Shown here: positions 1 to 64,000 of the stretch, piece by piece
Numbering within the stretch: the first letter of the stretch is position 1
How the letters are laid out: each line of letters opens with the position of its first letter
Assembly (NCBI RefSeq): GCF_963576675.1
Contig: NC_088916.1
Location: 21,861,501 to 21,925,500, forward strand
Direction: 5' to 3'
Source: Euphorbia lathyris
Lineage: Eukaryota; Streptophyta; Magnoliopsida; Malpighiales; Euphorbiaceae
Length of the DNA stretch: 64,000 bases
Position numbers and translations under genes: made by a program
The notes under the pieces: generated by a model
Databases searched by the model: none
What the model was told of the DNA's origin: nothing
What the model saw: only the letters and a program-made list of their open reading frames with translations

Positions 1-863
1 ATTTTCATCAGGGTTTTTCCTCCTATGTTATGGTCTAGTCAATATTAAAAATGAACCCGGAGGGGGGTTGTAATGTGGGTGGCTTTTTAGTGGTTAATTT
101 TTGGAAACTCGAGTTTAAATACCATTTTGGTGATCGCACCGTGTTTTTATTTTGGCCTTAGTAGGTTCGTAAAATAATCTCGAAATTGCTCGGGTGGAGC
201 TTGAGAATGCCTTTTGCTCTTTATTGCGGCACAAAAACGATTTCGAGAACTCATGGTTCTTACTTATCAAGGCCTTGGCTTATTTCGGGTGCGATTTAAT
301 TTTTGTTGGCATTTAAACAAGAGGAAAAAGGGTTAATTGTTAAGAGGGTATTATCAAAAAAAGTCGGTTAATAGGCTCAAGGGGGTTTCCTAGAGGTTGA
401 TGAAAACGAGAAAAATAATTTAAGAAAAGAATTAGACTAAGTGGGTTCGTTTTATCATCTATTGCCATTTTAACCAAAATAAGTGTACTTAACCCGGTAT
501 TAGGTGCAAACTCTATGAGTCGAGTGAAGTCAAAGCTCTCGAAAAATTGTGAAAGAAATAGAGTTCTCGTACGAACTCTTTTAGGCTCAAAAATATCTCA
601 CAAAATTTCGGGTTAAATTGTGTACATTCAAGTTCTCGTCAAATTTTCAACTATCCCGTTTTTATTGCCTTTTTAAATTTTATTATAGAGATAACCTTTG
701 GGTTAGGACTCAATGCTTTTGTTTAGTACGAACCTAGGTTTTGCATAAATTCTAGAGCTTCAGAATTAAGACTAAAATTTCTTACTAAAACCGATCATTT
801 GTATTAATGTCTTTACATCTAAGGACAAATGACGGAACTTTAATTAATTTCCAAGGGAGGTAG
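1..863. other. Unassigned AT-rich non-coding DNA at the window edge
   Basis: No open reading frame with recognisable protein similarity occurs on either strand. The composition is AT-rich with scattered homopolymers. Near the right end (about 855-863) a purine-rich stretch, aagggaggtag, resembles a polypurine tract. The segment could therefore be the 3' untranslated internal part of a plus-strand LTR element that begins outside the window. That is inference from one short motif only. Confidence 0.35.
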
Positions 864-951
864 TGTGTCGGAAAAATTAAAGAATCAATAAATTAGTTTA
901 ATTATTTTATTATTTATTTAATTTTAATTTTTGTTTTTAAATTTTTGTCTT
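864..951 (+). mobile_element. Possible start of a plus-strand LTR
   Basis: The sequence tgtgtcggaaaa directly follows a purine-rich tract at about 855-863. That is the arrangement of a polypurine tract joined to a 3' LTR beginning with TG. The following bases are AT-rich and then run into the SINE-like stretch and the palindrome array. No matching second LTR is in the window, so the call rests on the junction alone and could be chance. Confidence 0.25.
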
Positions 952-1070
952 AGGAGCGGCCTCTTGCCAATTAAATTGGCAAGGGAAGGCTTGCCCCCAA
1001 TACACCCTTGTGGTGGGACCCCTCCCCGGACCCTCGCTCAGCGGGGACGCGTAATGCGACCGGGCCGCCC
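952..1070 (+). mobile_element. SINE-like (tRNA-related) repeat
   Basis: A GC-rich island in AT-rich DNA reads ggtgggacccctccccgg, then a cgctcagcgggg hairpin-like motif and gcgaccgggccgcccc. I recognise this layout from plant tRNA-related SINE-type repeats, from memory only. At 965-983 it contains a perfect inverted repeat, ttgccaatt-a-aattggcaa. No clear poly(A)/poly(T) end or flanking duplication was found. It could instead be ordinary LTR sequence of the possible element starting near 864. Confidence 0.35.
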
Positions 1071-1221
1071 CATTAGTGCAAAACAAATGGTTAGTGCGGG
1101 GTTGCACGGCCCTCCGCGTTATTAAAATGACGTCTATTCCAAGGACGTCGCAAAAGGAAAGAGAAACAAAAACAAAAATAAAGATGGAATTTAAATTAAA
1201 AATAGGACCCTTGAAGGTCAG

Positions 1222-1390
1222 GGCCTACGCGAGGTGTGCCCAGGGAGGCGCCCCGCGTAGGATGTGCATTTTTATCAGAGACTCAAATACGCGGGGCGCA
1301 TAGGTTCGTACGCTTCGCGTGATTAGCCAAAATGGTGCCAGAGACTCAACTGCGCGGGGCGTGCTGGTGTGTACGCCCCGCGTAAGAGAC
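1222..1390. repeat. Array of ACGCGGGGCG / ACGCCCCGCGT quasi-palindromes
   Basis: Six copies of an 11-bp GC motif, in both orientations, are arranged as three pairs. Each pair has its members about 20-30 bp apart, and the pairs are spaced by segments such as cagagactcaa. The same motif and spacer occur, as the reverse complement, in the Athila LTR at 16864-17340. The motif is nearly self-complementary at its ends (acgc...gcgt). The array lies just beyond the end of the minus-strand pol gene, or within another element's LTR. Confidence 0.7.
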
Positions 1391-1547
1391 TTGGATCAGA
1401 ATGGGATTTGTTTTTGTGATTTTTAATTGAAGAAGAAAGGAAAGAAAACAAACGGATATGATACATATATACAAAGGGTTTGAGGGACGCAAACCGAGGC
1501 TACGTTTAGAGTCGGAGTAGCTCGACTTTCTCTGGATATGTGCATGC

Positions 1548-4199
1548 TTACGATGTTTGGAGGAATGTGGCTTCGCCGTGTTGTGGAAGAGTGCCTCCAC
1601 AGTATATTTTCAGACGGTGGCCGTTCACCCGGTGAGTGGCGTTGTCGGACCCTTGGATGTCGACTGCTCCGGACGAGTGGGCATTAATAACGGTGTACGG
1701 TCCCGACCATCGACTTTTTAATTTTCCTGGGAACAGGCGAAGGCGAGAATTGTATAGGAGGACTTGGTCCCCCTTGTTGAATTCCCTGATTTGCACGTGC
1801 TTGTCGTGCCATTTCTTCGTACATTCCTTGTAAATCTTGGCATTTTCGTACGAACCGAGACGAAGTTCATCAAGGGTATTGAGTTGGAGGAGACGTTGGT
1901 CCCCCGTGGCCTGCACATCAAAATTTAAAAATTTCAGAGCCCAATAGGCCTTATGTTCCAATTCCACCGGTAAATGACATGATTTCCCGAAAACTAAACG
2001 ATAACGAGACATCCCGATAGGCGTTTTAAATGTCGTGCGGTAGGCCCAAAGAGCGTCGTCGAGTTTTAAGCTCCAGTCTTTCCTAGAGGCACTAACCGTT
2101 TTTTCCAAGATACGTTTTAGTTCGCGGTTAGAAACCTCGACCTGTCCACTAGTTTGCGGGTGGTAGGGTGTGGAGACTCGGTGTGCAACCCCATACTTTT
2201 GTAAGAGTTGGTCGAATTGGCGATTGCAAAAATGGGAACCTCCGTCGCTAATGATAGCTCGAGGGGTTCCAAACCGAGTAAAGATGTTTTTCTTTATAAA
2301 TTTCCCTACCACCTTAGAGTCGTTTGAAGGTAAGGCAACAGCCTCCACCCATTTGGAGACACAGTCAACCGCCATAAGAATGTAGGAGTTGTTATGCGAC
2401 TTAGGGAAAGGTCCCATAAAGTCTATCCCCCAAACGTCAAAAAGTTCGCAAACTAGAATCCCTTGTTGGAGCATTTCATGCTTAGGGGAGATGTTCCCGC
2501 TCCGTTGACAAGCGTCACATGATTTGACGAAGTCTTGGGAATCCTTGGACAAGGTAGACCAATAAAAGCCACATTGTAGAACCTTTTCCATAGTCCGACT
2601 AGGGCCGAAGTGGCCCCCCGGCTCTTGGGTATGACACATATGCAACACATGATTTACCTCTTCTTCTGGTATGCACCTACGAATGATATTATCAGCACAA
2701 GATTTAAACAAGTAGGGTTCTTCCCAAAAATAATTCTTAGCGTCATGAAAGAACTTCCTACGTTGCTCGTAAGTAAGGTGCGGGGGAAGAATATTATCGG
2801 CTTTGAAGTTTGCCATATCGGCGTACCAAGGTAAATGTGTTACCGCATAGAGAGTTTCGTCGGGAAAGGTCTCCTTGATCTCCACAACTTCCGGAGATGT
2901 GGCTTGCTCGCTTTGTAATCGGGAAAGATGGTCGGCTACGACATTCTCCACTCCTTTTTTATCCCTAATTTCGATGTCGAATTCTTGTAGGAGTAGAATC
3001 CACCGTATCAACCGTGGTTTGGCATTCTGCTTAGTCATTAGGTACTTGAGAGCTGCGTGGTCAGTATATACGATAATTTTGGATAACACGAGATATGATC
3101 TAAATTTATCGAAAGCAAAAACGACAGCAAGCATCTCTTTTTCCGTAATGGAATAGTTTTGTTGGGCTTCATTAAGCGTTTTGCTCGCATAAAAAATAGG
3201 GCGGAAAATTTTATCCACCCGTTGGCCCAAACAAGCACCTACAGCCAAATCACTCGCATCACACATAAGTTCAAAGGGGAGACTCCAATCGGGTTTCACC
3301 ATGATGGGTGCATTAATTAGTTTTTCCTTTAGCGTGTTAAACGCAAGCAAACATTCGGAGGAAAAACTAAATTCCGCATCCTTTAAGAGGAGCTGGGTCA
3401 AGGGGGTTGCTATTTTAGAAAAATCTTTAATGAATCGCCTATAAAACCCTGCATGACCTAAGAAACTCCGAATCCCTTTAACATTGATTGGAGGAGGCAA
3501 TTTCTCAATCACCTCAATCTTGGCCGGATCGACCGTGATTCCTTCCCCGGACACCTTGTGTCCCAAAACAATACAATCTTGAACCATAAATTGACACTTT
3601 TCCCAACTAAGAGCTAGGTTAGTGTCCTCGCAACGTTGAAGGACTTTATCAAGATTGCTCAAGCAAATTTCGAAGGACGACCCAAAAACAGAAAAATCGT
3701 CCAAGAAGACTTCCATGAAATCCTCAATCATCTCGGAGAATATAGCCATCATACACCATTGAAAGGTGGCGAGAGCGTTACAAAGCCCAAACGGCATCCG
3801 CCTATATGCAAATTTCCAATATGGACAAGTAAATGTCATCTTTTCTTGATCCGAAGGATCAACGGGGATTTGCATATAGCTGGATAGGCCATCGAGGGTA
3901 CAAAAGAATTTATGTCCCGCCATTCTTTCCAACATTTGGTCAATGAACGACAAGGGAAAATGATCTTTTCGGGTGGCTTCATTAAGTTTCCTATAATCAA
4001 TGCATACTCGCCACCCCGTTATCTTTCGTGTGGGGATTAATTCCCCTTGATCATTTTCCATCACCGTAGTGCCCCCCTTTTTGGGAACGCATTGGACCGG
4101 ACTAACCCACGGACTATCGAAGATAGGAAAGATTATACATGCGTCGAGGAGTTTGATTACCTCGGCCTTCACTACCTCTTTCATATTGGGGCTAAGTCG
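1548..4199 (-). pseudogene. Athila-type Ty3/gypsy pol, reverse transcriptase-RNase H-integrase part
   Basis: This is the C-terminal part of a gypsy polyprotein, which copies element RNA into DNA and inserts it. Reading on the minus strand, the reverse transcriptase comes first, with MPFGLCNA and the catalytic box FLDDFSVFG. RNase H follows ([14 protein letters not shown], then [10 protein letters not shown]). The integrase has an N-terminal zinc-binding HHCC region ([13 protein letters not shown] ... CDACQR) and a core with [17 protein letters not shown] and [19 protein letters not shown], and the Athila-like integrase, point to that lineage. It is in the same frame as the upstream protease and gag parts, separated by one TGA at 4200-4202. 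Substitutions in conserved RT motifs ([14 protein letters not shown]) suggest decay. It ends at the stop at 1548. Confidence 0.9.
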
Positions 4200-5327
4200 T
4201 CATTGCGGCTGCACGGAGGGTTTGACTTTATCCTCCATAAAGATGCGGTGTGTGCAAATGGTGGGGCTAATCCCTTTAATGTCGTGAATGGTCCATCCAA
4301 ATGCGCCCTTGTGTTTTTGTAACACCGCAACCAATGCTTCCTCCATTTCCGCTGTCAAAAGTGAAGATATAACAACGGGTAAGAAATTAGGAGGTTGCAA
4401 AAACACATATTTTAAATTAGGAGGCAAGGGTTTAAGTTCCAAAGTCGGTGGCTCTTCGAGAGATGACTTTGATTTTGCTTTGCTATCCTGGTCCAAACCC
4501 TCGAACCAGCTCCTTGCCAACAGACATTGTTCAATCTCGGAGGAGTACTCAAATGGCTTGTTCAATGGCTCCTCATCCAAATGCTCATTACCATCTATTT
4601 CCGAAGAGGTTCCCGCTGAAGTCCTATCACAAAAATCCTCAACAAAAAGATCAATAGAGTCTACGGAATTTAAAAAGTTGTAATCCTCCATGGTATGAGA
4701 CGGGAATTTCATGGAGTTGTACACATTAAACTCTACCTCTTCGTCTTGCAACCGTAGGATGAGCTTACCTTCGTGGACATCAATAAGAGTCCTACCCATT
4801 GCAAGAAATGGTCGTCCTAGGAGGATTGGTACCGAATCGTCTTCCGCCATGTCGAGCACCACAAAATCGGCGGGGAAAATGAACTTGTCCACTTTCACTA
4901 AGACATCCTCCACAACTCCTTTTGGCCGGGCAATGGATCTATCGACCAATTGAAGCGTTATATTGGTAGGCTTTGGCTCTCCCAAGCCGAGCTTCCTAAA
5001 AACAGACAAAGGCATTAGATTGATACTAGCACCTAAATCACATAAAGCTCTACTAAACTCAACATTTCCAATCATGCATGGGATAGAAAAACTTCCTAAA
5101 TCCTTGAGTTTAGGTGGGAGTTTATTCGTTATAATCGCGGAGCATTCCTCCGTAAGCACTACCGTTTCGTTGTATTCTAACTTCCTCTTTTTGGCGAGGA
5201 TTTCCTTAAGAAACTTCGCATAGGTGGGCATTTGTTCTAATGCCTTCGCAAGCGGAATGTTAATGTGAAGTTTCTTAAAGATTTCCAAAAACTTGCCATA
5301 TTGATGGTCCAATTTTTCCTTTTTAAG
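4200..5327 (-). pseudogene. Athila gag-pol, protease region
   Basis: This is the middle part of the same minus-strand polyprotein frame. It contains a retropepsin-like aspartic protease with the active-site stretch CDLGASINLMPLSVF, and later ILLGRPFLAMGR, the flap/C-terminal motif typical of Athila and Tat proteases. The protease would cut Gag-Pol inside the virus-like particle. The segment is bounded by adjacent TAA and TGA stops (5331-5333 and 5328-5330) on the gag side and by TGA (4200-4202) on the RT side. All lie in one continuous frame, so this was one long gag-pol gene broken by nonsense changes rather than separate genes. Confidence 0.85.
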
Positions 5328-5330
5328 TCA

Positions 5331-6911
5331 TTATGGAAAAGGGAGCTTCGGTACGTAAGCCCCAATTGGATCACAAACATTCTTATTCTTATCCGAGGAA
5401 GTCGTGGGTTTCGGATCCGAACCGGGGTTGCTTACCACTTCCGGTTCATCACTTACCCTTGGAGCGGTTGTAGTCGCCTTTGGAACCGGTGGTTCCAAAC
5501 CCTTACCACTACGGAGAGTTATTGCTTGTGCGGTCTCCTGGTTCTTTGGTCTCGGGTTTTGTTCGGTGTTAATCGGGAGAAACTCATATTGTTCCTCTTG
5601 TCGTTGGCGACTTAATTGGGCCACTTGATGTCCCAAATCCCTGCAAAAAGCTTCATTGTCAGCAAGACGGGAAGATATTTCTCGTAGGAGATTAATTACC
5701 GTAGAGTCTTGCGCGTTGCTAGGAGGTTTAAAACTTTGTCCTCCTTGGTTATTGGGGGATTGGCCCAAACCTTGCTCCCTGAACTCATTATAGAATCCGG
5801 ATGGGGGCTTCAACACCCTTTGATTGTTGTCGTAAGACAAATCCGAGTGTGGGTGTTGAGGCCTCCATCCGTTGTTGTTATTATTATTACGGTGGTGGTA
5901 AGCATTCGAGTGATGGAAGGAGTTGTAATTAGAATTATACCTCGGTTGCCTTCCTACATAACTTACGCTCTCGGCATCGCCGGCAAAAGGACTTCCGGCT
6001 TGACAATCCTTACCGTGGTGGTCCCCACCGCAATGTGAGCACATCAGGACTTGTGCTGTATTCTGGAGGCTCAATTGCGCCACTAAGGCATCTAGCTTTT
6101 TATTCATCTCGATCATAGAGATCTTGGGAGCCTCGTCTCCTACGGCAAAAGTTTGATGTCGCGAGGGCCCGGCAAGCCGATCTTCTTGCCATTGGACACT
6201 TTTCCTAGCTAATTCATGGATGAGCTCGTAGGCCTCGCTTGCCGATTTTCGAAACAAATCCCCACCTGCGACAGAATCAACAGTTGCACGATTAGTGGGA
6301 GTTAAACCATGGTAGAAGGTACTTACCAAATCATGCTTAGGGATGTCATGGTGGGGGCAGTTTCGGAGCAACTTCCGGAACCTAGCCCAAGCTGAGTGGA
6401 GGGCCTCGTATTTGAGTTTCCTAAAGGACGTGATATCTTTCCTCAACTTAACCGTTTTGGAAGGCGGGAAATAGTAAGAAAGGAACTCCTTCTTGAGCTC
6501 CTCCCATGACGTGATCGATCCCGCCTCCAATGAGTGCAACCACTCCAACGCTTGTCCTGTCAAAGAGAAAGGAAACAACTTTAGTTGGATGGCCTCAACC
6601 GGAACACCGTTTTGCCGAGAAGTTTCGGCACACATAAGAAATTTATCAAGGTGTTCGTTAGGGTTTTCATGGGGTTCCCCTCTGAATTGACCAAGTTGTT
6701 GGATTAGTTGGATCATGCTAGTCTTTATTTTATATGTGTCGGTCGGAATGGTGGGGGCAACGATTCCGTTGCGATTTTGAGGGCGATGCGGAGCAAGAAT
6801 CTCCATCATTGTCCGGGTGTCGTTTCCACCATTGCGGTTGTTATTCACGGGTTGCACCGGTGGCCTTTAGTTGACCTCGGGCTGGTTAGCTTCATTGTTG
6901 AGGTTTGCCAT
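5331..6911 (-). pseudogene. Athila gag
   Basis: Gag is the structural protein of the particle. Visible parts include a retrotransposon Gag capsid region (LKLFPFSLTGQALEWL, then WARFRKLLRNCPHHD) and a CCHC zinc knuckle (CSHCGGDHHGKDC). An Asn/His-rich stretch follows. I place the start at ATG 6911-6909 (MANLNNEANQ), in frame with the rest and close behind the leader. A TAA at 6869-6867 interrupts it 14 codons later, so the longest uninterrupted ORF starts only at 6857. The frame ends in tandem TAA-TGA stops. In an intact element gag would read straight into the protease. Confidence 0.85.
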
Positions 6912-7129
6912 TTTCTCTCTCTGAATCCTACAAAGAGTACGTTCAATTTCAAGATCAATAGGAACGAGAGAATCACTCCGGGATCGGGTGTGCATAAAAT
7001 AAATAAATGAAATAGATTATAAACAAGAAAGAATTTTGTTAGTAACAACTATATATAAACAGTTTATACAAAAATAATGCCTAGACTAACAATAAAATGT
7101 TTTTGTCTAATATTGCAAGAAATTATAAA
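6912..7129 (-). other. Athila 5' leader
   Basis: Untranslated internal sequence between the primer-binding site and the gag start. It is AT-rich with no ORF. Packaging signals would be expected here, but no motif stands out. Confidence 0.5.
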
Positions 7130-7147
7130 TCCCCGGCAACGGCGCCA
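7130..7147 (-). other. Primer-binding site, tRNA-Asp type (Athila)
   Basis: On the minus strand this reads tggcgccgttgccgggga, complementary to the 3' end of plant tRNA-Asp(GTC). The plus strand therefore shows the tRNA end itself (ccccggcaacggcgcca). It lies seven bases (agttttt on the minus strand) inside the LTR end at 7154. The deleted Athila at 37952-45955 has the same site and spacer. Confidence 0.9.
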
Positions 7148-7153
7148 AAAACT

Positions 7154-7237
7154 TGGTGGGGCGTGCGGTAGAGCTCTAAATAAATATTATGATAAGTGCG
7201 TTACGACGATGGATGTGATCTTTCTAAATGCTCTATC
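7154..7237 (-). mobile_element. Athila 5' LTR, part 1 (interrupted by copia)
   Basis: These are the 84 bp of the LTR next to the primer-binding site. The LTR is cut at ctatc (7233-7237) by the copia element and resumes after the duplicated ctatc at 15841-15845. The continuation at 15846 completes an LTR of about 1.8 kb. Confidence 0.8.
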
Positions 7238-8938
7238 TGTTAGGGATTATTGCCAGTTAATCAACTGTAGCGCAGTGGAATTGCGGTTTAAAATTTATTT
7301 CTAATCCCTTTAGTTTGATCTTTGTCCGTTAACCATTAATTGAATAAAACTTTTTGGATCCGTTTAGGGATAAAAACTTACCCGGACTGTCTCTTCTAGA
7401 GACGGCTGAAGAATCCACAAAGTAGTAAGATCTCTGTAGTCAGGTGCACGAACAGCTATCGAGTCAAAACCGGTGCTAGCCGAAGAACGAAGAAGAACTG
7501 GAGAGAAAAGGTAATTCGCCAAGTTGAATCCCACTATTGAGAATGGTGGCTGCGAAAACAATATTGCTTTTCCCAAGCAATTTGATTTGGCCGAATGTCT
7601 ATGTTAGGATAGTTAATTAGGTTTTAGCCTTTTATTATATATAGTGTAGTTATTCCTAAACCTAATTGGTTTAGGGTTAATTGGTTAATTACAAAACTAA
7701 TCTAATCCTAACATAATCACTTAAACAAATACCAATAGTATTTATTCTATGCAATTAGTTACAATTAGATTAAATTTAATTACCCCAATTAAATAAATAA
7801 CACTAATTAATAAATTGACGTATTAGTTTGATTAATTATTCACGAATGCAATTTCATTAATTTATAAATTAATTAATTACATCCCGTAAATTAATTAACC
7901 AATTAAATACTCAAGGCCTAAATCCATTAATCAATTACATTGATACAAAGTATCAACTAATCAATTAATTAACCACCAATTAATTACCTTGACATTTTAT
8001 TGTCAACCAATTAATTAATCTCATCCCTCCAGTGTACCGTTCTATAAGTTCTAACTCAGATGTTCAATGTGCACGATCCTATGGGACTGTCCTTAGCTAG
8101 CAGTGGTCTCACGGCCCACAGACAGTAAGTGGGTTCTAGCAAACCATTACTGCCCCTAACCAATACAGCTATTTCAGCAATCTTAAGATGCAGAGACCCT
8201 GTAGTTATCTCTTAACTTCTTTTACCATTTGATGTCGATATTATAAACTAGAGGCATGGCGGCTGTCATCCTCTCTGATGTTTATGATATTTCTTGATCT
8301 TAAGTAGATTGATGAAACAGATAAGTAAACTACTTATCAGGGTGTGGCCACACACTTATCAATCTCACTTATCAAGTGGCCTGTGATATCATCTCACTAT
8401 TACATGAGTGGTAATTCCATCACTTCAATATCAATACCAACGTGTTCACCTGTTCACCCAATCATACCCGTATTTGGCATCTTGTTACAGACCTGTTAGG
8501 CGTATGTCAAAGTGAACCGGATCCCACATTGATATTATAATGAAATCTGGTCTGAAGACAGTTAGAGACCTACTTAAGAAAACTAATGACACAACCACCA
8601 TGTAGTTTTCTCGGGCGGATCGATCCAGTCACATGTATACAACATGTACCCATATTCACAACTGACTTATCAAGTGCTATGGCTAGTATCAATTACTACC
8701 ATACAGTCGTCGAATATACAAGTCTGTGGTCCTAATCATTCCCATGATAGAATAGACTTGGGATATGGTTTTACGATTGTCAATCAATGGATTCTCTATT
8801 CATATTATAGCACAAGATATAAATGAACTAGATTAATGCCTTTATTAATGTAACACAAATAGTGTATCTATGCAAGAATAATCAAAAGCATAATACAATA
8901 TACATGAACCAATGTCTAAGAACTAGGGCACACCAACA
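7238..8938 (-). repeat. Copia 3' LTR
   Basis: 1,701 bp. On the plus strand it begins tgttagggatt and ends cacaccaaca. It matches 14140-15840 with about 12 mismatches by eye. Long AT-rich runs of aattaatt type fill its middle. Confidence 0.95.
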
Positions 8939-8951
8939 ATCTCCCACTTGG
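8939..8951 (-). other. Copia polypurine tract
   Basis: On the minus strand the bases ccaagtgggagat directly precede the 3' LTR start (tgttggtgtg). This is the usual plant copia primer for plus-strand synthesis. Confidence 0.85.
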
Positions 8952-8952
8952 A

Positions 8953-11900
8953 CTAGTTCCAGGTAGGCATTGCCCTAATCCCTATAGATCTAGTATGACC
9001 ATCATGTAGGCACTGTGCAAGTGCCTTGGTAAACGGATCTGCGACATTGTTCTCGGTGTCAACTCTCTGTAATGTAATGTCACCTCTCGCCTGGATCTCC
9101 CGGATGAGGTGAAACTTTCTAAGTACATGTTTGGATCTCTTGTGTGATCGAGGCTCCAGTGCTTGTGCTATGGCACCGTTGTTATCACGGGAAACATCAA
9201 CTGCACCTAGGATAGTGGGAACTACACCTAAGTCAGTTATGAACTTCTTGATCCAAACTGCTTCCTTTGCAGCATCACATGCAGCTATGTACTCAGCTTC
9301 CGTTGTAGAATCGGCAATGGTAGGCTGCTTTGAGGATCTCCAACTAATGGCACCGCCATTCAGGAGAAAAACATAACTAGATTGTGATTGTTTCTGATCC
9401 TCATTAGTCTCGAAACTTGCATCAGTGTAACCTGATACTTCCAGCTCCTCTTGCCCACCAAAAACTAAAAAGAGATCCTTGGTACGCTTAAGGTACTGTA
9501 GGATAGCCTTAACTGCCTTCCAGTGCTCCTCACCGGGATCTGACTGGTACCGGCTAGTCATGCTAAATGCAAATGCAACATCTGGCCTTGTACATAACAT
9601 AGAGTACATGATAGATCCTATAGCTGACGCATATGGGACCTTTTCCATGTTCTCTCTGTCCTTCTTTGTTTGAGGACAATCTTTCTTACCAAGTTTCAAC
9701 CCATGGCGCATAGGCATGAATCCTTTCTTAGCCTGGTCCATGCTGAATCTTCTAAGAACTTTGTCTATGTATGTTGCCTGACTCAAGCCTAGAAGTCTGT
9801 TGGATCTATCTCTGTAGATCCTGATCCCTAAGATCGTTTCGGCTTCTCCTAAGTCTTTCATTGCGAAGCATTTACTCAACCACTGCTTCACTCCTTGCAG
9901 TGTTGGTATATCGCCTCCAATGAGCAGTATGTCATCGACATACAATATTAGGAAAGTGGATATGCTCCCACTGAATTTCATATACACACAAGGTTCATCA
10001 GGATTCTGCACGAAACCATATTCAGTTATGGCTTCATTGAATCTCTGATTCCAAGACCTAGATGCTTGCTTCAATCCATAAATGGATCTTTGAAGCTTAC
10101 ATACTCGGTTAGGATACTTTGGATCGATAAAACCCTCTGGTTGTGTCATGTAGACATCCTCCAGTAACTTCCCATTCAGGAAAGCGGTTTTAACATCCAT
10201 CTGCCATATCTCATAGTTATACCATGCAGCTATGGCCAGTACTATCCTAATGGATTTGAACATAGCAACTGGTGAAAAGGTTTCATCATAGTCAATTCCT
10301 TGGATTTGTCTATAACCTTTTGCCACCAGTCGCCCCTTGAAGGTGTTATAGGCTTTTAATTTGAAACACCACTTGCAGCCAATTGTTTTAACACCCGGAG
10401 GTGGATCCACCAAGTTCCACACCTGGTTATCACGCATAGACTGCATTTCAGCCTCCATAGCTTTACGCCATTGATCTGATTGTGGGATTTCAATAGCCTC
10501 TTGATAAGTCTTGGGCTCATCCTGGTCATCGACCATTATGTCCCCATCATCAGTCACGACAAAACCGTACCTTTCGGGTTGATGACGTGTCCTATCAGAC
10601 CTTCTAGGTTCCTGTGTAACTGGTTCAGCCTCCTCAATTTCTTGAGGACCTAAATCAGTTACCTGAGCATCCTCAGCATCTGCTGTAGGAGTCGGTGAGT
10701 CTTGAATCTCAGCGAGATCAATATTGCTCCCACTGTCTACTTTGGAAAGGAATTCCTTTTCCAAAAAGACTGCAAACCTGGCCACGAATGTTTTATTCTC
10801 GGCTGGGTTGTAGAAGTAATAACCCTTAGTTTCCTTAGGGTAACCCACGAACTGGCATTTGACAGATTTGGACTCTAGTTTGCCACTCATCAATTTCTTG
10901 ATATGTGCATCACAACCCCAAATCTTCATGAAGGAAACGTTGGGCTTTCGGCCCGTCCATAATTCATATGGTGTTCCTTCAACTGCCTTGCTCGGTGTAT
11001 TATTAATTATATGAGCAGCAGTTTCCAAAGCAAATCCCCAAAAGGAGATAGGGAGAGAAGCTTGACTCATCATTGAGCGGACCATGTCAAGCAGGGTCCT
11101 GTTCCTCCTTTCTGACACTCCATTCCATTGGGGTGTACCAGGAGGAGTGAGTTGGGATACAATCCCACACTCTCTCAAGAATGAGACAAACTCTTGGCTC
11201 AAATATTCGCCCCCTCTATCAAACCGAAGCGCTTTTACTTTCTTGCCAAGTTGATTTTCTACTTCATTTTTAAAATCTTTGAATCTCAGAAGAGTTTCAG
11301 ATTTATGTTTCATCAGATACACATACCTGTATCGGCTATAGTCATCTGTGAAGGTAACAAAGTACAGAAAACCAGATCTAGCACCGGTGCTCATTGGACC
11401 GCATACATCTGAGTGTATCAGCTCCAATAGTTCTGTGGCCCTTACACTAGTTTTGGTGAAAGGCGCCTTTGTCATCTTCCCTCTTAAACAGGATTCACAC
11501 GTGTCATAAGACTGCATGTCAAATGACCCTAGCGCTCCACTAGAGTGAAGCATAGTTATGCGTTTCTCATTTATGTGGCCAAGACGACAGTGCCAGATAT
11601 ATGTAGGATTCAGATCATTAGTCTTAATCCTTTTAGCGTTTATGTTATAGATTGATTCACTACGTTTTAGATCAAGGATATACAAACCATTTTCTAGAAA
11701 TGCGGTTCCATAAACAATATTGCCACGATGTATAGAAATCCTACCACGTCCAATATTAAAATTAAAACCGGAAATATCCAACATAGAAACTGAGATAATG
11801 TTCCTGCGCATTGCAGGTACAAAACAACAATCTCTAAGTTCTAAAACTAAACCAGTAGGCATCTCTAAAGTGTAATCTCCGATCTCCAAGGCCTCTACAC

Positions 11901-12408
11901 GAGCACCATTGCCGACTCGAAGATCCACTTCACCAGATCCTAACAACCTCCTATTTCTCAGTCCCTGCACATTTGAACAAATGTGAGTACCACATCCAGT
12001 GTCTAAAACCCAAGATGTAGAAATAGCCAGATTTATCTCAACAACATAAATGCCAGAACCAGAAGCTTTAGCCTTCTGTTTCTCCCTTAGCTTTGGACAC
12101 ATGTTCTTCCAGTGTCCCTTCTCATTACACTCGTGACAGATATCATCTGCCAAGGCCAACCTACCTTTAGGAGCTGCCGCCTTCCTTGTCTTTGACTTGG
12201 CCTTTTGGGCGTTTGCCTTGGACTTGGACTTGGCCTTTCCCTTAGGTGTGTTCCCTTTGTTGGTTGGTAAGGTAGCAATCAGTACATATCCCTTCCACTC
12301 GTGTCTACAAACCTTTTGTGAGTTCATAGGACAGTCAAGGAAATCAGTCCCTGAAAGTTTTTCCTTTTCTAGGAATGGTCCGAGTAAGTTGTTGCTTGTT
12401 GCATTCAT
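8953..12408 (-). CDS. Ty1/copia Gag-Pol polyprotein, intact but capsid-deleted
   Basis: An uninterrupted 1,151-residue polyprotein. From the N terminus: a short Gag start (MNATSNNLLGPFLEKEKLSG), a CCHC zinc knuckle (CHECNEKGHWKNMC, residues 91-104), protease (VLDTGCGTH, about 134-142), the zinc-binding H273/H278/C304/C307, and integrase with D333, D397 and E433 (DD35E spacing). Reverse transcriptase follows with LYVDDILLIG (about 822-831), then RNase H (GYTDASFE; DSTTEAEYIAA). The approximately 200-residue capsid region normally between the Gag start and the knuckle is absent. Residue 25 runs into unrelated sequence and then a Lys/Ser/Ala-rich basic stretch. Lineage is uncertain. The 1.7-kb LTRs would suit an Angela-like element. 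Confidence 0.95.
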   Translation of the reverse strand: MNATSNNLLGPFLEKEKLSGTDFLDCPMNSQKVCRHEWKGYVLIATLPTNKGNTPKGKAKSKSKANAQKAKSKTRKAAAPKGRLALADDICHECNEKGHWKNMCPKLREKQKAKASGSGIYVVEINLAISTSWVLDTGCGTHICSNVQGLRNRRLLGSGEVDLRVGNGARVEALEIGDYTLEMPTGLVLELRDCCFVPAMRRNIISVSMLDISGFNFNIGRGRISIHRGNIVYGTAFLENGLYILDLKRSESIYNINAKRIKTNDLNPTYIWHCRLGHINEKRITMLHSSGALGSFDMQSYDTCESCLRGKMTKAPFTKTSVRATELLELIHSDVCGPMSTGARSGFLYFVTFTDDYSRYRYVYLMKHKSETLLRFKDFKNEVENQLGKKVKALRFDRGGEYLSQEFVSFLRECGIVSQLTPPGTPQWNGVSERRNRTLLDMVRSMMSQASLPISFWGFALETAAHIINNTPSKAVEGTPYELWTGRKPNVSFMKIWGCDAHIKKLMSGKLESKSVKCQFVGYPKETKGYYFYNPAENKTFVARFAVFLEKEFLSKVDSGSNIDLAEIQDSPTPTADAEDAQVTDLGPQEIEEAEPVTQEPRRSDRTRHQPERYGFVVTDDGDIMVDDQDEPKTYQEAIEIPQSDQWRKAMEAEMQSMRDNQVWNLVDPPPGVKTIGCKWCFKLKAYNTFKGRLVAKGYRQIQGIDYDETFSPVAMFKSIRIVLAIAAWYNYEIWQMDVKTAFLNGKLLEDVYMTQPEGFIDPKYPNRVCKLQRSIYGLKQASRSWNQRFNEAITEYGFVQNPDEPCVYMKFSGSISTFLILYVDDILLIGGDIPTLQGVKQWLSKCFAMKDLGEAETILGIRIYRDRSNRLLGLSQATYIDKVLRRFSMDQAKKGFMPMRHGLKLGKKDCPQTKKDRENMEKVPYASAIGSIMYSMLCTRPDVAFAFSMTSRYQSDPGEEHWKAVKAILQYLKRTKDLFLVFGGQEELEVSGYTDASFETNEDQKQSQSSYVFLLNGGAISWRSSKQPTIADSTTEAEYIAACDAAKEAVWIKKFITDLGVVPTILGAVDVSRDNNGAIAQALEPRSHKRSKHVLRKFHLIREIQARGDITLQRVDTENNVADPFTKALAQCLHDGHTRSIGIRAMPTWN

Positions 12409-13764
12409 TATTTCTTTTATGTAACTTGGTGATTTTTATCTACGTGGAAAAATTACATTAGAGTTAGAATAAAGGGCTTAAGCCAAAGATCAAATTAATA
12501 ATCCATTTTAATCTGTTATTGGTGACATTTATTTGGCTGTATTGACCAAGATCCACAATCCATCAATAATAGACCGAGCTAGGGCTCCGCCGTCGACCAT
12601 TGACGATTTGTTAGGATAAACTATCCAATCCTCCGCAAGGACTCTTGGTTTGATGGGCTTTGTGACACTTAGCCCATCTGTGCTTAGGGCCTGCTCTGAG
12701 CTAATGCTACCCACGTTGAGTCCAACCACCATACACGCGTTAGCCATACCGAAGTATCCTAACCCTCGACGGCCCACTAATTACTACAGCATACCTGCTA
12801 GGGCACGTCATACACTGTAGCACTACCTGGGAGGAAGAGGTGTGAATCTGGAAAGCACTTTTAAGCGACTCAATATTTCATTATCCGGATTAATTAAGTG
12901 ATACGGCTTTAACATATAATTATCGCGGGTTGATGATCTGGTGATCGTTGCTACTTATATTTCATGTTATACTAAGCAATTGTATAATTAAAATAAACAT
13001 AGAGACTCTATGGGCCTTATAATACATCCTAGTGAAACTAGATAGACTATCTAATCTTCACGGGCTTGCTTCAAGTCTCCTTGGGCTCCCACCATGGGCT
13101 TGGACCATCTGGGCTTCTTCACGACCAATTACAATTTTATGAATAGAACCTATTCTAAAATTACATTAATGAAAGAATGGCACGCAGGCCATATTTCCCA
13201 AAATAAATTAAATTACAAACCGACTTTAATTTAGGGCCCATAGAATTCTATAACATGTTGCTGCACGGTAAGACATACAAATATAATGCATGATCATGAC
13301 ATTCCAAAATCATCTAATAAAGTTAAGCCGAGTTACTTAGGGTGAAATCGCCAATTTTTTTTTTTTTACCATATGTGACTAAGACCCATAAAGGCCCGAA
13401 CGGTTAATATCCATTTGAATGTAAAATTACAATTTCGCTCCCACTGAATTTTTAGGGTCGTCACATATCTAAAATTTAGCCCTCCCAATTTAAACCGGTG
13501 TCACGATCTATTGGGCCAATTTCACGAATTAACCATATTCAATTTTATACAAATTATCAATTCGATAAAAAAATTAAATATGCATGCCAATCAAAAACGT
13601 TTTAATACCAATTAATTTTTATTTAAAGCACGTTTAATAAATTAAACGGTATTAGGACCCTGATTTTATTAAAATTACCCAAGAAAAATTTAAAGATTAA
13701 AATCAGTCCCGTCAAATCCAAAATTAAACAAATTCTGAATTTTTAAACGGACCCGGAACAGCGA

Positions 13765-13893
13765 CGGGGCTGCTGTCCGTGGACAGCAGCCCCGTGGCTA
13801 CTGTCTGGCGGACAGCAACAGTGCTGCTGTCCGCCCAACAGCAGCCGCGGGGCTGCTGTTCGCGGACAGCAGTCCCGCGACCGCTATTTCGTG
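13765..13893 (-). other. Three consecutive GC-rich hairpins in the copia leader
   Basis: The first (13765-13794) pairs cggggctgctgtcc with ggacagcagccccg around two bases, a perfect 14-bp stem. The second (about 13807-13835) pairs ggcggacagca with tgctgtccgcc around seven bases. The third (about 13847-13880) repeats the first with one mismatch. All are built from the same gacagcag/ctgctgtc unit. They lie in the transcribed leader, where retroelement RNAs carry dimerisation and packaging structures. That function is inference. Confidence 0.75.
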
Positions 13894-14127
13894 TCCGAAA
13901 CTATTTTTTTGTTTAAATAAATTGTTGCTGTATATTTTTTAATTTATTATTCTAAAATTAATTTCAGAACCAAACACAACAAAAAATATAGACAGAAATA
14001 AAATTGAAAACTTCCTAGAACAATTTCTACATGAGGAATTAATAGGAAATTTCAAAACTTGATTTGGAAAAATAATAAAACCAAATCATATTAATTTTTC
14101 AATCAATCAAAACGGACTAAACCATGT

Positions 14128-14138
14128 CTCTGATACCA
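14128..14138 (-). other. Copia primer-binding site, initiator Met tRNA type
   Basis: The minus strand reads tggtatcagag, complementary to the 3' end of plant initiator tRNA-Met, one base inside the 5' LTR. The following bases depart from the usual ...agc. Confidence 0.9.
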
Positions 14139-14139
14139 C

Positions 14140-15840
14140 TGTTAGGGATTATTGCCAGTTAATCAACTGTAGCGCAGCGGAATTGCGGTTTAAAATTTAT
14201 TTCTAATCCCTTTAGTTTGATCTTTGTCCGTTAACCATTAATTGAATAAAACTTTTTGGATCCGTTTAGGGATAAAAACTTACCCGGACTGTCTCTTCTA
14301 GAGACGGCTGAAGAATCCATAAAGTAGTAAGATCTCCGTAGTCAGGTGCACGAACAGCTATCGAGTCAAAACCGGTGCTAGCCGAAGAACGAAGAAGAAC
14401 TGGAGAGAAAAGGTAATTCGCCAAGTTGAATCCCACTATTGAGAATGGTGGCTGCGAAAACAATATTGCTTTTCCCAAGCAATTTGATTTGGCCGAATGT
14501 CTATGTTAGGTTAGTTAATTAGGTTTTAGGCTTTTATTATATATAGTGTAGTTATTCCTAAACCTAATTGGTTTAGGGTTAATTGGTTAATTACAAAACT
14601 AATCTAATCCTAACATAATCACTTAAACAAATACCAATAGTATTTATTCTATGCAATTAGTTACAATTAGATTAAATTTAATTACCCCAATTAAATAAAT
14701 AACACTAATTAATAAATTGACGTATTAGTTTGATTAATTATTCACGAATGCAATTTCATTAATTTATAAATTAATTAATTACATCCCGTAAATTAATTAA
14801 CCAATTAAATACTCAAGGCCTAAATCCATTAATCAATTACATTGATACAAAGTATCAACTAATCAATTAATTAACCACCAATTAATTACCTTGACATTTT
14901 ATTGTCAACCAATTAATTAATCTCATCTCTCCAGTGTACCGTTCTATAAGTTCTAACTCATATGTTCAATGTGCACGATCCTATGGGACTGTCCTTAGCT
15001 AGCAGTGGGCTCACGGCCCACAGACAGTAAGTGGGTTCTAGCAAACCATTACTGCCCCTAACCAATACAGCTATTTCAGCAGTCTTAAGATGCAGAGACC
15101 ATGTAGTTATCTCTTAACTTCTTTTACCATTTGATGTCGATATTATAAACTAGAGGCATGGCGGCTGTCATCCTCTCTGATGTTTATGATATTTCTTGAT
15201 CTTAAGTAGATTGATGAAACAGATAAGTAAACTACTTATCAGGGTGTGGCCACACACTTATCAATCTCACTTATCAAGTGGCCTGTGATATCATCTCACT
15301 ATTACATAAGTGGTAATTCCATCACTTCAATATCAATACCAACGTGTTCACCTGTTCACCCAATCATACCCGTATTTGGCATCCTGTTACAGACCTGTTA
15401 GGCGTATGTCAAAGTGAACCGGATCCCACATTGATATTATAATGAAATCTGGTCTGAAGACAGTTAGAGACCTACTTAAGAAAACTAATGACACAACCAC
15501 CATGTAGTTTTCTCGGGCGGATCGATCCAGTCACATGTATACAACATGTACCCATATTCACAACTGACTTATCAAGTGCTATGGCTAGTATCAATTACTA
15601 CCATACAGTCGTCGAATATACAAGTCTGTGGTCCTAATCATTCCCATGATAGAATAGACTTGGGATATGGTTTTACGATTGTCAATCAATGGATTCTCTA
15701 TTCATATTATAGCACAAGATATAAATGAACTAGATTAATGCCTTTATTAATGTAACACAAATAGTGTATCTATGCAAGAATAATCAAAAGCATAATACAA
15801 TATACATGAACCAATGTCTAAGAACTAGGGCACACCAACA
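14140..15840 (-). repeat. Copia 5' LTR
   Basis: 1,701 bp, nearly identical to 7238-8938. It is followed by the target duplication ctatc at 15841-15845. Confidence 0.95.
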
Positions 15841-15845
15841 CTATC

Positions 15846-17574
15846 TCTACTAGACGCCACTACTTAGGGGTAAGTGTACCCCATCGTATCAAGTAATAAT
15901 CCGGTTAAGACCGGGTATCGAATCCACGGGATTTATAACTACAAGTATTAGATGACTCGGTTTTATACGTTATCTAAGCGGTGAATACTTTGAGTTGATT
16001 CGGGGAACAACTACAAACTACTCCTAACTACGGGTGAGACAAGTTTATATAACAAAACTCTAGGAAATGATATGGATGGTGATAAGTTATAAATATGACA
16101 AATAATGACTCTCAATATATAAACGGTTAATGTTTTACTCTTGCAATGACGACTACATGTAGTGTGACCGATCCGTGAAGTACTTAGACTACGTGGTTCC
16201 TAGTCAAGGCGTGTCTAATGCTTGGGACCAGAAATTAGGGCCCGTAAGTTCCGTGGTTTGTCAATTCCTACGGTTTCCAGAGCGTCACTTCCGGTAAGGC
16301 AACACCTATATGAATCCCTAAAGATAGCCCGAATGCCGTCGGAAATCGCGTTCTCCTACACAATAATCAATTACGAGTATCAAAACAAGTAGCAAACATC
16401 AACACAAATATAGAGAAAGAGATTATGAATCATAAATTATAAATATGGAGGATGTAAATGTGAAATACAACTAAGCCTAGTACATAGGAAGAGTACAAGC
16501 TAATTAGCAAGTGAAAAGGGAAAAATCCACCCTCGAAACTAGCTAACCGGACTCAAGGCTGTCTCTTAGGACTTGGAGGTGGAGCTTTCGAGCTTGGTGA
16601 ACGGAGATGGAACGGAACTTTGATGGAATGTCGGGATCAACGAACAAGCTCTCAAGGTGGAAGAGAACTACTATGTAAACTAAAATCTCAAACTATCTAA
16701 CAAGAACTATCTTAAGAATTATATATCAAAAGTGTATACAAGGTCTAAGATAAGGTGTCTAAATGAGTGCTAGTCACTCCTATTTATACACATCAAGCTA
16801 GGGCAAAATTGTAATTTTATAAGATACAAGCATGGAGGAACATGATTTTCTGCAGATTTCCCATGATACCCCTCGCGTATGGTGGAGTACGCCTCGCGTG
16901 TTTGCCCATTCCGTCAGAAATCTCCTGCATGTGGACCAAATCCAGATCTTGTTGTCTCAACCACGCCCCGCGTAGTCTGGGATGCGCCTCGCGTGTTTGA
17001 GTTTCTGAGATTTTATTGCTTGAATTGGGTCATTTACGCACTGCGTAGCTGAGGCACGCCCCACGTAAATAAGTCTCTGAGCTTTTTGCATTGAAGAACT
17101 TCCTTACACGCCCCGCGTGTAAGGTGGTACGTCCCGCGTAGGGTAGTTGACTCAGGGAGACCATGCAGTCTGACTTTCAGGATTAGGCTTATCATTTCTG
17201 ACACATGTTCCACGTCTCGCGTGGTTGTTGATACGCCTCGCGTATTGCTGAGTAGATCCCACGTGGTACCTGTGGATAGGGCAATTATTACTGACCAAGT
17301 GTTCCACGCCCCGCGTGAGGAGTGATACGCCCCGCGTATTTTGGTAGATTTTCACTTCTTGCTCGTACCTGAAATACAATTCTGGAGAGCCGAGTTAGCT
17401 TGACGTTTTATTTTCTAAATTAATAAAAAATAAGGCAAATTAACCGAAAGTATGGAGTTTATTTTTATTTTGCTATTTTATTAAAACACTCTATTTTTGC
17501 AATTAAACTTATTTATTTCATCCAAAATTAAACCGTAAATCACGCTAAAAGATAGGGACGAAATGCCCCTATCA
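15846..17574 (-). mobile_element. Athila 5' LTR, part 2
   Basis: This continues the LTR interrupted at 7237. On the minus strand it begins tgataggggcatttcgtccc, like the related element at 37952 (tgataggggtc). A promoter-like tgtataaata lies at 16781-16790 on the minus strand. The outer end abuts LINE sequence at 17575, so the element inserted into that LINE. The other LTR lies outside the window or has been replaced. Confidence 0.85.
16864..17340. repeat. Paired acgccccgcgt motif array in the Athila LTR
   Basis: About twelve degenerate copies of acgccccgcgt (variants acgcctcgcgt, acgtcccgcgt, acgccccacgt) occur as six pairs. Members of a pair are roughly 20-25 bp apart and pairs are 70-90 bp apart, with ctgag-type spacers. 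The array is much more GC- and CpG-rich than the rest of the LTR. A related array stands at 1222-1390. Confidence 0.8.
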
Positions 17575-17649
17575 AAGACTCAGAGATAGAAGAGATGACC
17601 GGTCTATACACAAATTAAGGGAGATTGAACAGAGACTTAATCAGGCCCT

Positions 17650-20620
17650 AGAGAAAGAAGATACATACTAGAGGCAGAGGGCGAAACAGTTTTGGTTGAA
17701 GGGGGCGATTTATATACTAAGTTTTTCCATGCCTGTGTCAGAATTAGGAAGAAACAGAATCAGATTCTATCTCTACAGGGGGAGGATGGGCGAATTGTGA
17801 AGGAGCAAGAGGAATTAAAGGAGCAGGCCAAAGAGTACTTTCAGAAAGCATACAAACAGAATGAAGAGGGCAGCCTGGAGACAGTTAGTGTTCTTACTAC
17901 TGTGGTTTCGGACAGAGACAATATGCTTTTAACTAAGCCGTTTACATTGGCAGAATTTACAGAGGCTAGTTTTCAAATGCACCCTGAAAAATCGCCAGGA
18001 CCAGATGGGCTTAATCCAAGCTTTTATCAGTTCTTTTGGCCAGTAATTGGGAAGGAAATATTCAAAGCGTGCAAGGGGTGGCTAGAGCGTCGGGAATTCC
18101 CGACCAATTTGAATGATACTATTATAGTATTGATTCAAAAAATTGATTCCCCGAGTATAATGGCAGATTATAGGCCTATAGCACTTTGCAATGTGTTGTA
18201 CAAAATAATCTCCAAAGTTCTTGCTAACACATGAATTTTCACATGCACCTTAATGAGCAAGTGAATTTGCTCATTCACCGTTAGATATATACTTATTAAA
18301 TCTAAGCCGCATGATGCTTTGAATCTCCACCTTACGATTCTAATAAGCCTAGATCTAATGGTGAATGAACAAATTCTACATGCTCATTAAGGTGCATGTG
18401 ATCAAGACTGCTTGCTAACATGCTAAAAGGAATACTTCCTAACCTTATTAGTGAGACTCAAGCAGCTTTTGTCCCTAGAAGGTCTATAATTGATAGTGTA
18501 TAGGTATCTTTTGAAGCTATTCACTATATGAAAAGAAAGAACAAGGGAGAACAAGGAGAGGTGGCGCTAAAGATTGACATTAGCAAAGCCTATGATATAG
18601 TGGATTGGAGATTCATGGAAGTTGTTATGAAGGGCATGGGGTTTAGTGAGGTGTGGATCCAATGGATAATGCTTTGTGCGACGACGGTCAAGTACTCAAT
18701 TTCCGTTAACAATGAGTTGGCAGGGCCGGTTAATCCAGGGAGAGGAATTAGGCAAGAAGATCCGTTATCACCGTACTTATTCATACTGTGTGCGGAGGTG
18801 CTGTCCCAATTAATCTACAAGGTAGAGAGGGAGGATCTGATAAGAGGATGCAAGGTGTGCAGAGGAGCCCCAGTGGTATCACATCTGTTCTTTGCAGATG
18901 ATAGCTTTCTGTTCTTTGGGGCAACCGTTGTGGAAGCTGAAAATGTGCTGAGAATCCTAAATGCGTATGAAAAGGCCTCAGGGCAAGCAGTGAATGTCAA
19001 CAAATCAGGTATTTTCTTTAGAAATAATGTAAAAAGAGAGGTAAGGGAGGGGATTTGTAATGTTTTAGGAGTATAGGCCCCGTTGAATACGGGCAAATAT
19101 TTAGGGCTCCCATCTCTGATTGGAAGGTCAAAAAGAAGTTTGTTTTCGTTTCTCATAGATAGACTAAGAAAGCGTGTTAATGGGTGGAGCTTTAAATTCT
19201 TATCTAGTGCTGGTAAGGATGTATTGATCAAAACAGTAGCTCAAACGCTTCCTACGTTCTGTATGAGCACTTTCCTTATTCCTAAGTCTATTTGTGAGGA
19301 GCTACAACAAATAATGAATTCCTTCTGGTGGGGTAAAAAAGAGAATGGGTCAGAGAGGATTCATTGGTTTGGATGGGAGAAGTTGTGTAAACCAAGGGAT
19401 AAAGGGGGTCTGGGGTTTAGAAGTTTACATATGTTTAATCTGGCTCTACTAGTAAAGCAAGGCTGGAAATTCATAGCCAACCCAAATACTTTAGTCAATA
19501 GATTGTTCAAAGAAAAATATTTCCCAACTGACAATTTTCTAAAGTCCAAGCTAGGTAGAAATCCTAGTTTTATTTGGAGAGGTATTTGGCAATCGATTGA
19601 AGTTTTAAGCCTGGGCCTGAAATGGGAAGTGGGAAATGGGGAGGAAATTAGAATATGGAGGGACCCGTGGGTGGAAAGGGAAGGTTCGACTTTATGGAGT
19701 CTAGAGGGCCGGAAGGACTGGAGGAAATGAGGGTAGTAGGGTTATTTGAGGAAGGTACAATGATTTGGGATAGGGGAAAGTTGGCTGAGTTATGCTCAAA
19801 TAGGGAGATTGAGGCAATTGACAGGTTAATCTTACCAATTAGAGATAGACCTGATAGATTGGCATGGCAGTATACAAAAAATGGGTGTTACTTGTCAAAA
19901 TCTGGGTATAGGGCAATTGAGGAAGTGAAATGGGGTAGGGAGCCTAAAGTGGAGTGGAGTAAAATATGGGAGTTACCGATTCCGCCAAAAATTAAGATGT
20001 TTGCTTGGAAGGTCTGCTCTGGTTGTTTACCAATGAGATCAACTTTAAGGGCTCGACATATGATCTTACCGAATAATTGCTTGATTTGTGAAATAGATAT
20101 TGAATATAGTTGGCATTTGTTCTGTGCGTGTCCGTATGCGGTTCAGTGTTGGCAAGGAATGGGATTAAATCCACCAGTTGGGGACTACGATGATGTTGTT
20201 GATTGGTTGAGTGCAAAGTGTGTCAGTGAGACTACATAATTTTTAACAAAAGCAATTTGCGCTCTATTTTCTATCTGGCAGCATAGGAATGTTGTGTTGT
20301 GGAAGAATGAACTGATCCCGATGTTTATTAGGACCCAGATGGTGCGTAAGCTCGTGTCGGAGTGGAATGATGCAAAGGAGAAGAGAGGGAGGGCAGAGGT
20401 TGATCAGCGATCAAGGTATGGAGGGGAGATGGGGATATACGGGAGAGAGATTAATCGAGAGGGAGGAGGGGTGCAGATTGAATGGAGGGCGAAATTAAAC
20501 AGGGGCGGGATGGGTTCGGAGGAGGTTGGTACTGAAATGAGAGGTTGCGAAGGGGAAGGTAGTGGAGCTGGCACTTGGACGGTTACAGAAAGCAGGAGTC
20601 TGTTTATATTGGAAGGGTGA
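17650..20620 (+). pseudogene. LINE reverse transcriptase and zf-RVT region (copy A)
   Basis: The RT start has [16 protein letters not shown] and [17 protein letters not shown]. After the MITE it continues with GIRQEDPLSPYLF and the catalytic FADDSFLFF. A zf-RVT domain follows (PPKIKMFAWKVCSGCLP). Compared with copy C there is TAG at about 18498, TAG for TGG at 19074-19076, a 1-bp loss near 19687 and a short insertion with TAA near 20237. GIRQED replaces the usual GIRQGD that copy C keeps. It is not functional. Confidence 0.9.
18230..18410. mobile_element. 181-bp MITE inside the LINE RT
   Basis: Terminal inverted repeats of about 50 bp (cacatgcaccttaatgagca at both ends in inverted orientation) flank a short AT-rich centre. 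The 10-bp direct repeat cttgctaaca occurs at 18220-18229 and 18411-18420. LINE copy C has this site once and uninterrupted. Duplication length suggests a Mutator-like (9-10 bp) origin. There is no coding capacity. Confidence 0.9.
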
Positions 20621-20665
20621 AGCAACAACAATTTAGATGGAAGAGTACAGCAGCAGCAAATCGAT

Positions 20666-21280
20666 GTGGCTGCAGAACAACATTTTGATCGACAGGAGCA
20701 ACAACAGGTCGTAGGTGCTGGTGAATTGCAGCAATTGGAGGTACAGGGTAGTGGGAGGAACTATGGGATGCAAACGCCAAAAGTAAAGAGCTGGAAAAGA
20801 CGGAGTAGAGGGAGGATGAAGTGCAATATAGATGGAGCCGTCTTTATAAGTTCGGGCTGCTACAGTTGGGGAGCAGTTGTAAGGGAAGAAGACGGTTCTT
20901 TTATGGCAGGGGCGAGTGGAATTTTAAGGGAAATTTGTTCGGCTAGAGTGGTGGAAGCTATGGCGTTGAGAGCGGGATTGGTATGGGCAATGGAAGTAGA
21001 ACTTGATAATGTTCAGTTTGAATTGGATGCACAGGTTGTGGTGAAGGGAGATAATACAGAAAAACCAGATTTATCTACTTTTGGAGACATAATTGAAGAT
21101 TGCAAGGAGTTACTGAAAAATAAGACGTTTACTGTGTCTTTTGTTCCAAGACTAGAGAATAGAGCGGCTCACCAAATAGCCAGGCTTGCTCTTTCAAATG
21201 CTAGTTTTTATTCTTTTTTTGATTTGCTAGATTGGCTAATAAGTGTAATTGAAGATGATATTATTACTTCAGCTATATAA
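20666..21280 (+). pseudogene. LINE RNase H domain (copy A)
   Basis: RVT_3-type RNase H at the LINE C terminus: KCNIDGAVF (first Asp), SWGAVVREEDGSF, VEAMALRAGLVWA (Glu), FELDAQVVV (Asp), and VSFVPRLENRAAHQIARLA. It is in the same frame as the RT but separated by TGA at 20618-20620, which copy C shares. It ends close to the LINE 3' end. Confidence 0.85.
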
Positions 21281-21298
21281 TTTGAGATTTTTCCTTCC

Positions 21299-21625
21299 AA
21301 TAAAAATACACACAAAATAAAAACTTCATCACTCCCTTAAATATAAATATTTAAGTCTCATAACAAATAATAACAATTTAGTTACCATTTTTTTCAATCT
21401 TAATAATCTCATAAATAAAAATTATAAAATTTATTTTACCAAATACAACTAAATTCGAAATAATATCTAATGAATAATAGAAAAAAAAACTATAAAATAA
21501 AAATAAATAAAGAAGCAAATCTAAATAAATGTCAAGAAATCCGTAGAATATCGTACCATATATAGGAACTAGATTACATCAAATCTGCCCTAATTAAGGT
21601 TTTTTTTTTGTTGAAGCACATAGTA
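21299..21625. other. Upstream region of peptide gene A
   Basis: AT-rich DNA also found, with small changes, upstream of genes B (about 51390-51583) and C (58262-58590). Apart from the TATA region just downstream I see no defined motif. Confidence 0.5.
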
Positions 21626-21642
21626 GCTACTATATAAGTAGC
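21626..21642 (+). promoter_or_regulatory. TATA box of gene A inside an inverted repeat
   Basis: The sequence gctact-atata-agtagc is a perfect 6-bp inverted repeat around the TATA core (tatataag from 21631), 58 bp before the start codon. It is identical in genes B (51584-51600) and C (58591-58607). The spacing suits a core promoter with a short 5' UTR. Confidence 0.75.
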
Positions 21643-21699
21643 AGCAGAATTAAGAATTCTAAACCATTCTTTCTTCATAATTTTGTAAAACACAAAAAT

Positions 21700-22095
21700 A
21701 TGAAGGTTTTGATAGTTATAGCATTTCTTATGGTTTCTTCTACTGAAGCCGGCCGCCATACCCTTTCTTCCTCTGGTGACCTTCCAGTGTCTGAAAGTTA
21801 CTATGTAAAGGTGCATGATCAATGGCACTTGAAAAGGCTCGTTCCCTCCGGTCCTAATCCTATAACTTCTCCGGGAACACCTCCATCGATCGGTTCTAAG
21901 AGGCTTGTTCCGTCAGGTCCTAATCCCGCAGTTTCTCCTGAATTACCTCCATTGATCGGTTCTAAGAGGCTTGTTCCTTCCGGTCCTAATCCTGCAGTTT
22001 CTCCTGACTTACCTCCATTGATCGGTTCTAAGAGGCTTGTTCCGTCCGGACCTAATCCAGAAACTTCTATGGGAACTCCTCCGTTTGAGTTCTAA
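21700..22095 (+). CDS. Candidate multi-CLE signalling peptide precursor, 4 repeats (gene A)
   Basis: A 131-residue protein with an N-terminal signal peptide (MKVLIVIAFLMVSSTEA, likely cleaved before GR), then a spacer to residue 45 (ending HDQWHLK). Three full 22-residue units and a final 20-residue unit follow, starting at residues 46, 68, 90 and 112. Each begins RLVPSGPNP, identical to the first nine residues of Arabidopsis CLE9/10-type peptides. Lysine precedes every unit and linkers are Pro/Ser/Gly-rich (SPGTPPSIGSK). CLE peptides are secreted, processed ligands of leucine-rich-repeat receptor kinases. Residues 10-12 here are ITS, AVS, AVS and ETS rather than LHN/LHH. No intron is needed. 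CLE assignment rests on motif, signal peptide and size. Release of active peptide is inference. Confidence 0.85.
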   Translation: MKVLIVIAFLMVSSTEAGRHTLSSSGDLPVSESYYVKVHDQWHLKRLVPSGPNPITSPGTPPSIGSKRLVPSGPNPAVSPELPPLIGSKRLVPSGPNPAVSPDLPPLIGSKRLVPSGPNPETSMGTPPFEF

Positions 22096-22142
22096 AAGGC
22101 ATGGGTACTAATCCTGATGAGTCTCCATTGTTGAGTTTTGAG
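22089..22142 (+). repeat. Vestigial extra repeat in the 3' UTR of gene A
   Basis: The sequence around and after the stop, ttctaaaaggcatggg then actaatcctgatgagtctcc, aligns with the coding unit (ttctaagaggcttgtt ... cctaatcctgcagtttctcc) with a 7-bp gap. The stop TAA is the 'tctaag' of the next unit read in a shifted frame after a 2-bp loss. Genes B and C show the same. Confidence 0.75.
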
Positions 22143-22171
22143 GATGTAGTGAATTAGTTTATTATTACTAA

Positions 22172-22177
22172 AATAAA
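22172..22177 (+). terminator. Poly(A) signal AATAAA of gene A
   Basis: aataaa lies 77 bp after the stop codon. It is conserved in B (52329-52334) and C (59136-59141). Confidence 0.6.
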
Positions 22178-23622
22178 GAGAGATGATAGATTAATATTTC
22201 TTTTGGTTACAAATTATAAATCGATAAATTATGCGTATTCCTATTCCCATTTCTTCGTATTGCATGTCTTTTTAGATATTTTTTACATGATCAATTAAGT
22301 TACATACTCTGTGTTATAAAACGCAGGTTTAGTAAAATTAATTAAAATAATAGACTTATCATATAATTAATAAATAGTGAAATCAATAATAATATATATT
22401 TTTTAATATTCTTAATTTCTGTGCAACTCTCTTAAAAGCATGTAATATAAAACGGAGGAAATAGTATTTTTCACTCTATTAAACTAAATTACAATCTAAA
22501 TATTTATAATATAAAATAACTCTTTACTAAGAACATGCGACTCTTTACTAAACAATATAACAACTCAATAAACGTGACTGTTTATAATTCTATCAAAGTT
22601 AATTTAATGTAGCACCAACAATTCTTATGTGGTAAGTGATTATTGAAATAAAAAATTTCATTAAAGCAACCCCTGAATAAAAGGGAAGCAATATTTTTAA
22701 AAAAAAAATCTATTGATTCCTGTATGTTTTTTTTTTGAAAAGTTGATTCCTGTATAATACATATGTTGTGTGAAATAATTTAAAAAATCGGAAAATAATT
22801 TGTTTAGTGGAATTCAAATCAGTTTATTTACTAAATCAATTTACTTCTTTTATCTGCAAATAATTTTCATATGAAAGAATTCAATTAATTCCACACGCTT
22901 TCATTGATGCCCTTGTTGAATAGAATCATTTGAATTCCAATAACTAATCAACAGTTGGTTTGAGTGATAGGGAGTTAAATATCTGTTTATTAGATTTTAA
23001 ACGCGCCTTGCGCGGCTCATGTATCATATTTAATTATTTTGGTAATTTATTAGTATATTATAACATTAAAAAAGAAAAGAACAAATAATCAGATTATAAC
23101 CTTAATTGTAAAGAGACTGAACATGTGAAACATATATAACTTCAAATAAAAACTAAGACGAAATTTATAAATGATGGAGTTTTTTTGGAACATAACATCA
23201 TAGTAATAAACTAAAAATTAGTCCAGTAATTTCTTATGATATAATTTCTTGTTTATATTAGCGACAACAGAGAGAATTTACAAGAAGTATTTTGGAGTTT
23301 TTTTTTGGCTTAGTTGGTATCGTAAGAGCAAAAAGAATAAATGAGTAAATGAGTTTTAATTATCTCTATATCATAAGTACTATATTGACACATTATTTAT
23401 TGTCAATTACTAGCTCATTAATCAAAGTAATAAAAGAAAGTAAGAGTTTATAGGAAGATGAAAAACCACAAAACGAAGGAAATCCAAAAGTCACAAATAA
23501 ACCTATATATAAAGCATGATATATAGCATTCCATCATTATATTCATTAGCCACCAAACATTAAAGACCTCCCCGACCTTTAATTTTGATTATGTATGATT
23601 TTGTTCTTAACCTTATTATTTT
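22178..23622. other. AT-rich intergenic DNA, shared with the copy-C flank
   Basis: No gene is seen. It is near-identical to 59142-60027 plus 61030-61831, where the copy-C flank has two extra insertions. It contains homopolymers and an isolated GC motif, cgcgccttgcgcgg, near 23003. Confidence 0.7.
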
Positions 23623-24060
23623 CACTACGCCAAAAGCCCCTTCAGATGACGGTTAAAAACCGTCATCCCACAAGATATAAAACTGTCACGGGGCTCGCTG
23701 CCGTCTGTCGATGCTTCAGACGACGATTCGAAACTGTCATTTGAAATAACGTCACATGACAGCGACCAAATTGCTACCTGTCATCCGACCACAAATTATA
23801 TGACAAATTATCTAATAATAACTGTCACCGTATTTATGTTCTCACGACACCATGTTTAAATAATATGTCAAAATATCAAGTTAAAATGAAGTTGTTATGT
23901 TAATATTATGACAGTTTTTATTTTCCTGACTGTCGTTGTAATGTAATTCAGATGACATAATTTGTATGAAATTCTGTCGTTGGAATGTAATTAGTATGAC
24001 AATTGGTTACAAATTCTGTGTTGTTAGATAGAAAGTAAGATGACATTTTCTTATAAGAAT
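23623..24060 (+). mobile_element. CACTA-type transposon terminus (copy A block)
   Basis: It begins cactacgccaaaa, a plant CACTA (En/Spm) terminal inverted repeat form. The next 400 bp are crowded with short subterminal motifs (tgacagtt, gacggtt, atgaca) in both orientations. The opposite end (ttttggcgtagtg) was not found in the window, so the element's extent is unknown. The second copy starts at 61832. Confidence 0.7.
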
Positions 24061-24695
24061 TTTGTAATTGTTTTTTTTTTTTTGTTTTTACCTCTTTCAT
24101 GAACCTGTATATATAATCAGAGTAGATTGCAAATAATATGCAAATAACCTTTATATATAACAATAAACTTGTACATATGTGAAGATCACAATCCTAACCA
24201 AAGGTTTGTCATTACAAAGCTAACATTAAACTATATAAGAAGCCTAAACACCTAAACCTTGAATCTTCTGACTTGTTATACCCATTCTTTGCAGGTTTTC
24301 TTCTATCCCTTTTGCTCACTGCAACATAAAATACAGTTAATTGAGTGCTGATTTTAATGCAAGTACTGTTCCACACACTCTAATAGCCTAATTAGGGCCA
24401 TTATATGTAATTTATATGGACATAAACTAAGAGTAAAATAAACAGCTCACTAGAGATACATGAAATTCTGATAGCACATAATCTGCAGTTTATTGAAAAT
24501 AAAGTAATTCCTACCATAGAGAGATATTTTCTATTGAGATCGAGAGGAGACAAATAAAGTTAAAAATATTAGATGATCTTAACAGATAAACTTATATAGA
24601 ACTCAAATTTTGTAGTGATAAATTGAATTCTATGAGCACTCAGTTCACCACCGAACATGATTAGTAAAGTGCTAAATTATCAAGCACGCACTTAC

Positions 24696-24940
24696 ACTTC
24701 CATATGATTTCGCTTACATGATGTTTGGAAGTGTTGCATACCTTTGCTGGTTTAGTCTCAAATCAATTCTGCACATCCAGATTACAAACTCAACCACCTC
24801 CAAATGTGCAAGCAAAATGCAATTTAATACAAAACATATAGATACTTACGTAATGACTACAGGTAAGCCTAAACACAAAGTTTCAAGACCACTATCTACT
24901 TCTCTTTCCACGGTTGCTACTTGTTTTTCCTTGTCAAGTA
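24696..24940 (-). pseudogene. ETFB: Electron transfer flavoprotein beta-subunit exon remnants (copy 1)
   Basis: Two adjacent minus-strand exons. 24850-24940 encodes LDKEKQVATVEREVDSGLET then LCLGLPVVIT, ending at a good donor (gtaagt). 24696-24768 encodes IDLRLNQQRYATLPNIM, then a TAA where copy 2 has lysine AAA, then AKS. Together these match the flavin-binding C-terminal part of the mitochondrial ETF beta subunit, which passes electrons from acyl-CoA and branched-chain dehydrogenases. N-terminal and C-terminal exons were not found, so this is a captured or left-over fragment, not a gene. Confidence 0.8.
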
Positions 24941-25074
24941 ATACATATTAGATAGAAGCAGAATGAGGTAAGAAGTAAATATGACCAACAAAGTACATAT
25001 GTGCTTTGATGGATTGAAAAAACAAACTACAGATTCAGATCATGTGATTGTCCTCTGTTGGGTTCACACAAATC

Positions 25075-25144
25075 TCAAATTTCACCTGTTCCAAGTGGTT
25101 GCCTTAAGGTGTCACCAGAAGCCCATGCTTCAGTCTTTAACAAG
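25075..25144 (-). pseudogene. DUF1997-like last exon (copy 1)
   Basis: After a good acceptor (ttttttacag) the minus strand encodes, in one frame, AWASGDTLRQPLGTGEI followed by a TGA stop. I recognise this from memory as the C terminus of plant DUF1997 proteins of unknown function. The first codons read LVKD in another frame, so a 2-bp loss near the exon start breaks the reading frame. Copy 2 shares it. The preceding exon is at 36975-37079, across the SIRE insertion. Confidence 0.5.
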
Positions 25145-25344
25145 CTGTAAAAAATGCAATGAAAAACATTGATAAATGTTACTCATCATGTTATGAAAAA
25201 GAAATATACAGGCGTCAATGCACTAATAAAAAAATAAATAAGCATTTGCAGCTCACAAAATTGAGTTGAATAAGTTTTGAGTATCAAAAAAGCATCATCA
25301 AAAGAAAACAGTTATTAGCTTGTATTTGAGAATATAGACAAGTG

Positions 25345-26680
25345 TGTTGAAACACCTTTCCACATAATTTTGATTTGACAAAATTGTTTAAGTATAATTA
25401 AAAACATATTCTAAACACACTAAGTTTAAATGCTTTGATTTATTCTACTAATGTGTTTGTCCAATGTTGAGTTAAATTGTTTATAAGACACAAGATTAAA
25501 AGGCCCAAGCCCAATACGGAAGTCAAAGCCCAAGTCAAACAGTTTAAGGCAACTCGGCCCGCGTATGTCAAAACGCTGTCGTTATGTACAAAACGCAGCT
25601 CAGCGGAAGAAGGATCTAGAAGACCTTCGAGGAACAACTTCGGGAAGAAGCTGCTGAGTTGATTCGACAAACAGTACAAGACAGCAGCTGGCTTAGAACA
25701 ACTTCCAGACAAAGTGTTTCCACTTTGGGTAAAGATCAGAAGACACGGTATGATGTCTAGTTGACATTACCATAAATGGAGAGACATTCTGCCGAGCTGA
25801 CCAAAAGCTGACCGAGGACAGAAGATACTCAAATCTGATTGGCCGAGAGTTCTGAGCAAGTCAGGATGACAACGACAGGAAGCCGTTTCCCTCCAATGGT
25901 TATTTCGAAATTCGAACTGACCGATGCCTCAGACGTCTCTATAAATAGTGCCATCAGTTGCTTCATTCTACACAAAACTTGATCAAGCCATTACGCTGAC
26001 CAAATTTCTACGCAAAGTTCTGCAAGAAAAAGCAAAGCAATCTTACACTAAATTTCATATCTTTTGTGTAAAAGTCTAGAGTGATTATTCAATCATCTAA
26101 GGTGTCTTAGCAATCATTGTTTAGGACAAACACTTATCATTTCTAGAGATTAGAAAGGAGAGGCTGAGTACTCGGTTATAGTACTCAGCGAGAGATTAGG
26201 ATTGAGTAGAGGTATAGAGGAAGGTACTCTTGTTATACTCAGTTGCTAAGATTGTAAAAGGTTTGATGCTCTACCGTTAAAGAGCTCAATAGAGAATTCA
26301 AAATCTCGGAACGTGTTCCGGGGACAGGACGTAGGCTTGGAGGCCAAACCTGGATAAATCTGCTGAGTAACATATTTCTAACCTTTAACTCCTTTATATA
26401 TTTATTGCTTGCTTAAACAAAAACTAACCAAGTAAAGAGGTCAAGCTGAGTTGTGCGCATTGAATATCTGAGCTTAGGAATAGACTCTAAGTGCTATCTC
26501 CTGACTCAAGTAAAGAAACTGACCTAGTCACTAGTTGGCTAAGCCAGTATCTTGCTATTCACTCAGCACCGCTGTCCAAACCTTTTTCTCACGAAAAAGA
26601 AGTCTGCCCTAGCTTAAATTTTTTAAATAGTTCCTAACCCCCCCTTGGAACTATACTTGTAACGTTATAAGGGACCAACA
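25345..26680 (+). repeat. SIRE 5' LTR
   Basis: Begins tgttgaaacacc and ends gggaccaaca. A TATA-like ctataaatag is at about 25939-25948, where element transcription would start. Similar to 35507-36844. Confidence 0.95.
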
Positions 26681-26682
26681 AG

Positions 26683-26694
26683 TGGTATCAGAGC
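26683..26694 (+). other. SIRE primer-binding site
   Basis: tggtatcagagc, complementary to initiator tRNA-Met, two bases after the LTR. Confidence 0.9.
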
Positions 26695-26742
26695 TTAAAA
26701 GCTCACTGTAAAAGGTTTAACCACCTTGAGCTGATCCCCACT

Positions 26743-28485
26743 ATGGGCGAAAACAGTACTCGGTTTCTCCCAGGAAACCAAACAACTCAGATCTTACCTG
26801 AGGGGCTGTCCATTACTCGGCCTCCCCTATTCTTCGGGTCTAACTACACCTTCTGGAAGAATAGGATGAAAAATTTCATTCAGGCTACAAATATGAGTGC
26901 CTGGCTATCCATAGTCCAAGGTCCATTTGTACCTGTCGAAGTTGTGGCTGGCCAAACAGTTGTTAAAGCTGAGGCCAAATGGACAGAGGATGATCTCAAG
27001 AAGCTACAAAATCATGCTTCGGCTATAAATATGCTTCACTGTGCGCTCGATGCTGCAGAATATAATAAAATCTCAGGTTGTGAGTCGGTGCAAGAGATCT
27101 GGAAGAAGCTGGAGGTCACTTACGAAGGAACCAATAAAGTAAAGGAGTCCAAGGTGAACCAGCAGATGAGACTGTACGAGCTGTTCGAAATGAACAATGA
27201 TGAGGGTATATCTGACATGAATGCAAGGTTTACCAACATCATCAATAAGCTTAAGAGACTTGGGAAGATCTTCACTGAGGAAGAACAAGTCAAAAAGATA
27301 CTCAGGAGTCTTCCTAAAGACTGGCAAGCAAAGAAGACCGCTGTTGAGGAAGCTCAGGACTTAACCACCTACAAATATGACGAACTCATCGGCTCGTTGC
27401 TGACCCATGAGATATCAATGAAAAACTTCGAGGTGAAGGAAAAGTCTGAAGACAAGAAGCAGAAATCTCTTGTCATGAAAGCTGACTCCACTGATGGGAG
27501 CTCAACAGATGATGAGGAGATGGCTATGTTCACAAGGAAGATGAAAAGGCTGTTCAGAAAGAATGAAAAATATTCTAAGAAGCCTTACAGAAAGTTTGAT
27601 AAGTATAAAGCTGAGTCCAGCGACAGCAAATACAAGAAAGACAACTCAAAGCCCATTACATGCTTTGAATGTCATCAAACTGGGCATATCAAGTCAAGCT
27701 GCCCCACGCTGAGGAAAGCTAAGAAGAACGGCAAAAAGGCAATGGTGGCTACATGGAGCGACAGTGATGAGTCTTCATCAACAAAAGCTGAGGCCACCGA
27801 GTCAGCAAAGATATGCTTCATGGCTGACGAACTTGCTGAGCCGTGCGTCTCTGAGCATGCTGACCCCTCCATTGCATCTGACGATGAGGAGCAATCAAAT
27901 GAGGTAATATCACTTTCTCAGCTCAGAAACGAAATGGGTAATGCCCTGAGTGACCTCTATACACTTGTCAAAAAGTGTAATAAGAAAATTAGAGCACTCA
28001 GCAGGCGCTATGATGAGGTTGAAGAGGTCAAGCTAAGTGACCTCAGATTCCTTCTTAAGGACAACTCAACTTTGCATGATAATATGGAGATCATACATAA
28101 GTCTATCTCTAAAGTCCAATCAGATTCAAAGAAACTAATAAAGGACGTCACAAATATCCAGAACCAACTAAAGGTTCAAAACAAAAGAAATATTCCTCTG
28201 AATGCTCAGTACCGAAGTACTGGTCAGCAGAGATGGAATCCCCAGCGGAATGTCCAGTGTGACTTCTGTGGGAAGAAAGGACACACCACAAAGGTGTGCT
28301 GGCATGCTCAGCACTGGGGTGCTGACCAGTCAGTGAAAAATCCTAAACGGAAGGTCAGCTGTGACTTCTGTGGAAAGAATGGCCATACTGTCCAAGTATG
28401 CTGCCATAAAATAAAATATGATGCTTTACCTGTTGAACCTAACAAGCAAGGACCCAAAAAGAATTGGGTACCTAAAAGTAACTAG
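26743..28485 (+). CDS. SIRE Gag
   Basis: An intact 580-residue Gag that would form the particle and bind element RNA. The capsid part includes FWKNRMKNFIQATN and LRSLPKDWQAKK. It is followed by an acidic/basic linker and a CCHC knuckle (CFECHQTGHIKSSC). Unusually for copia, two further CCHC knuckles lie near the C terminus (CDFCGKKGHTTKVC and CDFCGKNGHTVQVC), as in SIRE relatives. The start ATG follows a 48-bp gap after the primer-binding site. The pol frame follows in a different frame. Confidence 0.9.
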   Translation: MGENSTRFLPGNQTTQILPEGLSITRPPLFFGSNYTFWKNRMKNFIQATNMSAWLSIVQGPFVPVEVVAGQTVVKAEAKWTEDDLKKLQNHASAINMLHCALDAAEYNKISGCESVQEIWKKLEVTYEGTNKVKESKVNQQMRLYELFEMNNDEGISDMNARFTNIINKLKRLGKIFTEEEQVKKILRSLPKDWQAKKTAVEEAQDLTTYKYDELIGSLLTHEISMKNFEVKEKSEDKKQKSLVMKADSTDGSSTDDEEMAMFTRKMKRLFRKNEKYSKKPYRKFDKYKAESSDSKYKKDNSKPITCFECHQTGHIKSSCPTLRKAKKNGKKAMVATWSDSDESSSTKAEATESAKICFMADELAEPCVSEHADPSIASDDEEQSNEVISLSQLRNEMGNALSDLYTLVKKCNKKIRALSRRYDEVEEVKLSDLRFLLKDNSTLHDNMEIIHKSISKVQSDSKKLIKDVTNIQNQLKVQNKRNIPLNAQYRSTGQQRWNPQRNVQCDFCGKKGHTTKVCWHAQHWGADQSVKNPKRKVSCDFCGKNGHTVQVCCHKIKYDALPVEPNKQGPKKNWVPKSN

Positions 28486-28490
28486 TTACA

Positions 28491-31400
28491 ATGCAGGTAA
28501 GCCTGAGGTGTGCTGAGAAGTCAAAGATGTGGTATATTGACAGCGCATGCTCGAGGCACATGACTGGTGATGAAACTCAGTTCATCACGTTTGAGCGTAA
28601 ACGAGGAGGAAGTGTAAGTTTTGGAGACAACAAAAAGGGTAAGATATTAGGGTCAGGAACCATCGGAGGTAATCCTACTATTGAGTCAGTCTCCCTAGTC
28701 AGCGGACTCAAATATAACTTACTCAGCGTAGCTCAGCTATGTGACAATGAGAGAAAAGTTATATTTGATGCTACTGGATGTAAAATATACGAGGGAAAAA
28801 TAAATGAGTTAATTCTAACTGCCCCTCGGATTGATAATGTCTTTATGCTAGACTTAGAGAAAAAGTTTTCAAAAACTGTATGCTTAGTTTCAAAGGAAGA
28901 AAATTCCCGGCTATGGCACAGGAGACTTGGTCATGTAAGCATGGACCTCCTGGCCAAATTAGCAAGAAAGCAATTGGTTGAGGGACTGCCTGAACTCAGA
29001 TTTGAAAAAGATCAATTATGCCACGCTTGCCAAGCTGGAAAACAAACCAAACAATCTTTTCATAGCAAAAACATTGTCTCAACTAAGCGTCCGTTAGAAT
29101 TACTACACTTGGATCTCTTCGGTCCAGTTCAGCCGCTGAGTCTGGGTGGAAGAAGATTTTCCTTGGTCATTGTAGATGACTTCTCTCGATACACTTGGGT
29201 CATCTTGCTGGGTAGCAAGGATGAAACCTTTGAGGCATTTTCAAATTTGGTTAGAAAACTTGAAAATGACAAAGACCTAAAATTGGCTCACATCCGAAGT
29301 GATAATGGTGGAGAATTCAAAAACCAACAGTTTGTTGAATTCTGTGAAGCCAGCGGCATTGACCATAACTTTTCTACACCTAGGACGCCTCAACAAAATG
29401 GGGTTGTTGAAAGGAAGAACAGAACATTGGTTGAAATAGCCAGGACAATGCTGAGTGAGCATAGGCTTCCAAAGTATTTTTGGGGAGAGGCTGTTAACAC
29501 AACGTGCTATATTCTTAATAGGGCTCTTGTTAGACCTATACTAAAGAAAACCCCCTACGAACTTTGGAAAGGATGAAAGCCCAACATTGGATACTTTCGT
29601 GCCTTTGGCTGTAAATGTTTTATCTTAAACACCAAAGATAGCCTAGCTAAGTTCGATTCAAAAGCTGATGAAGCTATTTTTTAGGCTACTCAACAAACAG
29701 CAAAGCATACAGAGTTTTCAATAAACGAACTCAAGTTTTAGAAGATTCAGTACATGTTGAGTTCGATGAAACTAACCTTGCAGGAAGATATCTGCCGCTG
29801 ACCGAGGATGATCCACACTCAGTACCCGCTGATCAAGATACAGCCGCTAAGTCATTCCCTCAAGGGCTGACCAAAGGTAAAAGTGAACCAAATATTGTTT
29901 TCACTGACCAGTCTTCACCTGCAGAGATTGTTGAAACACAGACAGCACAAGACATCAATCTACCCAAAGAGATAAGGATTCCAAGAGGGCACTCAGAGAG
30001 TGCAATCCTTGATGCCGCTGAGAATACCCTGATGACAAAGAAACCAACTCAGGAGGTACCTCAGCAATGTAGCCTTCGTCTTAGTTCAGGAACCTAAGAA
30101 CTTCGCTGATGCTGAGGAAGATGAATTCTGGATGAGCGCAATGCAAGAGGAACTTGACCAATTCAGAAGAAACGATGTATGGGAGCTAGTGCCACATCCA
30201 AGGAGTTAGAAGACCATTGGAACAAGATGGGTCTTCCGCAACAAGCTGGATGAGCAAGGAAACGTAGTCAGGAACAAAGCAAGGCTTGTAGCTCAGGGCT
30301 ACAGTCAGCAAGAAGGTATTGACTATGGTGAGACCTTTGCCCCAGTGGCAAGGCTAGAGGCTATTAGGATTTTATGTGCATATGCATCTTACATGAACTT
30401 TAAACTGTTTCAAATGGATGTTAAGAGTGCATTTCTTAATGGAGTTATAAACGAGGAAGTTTATGTTAATCAACCTCCAGGGTTTGAGGATCCTAAATTC
30501 CCAAACCACGTTTATAAACTCAAAAAGGCTCTGTACGGCCTCAAGCAAGCACCACGTGCTTGGTATGAGAGACTGACCAGTTTCCTGCTGACTAGAAACT
30601 ATGTCAGGGGCAAAGCTGATACAACCTTATTCATTAAGAGAAAGGGTAAAGATACCCTGCTGGCTCAAATATACGTTGATGATATTATTTTCGGTGCTAC
30701 TAATGAGTCAATGTGCAAGGAATTTAGCAAGCAAATGCAGACTGAGTTTGAAATGTCTATGATGGGAGAACTCAACTTCTTCCTTGGACTTCAAATCAAA
30801 CAAGGAAAGAACGGCATCTTCATCAGTCAAGCTAAATATGCCAAGGAGATATTGAAGAAATATGATCTTGAAAATTGCAAGCCAATATCCACTCCTATGG
30901 GCACTGACACTGTCCTCTGCGCTGACGAGAATGGTAAGTCAGTAGACAGCAAATTGTATCGAGGTATGATAGGCTCTCTACTTTACTTAACAGCCAGTAG
31001 ACCGGACATTCAGTTCTCAGTATGCTACTGTGCTAGATATCAATCTAACCCTAAGGAATCTCATTACATAGCTGTAAAAAGAATCCTTAGATATTTGCAA
31101 AGCTCAGTGAACGCAGGTTTATGGTATCCCAACACTCATGGCTTTACACTCGTTGGATACACTGACGCTGACTATGGTCGAGACAAGCTAGAACGGAAAA
31201 GCACCTCTGGAGGATGTCATTTCTTAGGAAGCTGTCTTGTATCCTAGTTCAGCAAGAAGCAGGCGTCATTAGCCTTGTCTACCACTAGAGCTGAGTACAT
31301 TGCTGCTGGTCACTGTGTTGCTCAAGTCCTATGGATTAAGCAACAGCTTGAAGACTATGGTGTTCAAACAAAGACAATTGAGGTCAAATGCGACAACAAA

Positions 31401-31619
31401 AGTGCAATTGATCTATCGAAGAACCCAATTCAACACAGCAGAATGAAGCATGTCAGCATAAGGCATCACTTCATTAGAGACCATGTACTCAAAGGTGAGA
31501 TAAAGCTGACCTACGTCCCAACGGATGAGCAGCTTGTGGATATCTTCACAAAGCCACTGGCTCGTGAACAGTTCAGCATGCTGAGAGAAGCCATTGGTAT
31601 GTTTAATCCTCTTCAGTAA
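28491..31619 (+). pseudogene. SIRE Pol (protease, integrase, RT, RNase H), inactivated
   Basis: Protease start WYIDSACSRHMTGD, GAG-pre-integrase LWHRRLGHVS, and integrase with HLDLFGP, SDNGGEF and QQNGVVERKNRT. RT has [10 protein letters not shown] and RNase H has YTDADYGRD and TRAEYIAAGHC. Breaks: TGA at 29574-29576, a 1-bp loss in a T run near 29680, a frame change before about 30090, TAG at 30207-30209 and TAG at 31245-31247. The pol frame also differs from gag, and the join may be a natural recoding site or damage. Confidence 0.9.
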
Positions 31620-32092
31620 ATTCCTATTCTAAAATGTAAATTTATGCTGAGTGAATTACTATGCTGAATGATTTATGCAAATGCATGCTGAGTGATTGTT
31701 ATGCTGAGTACTTAACGCAAAATACATATCAATACTGAGTAAATATGCACACCGAGTAGTAATCTCAAACTGAGAAATCATCCTACTGACCACTCAGAAT
31801 ATAAAACGCTTAGTATTCTAAACGCTGAGTGATAGATCCGTTGCATTAAATGCAAAAGCACGCGAATAGCCACCTAGGATGATGTATACGCCGAATGTGT
31901 CATAAAAGCCAGGATCTTTGTCGGTTGACAATCCCAAGGCAAAACTGACACATGGATTCGATAAGATCCACTCTTCACCGCTATAAATAATGGGTAAATC
32001 CCCATTTTTATTTTCTTTACTCTTACCGAATTCTTGGCAAAGCATTCTCTCTCTCTAAGACTCTCAAAGCTTCCCAATCCTTTTCTGAAATA

Positions 32093-34954
32093 ATGACTAG
32101 AGTTTCCGTCAACATCTCCGGTGCCGGTCACCCTAAGACCAGCTCCGATGAACCCTCCAGGCAAACTACTGTGCCTGAAACCACCAAGGTCACTACGCCG
32201 AGCAAAGGCAAAGCTGGCCAAGCTACCTCAACTAAGGGTAAGCCGACCAAGGCCAGAACCTATACCAAGGTATTTGAAGACATTAGTGAATGGAAAGTAG
32301 ACTTTTCACGATGGGTTTCTGAGGCCTTCGTGACATTCGAGCAACCCTTCTGCGAATGGATATCAAAGAATGGCTGGACAGAGCTGTTCTCCATTAGGGA
32401 TCACACCTATGCTGACCTAGTAAGGGAGTTCTACAACAATCTCCGAGTTGCTGATGATAACCAGGACTATCTGGTAACTGTTGTAAAGGAAAAGACCATT
32501 TTCATCAACCCTACTTACCTCGCTAACTTGCTGAAGTTAAAGAATGAGGGAACAAAACTGAGGCGATATGGAGATCATGATGGTACTGGGTACGATACCA
32601 CCTTCTGTAAGCCCGCTGGCCACTCTGGAGAAGTCTCAAGTACCTCAATGGGTCAGCACTAAAAGATGGCTCACTATCTGCTGACCTACTTCATTTACCC
32701 CAAGATCAACTGCACCACCTCAGCAACGAATTTTGAGCAATGCTTTATATGGCATATGCTGACGTACAAGCCGATCAATATGCCAGTATTCTTGATTGCT
32801 GGGTTCATAAGGAGCACTGGAACTCTCAGGCTGGGATCACTCATCACCAGAATCCTCTTAGATCATCAAATTGATCTATCTCAGGAAACTAAGGCTAGAG
32901 GATCTGAGATAACCGCAGCTTCGCTGAGGGCTTTGAAGTTCAATCAGCCACTAAAGAAAGGAAAAGTTGCTGCTGAACAACAAGCTGAGGAAACAGCTCC
33001 AAAGCAAAGCAAAAGGACAAAGGCTCCAGCTACCCGCAAGAGGAAAGCTGTTGGGACTCCTTCAAAGAAGGCTGAGCCTCAGGCCAAGAAGCCTAAGTCA
33101 GCTGCTGAACCAGGTTAGGAGAGACCTAAGTCAGCTGAGAAAAGGAGCAGGCAAGAAGAGCCTGAAATTGAGGAAAGAACAGATGCTGATGAGCAACCTT
33201 AAAAGAAGCAGAAGTCTTCTACACTGACTCCTATTGATGCTATCCCTACTGACGTCGTTGTGCCTGGTGATTCTCACTACACACAGTGTCTAGGAACTGT
33301 AGCTGAGCATCAAGAAGATGATGTGCATCTGGACGATCAGTTCATTGCACAAGTTGAGGAAGAGTTAGATGGCGATAGTGAAGAAGATGAAGAACAAGAA
33401 GAAGCCAGCGGTCAGGATGACGCTGAGGACACAGAGGAGACAGCTAGTGAGGTTGGAGCTGAGCCAACAAATACTGAGTTGGCTGCTGGCAATGTACAAG
33501 AACAAGATGACCAGCTTAATGCTGATCAAGAGGAAACTTCTCCCTCTCACTCAGGAGACTCTATCCAAGCTGACACACCTCCTCGAAAAAGAAGATTAAT
33601 CAAGGCAAGTCAGAAGTCGGTCATTGAACCTCTTGCCCAAATACCAACTGTTCCTGACTTTGTCATTCAGAAGCCGACCCAAGACCCTTCTAAACTCAAG
33701 CTGAAATTTTTCAGAAAACAACCATCTACTACTCCATCGGCTTCCCTTGAAAAGCAAGCCTCTGTTTCTTCACCAAAGGAACACGCCGACTTGAATGCTT
33801 CCGCCAACTCAACAAGTAAAGTTGAGCCAATTCCTGTCAATGCTGTTACTACAAGCATTGTGCTGACTCACAACATTCCTGCACCAGTCAGCACAGACAG
33901 CATTAGAATTACTTCTTCTCCAATCAACACATCTGTCGATCAATCAGTTCTACCAAAACCTCAAGTGCAGATTGGAAACACACTTCCAGTCACTGACCAT
34001 GTTATTCCTCTGACTCCTCTTCCAACCGGTCATACTGAGGCAACAAGGCAAAGTAATGAAGGCCCTCTTAGCTACTTGCATGCCACCGAGTCTGGAAAAA
34101 GAATCATCGACTCGGTGCAAACACTAATCAAAGACCTTCATCAAACCACTCAACCTGCTGCTGGGTCTTCTACTACTGAGACAACTCAGCTCTCCCATGT
34201 AACTCAGCTTCTCAACGAAGTTAAGGGATTCAAGGACTTGCTGAGTGTCATCGTTACCTTTCAAGCATAGCAAGCTAAGCAGGATTCCATCGCAAAGCTG
34301 GATGAGATCCAGCTGACAATAGTTCAACATCTCAACGCTCTTCAAGAACAAGTTCAGACTTTGTCAGCTGCGAACACGCGCTATGCAACTTCTGATGAAG
34401 TCAAAATGCTTTTTGCTCAGCTTCACACTGAGCAAATCAAAACCAACGAGCAAATGGTCTCCTATTCTCAGTGCTCAGTAGAGCAAATTGGTGAGGCCGT
34501 TCGATTGCTGAACTTGAACAAGCAAGAGATGGATACTGACGCTATGAAGCAAAATGAAATGTTGTCTATCACCAGACAAACTTTCAACCACATACGTCAT
34601 ACAAATGTTCAGTGTCAATACTACGACACATCCTTACTCAAGACATTCCATCAAGTCGTTGCTGGTCTGACCGATGCACTTACCTGGATAGGTAAATCTC
34701 AAGCTTTCACAGTAAGCATGATCAGCGCTGCTGAACTTAATATACCTGCCGAGGTATCAGATGATGGAGTTGCAATTTTTGATGGTGTCAATGAAAGCTC
34801 CGATAGACTTAAGGCGCTGTCCACGGAACTGACCAGAGCCGTCTTAACCGATGCCTTTAGGATTCCTCCTCCCGATGCTGACAAAACGGGGGAGAAAGAA
34901 CAAGCTAGAACACAGCATGAGCATAGTCAGTCCAAACAAAAGAGACAGAAATAG
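32093..34954 (+). pseudogene. SIRE env-like ORF (putative plant transposon protein), inactivated
   Basis: One frame from ATG 32093 to 34954 is interrupted by four in-frame stops (32660-32662, 33116-33118, 33200-33202, 34268-34270). The first third contains a globular region (EWISKNGWTELFSIRDHTYA, then FIYPKINCTTSATNFEQ). I recall it as the 'putative plant transposon protein' domain found behind pol in SIRE-type elements. A Lys/Ala-rich basic stretch and a long acidic Glu/Asp/Gln/Ser-rich region follow, with a predicted helical C terminus. Role unknown. I see no convincing signal peptide or membrane anchor, so 'envelope' is a positional label. Confidence 0.65.
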
Positions 34955-35493
34955 AAATTAGGCTAGCTCAGTTATGCTATGTTTGTAGTCTCTATGTGTT
35001 ATGTTTTTCTTTCTTTTGCTGTAAACACTGACTACTTCTAGTAATATCAATACTTGCATCTGTTTATCCAAAAACTGAGTTATGAGTTATTATCTATGAT
35101 GCTGAGTATTAAATCATTATGTATCTTCAATTACATCAACCATGTCTAATGCTTATAAAACTTGTTGATTGTACCCAATGCTGATAACATGTTTGACATT
35201 GACTTGTATGTCTATATAACATTGTCTTATAAAACTCATTGAACAACAAATTACTCAGCGCCCTCTGAATGCTATAACTTCCGCTTAAACACTGAGTAAA
35301 ATAGAATATGTTCCATGAGCTGACCTATATCTGAAAACTGACCTTAGACTTACTCGATTAAACCTTCAAATGTTTAGAGTAAAACTAAGTCAGTAGCTCA
35401 ACCCTTACGGGGGAGTTTGCTAAGATATATTAGGTCAACTATTGTGGGGGAGCTCAATACTGAGTTCTTCGCTGAATAGTTTTGCCAACATCA
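34955..35493 (+). other. SIRE 3' untranslated internal region
   Basis: Non-coding, rich in ctgagt/actgag words. It holds two extra polypurine-like cgggggag / tgggggag tracts near 35408 and 35443, before the one adjoining the LTR. Confidence 0.6.
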
Positions 35494-35506
35494 AAATGGG
35501 GGAGTT
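35494..35506 (+). other. SIRE polypurine tract
   Basis: aaatgggggagtt immediately before the 3' LTR start tgttgaaacacc. Confidence 0.85.
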
Positions 35507-36844
35507 TGTTGAAACACCTTTCCACATAATTTTGATTTGACAAAATTGTTTAAGTATAATTAAAAACATATTGTAAACACACTAAGTTTAAATGCTTTGA
35601 TTTATTCTACTAATGTGTTTGTTCAATGTTGAGTTAAATTGTTTATAAGACACAAGATTAAAAGGCCCAAACCCAATACGGAGGTCAAAGCCCAAGTCAA
35701 ACAGTTTAAGGCAACTCGGCCCGCGTATGTCAAAACGCTGTCGTTATGTACAAAATGCAGCTCAGCGGAAGAAGGATCTAGAAGACCTTCGAGGAACAAC
35801 TTCGGGAAGAAGCTGCTGAGTTGATTCGACAAACAGTACAAGACAGCAGCTGGCTTAGAACAACTTCCAGACAAAGTGTTTCCACTTTGGGTAAAGATCA
35901 GAAGACACAGTATGCTGTCTAGTTGACATTACCATAAATGGAGAGACATTCTGCCGAGCTGACCAAAAGCTGACCGAGGACAGAAGATACTCAAATCTGA
36001 TTGGCCGAGAGTTCTGAGCAAGTCAGGATGACAACGACAGGAAGCCGTTTCCCTCCAACGGTTATTTCGAAATTCGAAATGACCGATGCCTCAGACGTCT
36101 CTATAAATAGTGCCATCAGTTGCTTCATTCTACACAGAACTTGATCAAGCCATTACGCTGGCCAAATTTCTACGCAAAGTTCTGCAAGAAAAAGCAAAGC
36201 AATCTTACACTAAATTTCATATCTTTTGTGTAAAAGTCTAGAGTGATTATTCAATCATCTAAGGTGTCTTAGCAATCATTGTTTAGGACAAACACTTATC
36301 ATTTCTAGAGATTAGAAAGGAGAGGCTGAGTACTCGGTAATAGTACTCAGCGAGAGATTAGGATTGAGTAGAGGTATAGAGGAAGGTACTCTTGTTATAC
36401 TCAGTTGCTAAGATTGTAAAAGGTTTGATGCTCTACCGTTAAAGAGCTCAGTAGAGAATTCGAAATCTCGGAACGTGTTCCGGGGACAGGACGTAGGCTT
36501 GGAGGCCGAACCTGGATAAATCTGCTGAGTAACATATTTCTAACCTTTAACTCCTTTATATATTTATTGCTTGCTTAAACAAAAACTGACCAAGTAAAGA
36601 GGTCAAGCTGAGTTGTGCGCATTGAATATCTGAGCTCAGGAATAGACTCTAAGTGTTATCTCCTGACTCAAGTGAAGAAACTGACCTAGTCACTAGTTGA
36701 CTAAGCCAGTATCTTGCTATTCACTCAGCACCGCTGTCCAAACCTTTTTCTCACGAAAAAGAAGTCCGCCCTAGCTTAAAATTTTTAAATAGTTCCTAAC
36801 CCCCCCCCTTGGAACTATACTTGTAACGTTATAAGGGACCAACA
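35507..36844 (+). repeat. SIRE 3' LTR
   Basis: 1,338 bp, matching 25345-26680 with about 20 substitutions by eye and a C-run length difference. The aagtg duplication follows. Confidence 0.95.
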
Positions 36845-36974
36845 AAGTGAATCCATTGCTACCCCACCCACCCTATATAGTCAAAACATAACAAGTACCA
36901 AAAAAGAAAGTCATACATTGTGAACACACCACCGAATTATTGAGAAATGAATCTTATGATATCTTCCTGCAAAC

Positions 36975-37079
36975 CTGTGCCATAAAGCGTGGAAGCATTA
37001 GTGCAAGTATTTGTTCGAGGATTCTGGCCCCAGTTGAATCTATTGCTTGAACTAGAATTGCAGTAAATGCAAAAGGAAC
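36975..37079 (-). pseudogene. DUF1997-like penultimate exon (copy 1)
   Basis: A 105-bp minus-strand exon in phase 0 encoding VPFAFTAILVQAIDSTGAR then ILEQILALMLPRFMAQ. It ends at donor cag|gtttgc. The LPRF.AQ end and the next exon's WASGD..RQPLGTG fit my recollection of plant DUF1997 proteins. The intron to the last exon (25144) now holds the 11.5-kb SIRE element. Copies: 48141-48245 and 63724-63828. Confidence 0.5.
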
Positions 37080-37393
37080 CTCAATGCTAACCTACCATTA
37101 AATCTCCAAGTTATAAGCAACACAGATATTTGAAGTACATATAGCCACCTATTGAGCAAGTACAGAAGATAACATTTGATACCCAGAAACACAACATTTC
37201 TAAAAACCAGACATGCATGCAATTAAAGTCAACGCTCATTCCAATGCCACAAAATATCATCACATCTTCAGAACACAAAATGCATTAGCTTCATTTTAAC
37301 ATTCTCAAAACATTTTCTAGTCTTGTGTCTACTAAAACAAACAATCCAAAAGTTCTGAATAACAGTCAAAATAGGGACTAAAAACTAGCAAGC

Positions 37394-37457
37394 TCAGCTC
37401 TCAGTTTGTTCCCTCAACCACCGAATTGTGCTCCTAACGGTCACGACGCTAGCAGTG
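37394..37457 (-). other. Possible short terminal exon, unidentified
   Basis: After a plausible acceptor (gtgacag) the minus strand reads TASVVTVRSTIRWLREQTES and stops. The second tandem copy (near 48561-48624) keeps the frame with two substitutions. I do not recognise it, and it may be chance. Confidence 0.2.
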
Positions 37458-37951
37458 CTGTCACATAACAAAACAATAGTCAGTGCACAATATCCACACA
37501 TTCAGCCTCCAAGGGCAAAGCATTCAATTACAGTTTTGAATAAAACTGATAAGGTGGATGAAGGGTATTTACTTCAAAGTGTAGACACTGCTAGTCACAA
37601 AACGATAAGTAGGATTGACTATGCACAAAACAATAACACTGAAAAGTTAGCAAGACTCCAAATAATTAGGATTCACTTGTAAACCCATTGAAGCTATCAG
37701 GTAGCTGCAAAATAAAACTCAAGTTTTCACATTTCATAACTTGGGGCTTTGAATTCCAAAATTTAACACTTTTACTTGCTAAGATGCCCATAAGAGCAGT
37801 GATGTTTTATTTTGTGGTGGGACTAGAAGATTTCAGCTCAGGTTTTGTGATATGTGCTTAAGTTTGTTTGCAGGTGATGTACTATAAGACGATTGGGAAA
37901 CAGAAACATATTTTGGGGAAATAAAAGCAGATAAGATTTTTGGTGATGTCC

Positions 37952-39511
37952 TGATAGGGGTCAAAAACCCCTATCTTTAGGTACGGTTTTATGACGGTTT
38001 TTAGCGTTATTTCATGAATAAGCGAGCAATTGTCGCATTTATATGCTTTTGTGTGAGTTAGTTAGAAATTGGAAATGTTTTATTTACTTTTCGTTGTTTA
38101 GGTTCGTTTTCTGTTTATTTTAGGCAAATATGGCCAAAATAGCATGTACGTTAAATTTCCATTATCTTTTATAGCTAATTGATCCGCCAAAAGTCGCACC
38201 AAATGGAGTGTTTACTCAAAATGAGCGATTGGCGGGTCAATTTAGCCTCGGAACTAATGTTGTTTGGAGTTTATGTGCGTGTGCAGGTTAAAACATGATC
38301 AATTTCAGGCAAAAATCACGTCTCGGGGACCCCCGGCAGTCGCTCGGCGAATTAGGCAGCGACGAGCAGCCCAGGCCCTGGTCGGCGAGCTGCCCAGGCG
38401 CTGGTCGGTGAGCTTCCCAGGCGCTGCTCGGCGAGCTAGCTGTGCCAGCTCACCGAGCTGGCCCTCAGGGGCCAGCTCGCGTCGAGCTGGCGCCCAGCTC
38501 GACGAGTTGCCCTGCGGGAATCAGTCAAAAGATTGATTCTCGGCCCCACGAAGTCACGATTGACCCCACGACTTCTCACCTGCAAAAGGATACGAATTAG
38601 GTCAGAAAAAGGGCCCGAACCGCATCTATAAATAGAACTTTTTAATTGTAAATTAGATATCTTTTATCTTTTGTAAAAACCTAAGCTTCCACCTTGAGAA
38701 ATCCTCTCCACCTCCTCCGTCTCTTTCAACCTCCATTGAAGACAGCTCCGAAGCTCCGTTCCCCGAGGATTGCTCAAGTTCCATCCTTAAGTCCTAGGAA
38801 GACGCCTGCATTGGTAGACAAGTTCCCTAAAAGGGATTTTTCTTCTTTTATATTCTGTCTAGCCCCCGATCCATGCTATGAATCCTAGGCTCATTGTATC
38901 TTCGTGACAATATTTTCATCTTTGATATATATTATAGTTTTGTTTAGTCAATTGTTCTATTGCTTTAATCTTTGTCTTACGCTTTGTCTGATTGGTTTAA
39001 CTCATTTGATAATCCCAAAATTAAGTTGGCACATATTGCGAGCTGAATCTGACCTAGTTAGTGCCTATAGGTTTGACGACCCTATAGAAGATTAAGCCCA
39101 AATTGCTGAGCCTTAGAGCTAGTTTCGGCCTTACAAGGGAATCACGAACTAGGGACCTCAGGAGGATAGGTAGGGTTAATCGCCTCGGACACAAGTGACT
39201 TAGATTAGGTTTTAATTCCGTTGTCTAAACAATTTATTCTCATTATTATCGTATCACCTCATGTCCCTTCGGGTAATTACATTGGTAAAAGATCACTTAG
39301 CTAGGAGTAGAGTAATTCAACTAGGAGTAGATTAACTCAATCAAACAACCTCAAAACCCACACAGCCTAGATAACACCTGAGACCAAGTAGCTCGATACT
39401 TGTAGTAAATAAATCCTGTGGATTCGATACCTAGACTTGTCCAGATTTTATTACTTGATAACGACGGGGTACACCTATCCCTTAGTGAGCCTTCTTAACG
39501 GAGGCGCGTCA
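37952..39511 (+). repeat. Athila-2 5' LTR
   Basis: 1,560 bp. TATA-like ctataaatag at about 38626-38635. A GC-rich gagctgg/ccagctc array at 38338-38518. It is shorter than the partner LTR, mainly through repeat-copy differences near 38460 and 39300. Confidence 0.9.
38338..38518. repeat. gctcgncgagctgg array in the Athila-2 5' LTR
   Basis: Irregular copies of cgagctggc, gccagctc and cggcgagctg in both orientations, able to fold on one another. The partner array in the 3' LTR (44692-44893) has a different copy number. A third array is at 42438-42559. Confidence 0.75.
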
Positions 39512-39517
39512 AGTTTT

Positions 39518-39535
39518 TGGCGCCGTTGCCGGGGA
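39518..39535 (+). other. Athila-2 primer-binding site (tRNA-Asp)
   Basis: tggcgccgttgccgggga, preceded by the agttttt spacer, identical to the site of the first Athila element. Confidence 0.9.
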
Positions 39536-39647
39536 TTTATTTCTTCTGCAATATCGAACCAAAGGTCGATTTGTTAGTTTAGGCATTCCTTTGTGAATAT
39601 CCTTTGTTTATATTGTCTATACCTCTTTATACATATACTTGTTTATA

Positions 39648-40908
39648 GGGGAAAGTACAAAAATAAACCTTGTGGTTTAGACCATTTTCGAACATAGACT
39701 ATGTGGTTTAAAAGTTTACAAACAGGTACCTTGTGGTTGATTCTGTTAGCAAACACAGTCCAAACTGACTAACAGTGTTAAAAAAAAGTCAAAAGTCAAA
39801 AGGTAAAGAGTTATTTTGGTCCTTATATTTTTTTTATTTTATAAATTAACTCCTTTATTATTTAATTACCACCAACAAACCCCAAAACAAAACCAAAATT
39901 CAAACACACCATCTTCTCCCCTCTCACATCTCTCTTCTTTCGTAATTCAAATACTTAAACTTATAATCAAACCTCCCGTGATCTTTCCGTTCGAGCTTTA
40001 CTGTGTCAAGTCTATTATTTCTATAATTTCCATTATTGTATCAGAAATTGACTTCCAATGGTTAAAGAATTTACATTTACTTGAATTTGGCTGAAACAGA
40101 TTCTTAGGCAAAGCAGTCACCCTTCCTCAAAACTTGGAACCATCACCATGGAAAATCTACACAATAACACAAGTAGAAGAAGTAAAAATCCTAATAAGAA
40201 TTCCAATTCTCTTCAGCACAATCGTAATGAACATATGTTTAGCACATCTCCAAACATTCTCAGTTCAACAAGGTTTCATCATGAACAGATTCCTCAGAAA
40301 ATTCGAAGTCCCAGCTCCATCTGTCCCAATTATCCCCTTACTTTCATGACAATCCTAATCCCAATTCCTCTTCGTCCCATTCGCCAAAAAATTCACTGGT
40401 CACCCCACCGGAATCACCCAGCTCCAATGTGTCGGAATCATCCTCATCCTCTCTGCAATTTCCATGGCCGTTGCCTGATTAATTGAAGTCAATAGACAAA
40501 ATCAAGCCATTTCAGATACTGGGAACCCTAGAATTAGTGTATTTTGGCTTTCTTTTCAATTTGCGATTTCAGATGTTTTTTTTAAAACATAAATATTGTT
40601 GGTTTCGTAGGTTGGTTTTTCAATCCAAATAGATAGAGAAAATGGTTGTGTTTGAATTTTGTTTTTTTTTGTTTTAGGGTTTGTTGGTGGTCATTAAATA
40701 ATAAAATGGTTAATTTATAAAATAAATAAATAGAAGGACCAAAATAACTCTTTGCCTTTTGACTTTTGATTTTTTTAACACCGTTAGTCAATTTGGACCG
40801 TGTTTGCTGACGGAATCAACCACAAGGTACTTGTTTGTAAACTTTTAAACCACATAGTCTACGTTCGAAAATGGTCCAAACCACAAGGTTTATTTTTGTA
40901 CTTTTCCC
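39648..40908. mobile_element. Pack-MULE (Mutator-like element with captured gene DNA)
   Basis: 1,261 bp with long terminal inverted repeats (39648-39908 and 40647-40908, about 260 bp, highly similar), starting gggaaa(a)gtacaaaaata. The 9-bp direct repeat ttgtttata flanks it at 39639-39647 and 40909-40917. That word also recurs in the local minisatellite, so the duplication alone is weak. Between the repeats lies a fragment of a transporter gene. Confidence 0.85.
40100..40570 (+). pseudogene. Captured NPF (NRT1/PTR) transporter gene fragment
   Basis: After a splice-acceptor-like aacag, the plus strand encodes FLGKAVTL, then PWKIYTITQVEEVKILIRI, the well-conserved NPF stretch (TVTQVEEVK). After a frame break (stop at 40347) another frame continues [29 protein letters not shown] and ISVFWLSFQFAISD, the usual NPF C-terminal helices. 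NPF proteins are proton-coupled nitrate/peptide/hormone transporters of the plant membrane. This is a partial, frame-broken piece with an intron boundary retained, so it was captured as genomic DNA. Confidence 0.85.
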
Positions 40909-41230
40909 TTGTTTATACATACACTTGTTTATATACGATTCTTTTTGTGAATATCCTTGTTTATATCGTTTATACTTGTTTATACATATACCTGTTTATA
41001 CATACACTTGTTTATAAACGATTTTTTTGTGAATATCCTTGTTTATATCGTTTATACTTGTTTATACATAATTCTTCATACCTGTTTACCTATACTTATA
41101 ATCGTATACTTGTTTATATTATTTATACTTGTGTATACATAATTCTTTATACTTATTCTCTATACTTGTTGATATATAATCTTTATAACTTCTATACTCG
41201 TTCATATCTTTTGTATTTGTTCATAACTAT
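40909..41230. repeat. Degenerate cttgtttatacat minisatellite
   Basis: Irregular repeats of (t)acttgtttatacat with longer units such as gattctttttgtgaatatcc, inside the Athila-2 leader. The same words occur left of the Pack-MULE at 39600-39647. Open frames here are products of the repeat. Confidence 0.8.
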
Positions 41231-41290
41231 ATACTTTTACTTATCAACTTTTGTGCTAGAACTTCACTTTTTCTCAGCATTCTCTGATCA

Positions 41291-42253
41291 ATGAATTGGC
41301 AAGAAAGAGTCGAGTGGCAAGCTCAAAAGTTTACTATCCCATCAAGACAATACATTCATGCCCTAGAGAATGAGGCTCCCAATCCCTCCATGGCCGAGTT
41401 AAATAAGAAAATGGATAACTTGATGGCGAAACTGAGCCTCAACACCAATGAAAGTGTAAGTTTTGTGGGTAATCACCAAAGGTATAATTCTAACCCCAAT
41501 TCTTACAACTTTTATGGTAGTGATTGGAGGAGACCTCAACACTCAAATCTGTCCTACGGGAACCCTAACATGTTGAGGCCTCCAAATAGGTTTGTTAATG
41601 AGCACAGGGAAAACGAATTGGGAGTGTTTCCTTACGAACAAGCAAGCCAAGTTTCTCCACAACCCTCTAGTTCACAAGATGAGGTACTGTCCCTTTTGAA
41701 AGGAATATCAGCCCGACTTACAATCAATGAGGAGGTTTGCAAGGACTTAAGCAACCAATTGGCTCAAATAAACCATGAGATGCAAGAGCGATCCCGAGAT
41801 GCTCTCCCAAGCATAAAAGAAAACATAGAAATCCCACAAAGGGAATCAGCTCAAGCCATCTCTTTGAGGAATGACAAAAAGGTAGCACCAAGTCCACTGT
41901 CACATGCATCACTCAAGGTAAGTGAGGAACCTGAAGCGGTAAGCAACCCCGGTTCAAAATCTGAAATTCTAAATCATGTGAAAGAGATAAAAGATCAAAT
42001 CAAAACTTGTGTATCTCAACTACCTTTTCCTCAAAAGTTAGAAAAGTTTAGGTTTGCTTCATACTCAGAAGGTTTCACTCTCTTTGACCTACCAAGAGAA
42101 TCCAAAAGGGAGCAAACCAAATTTTTTCATAATATGTTTAAATTTGGCCGCTTATTTTCATTAAACTTATTTGAGGCCCCTAATCCGTTTTGTAGGTACG
42201 GATTATTTGTTAAGGAATTCGAGTTCCTAACGCGGATAGAAGCTTATACTTAG
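41291..42253 (+). pseudogene. Athila-2 gag, C-terminal part only
   Basis: 320 residues aligning with the C-terminal half of the first element's gag: EWQAQKFTIPSRQ, AELNKKMDNLMAKLSL, ESVSFVGNHQRYNSN, SAQAISLRNDKKV. The capsid part and the CCHC knuckle are missing (the region runs from LSLN directly to ESVSFVG). Protease, RT and integrase are absent. After PFPQKLEKF it reads into a different short tail. It cannot make a particle alone and would need a helper. Confidence 0.8.
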
Positions 42254-42437
42254 GAAGGAACTCTATGTCGAGCTAACCGACTATAAAAGTAGCGCTTCTT
42301 GGGAGGCAACCCAAGTTTGAATACAACTTTTCAGGTTTTTACTTTTTAATAAATTTTATAGATATACTTTTAGGTTGGTTTAGTTCTTTTACGTTTTTAT
42401 TTTCAGTGCTCGGGTTAAAAAAAAGGGCGTAATTTTG

Positions 42438-42559
42438 CCTCGGGCAGCCCAGCTCGGGCGAGCTGGGCACTGCCGCCCAGCTCATCTCAGACGAGCTGGG
42501 CACCCCAGCTCGGGCGAGCTGAGCACTGCTGCCCAGCTCGCCGAGCTGCTCGGCCGAGA
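42438..42559. repeat. cagctcgggcgagctggg array in the Athila-2 3' region
   Basis: Alternating cccagctcg and cgagctggg words make repeated palindromes. They are related to the arrays in both LTRs of the same element but lie in internal DNA. Confidence 0.75.
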
Positions 42560-44302
42560 TAAGCAACAGTTCGGGATTTTTTTCCCGAACGGAGCTGGAA
42601 AAAAAAAAAAAAATTTGGCACCGCAAATCATCAAGTTTTTGGCGATTGCGATAAAATCAGTAAGTTGTCTTCTCCACCCTAACTTTTTGCACATGCGCAT
42701 GATGGTTTTAGATGCAATGTTGGAACTTATTGGATATTTTAAGTGTGAGGAGGAGGGGTAGACAAACTTACAAAAATTTGTATAATTTTTAAATTTTTGT
42801 GGCGTCGTGTCTAGTTTAGTTTAAACGCTTTTGGGTTTTATTTATGTTTTTGCATGTTTAGGACCTAAAACCGTGAACCTCCTTCGAATCTAAACTTCGT
42901 TATTTGTCCTTGAGGGCTGAGAACCAAATCTAAGATTGCATGACAACTAGTTTAGGTGTAGGACACAATCCTTGTATCTGTAAAAGCATGAGCTAAAGTT
43001 TGCATTTAGACCCTACTTTTGAAGAAATGCTAAAATCATTACTTAGGTAGATAACTTAAGAATTGAAGGCATGTGATATTAAACTTGAGTTTGGGGAGAA
43101 CTAGTAAGCACAAATTTGAAACCCAAGAACTGTGAGTTGAATTTGAGCCAAAGAGCGAACATCAAAAAGCTCTTTTTCTTGACATTTTTGTGTGAATGCT
43201 TTGACTTGTGGAAAGATTACAAATTTTGCACCTAATACTGAGTTAAACCTACATGCGATGATTTGAGATGTTAAACGATGAATCAGCCTCACTAGAATTA
43301 ACCCTTTTCTTTACCTTATTTTCTCTTTTTCATCCACTTTAGGAAGCCCCTATGAGCCTGTATTTTTGTAGTTTGTAGATTTTTCTTTCGTTCTAACCCA
43401 AATTTTTGCAAACCATCACTTGGTTTGTTGCTTAACCCGAGTTTTTGCAAAGCTCGCATTGAGCCTTTGTTTTCTTCTAGCGCTTTATCCTTGTTTATGG
43501 CACCATAGTAGCAAGCCAAAAGGCTAAGAAGTGAATGAGCGTTACTATCCAAAAAGAAAAAAAAAGAGAAAAAGAAAAAACAGAAAAGAAAAAGAAAAGA
43601 GACGAACAAAAGAAGGAGAACCATATCTCCCAAGTCTTAAAATTAGAACGTCTCAGAAAAAATATGTGAATAAAAAGCTCAATCACTTCACAATTTGCTA
43701 AAGCCATTTTAAACTTTGTTTTTCTAGCGCTAGAACTCCTAACCCTTGTTGTACCTTTAACCCTCTAACCACATTACAACCCCAATTCGAGGCTGTTTTT
43801 GATATCATCGGAGTCATATAGCATAGTAGAGGCTAGAACTCCTAACCCTTGTTGTACCTTTAACCCTCTAACCACATTACAACCCCAATTCGAGGCTGTT
43901 TTTGATATCATCGGAGTCATATAGCATAGTAGAGGAACTCGAATGAACGTGCAAAATCAACGTAATCCTAAGCAAGAACATAAGCCGAGAGTAAACACTT
44001 TAGCCACCAAAATTGTGTGAATTGAGTGAACTACCTATGGTGAGGTGTTTTACTTAGCTATCCCATTAAGCTCGTTTAATTGAACATGTGTCCTTTTTCT
44101 TAAACATATGACCTGTGATAATTGAAATGCGGCTTTTGGATATCGTGTCTCTACTTTGTATTTCCGAATGCATGTAATTACAGATGCACGAAATTGTGTC
44201 AAGCACCTAGTCAAACCAGGAGGTTTTCTAGCTTGCTTGTGATTGCGGGTTTAGTTTTTTAGTTTACTTGGGGACAAGTAAAGTTTTAAGTGCAAGAAGG
44301 TT
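42560..44302 (+). other. Athila-2 3' non-coding internal region
   Basis: No gene. The motif cttgggaggcaacccaag, which I recall from Athila elements behind pol, is just upstream at about 42298-42315. A purine run lies at 43545-43620, and a 103-bp tandem duplication at 43729-43934. tacttggggacaagtaaag precedes the 3' LTR, the region where the polypurine tract is expected. Confidence 0.6.
43729..43934. repeat. 103-bp tandem duplication
   Basis: Two adjacent, apparently identical copies of a unit starting gctagaactcctaaccc (43729 and 43832). This is a recent local duplication within the element. Confidence 0.9.
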
Positions 44303-45955
44303 TGATAGGGGTCAAAAACCCCTATCTTTGGGTACGGTTTTAGGACGGTTTTTAGCGTTATTTCATGAATAAGCGAGCAATTCTCGCATTTATATGCTTT
44401 TGTGTGAGTTAGTTAGAAATTGGAAATGTTTTATTTACTTTTCGTTGTTTAGGCTCGTTTTCTGGTTATTTTAGGCAAATATGGCCAAAATAGCATGTAC
44501 GTTAAATTTCCATTATCTTTTATAGCTAATTGATCCGCTAAAAGTCGCACCAAACGGAGTGTTTACTCAAAATGAGAGATTGGCGGGTCAATTTAGCCTC
44601 GGAACTAATGTTGTTTGGAGTTTATGTGCGTGTGCAGGTTAAAACATAATCAATTTCAGGCAAAAATCGCGTCTCGGGGACCCCCGGCAGTCGCTCGGTG
44701 AATTAGGCATCAGCGAGCAGCCTAGGCGCTGCTCGGGCGAGCTGGCCCCTAGAGGCCAGCTCGCCGAGCTGGCTGTGCCAACTCGCCGAGCTGGCTGTGC
44801 CAACTCGCCGAGCTGGCCCTCAGGGCCCTGCTCGGGCGAGCTGGCATGGCCAGCTCACCGAGCTGGCGCCCAGCTCCGAGAGCTGCCCTGCGGGAATCAG
44901 TCAAAAGACTGATTCTCGGCCCCACGAAGTCACGATTGACCCCACGACTTCCCACCTGCAAAAGGATACGAATTAGGTCAGAAAGAGGGCCCGAACCGCA
45001 TCTATAAATAGAAATTTTCAATTGTAAATTAGATATCTTTTATCTTTTGTAAAAACCTAAGCTTCCACCTTGAGAAATCCTCTCCACCTCCTCCGTCTCT
45101 TTCAACCTCCATTGAAGACAGCTCCGAAGCTCCGTTCACCGAGGATTGCTCAAGTTCCATCCTTAAGTCCTAGGAAGACGCCTGCATTGGTAGACAGGTT
45201 CCCTGAAAGAGATTTTTCTTCTTTTATATTCTGTCTAGCCTCTAATCCATGCTATGAATCCTAGGCTCATTGTATCTTCGTGATAATATTTTCATCTTTG
45301 ATATATATTATAGTTTTGTTTATTCAATTGTTCTATTGCTTTAATCTTTGTCTTACGCTTTGTCTGATTGGTTTAACTCATTCGATAATCCCAAAATTAA
45401 GTTGGCACATATTGCGAGCTGAATCTGACCTAGTCAGTGCCTATAGGTTTGACGACCCTATAGAAGATTAAGCCCAAATTGCTGAGCCTTAGAGCTAGTT
45501 TCGGCCTTACAAGGGAATCACGAACTAGGGACCTCAGGAGGATAGGTAGGGTTAATCGCCTCGGACACAAGTGACTTAGATTAGGTTTTAATTCCGTTGT
45601 CTAAACAATCTATTCTCATTATTATCGTATCACCTCATGTCCCTTCGGGTAATTACATTGGTAAAAGATCACTTAGGAGTAGAATAACTTAATTAGGAGT
45701 AGAATAACTTAGTTCGAATTAGTATAACTTAGCCAGGAGTAGAGTAATTCAACTAGGAGTAGATTAACTCAATCAAACAACCTCAAAACCCACACAGCCT
45801 AGATAACACCTGAGACCAAGTAGCTCGATACTTGTAGTAAATAAATCCTGTGGATTCGGTACCTGGACTTGTCCAGATTTTATTACTTGATAACGACGGG
45901 GTACACTTATCCCTTAGACGGCCTCAGCAGTGACCGACGCCGCCGAGGCGCGTCA
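44303..45955 (+). repeat. Athila-2 3' LTR
   Basis: 1,653 bp, starting tgataggggtc and ending ggcgcgtca. It carries the expanded GC array at 44692-44893, in which the ctggctgtgccaactcgccgag unit (22 bp) is tandemly repeated, and an extra taggagtagaataact repeat near 45670-45740. Confidence 0.9.
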
Positions 45956-47887
45956 TGTACTATAACATTTAATCAGATAAGGTGAAGAATGCACCACTCT
46001 AAAGTTTTTGGTAATGCATTATGGCACTGGAAATACATTCACTATTAGAAACTAGAAGGAAAAAGGTACAAATTAATATTTATAGTTTTTAAATATTTTT
46101 TTTTGTAAAATTGAACCAATTATATACAAATTAATATACCATAATGGGTGTCGTTTATAATAGATTAATAAGATATAATTTTTTTCAAATAAAGTGTAAA
46201 AACTGAGTCACTATATTCGCGCTCTTACAGATCCCTAGAGATGGAAAATTCTAGAGAGCCTTCCTCTTGCCTTTTCCTCTTCTTCCCGACTTTTCTTCTT
46301 CCCAAACACCGATATATCCTAAAAAATCAAATTGACTCCGAACCGAATCGAAAATCAAATTTTTATGCTGTTTGGTTCAGTTTTACAGTTTTACCACATT
46401 GTGCACAACCCTAGGCAAGGGCGAATCCAGTATGAGAGCACTGGTGGCAGCTGCCCCCACTTACATTTTTAAAAAACTCAAGTATTAATTTTAGATTTAG
46501 TAGTTCTAGAATTGAGGATAAAGAATGATTTTAAATTTAATATTTTCTTTTTATTTTTTTAATTCTGTTTTAAAGCAAAACGACGTCGTTTTATTTAATT
46601 TGAACTACGTCCTTTTGTTTACAATAAAAATAAAAAATAAAAAGTAAATATTTAAATGTAAAACTAAATAGGTCCTAAAACAAACCATCGGTCTCTCTTG
46701 TTCTTTTTAATCTCTTTAGTTCTTCTTCCTCAATTCCTCTTTCTTCTTAAGCCTAAATTGAAATCCCTAATCCTAACTAAGATTAAATCAAAATCGGCAT
46801 CCAATCCCTCCGTAGTTGAATCGTTGGTCCGGCACTCCATCTCCGATCTTTGCCTTTCTATTTCCGTATTTTTTGGCTCCTACTTGAATTTTGATTTGAT
46901 ATTTCTGCTACGGGTAAACTACATCAATGGTATCTGAACTTTACCTAGATTACATTTTTTTAAACCGAACCGATTATATATATATACAAATTAATATACC
47001 ATAACAGATGTCGTTTATAATAGATTAATAAGATATAATTTTTTTCAAATAAAGTGTAAAAACTGAGTCACTATACATATTTTGACACATGTAATATGGA
47101 CCCATAATTATTATAAGAGGTCCCACTATTTTAATTATTACGTGGGGTCGCCATACACGTGTCCAAATGTGAATTGGAGGTCTTCCGAGTGACATGGAAG
47201 ACCGGGTGCTTAATATAAGAACTCTCCCTAGAGATGGAAAATTCTAGAGAGCCTTCCTCTTGCCTTTTCCTTTGCTTCCCGAACACCGATATATCCTAAA
47301 AAATCAAATTGATTCCGAACCGAACAAAAAATCAAATTTTTATACTGTTCGGTTCAGTTTTACAGTTTTACCACATTGTGCACAACCCTAAGTAAGGGTA
47401 AAATTGACATTGGTTGACAAAGTTAGACATAAAAGTACACTATTTTATAAATTTAAACGCAAATTTGCATCTTATACCTTATTCAAAACTTCATCTCTCC
47501 CTTAGAAAAAACACCAAAAAAAAAAACTCATCACTCCTTTAAATATAAATATTTAAGCCTCAAATTAACAAATAATACCAATTTAGTTATCATCTTTTCT
47601 AATACTAAATAATCTCATAAATAAAATTTAGGATTAATGTGCAAAAATACCTCTAACGTTTACAACCATGAGCAATTTTACCATTAACGTCTAAAATGGT
47701 GTAATTTTACCTCTAACATTGGTAGCCAAAAACAATTTTACCCTTAACGTTGGTAAGTTGGATTAATTTTAGACATTATTATAAAATGTGGATATTTTGT
47801 TCCATATTCTCCACCAATTGCACGTCATTTTGATTCTAAAAAAATTATAGTTTTTTTGTGATTTAATAATAGAATTGAAGATTAATA
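45956..47887. repeat. Non-coding block, first tandem copy
   Basis: It matches 49108-51063 closely. It includes an internal direct duplication of about 300 bp (46120-46420 and 46985-47400). Between these duplicated parts is a stretch starting aagggcgaatccag, like the end of TTF-type hAT elements. From 47631 it contains the left half of a MULE-like element that is complete in the second copy. No coding gene is seen. Confidence 0.75.
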
Positions 47888-48104
47888 TTTTTTTTTGGTA
47901 GGAACAGGAAAGAAAAACCAAAAAATCAAGAAAAACCTAACCAGGGATCAGCCTAGGGAAGCTAACCCCCACCACATCATCCAACAGGAGCGAAGAAAGG
48001 TACTCAGGAGGAGAAGAGAAAGTAGTGACACCCCACATCCCCTCATGGCCTGCAGCCACCAGGCGATCTGCCACCCGGTTCTGCTCTCTAAAAATATGGC
48101 TGAA
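47888..48104 (-). mobile_element. 5'-truncated LINE 3' end (second LINE family)
   Basis: On the minus strand it encodes the end of a LINE RNase H domain (FREQNRVADRLVAAGH, then LLLDDVVGVSFPRLIPG and stop). A 3' UTR and poly(A), seen as poly(T) at about 47888-47896, follow. It differs from the LINE at 17575/54583. It lies exactly between the two tandem copies of the surrounding block. Confidence 0.75.
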
Positions 48105-50807
48105 GTTGATAAATGAATCTTATGATATCTTCCTGCAAACCTGTGCCATAAAGCGTGGAAGCATTAGTGCAAGTATTTGTTCGAGGATTCTGGCCCCAGT
48201 TGAATCTATAGCTTGAACTGGAATTGCAGTAAATGCAAAAGGAACCTCAATGCTAACCTACCATTAAATGTCCAAGTTATAAGCAACACAGATATTTGAA
48301 GTACATATAGCCACCTATTGAGAAAGTACAAAAGATAACATTTGATACCCAGAAACACAACATTTCTAAAAACCAGACATGCATGCAATTAAAGTCAAGG
48401 CTCATTCCAATGCCACAAAATATTATCACATCTTCAGAACACAAAACGCATTAGCTTCATTTTAACATTCTCAAAACATTTTCTAGTCTTGTGTCTACTA
48501 AAACAAACAATCCAAAAGTTCTGAATAACAGTCAAAATATGGACTAAAAACTAGCAAGCTCAGCTCTCAGTTTGCTCCCTCAACCATCGAATTGTGCTCC
48601 TAACGATCACGACGCTACCAGTGCTGTCACATAACAAAACAATAGTCAGTTCACAGTATCCACACATTCAGCCTCCAAGGACAAAGCATTCAATTATAGT
48701 TTTGAATAAAACTGATAAGGTGGATGAAGGGTATTTACTTGAAAGTGTAGACACTGCTAGTCACAAAACGATAAGTAGGATTGACTATTCACAAAACGAT
48801 AACACTGAAAAGTTAGCAAGACTCCAGATAATTAGGATTCACTTGTAAACCCATTGAAGCTATCAGGTAGCTGCAAAATAAAACTCAACTTTTCACATTT
48901 CATAACTTGGGGCTTTGAATTCCAAAATTTAACACTTTTACTTGCTAAGATGCCCATAAGAGCAGTGATGTTTTATTTTGTGGTGGGACTAGAAGATTTC
49001 AGCTCAGGTTTTGTGATATGTGCTTAAGTTTGTTTGCAGGTGATGTACTATAAGACGATTGGGAAACAGAAACATATTTTGGGAAAATAAAAGCAAATAA
49101 GATTTTTGGTGATGTACTATAACATTTAATCAGATAAGGTGAAGAATGCACCACTCTAAAGTTTTTGGTAATGCATTATGGCACTGGAAATACATTCACT
49201 ATTAGAAACTAGAAGGAAAAAGGTACAAATTAATATTTACAGTTTTTAAATATTTTTTTTTGTAAAATCGAACCGATTATATACAAATTAATATACCATA
49301 ATGGGTGTCGTTTATAGTAGATTAATAAGATATAATTTTTTTCAAATAAAGTGTAAAAACTGAGTCACTATATTCGCGCTCTTACAAATCCCTAGAGATT
49401 GAAAATTCTAGAGAGCCTTCCTCTTGCCTTTTCCTTTTCTTCGCGACTTTTCTTCTTCCCGAACACTGATATATCCTAAAAAATCAAATTGATTCGGAAC
49501 CGAATCGAAAATCAAATTTTTATGCTATTTGGTTCAGTTTTACAGTTTTACCACATTGTGCACAACCCTAGGCAGGGGCGAATCCAGTATGGGAGCACTG
49601 GGGCAGTTGCCTCCACTGACATTTGTATTTTTTAAAAAACTCAGGTATTTATTTTGGATTTACTGGTTCTAGAATTGAGGATAAAGAATGGTTTTAAATT
49701 TAATATTTTCTTTTTATTTTTTTAATTTTGTTTTAAAGAAAACGACGTCGTTTTATTTAATTAGAATTACGTCCTTTTGTTTACAATAAAAATAAAAAAT
49801 AAAAAGTAAATATTTAAATGTAAAACTAAATAGGTCCTAAAACAAACCATCCGTCTCTCTTACTCTTTTTAATCTCTTTAGTTCTTCTTTCTCAATTACT
49901 CTTTCTTCTTAAGTCTAAATTGAAATCCCTAATCCTAACTAAGATTAAATCAAAATCGGCAGCCAATCCCTCCGTAGTTGAATCGTTGGTCTGACACTCC
50001 ATCTCCGATCTTTTCCTTTCTTTCTATTTTGGTATTTTTTTGCTCCTACTTGAATTTTGATTTGATATTTTTGCTACGGGTAAACTACATCAATGGTATC
50101 TGAACTTTACCTAGTTTACACTTTGGTACCTAGATTACATTTTTTTTAAACCGAACCGATTATATACAAATTAATATACCATAATGGATGTCGTTTATAA
50201 TAGATTAATAAGATATAATTTTTTTCAAATAAAGTGTAAAAACTGAGTCACTATACATATTTTGACACGTGTAATATGGACCCATAATTATTAAGAGGCC
50301 CCACTATTTTAATTATTACATGGGGTCGCCATACACGTGTCCAAATGTGAATTGGAGGTCTTCCGAGTGACATGGAAGACCGGGTGCTTAATATAAGAAC
50401 TTTCCCTAGAAATGGAAAATTATAGAGAGCCTTCCTCTTGCCTTTTCCTTTTCTTCCCGAACACCGATATACTAAAAAATCAAATTGATTCCGAACCGAA
50501 CCAAAAATCAAATTTTTATACTGTTCGGTTCAGTTTTACGGTTTTACTTCATGGTGCACAACCCTAAGTAAGGGTAAAATTGACATTGCTTGACAAAGTT
50601 AGACATAAAATTACACTATTTTATAAATTTAAAGGCAAATTTGCATCTTATACCTTATTCAAAACTTCATCTCTCCCTTAGAAAAAACACCAAAAAAAAA
50701 AAAATCATCACTCCTTTAAATATAAATATTTAAGCCTCAAATTAACAAATAATACCAATTTAGCTATCATCTTTTCTAATACTAAATAATCTCATATATA
50801 AAATTTA
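48105..50807. repeat. Non-coding block, second tandem copy
   Basis: It repeats 36950-37951 joined directly to 45956-47630, so it shows the sequence before Athila-2 inserted. It includes the DUF1997-like exon copy at 48141-48245 and a hAT-like end (caggggcgaatccag, from 49573). No intact gene. Confidence 0.8.
48141..48245 (-). pseudogene. DUF1997-like penultimate exon (tandem copy)
   Basis: Same 105-bp exon as 36975-37079 with donor cag|gtttgc kept. It encodes an uninterrupted frame with few changes. The last exon is not present nearby, so it cannot be part of a working gene here. Confidence 0.45.
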
Positions 50808-51379
50808 GGATTAATGTGCAAATCTAACGTTTACAACCATGAGCAGTTTTACCATTAACGTTTAAAATGGTGTAATTTTACCTCTAATATTGGTAGCCAA
50901 AAACAATTTTACCCTTAACGTTGGCAAGTTGGATTAATTTTAGACATTATTATAAAATGTGGATATTTTGTTCCATATTCTCCACCAATTGCACGTCATT
51001 TTGATTCTAAAAAAAATTATAGTTTTTTGTGATTTAATAATAGAATTGAAGATTAACATTTTTATATTCAGTGAAATATTTGATTTTTTTGTCCAACTCG
51101 TACAAAATAAAATATATATTTTGAATTTCTTTTCACGTTTATCTGTGTGATTTGTTAATAATGGTAATAAAATTACACAAATTTGAATTGTAGATGACAA
51201 GATTCATGATCGAGAAGACAATTTGATGAATTATTTCTCAAATTGACCCAACTTGTCAATGTTAGGGGTAAAATTGCTCTTGGTTACCAATATAAGGAGT
51301 AAAATTGTACAATTTTAGACGTTAAGAGTAAAAATTGCTCCTGACTGTAAACGTTTGGGTTATTTTCTCATCTTAACCC
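50808..51379. mobile_element. MULE-like MITE upstream of gene B
   Basis: 572 bp with imperfect terminal inverted repeats of about 150 bp (ggattaatg...aacgtttaca... against gggttaaga...aaacgtttaca...). Flanks taaaattta (50799-50807) and taaaatttt (51380-51388) match at 8 of 9. It is absent upstream of genes A and C, and a half copy is at 47631-47887. No transposase. Confidence 0.75.
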
Positions 51380-51583
51380 TAAAATTTTAAAAAAATTATT
51401 TTACCGAACACACCTAAATTCTGGACGAAATAATATCTAAAGAATAATAGAAAAAATAAAAATGAATAAAGAAGCAAATCTAAATAAATGTCAAGAAATC
51501 TGTAGAATATCAAATCATATATAGCAATTAGATTACATAAAATCTGCCCTAATTAAGTTTTTTCTTTTTTGAAGCACATAGTA

Positions 51584-51600
51584 GCTACTATATAAGTAGC
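51584..51600 (+). promoter_or_regulatory. TATA box of gene B inside an inverted repeat
   Basis: gctact-atata-agtagc, identical to gene A, 58 bp before the start codon. Confidence 0.75.
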
Positions 51601-51658
51601 AGCAGAATTAAGAATCCTAAACCATTTCTTTCTTCATAATTTTGTAAAACACAAAAAT

Positions 51659-52252
51659 ATGAAGGTTTTGATAGTTATAGCATTTCTTATGGTTTCTTCT
51701 TGTGAAGCCGGCCGCCATACCCTTTCTTCCTCCGGTGACATTCCAGTGTCTGAAAGTTACTATGTAAAGGTGCATGATCAATGGCACTTGAAAAGGCTCG
51801 TTCCCTCCGGTCCTAATCCTATAACTTCTCCAGGAACACCTCCGGCGTTCGGTTCTAAGAGGCTTGTTCCCTCCGGTCCTAATCCTCAAACTTCTCCGGG
51901 AACACCTCTATCGTTCGGTTCTAAGAGGCTTGTTCCATCAGGTCCTAATCCTGCAGTTTCTCCTGACTTACCTCCATTGATCGGTTCTAAGAGGCTTGTT
52001 CCGTCAGGTCCTAATCCTGCAGTTTCTCCTGACTTACCTCCATCTATCGGTTCTCAGAGGCTTGTTCCGTCCGGTCCTAATCCTGCAGTTTCACCTGACT
52101 TACCTCCATTGATCGGTTCTAAGAGGCTTGTTCCTTCCGGTCCTAATCCTGCAGTTTCTCCTGAATTACCTCCATCGTTCGGTTCCAAGAGGCTTGTTCC
52201 CTCCGGTCCTAATCCTCAAACTTCTCCGGGAACACCTCCATTTGAGTTCTAA
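51659..52252 (+). CDS. Candidate multi-CLE signalling peptide precursor, 7 repeats (gene B)
   Basis: A 197-residue protein with a signal peptide (MKVLIVIAFLMVSSCEA) and the same 28-residue spacer as gene A. Seven units of 22 residues (last one 20) follow, each starting RLVPSGPNP. Residues 10-12 are ITS, QTS, AVS, AVS, AVS, AVS, QTS. Six units are preceded by lysine and one by glutamine (GSQ). The units of genes A and C lie within this set, so unit number changed by unequal exchange or slippage. Unlike A and C there is no LINE upstream, but a MULE-like element ends about 280 bp before the start. This is the longest intact member. It would be secreted, with processing to CLE-like peptides inferred. 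Confidence 0.87.
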   Translation: MKVLIVIAFLMVSSCEAGRHTLSSSGDIPVSESYYVKVHDQWHLKRLVPSGPNPITSPGTPPAFGSKRLVPSGPNPQTSPGTPLSFGSKRLVPSGPNPAVSPDLPPLIGSKRLVPSGPNPAVSPDLPPSIGSQRLVPSGPNPAVSPDLPPLIGSKRLVPSGPNPAVSPELPPSFGSKRLVPSGPNPQTSPGTPPFEF

Positions 52253-52299
52253 AAGGCATGGGTACTAATCCTGATGAGTCTCCATTGTTGAGTTCTGAG
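52253..52299 (+). repeat. Vestigial extra repeat in the 3' UTR of gene B
   Basis: aaggcatggg, then actaatcctgatgagtctcc and ccattgttgagttctgag align with a coding unit, as in gene A. Confidence 0.7.
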
Positions 52300-52328
52300 A
52301 ATGTAGTGAATTAGTTTATTATTACTAA

Positions 52329-52334
52329 AATAAA
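52329..52334 (+). terminator. Poly(A) signal AATAAA of gene B
   Basis: 77 bp after the stop, in the same context as gene A. Confidence 0.6.
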
Positions 52335-54566
52335 GAGAAATGATAGATTAATATTTCTTTTGGTTACAAATTATAAATTGATAAATTATGGGTATTTCTA
52401 TTCCGATTTCTTCACATTAAATGTCTTTTTAGAGATTTTTTTTTGTTTCAGATTACATGTCATATTATATTATATGATCAATACGCATTAAGTTAGCTTC
52501 TGTGTGCTATAAAACGCAGATTTATTGAAATAAACATTTTCATTAAATCAACCCCTGAATAAAAGGGAAGCAGCATAAAAAAAAATCTATTGATTCTGGT
52601 ATGTTAAATATATATGTTGTGTGAAACAGGAATTAACATCTCAACTTCTAACCATGTTTTTACGCACCTATAACCACGACCATGCTTATGATCAGACACC
52701 ACATCAGCAATACCCAAACTCAAGATCGGATAATCATCAACCAAACCATTAAGAAATTGATGAAATCATATATGAGTTATTGCAAATGAAAACTCAATAG
52801 CGTCATTAAAAATCCACTTCTTCCTCAATTGATAAAAAAAGACATCCAATTGTTAGAAAGAAAAAAGAAACATATTCATTTTCTCTATTACTATTAGTTG
52901 TTTTTTATTATTAAAGATTGGTTAGCGAGGAATGTAATCGACCAACATCCCAGCTATGTTGGCTTCATGTTTATATATAAAATACAATAACTAATATAGA
53001 CATTTTAACTCAATCAAAATTTAGAATTAATAACCAATACCTCACATCACAATGGTCTATTAGTCTACTATCTATTACTGTTGACAAATTATAATGTAAC
53101 CGTAAAGAGCTAAGAGGACAATGGAAAGAATAAATTCATGGTAAACAATTGTGGGGTTCTGCTAACCACGTTAAACCAGTAGCTAGTCTATCGATTTTAA
53201 TTTGGTAAAGAAACTGGTAGATTAACTACCAGATTCGGTTCTAATTTAAAAAGTATAGAACCTTAGGTTTGTTTCTCTGACATGATAAATAATTTAAAAG
53301 AAAAACTCAAAAATACCCCCTCTTTAAATTTTAATTTAGCTTCAAACCATTAAAAAATATGACACTTGTAGACTGGTTTCTATGGCACGTGAAAGAGATT
53401 ATGATTATTATATTATGTAAGCAAATGCGAAAGATAACGGCTTATTACTGTTAAAACAAGTATCTTGAGATTCTTGATCTTTAATTTTTTTTAGTTCCCT
53501 TAATTTTTTAGAATATGTGTGTAAACTGAGAATGACTCGAAAATGGGGTTTTGGTGATCTCGGTTTCACGAAAAATGCTTATTGGAAGAAAATGACAATG
53601 GTGAAATTTGATTTAGGCTAAGAGAACTCGAATCGAGAGTTGGGTAATGATCTAAATGACTTAACTAAAAGATTGCAAAAAACGATTTGAGAATTGATTG
53701 AATAAACTAAAAGAATTTCGGATTTTAAGTTTCTGAAAATTGGAAGCTTTTCTGAGGAACTGGAGATTGAAGAACTAATTTCGGAAATTGAGAGTTTGTT
53801 TAAACTAATTAGATACTAAAGAACGAATTCTACGAACTTAAGGATTGATAAAATGGCCGATTTTGGCAAGGAATTTGAGAGACAAATTGAGTTGTTTTGT
53901 GTTTGATTGATTTTGAGTGGGTGGTTGGAATTAAAGAGTTGAGCTCTATTTATAGGATTTTGAGCAACAAATTCTATGTTAGTCGCCCTTAAATTTGTCA
54001 TACATGATCCTATTACCTTCCCATAAGTTAAAGAAAGAAAATGGGTGAGTTAGGAGCTGGAAAAATGGAGTTAATGCCGTGAAATACGTTTCCTGAAATA
54101 GGTAGACAAGTTCAAACCCGTTTTTCAGCACTAATGCTCTTTGACCAGCTTCGTTACAGCTCCGTTTTGCTCCGTTTTTGGCATTCCAGAAAGCCAACAT
54201 CTCGAACTTTCTGAAATAAATACTGACTGTCCGATATCTTGCTATTTCGGGATCCGTTTTCATTGTGGAAGTTGCTGGACGGGCTGCTGAAAAAAATGGT
54301 GCAAATTTGCCCGTGATTTTTATTATTTCTTTTTCTTTTTTTGATAATAATCTTTTGATATTATTTTCTATTTTTTATCACATTTTTATTTTGTTGAGAG
54401 ATGAATTTAATTAAATTAAAAAAACTATAGAGTAATATTTCAAAAAAAAATAACTATAGAGTAAAATTATAACCTATGCTAAAAATATAAAAATTAAATT
54501 ACCCCCAACAGTATTAAAACAAAGTAATCATAAAATAACCCTTATTCAAAACTCCATCTCTCCGTT
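52335..54566. other. Intergenic DNA between gene B and LINE copy C
   Basis: Homology with the gene A downstream region stops near 52625. The rest is AT-rich with no recognisable protein. A less AT-rich part near 53520-54260 contains short open frames on the minus strand without similarity, and a ctctatttatag motif near 53945. I see no feature I can name. Confidence 0.6.
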
Positions 54567-54839
54567 AAAAAAACACACAAAATTTTGGGGATTTGGTGAA
54601 AAGGCAGTGGAGAGAAACCGTAAATCGTAGTATGCAGGAAAGGCTAGAAGGGTGCACAAAGAGGATGGAGGAATTTGGAAGGGGGTGCAGAAACTGATTT
54701 TTGAAAGAAATCGAGTTCCTGAAAAGACAGCTGGCAAGACTCAGAGATAGAAGAGATGACTGGTCTATACACAAATTAAGGGAGATTGAACAGAGACTTA
54801 ATCACGCCCTAGAGAAAGAAGATACATACTGGAGGCAGA

Positions 54840-57582
54840 GGGCGAAACAGTTCTGGTTGAAGGGGGCGATTTAAATAATAAGTTTTTCCATGCCTGTGTC
54901 AGAATTAGGAAGAAACAGAATAAGATTCTATCTCTACAGGGGGAGGATGGGCGAATTGTGAAGGAGCAAGAGGAATTAAAGGAGCAGGACAAAGAGTACT
55001 TTCAGAAAGCATACAAACAGAATGAATAGGGTAGCCTGGAGACAATTAGTGTTCTTACTACTGTGGTTTCGGACAGAGACAATATGCTTTTAACTAAGCC
55101 GTTTACATTGGCAGAATTTACAGAGGCTATTTTTCAAATGCACCCTGAAAAATCGACAGGACCAGATGGGCTTAATCGAAGCTTTTATCAGTTCTTTTGG
55201 CCAGTAATTGGGAAGGAAATATTCAAAGCGTGCAAGGGGTGGCTAGAGCGTCGGGAGTTCCCGACCAATTTGAATGATACTATTATAGTATTGATTCCAA
55301 AAATTGATTCCCCGAGTATAATGGTAGATTATAGGCCTATAGCACTTTGCAATGTGTTGTACAAAATAATCTCCAAAGTTCTTACTAACATGCTAAAAGG
55401 AATACTTCCTCACCTTATTAGTGAGACTCAAGCAGCTTTTGTCCCTAGAAGGTCTATAATTGATAGTGTACATGTATCTTTTGAAGCTATTCACTATATG
55501 AAGAGAAAGAACAAGGGAGAACAGGGAGAGGTGGCGCTAAAGATTGACATTAGCCAAGCCTATGATAGAGTGGATTGGATATTTATGGAAGTTGTTATGA
55601 AGGGCATGGGGTTTAGTGAGGTGTGGATCCAATGGATAATGCTTTGTGGGACGACGGTCAAGTACTCAATTTCCGTTAACAATGAGTTGGCAGGGACGGT
55701 TAATCCAGGGAGAGGAATTAGGCAAGGAGATCCGTTATCACCGTACTTATTCATACTGTGTGCGGAGGTGCTGTCCCAATTAATCTACAAGGCAGAGAGG
55801 GATGATCTGATAAGAGGATGCAAGGTGTGTAGAGGAGCCCCAGTGGTATCACATTAGTTCTTTGCAGACGATAGCTTTCTGTTCTTTGGGGCAACAGTTG
55901 TGGAATCTGAAAATGTGCTGAGAATCCTGAATGCGTATGAAAAGGCCTCAGGGCAAGCAGTGAATGTCAACAAATCAGGTATTTTCTTTAGAAATAGTGT
56001 AAAAAGAGAGGTAATGGAGGGGATTTGTAATGTTTTAGGAGTATGGGCCCCGTTGAATACGGGCAAATATTTAGGGCTCCCATCTCTAATTGGAAGGTCA
56101 AAAAGAAGTTTGTTTTCGTTTCTCATAGATAGACTAAGAAAGTGTGTTAATGGGTGGAGCTTTAAATTCTTGTCTAGTGCTGGTAAGGATGTATTGATCA
56201 AAACAGTAGCTCAAACGCTTCCTACGTTCTGTATGAGCACTTTCCTTATTCCTAAGTCTATTTGTGAGGAGCTACAACAAATAATGAATTCCTTCTGGTG
56301 GGGTAAAAAAGAGAATGGGTTAGATAGGATTCATTGGTTTGGATGGGAGAAGTTGTGTAAACCAAGGGATAAAGGGGGTCTGGGGTTTAGAAGTTTACAT
56401 ATGTTTAATCTGGCTCTACTAGGAAAGCAAGGATGGAAATTCATAGCCAACCCAAATACTTTAGTCAGTAGATTGTTCAAAGAAAAATATTTCCCAACTG
56501 ACAATTTTCTAAAGTCCAAGCTAGGCAGAAATCCTAGTTTTATTTGGAGAGGTATTAGACAATCGATTGAAGTTTTAAGCCTGGGCCTGAAATGGGAAGT
56601 GGGAAATGGGGAGGCAATTAGAATATGGAGGGACCCGTGGGTGGAGAGGGAAGGTTCATTCTTTATGGAGTCTAGAGGGCCGGAAGGGCTGGAGGAAATG
56701 AGGGTAGCAGGGTTATTTGAGGAAGGTACAATGATTTGGGATAGGGGAAAGTTGGCTGAGTTATGCTCAAATGGGGAGATTGAGGCAATTGACAGGTTAA
56801 TCTTACCAATTAGAGATAGACCTGATAGATTGGCATGGCAGTATACAAAAAATGGGTGTTACTTGTCAAAATCTGGGTATAGGGCAATTGAGGAAGTGAA
56901 ATGGGGTAGGGAGCCTAAAGTGGAGTGGAGTAAAATGTGGCAGTTACCGATTCCGCCAAAAATTAAGATGTTTGCCTGGAAGGTCTGCTCTGGGTGTTTA
57001 CCAATGATATCAACTTTAAGGGCTCGACATATGATCTTACCCAATAATTGCTTGATTTGTGAAATAGATATTGAATATAGTTGGCATTTGTTCTGTGCGT
57101 GTCCGTATGCGGTTCAGTGTTGGCAAGGAATGGGATTAAATCCACCAGTTGGGGACTACGATGATGTTGTTGATTGGTTGAGTGCAAAGTGTGTCAGTGA
57201 GACTACAACAAAAGCAATTTGCGCTCTATTTTCTATCTGGCAGCATAGGAATGTTGTGCTGTGGAAGAATGAACTGATCCCGATGTTTATTAGGACCCAG
57301 ATGGTGCGTAAGCTCGTGTCGGAGTGGAATGATGCAAAGGAGAAGAGAGGGAGGGCAGAGGTTGATCAGCGATCAAGGTGTGGAGGGGAGATGGGGATAT
57401 ATGGGAGAGAGATTAATCGAGAGGGAGGAGGGGTGCAGATTGAATGGAGGGCGAAATTAAACAGGGGCGAGATGGGTTCGGAGGAGGTTGGTACTGAAAG
57501 GAGAGGTTGCGAAGGGGAAGGTAGTGGAGCTGGCACTTGGACGGTTACGGAAAGCAGGAGTCTGTTTATATTAGAAGGGTGA
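54840..57582 (+). pseudogene. LINE reverse transcriptase and zf-RVT region (copy C)
   Basis: The RT has [46 protein letters not shown] and FFADDSFLFF. A zf-RVT domain follows, with LPIPPKIKMFAWKVCSGCLP. Frame 55063-57582 is one frame broken by TAG at 55855-55857, immediately before the catalytic FFADD box. Further stops are at about 54871 and 55027. It lacks the MITE, the frameshift and GIRQED of copy A. Confidence 0.9.
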
Positions 57583-58255
57583 AGCAGCAACAATTTAGAT
57601 GGAAGAGTACAGCAGTAGCAAATCGATGTGGCTGCAGAACAACATTTTGATCGACAGGAGTAACAATAGGTCGTAGGTGCTGGTGAATTGCAGCAATTGG
57701 AGGTACAGGGCAGTGGGAGGAACTATGGGATGCAAACGCCAAAAGTAAAGAGCTGGAAAAGACTGAGTAGAGGGAGGTTGAAGTGCAATATAGATGGAAC
57801 CGTCTTTACAAGTTCGAGCTGCTACAGTTGGGGAGCAGTTGTAAGGGCGGAAGACGGTTCTTTTATGGCAGGGGCGAGTGGAATTTTAAAGGAAATTTGT
57901 TCGGCTAGAGTGGTGGAAGCTATGGCGTTGAGAGCGAGATTGGTATGGGCAATGGAAGTAGAACTTGATAATGTTCAGGTTGAATTGGATGCAGAGGTTG
58001 TGGTGAAGGGAGATAATATAGAAAAACCAGATTTATCTACTTTTGGAGACATAATTGAAGATTGCAAGGAGTTACTGAAAAATAAGACGTTTACTGTGTC
58101 TTTTGTTCCAAGACTAGTGAATTGAGCGGCTCACCAAATAGCTAGGCTTGCTCTTTCCAATGCTAGTTTTTATTCTTTTTTTGATTTTCCAGATTGGCTA
58201 ATAAGTGTAATTGAAGAGGATATTATTACTTCAGCTATATAATTTGAGATTTTTC
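57583..58255 (+). pseudogene. LINE RNase H domain (copy C)
   Basis: KCNIDGTVFTSS, SWGAVVRAEDGSF, VEAMALRARLVWA, VELDAEVVV. Relative to copy A it has extra stops in the Gln-rich linker where A has CAG/CAA codons (57616-57667), and TGA at 58123-58125. It is not functional. Confidence 0.85.
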
Positions 58256-58590
58256 CTTCCAAAAAAAATACACACAAAATAAAAACTTCATCACTCCCTT
58301 AAATATAAATATTTAAGTCTCATAACAAATAATAACAATTTAGTTATCATTTTTTTCAATCTTAATAATCTCATAAATAAAAATTATAAAAATTATTTTA
58401 CCAAACACAACTAAATTCGAAATAATATCTAAAGAATAATAGAAAAAAAAACTATAAAATAAAAATAAATAAAGAAGCAAATCTAAATAAATGTCAAGAA
58501 ATCCGTAGAATATCAAACCATATATAGGAACTAGATTACATCAAATTTGCCCTAATTTAGTTTTTTTTTTTTTTGCTGAAGCACATAGTA

Positions 58591-58607
58591 GCTACTATAT
58601 AAGTAGC
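58591..58607 (+). promoter_or_regulatory. TATA box of gene C inside an inverted repeat
   Basis: gctact-atata-agtagc, 58 bp before the start codon. The next base differs from A and B (agtagcatc). Confidence 0.7.
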
Positions 58608-58664
58608 ATCAGAATTAAGAATTCTAAACCATTCTTTCTTCATAATTTTGTAAAACACAAAAAT

Positions 58665-59059
58665 ATGAAGGTTTTGATAGTTATAGCATTTCTTATGGTT
58701 TCTTCTACTGAAGCCTGCCGCTATACCCTTTCTTCCTCCGGTGACCTTCCAGTGTCTGAAAGTTACTATGTAAAGGTGCATGATCAATGCCACTTGAAAA
58801 GGCTCATTCCCTCCGGTCCTAATCCTATAACTTCTCCGGGAACACCTCCATCGATCGGTTCTAAGAGGCTTGTTCCTTCCGGTCCTAATCCTGCAGTTTC
58901 TCCTGACTTACCTCCATTGACGGTTCTAAGAGGCTTGTTCCTTCCGGTCCTAATCCCGCAGTTTCACCTGAATTTCCTCCATTGATCGGTTCTAAGAGGC
59001 TTGTTCCGTCCGGACCTAATCCACAAACTTCTCCGGGAACACCTCCGTTTGAGTTCTAA
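58665..59059 (+). pseudogene. Multi-CLE peptide precursor with 1-bp deletion (gene C)
   Basis: Same architecture and unit number as gene A (4 units) but one base shorter. At about 58920 attgacggttct stands where the other units have attgatcggttct, and the frame shifts. The uninterrupted product (58665-58985) is 106 residues: signal peptide, spacer, two CLE-like units (RLIPSGPNPITS and RLVPSGPNPAVS), and an unrelated 21-residue tail. Other changes are likely harmful: W to C in the spacer (HDQCHLK), G to C and H to Y just after the signal peptide. TATA and poly(A) signals are intact, so it may still be transcribed. Confidence 0.85.
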
Positions 59060-59135
59060 AAGGCATGGGTACTAATCCTGATGAGTCTCCATTGTTGAGT
59101 TCTGAGGATGTAGTGAATTAGTTTATTATTACTAA

Positions 59136-59141
59136 AATAAA
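59136..59141 (+). terminator. Poly(A) signal AATAAA of gene C
   Basis: Same position relative to the gene end as in A and B. Confidence 0.55.
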
Positions 59142-60027
59142 GAGAGATGATAGATTAATATTTCTTTTGGTTACAAATTATAAATCGATAAATTATGCGT
59201 ATTCCTATTCCTATTTCTTCGTATTGCATGTCTTTTTAGATATTTTTTACATGATCAATTAAGTTACATACTCTGTGTTATAAAACGCAGGTTTAGTAAA
59301 ATTAATTAAAATAATAGACTTATCATATAATTAATAAATAGTGGAATCAATAATAATATATTTTTTTAATATTCTTAATTTCTGTGCAACTCTCTTAAAA
59401 GACATGTAATATAAAAAGGAGGAAATAGTATTTTTCACTCTATTAAAGTAAATTACAATCTAAATATTTATAATATAAAATAACTCTTTACTAAGAACAT
59501 GCGACTCTTTACTAAACAATATAACAACTCAATAAACATGACTGTTTATAATTCTATCAAAGTTAATTTAATGTAGCACCAATAATTCTTATGTGGTAAG
59601 TGATTATTGAAATAAAAAATTTCATTAAAGCAACCCCTGAATCAAAGGGAAGCAGTATTTTTAAAAAAAAAATCTATTGATTCCTGTATGTTTTTTTTTA
59701 AAGCTGATTCCTGTATAATACATATGTTGTGTGAAATAATTTAAAAAATCGAAAAATAATTTTTTTAGTGGAATTCAAATCAGTTTATTTACTAAATCAA
59801 TTTACTTCTTTTATCTGCAAATAATTTTCATATGAAAGAATTCAATTAATTCCACACGCTTTCATTGATGCCCTTGTTGAATAGAATCATTTGAATTCCA
59901 ATAACTAATCAACAGTTGGTTTGAGTGATAGGGAGTTAAATATCTGTTTATTAGATTTTAAACACGTGCCTTGCGCGGCTCATATATCATATTTAATTAT
60001 TTTGGTTATTTATTAGTATATTATAAT
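59142..60027. other. Intergenic DNA downstream of gene C
   Basis: AT-rich, closely matching 22178-23060. No gene seen. Confidence 0.7.
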
Positions 60028-61029
60028 TAGGAAAAATTATGAAATTTGGTCAAATGGAAAGTCCGTTTATATATTTAGACCAATTACCCAAGTCATTACA
60101 TACCTAGAATATAGTCATATTCCGCATATAAAAAAATGCTTTGGAACTGTGAAAAATACAAATTTCGAACGCAGATGAAATGAATATTCAAAAGTCACAG
60201 TAGATATAGGGACAACCAACACATCCTTTGTCATTTCAGAAAGAATGGGAAATCTGCCAAAGTTTGTCTTCCACCATTTCAAGACATCCAAATCTTCTTG
60301 ATCATCCACTAGTGCCTTAGCTAATTATACTTCTAATTCAGTCTTCTTATATGCACCACTCACACCATGTGATCTCGTTTTCTTATATTTTTCCCCAAGA
60401 AGAGGCTTTGGCTTTCTATCATTATTTGCCTCATTTGAATTACTTACTATTTTTTTTTCCTGATGAAATTGAATTACTTACTAATTGACTTGCATTTACT
60501 GATTCATCAATAGGTTGAAGCTTTCTCTTATATTCATCAAATATGTTAGATATTCTTATATATGTTAATATTCTCTCTTTATTGTATTTCCTATTATAAT
60601 AAAGCAAACATTTGTTTCTTGATATTTAAAAACAATGTAAAGCTTGTGAGATCAGCTCTGTATCTCGACAGAAAACACTGTTACATGCAATTCTCAACAG
60701 TAATATGCCAACTGATTGTATGAACACTTTAGAATCACTTAAATAAACTTGGGATTTCTTTTATTTGACTTAATTAGTTCTGATAAAAGATTAATGCCTT
60801 TATATAGTTTAATTTACTATATCTTATAAAACAAATGATAATGAACAATTCATTTACAAATAGTTTATATCCTACAACAATTGTCTACATGACACTAAAC
60901 CCCAACATAATTAGTATTATTACCATTGTCTTTCATTGGAGTTTAACTTTGTGACATCTACACACACACACACAAAAAAAAACTCTAATATTATGTACAT
61001 AAAAAATCTAAGTAGTCAAATAGTTTATG
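60028..61029 (-). mobile_element. hAT transposon fragment, absent from the other block
   Basis: A 1.0-kb insertion relative to the gene A flank, bounded by attataat (60020-60027) and attataac (61030-61037), an 8-bp duplication as hAT elements make. The minus strand at 60115-60309 encodes DDQEDLDVLKWWKTNFGRFP, then ILSEMTKDVLVVPISTVTFE, the hAT C-terminal dimerisation domain. Upstream coding similarity runs to about 60450 through a stop. The rest is non-coding and clear terminal repeats were not found, so it is an internally deleted remnant. Confidence 0.75.
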
Positions 61030-61153
61030 ATTATAACATTAAAAAAGAAAAGAACAAATAATCAGATTATAACCTTAATTGTAAAGAGACTGAACATGTG
61101 AAACAAATATAACTTCAAATAAAAACTAAGACGAAATCTATAAATGATGGAGT

Positions 61154-61393
61154 TAAAGAAAAATGAGATTTCAAATCAAGACCAATTTGTTTATTAAATA
61201 AAATTTAGGAGCTCCTAATGTATTCACAATTTTAAAAGAATTGTGATATATATTGACATAATCAGTAATTATTCAAAAAATATTCTTCTTATTATTAATT
61301 CATGAAAATCCAAGCCTATTAATTTACATATATAACAATATGAATCCGTAAATGAACGGATTCTTAAAGGAAAAAGAATCCAAACTTCCTGAT
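61154..61393. other. Copy-C-specific 240-bp segment
   Basis: Present here but missing at the matching point near 23185 in the first block. It could be an insertion here or a deletion there. It shows no coding content, and I could not define its ends. Confidence 0.5.
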
Positions 61394-61831
61394 TTAGAAC
61401 ATAACATCATAGTAATAAACTAAAAATTAGTCCAGTAATTTCTTATGATATAATTTCTTGTTTATATTAGCGACAACAGAGAGAATTTACAAGAAGTATT
61501 TTGGAGGTTTTTTTGGCTTAGTTGGTATCGTAGGAGCAAAAAGAATAAATGAGTAAATGAGTTTTAATTATCTCTATATCACAAGTACTATATTGACACA
61601 TTATTTATTGTCAATTATTAGCTCATTAATCAAAGTAATAAAAGAAAGTAAGAGTTTATAGGAAGATGAAAAACCACAAAACGAAGGAAATCCAAAAGTC
61701 ACAAATAAACCTATATATAAAACATGATATATAGCATTCCATCATTATATTCATTGGCCACCAAAAATCAAAGACCTCCCCGACCTTTAATTATGATTAT
61801 GTATTGATTTTATTCTTAACCTTATTATTTT

Positions 61832-62290
61832 CACTACGCCAAAACCCCCTTCAGATGACGGTTAAAAGCCATCATCCCACAAGATATAAAACTGTCACGG
61901 GGCTCGCTGCCGTCTGTCGATGCTTCAGACGACGATTCGAAACTGTCATCTGAAATAACGTCACATGACAGCGACCAAATTTCTACCTGTCATCCGACCA
62001 CGAATTATATGACAAATCATCTAATAATAATTGTTACCGTATTTATGTTCTCACGACACCATGTTTAAATAATCTGTCAAAATATCAAGTTAAAATGAAG
62101 TTGTTATGTTAATATTATGACAGTTTTTATTTTCCTGACTGTCGTTGTAATGTAATTTAGATGACATAATTTGTATGAAATTTTGTTGTTGGAATGTAAT
62201 TAGTATGACAATTGGTTACAAATTCTGTGTTGTTAGATAGAAAGTAAGATGACATTTTCTTATAAGAATTTAGTAATTGTTTTTTTTTTG
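61832..62290 (+). mobile_element. CACTA-type transposon terminus (copy C block)
   Basis: cactacgccaaaa and subterminal tgacagtt/gacggtt motifs as at 23623. The block continues beyond the window end, so the other terminus is not seen. Confidence 0.7.
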
Positions 62291-62901
62291 TTTTTACCTC
62301 TTTCATGAACCTGTATATACAATCAGAGTAGATTGCAAATAATATGCAAATAACCTTTATATATAACAATAAACTTGTACATATGTGAAGATCACAATCC
62401 TAACCAAAGGTTTGTCATTACAAAGCTAACATTAAACTATATAAGAAGCCTAAACACCTAAACCTTGAATCTTCTAACTTGTTATACCCATTCTTTGCAG
62501 GTTTTCTTCCATCCCTTTTGCTCACTGCAACATAAAATACAGTTAATTGAGTGCTGATTTTAATGCAAGTACCGTGCCACACACTCTAATAGCCTAATTA
62601 GGGCCATTATATGTATTTCATATGGACATAAACTAAGAGTAAAATAAACGGCTCACTAGAGATACATGAAATTCTGATAGCACATAATCTGCAGTTCATT
62701 GAAAATAAAGTAATTCCTACCATAGAGAGATATTTTCTATTGAGATCGAGAGGAGACAAATAAAGTTAAAAATATTAGATGATCTTAACAGATAAACTTA
62801 TATAGAACTCAAATATTGTAGTGATAAATTGAATTCTATGAGCACTCAGTTCAACACCGAACATGATTAGTGAAGTGCTAAATTATCAAGCACGCACTTA
62901 C

Positions 62902-63146
62902 ACTTCCATATGATTCCGCTTTCATGATGTTTGGAAGTGTTGCATACCTTGGCTGGTTTAGTCTCAAATCAATTCTGCACATCCAGATTACAAACTCAAC
63001 CACCTCCAAATGTGCAAGCAAAACGCAATTTAAAACAAAACATATAGATACTTACGTAATGACTGCAGGTAAGCCTAAACACAAAGTTTCAAGACCACCA
63101 TCTACTTCCCTTTCCACGGTTGCTACTTGTTTTTCCTTGTCAAGTA
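62902..63146 (-). pseudogene. ETFB: Electron transfer flavoprotein beta-subunit exon remnants (copy 2)
   Basis: 63056-63146 encodes LDKEKQVATVEREVDGGLET then LCLGLPAVIT. 62902-62974 encodes IDLRLNQPRYATLPNIMKAES up to a donor (gtaagt). Residues here (DGG, PAV, NQP, and lysine where copy 1 has a stop) are closer to normal ETFB, so this copy keeps the ancestral state at those sites. Still partial: flanking exons are missing. Confidence 0.8.
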
Positions 63147-63280
63147 ATACATACTAGATAGAAGCAGAGTGAGGTAAGAAGTAAATATGACCAACAAAGT
63201 ACATATGTGCTTTGATGGATTGAAAAAACAAACTACAGATTCAGATAATGTGATTGTCCTCTGTTGGGTTCACACAAATC

Positions 63281-63350
63281 TCAAATTTCACCTGTTCCAA
63301 GTGGCTGCCTTAAGGTGTCACCAGAAGCCCATGCTTCAGTCTTTAACAAT
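63281..63350 (-). pseudogene. DUF1997-like last exon (copy 2)
   Basis: AWASGDTLRQPLGTGEI then stop, with acceptor tttttgacag and the same apparent 2-bp loss as copy 1. The intron towards 63724 is only about 370 bp here, without SIRE. Confidence 0.5.
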
Positions 63351-63544
63351 CTGTCAAAAATGCAATGAAAAACATTGATAAATGGTACTCATCATGTTAT
63401 GAAAAAGAAATGTACAGACGTCAATTGACTAATAAAAATATAAACAAGCATTTGCAGCTCACAAAATTGAGTTGAATAAGTTTTGAGTATCAAAAAAGCA
63501 TCATCAAAAGAAAACAGTTAGTAGCTTGTATTTGAGAATATAGA

Positions 63545-63555
63545 CAAGGGAATCC
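63545..63555. other. Unoccupied SIRE insertion site
   Basis: tagacaaggg-aatccattgc runs uninterrupted here. In the first block the same sequence is split after tagacaagtg by the SIRE element. Confidence 0.85.
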
Positions 63556-63723
63556 ATTGCTACCCCACCCACCCCTATATAGTCCGGACATAACAAATAC
63601 CAAAAAAGACAGTCATATATACATTGTGAACACACCAAAAGTTAACCTTAATGGACTATGTGGCACGTCTGTAACTTGGTTCAAATTATTGATAAATGAA
63701 TCTTATGATATCTTCCTGCAAAT

Positions 63724-63828
63724 CTGTGCCATAAAGCGTGGAAGCATTAGTGCAAGTATTTGTTTGAGGATTCTAGCCCCAGTTGAATCTATAGCTTGAA
63801 CTGGAATTGCAGTAAATGCAAAAGGAAC
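63724..63828 (-). pseudogene. DUF1997-like penultimate exon (copy 2)
   Basis: The same 105-bp exon with a Glu-to-Lys change. The splice donor is lost: cag|atttgc instead of cag|gtttgc. Confidence 0.45.
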
Positions 63829-64000
63829 CTCAATGCTAACCTACCATTAAATGTCCAAGTTATAAGCAACACAGCTATTTGAAGTACATATAGCCACCTA
63901 TTGAGCAAGTACAAAAGATAACATTTGATAACCCATAAACACAACGTTTCTAAAAACCAGACATGCATGCAATTAAAGTCAAGGCTCATTCCAATGCCAC

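Follow-up and report, generated by a model that had tools for sequence, protein, structure and literature searches.

Two Euphorbia lathyris Genes with Tandem CLE-Like Units as Candidate Precursors of 17-Residue Secreted Signals

Organization of the Loci

The 64,000-nucleotide stretch of Euphorbia lathyris DNA analyzed here (the window) contains three related loci, A, B, and C (Table 1). Genes A and B are built on the same 22-residue repeat plan, in which RLVPSGPNP is followed by a variable tail. The nonapeptide opens all 11 units of the two proteins and is directly preceded by Lys in 10 of them; the linkers of B units 1 to 6 end in GSK (in one case GSQ). Residues 10 to 12 are ITS, AVS, QTS, or ETS, not LHN. 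Each of the two precursors combines two tail types, xTSPGTPP and AVSPD/ELPP. The 66-nt arrays were also recovered independently by Tandem Repeats Finder, with scores of 580 for B, 336 for A, and 313 for C.

Table 1. Positions of the CLE-like repeat loci and associated features in the window
Feature	Position	Strand	Description
Gene B	51659-52252	+	Intact 197-codon ORF; 197 aa; seven CLE-like units at 66-nt spacing
B signal peptide, predicted (MKVLIVIAFLMVSSCEA)	51659-51709	+	Mean hydropathy of 3.57 for residues 3-12
B spacer GRHTLSSSGDIPVSESYYVKVHDQWHLK	51710-51793	+	28 residues
B unit 1	51794-51859	+	Tail ITSPGTPP
B unit 2	51860-51925	+	Tail QTSPGTPL
B unit 3	51926-51991	+	Tail AVSPDLPP
B unit 4	51992-52057	+	Tail AVSPDLPP; Q replaces K at the end, before unit 5
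B unit 5	52058-52123	+	Tail AVSPDLPP
B unit 6	52124-52189	+	Tail AVSPELPP
B unit 7	52190-52249	+	QTSPGTPPFEF, then stop at 52250-52252
Possible decayed extra unit past the B stop (KGMGTNPDESPLLSSENVVN)	52252-52314	+	Other frame; subjected to a shuffle test
TATATAAG element	51589-51596	+	70 bases 5' of the B ATG; also in A (21631) and C (58596)
Gene A	21700-22095	+	Intact 131-codon ORF; 131 aa; four units (21835, 21901, 21967, 22033)
Gene C as read	58665-58985	+	Two in-frame units followed by a frameshifted part; 106 aa
Gene C units 3 and 4	58931-59056	+	Out of frame with the C start
Duplication arm with gene A	18411-23063	+	Segmental duplication; 96.9% identical to 55381-60026
Duplication arm with gene C	55381-60026	+	Partner of 18411-23063

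Each ORF starts with a strongly hydrophobic stretch (mean Kyte-Doolittle value of 3.57 over residues 3 to 12). The predicted signal-peptide cut in B is placed after Ala17 by the -3/-1 rule. The end of the B spacer, DQ-WHL, resembles by eye the EDQPWHLE of a Euphorbia peplus protein, P0001.

Gene C lacks one base near position 58920 that is present in A and B. Its units 3 and 4 thus lie in another frame, and translation stops at 58985, which excludes C as a working four-unit gene. An earlier note had counted 4, 7, and 4 units in A, B, and C, each starting with RLVPSGPNP. Both statements hold for A and B, whereas C has only two units in frame and its first unit begins with RLIPSGPNP. Since C is broken, the supposed three genes amount to two genes and a likely pseudogene.

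The sequence KGMGTNPDESPLLSSENVVN, located past the stop codon of B, was equaled in score by 35 of 2,000 protein shuffles, which is weak, and by none of 2,000 DNA shuffles. The same tail sequence is also present past A and C. It may represent a further unit, possibly severed by a frameshift that predates the A/B/C duplication.

B has about 1 kb in common with A and C, at 89 to 91% identity. In all three loci, TATATAAG lies 69 to 70 bases 5' of the ATG, and the ATG context and a downstream AATAAA are kept. The first 135 coding bases differ at 4 positions between A and B, 4 between A and C, and 6 between B and C. The respective differences are 19/268, 10/277, and 14/265 in the 5' flank and 12/185, 2/185, and 11/185 in the 3' flank. 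The numbers are small and the picture is mixed; slower divergence of the coding start relative to the flanks is not clear.

Comparison with Canonical CLE Peptides

The units of A and B were scored on a full matrix of 52 tomato CLE 12-mers (PMC9670457, Table 1), two of which have the identical residues 1 to 9, RLVPSGPNP. All 62,053 stop-free 12-mers in the six frames of the whole window were scored as well. The top 15, with 18.2 to 23.3 bits, correspond exactly to the 15 units found in A, B, and C; the next one scores 13.6, which places the arrays well outside chance. Leave-one-out scores of the tomato peptides have a minimum of 16.0, a 5th percentile of 21.8, and a median of 32.4. The A/B 12-mers therefore lie at the low end of the range of real CLEs, and the units with AVS fall below the 5th percentile of tomato.

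This likeness is unevenly distributed along the unit. The core, residues 1 to 9 (R-x-V-P-x-G-P-N/D-P), is of the CLE type and scores 28.8 bits, at or above 92% of the tomato leave-one-out scores. For residues 10 to 12 the scores are -5.5 to -10.5 bits, and even the lowest of the 52 tomato CLEs (-3.7) exceeds them. None of the 11 A/B units combines His (or Ser) at position 11 with Asn or His at position 12. In TDIF, residues 8, 10, and 12 anchor the C terminus in the receptor, and Asn12 touches Arg421 (PMC5383425). Because the end of the motif that defines CLE is absent, A and B are not filed here as canonical CLE genes. In the looser sense of a multi-CLE precursor, with several CLE-like motifs at regular spacing (cf. 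PMC2254619, Table 2), both genes belong to the type, B with seven units and A with four. Their products would act in CLE fashion.

The earlier note had described a CLE-like tandem precursor and proposed a comparison with CLE profiles. The description is borne out by residues 1 to 9 but does not extend to a standard 12-residue ligand. The comparison gave the above scores on the tomato matrix. When A, B, and eight of the relatives were scanned against Pfam, no model in the copy used matched at the cut-off. A subthreshold UTP23 match in A was taken as chance. A precomputed PF27922 label is attached to 21 of the 48 relatives obtained with B (see below), and hmmscan assigned PF27922 to none of the seven labeled proteins tried. 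A search of PDB sequences returned a single weak match, to an ice-recrystallization-inhibition protein (E value of 0.45), which was rejected as repeat driven.

Relatives in Other Plants

With B as the query, a protein search that scored the best 7,987 candidates yielded 48 relatives within an E-value limit of 10; 28 of these also pass a limit of 1e-3. A second search, with three Brassicaceae-type queries, produced at least 38 at an E value of 1 or better, including 14 new ones, for a total of 62 relatives. Since B was the query, this set is biased toward B-like tails.

The best-scoring relatives among these candidates are two Euphorbia peplus proteins with consecutive locus tags, P0001 (E value of 4e-31; GT-type tails) and P0003 (E value of 1.9e-24; AVSPELP tails). 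The clear units of each are of one tail type, SPGTLP in the former and AVSPELP in the latter. Sources at 1e-3 or better include Euphorbia, Cinchona, Daucus, Sesamum, Craigia, Heracleum, Citrus, Brassica, Arabidopsis halleri, Sesbania, Sarracenia, Dovyalis, Acacia, and Thalictrum. Among weaker matches, the motif is recognizable by eye in Pyrus, Hevea, Acer, Prunus, Rubus, Manihot, Solanum, and the monocot Ensete (E value of 8.8). The variant type is found in many flowering plants.

Units were extracted with a strict pattern that fixes Val3, Pro4, and Gly6, limits positions 5, 7, and 8, and leaves positions 1, 2, and 9 to 26 free. Among the 62 relatives, 45 contain two or more such units, 11 contain one, and 6 contain none; an N-terminal hydrophobic stretch is found in 54. 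Conservation was calculated from 48 proteins, weighted per protein: A, B, and 46 of the 48 relatives from the B search (the other two, P0018 and P0046, have no strict unit). In this set, Ser12 (2.66 bits), Pro13 (3.17 bits), Pro16 (2.35 bits), and Pro17 (1.44 bits) stand out, residues 10, 11, 14, and 15 have 1.2 to 1.6 bits, and residue 18 drops to the background (0.62 bits). The linkers remain near background, and conservation climbs directly before Arg1. Lys precedes Arg1 in 71 of 132 units, those of A and B included, and the Lys-Arg pair is absent from the other 61. In a CLE peptide, the conserved block is limited to 12 or 13 residues; here it runs to Pro16/Pro17. Conservation through Ser12, Pro13, Pro16, and Pro17, followed by the drop, suggests that the mature product has about 17 residues.

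Ser-Pro or Pro-Pro occupies positions 12 and 13 in 111 of the 137 strict-core units of the 62 relatives; 10 units end in His-Asn or His-His, and 16 have other residues. With a looser pattern, CLE-like units ending in HN or HH are found together with variant units in 8 of the 62 proteins (P0016, P0019, P0023, P0028, P0030, P0032, P0037, and P0038). A pear protein, for example, carries RQVPTGPNPLHH beside RLVPSGPNHEESPEE. Such mixed precursors tie the variant class to CLE and are the best evidence for its origin from CLE.

The annotated protein P0017 of Brassica cretica contains both a precursor with variant units and a phosphatase-type domain (PF03031); it is possibly a fused gene model.

The Arabidopsis thaliana relative P0055 starts like P0018 of A. 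halleri and is devoid of any unit. Read in a shifted frame, it is compatible with KRLVPSGPNNATSPPS at two sites, separated by 26 residues, and with KRLVPSGPNN at one more. In control runs, KRLVPSGP was allowed anywhere in a shifted frame by 3 of 2,000 shuffles of P0055; among the other proteins fetched, there is a single compatible site in P0009 and another in P0034. As judged from the protein alone, A. thaliana probably has the array in a frame that is not read, through either mutation or annotation.

Selection on the Repeat Units

Five of the nine core codons vary across the 11 A/B units, and the encoded residues 1 to 9 are invariant. Over 55 unit pairs, pS is 0.257 and pN is 0.000 in residues 1 to 9; the pairwise values for residues 10 to 17 are 0.197 and 0.292, respectively. 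Counted as minimum changes, the core has 8 silent and no replacing ones, as opposed to 6 silent and 16 replacing in residues 10 to 18 (Fisher P = 5e-4). Because repeats homogenize, the units are not independent and the P value overstates the test; the contrast in the core, though strong, does not amount to a clean test. A comparison of the 45 N-terminal codons of A and B (signal peptide and spacer) revealed no purifying selection, with 1 silent and 3 replacing changes.

Known Multi-CLE Precursors

The earlier note regarded precursors with several motifs as rare. This view has to be corrected: the literature describes such precursors, some with as many as nine units, in rice, wheat, soybean, Medicago, and Lotus (PMC2254619, PMC5570945, PMC4526924, and PMC6747155). 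The two legume papers (PMC5570945 and PMC4526924) list three to nine CLE domains per prepropeptide in LjCLE32, -33, -46, and -47, MtCLE14, -22, -26, and -27, and GmCLE37a and -b, which are likened to A and B by description. The Lotus and Medicago genes have repeat units of 24 to 35 residues, and some of them are tandem; in MtCLE14, an Asn is described after each of the four identical 12-residue CLE domains. Some reports are more guarded. Oelkers et al. (2008) allow for misannotation of multi-CLE sequences (PMC2254619), MtCLV3 is described as a gene-model error (PMC4526924), and the wheat study guesses that only the first CLE domain is used (PMC6747155). A poplar survey came upon no multi-CLE precursors (PMC4776436). 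Among the open-access matches listed for the multi-domain CLE wording, only a review was relevant.

A close published case is rice CLE76 (PMC2254619, Table 2). Like A and B, it has tandem motifs (four, spaced by 25 to 29 residues) with PITS in place of PLHN, followed by prolines (RKVPTGPDPITSDPPP). Unlike them, it has Asp8 instead of Asn8, Asp13 instead of Pro13, and prolines at positions 14 to 16. It looks like the same subtype, judging by sequence. In that paper it figures among five multi-CLE sequences and is not treated as a class with a conserved 17-residue unit. Arabidopsis CLE9/10 and tomato SlCLE23 and SlCLE31 have RLVPSGPNP as in A and B, but in a single motif with an LHN end at residue 12. 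The multidomain CLEs of cyst nematodes, likened by description, are animal effectors with C-terminal tandem CLE domains in one secreted protein (PMC8618561).

In the main text of one open-access library, 18 unit strings of A, B, and related genes gave a single match, the rice CLE76 string in PMC2254619. Among the matches listed from the same library, no description of the 17-residue unit as a class was found, and none of the papers listed on CLE in the Euphorbiaceae contains the term "CLE peptide."

Proposed Processing and Alternative Explanations

The reading that we consider reasonably probable is that A and B encode secreted precursors from which four and seven CLE-derived signals would be released. 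These signals would have the form RLVPSGPNPxxSPxxPP, with about 17 residues, and would not be standard 12-residue CLE peptides. The predicted signal peptide would be removed at secretion, and a subtilase-type protease would cleave between Lys and Arg, before Arg1 of each unit. Carboxypeptidases would then trim the xxGSK linker and stall at Pro16-Pro17. Parallels exist in CLE40, whose processing involves SBT1.4, SBT1.7, and SBT4.13, and in SOL1, which takes off C-terminal Lys or Arg (PMC13082318). Prolines 4 and 7 may be hydroxylated, as they are in TDIF (PMC6749341). The products, for example the predicted 17-mers RLVPSGPNPAVSPDLPP and RLVPSGPNPITSPGTPP, would bind a leucine-rich repeat receptor kinase, either one like CLV1/BAM or a related kinase that accommodates the altered C terminus. 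The predicted output is five distinct 17-mers from B and four from A, three of them shared. The count of distinct 17-residue units in the two genes agrees with the idea of the earlier note that one product could release many ligands as a mixture. As close paralogues, A and B would differ by three ligand units.

It is rather unlikely that the units are ordinary CLE peptides, with a mature 12-mer (RLVPSGPNPAVS and similar) acting on CLV1/BAM in the manner of CLE9/10 and the rest serving as spacer. Residues 1 to 9 do equal those of CLE9/10 (RLVPSGPNPLHN; PMC7552357), the whole 12-mers score above the lowest tomato CLE, and rice CLE76, with its PITS tails, is classed as CLE (PMC2254619, Table 2). 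TDIF can be cited on either side, as PMC5383425 proposes its N-terminal anchor as a specificity determinant but also counts residues 10 and 12 among the binding anchors. The scores of residues 10 to 12, lower than in any of the 52 tomato CLEs, and the conservation of Pro13 and Pro16 above that of residues 10 and 11 in the relatives both speak against the 12-mer. That A and B encode hydroxyproline-rich, repeat-built proteins of the cell wall or surface, with SPxxPP as glycosylation sites and no hormone precursor, seems very improbable. Regular proline-rich repeats with SP and PP motifs, as well as a copy number of 4 versus 7 in paralogues, would suit such proteins. However, it is the CLE core that is invariant in A and B, not the proline-rich tail; the linkers between units are near background conservation, and there are relatives with a single strict unit and relatives that mix variant with HN/HH units.

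We also deem it unlikely that all three copies are decaying remnants that yield no product and were merely carried along when segments of a transposon-rich region were duplicated. Decay is evident in the frameshift of C, seemingly also in the A. thaliana relative, and possibly in the unit past the stop of A, B, and C; A and C lie inside a 97% identical duplication, and the N-terminal codons of A and B show no purifying selection. Against this stand the fully open frames of A and B, the core with 0 replacing versus 8 silent changes, and the preserved TATA element, start region, and ATG context. The disruption of C and the apparent frame loss in the A. thaliana relative indicate that loss is tolerated, which counts against 17-residue signals from A and B as the main explanation.

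More tentatively, and with appreciable doubt, the 17-residue RLVPSGPNPxxSPxxPP peptides could form a second class of CLE-derived hormones across flowering plants, a "long CLE," made as polypeptide strings. As a proline-built C terminus replaces the HN anchor, this class would have its own receptor pocket. It could have been overlooked because CLE searches expect HN or HH at positions 11 and 12 and because the A. thaliana copy is out of frame. If so, catalogues of plant peptide hormones based on the 12-residue motif miss a widespread sister class of multidose ligand strings, and the mixed precursors would be a natural record of a hormone family changing its receptor-contact end.

Other Features of the Window

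Many of the remaining long ORFs of the window resemble retroelement proteins. ORFs that look like LINE reverse transcriptase and RNase H lie upstream of A and also of C. A gypsy-looking gag-pol region occupies three ORFs at positions 1548 to 6809 on the minus strand; the three best matches of the retroelement gag at 5331 to 6809 are all from Euphorbia, at 58 to 63% identity, with E. lathyris at the top (63%). Two 1.7-kb direct repeats (7237 to 8938 and 14139 to 15840), 99.3% identical, lie on either side of a copia-looking polyprotein ORF (8953 to 12408, minus strand) and are probably the long terminal repeats of a young element. At positions 43729 to 43935, a 103-base unit is duplicated in tandem as a perfect copy.
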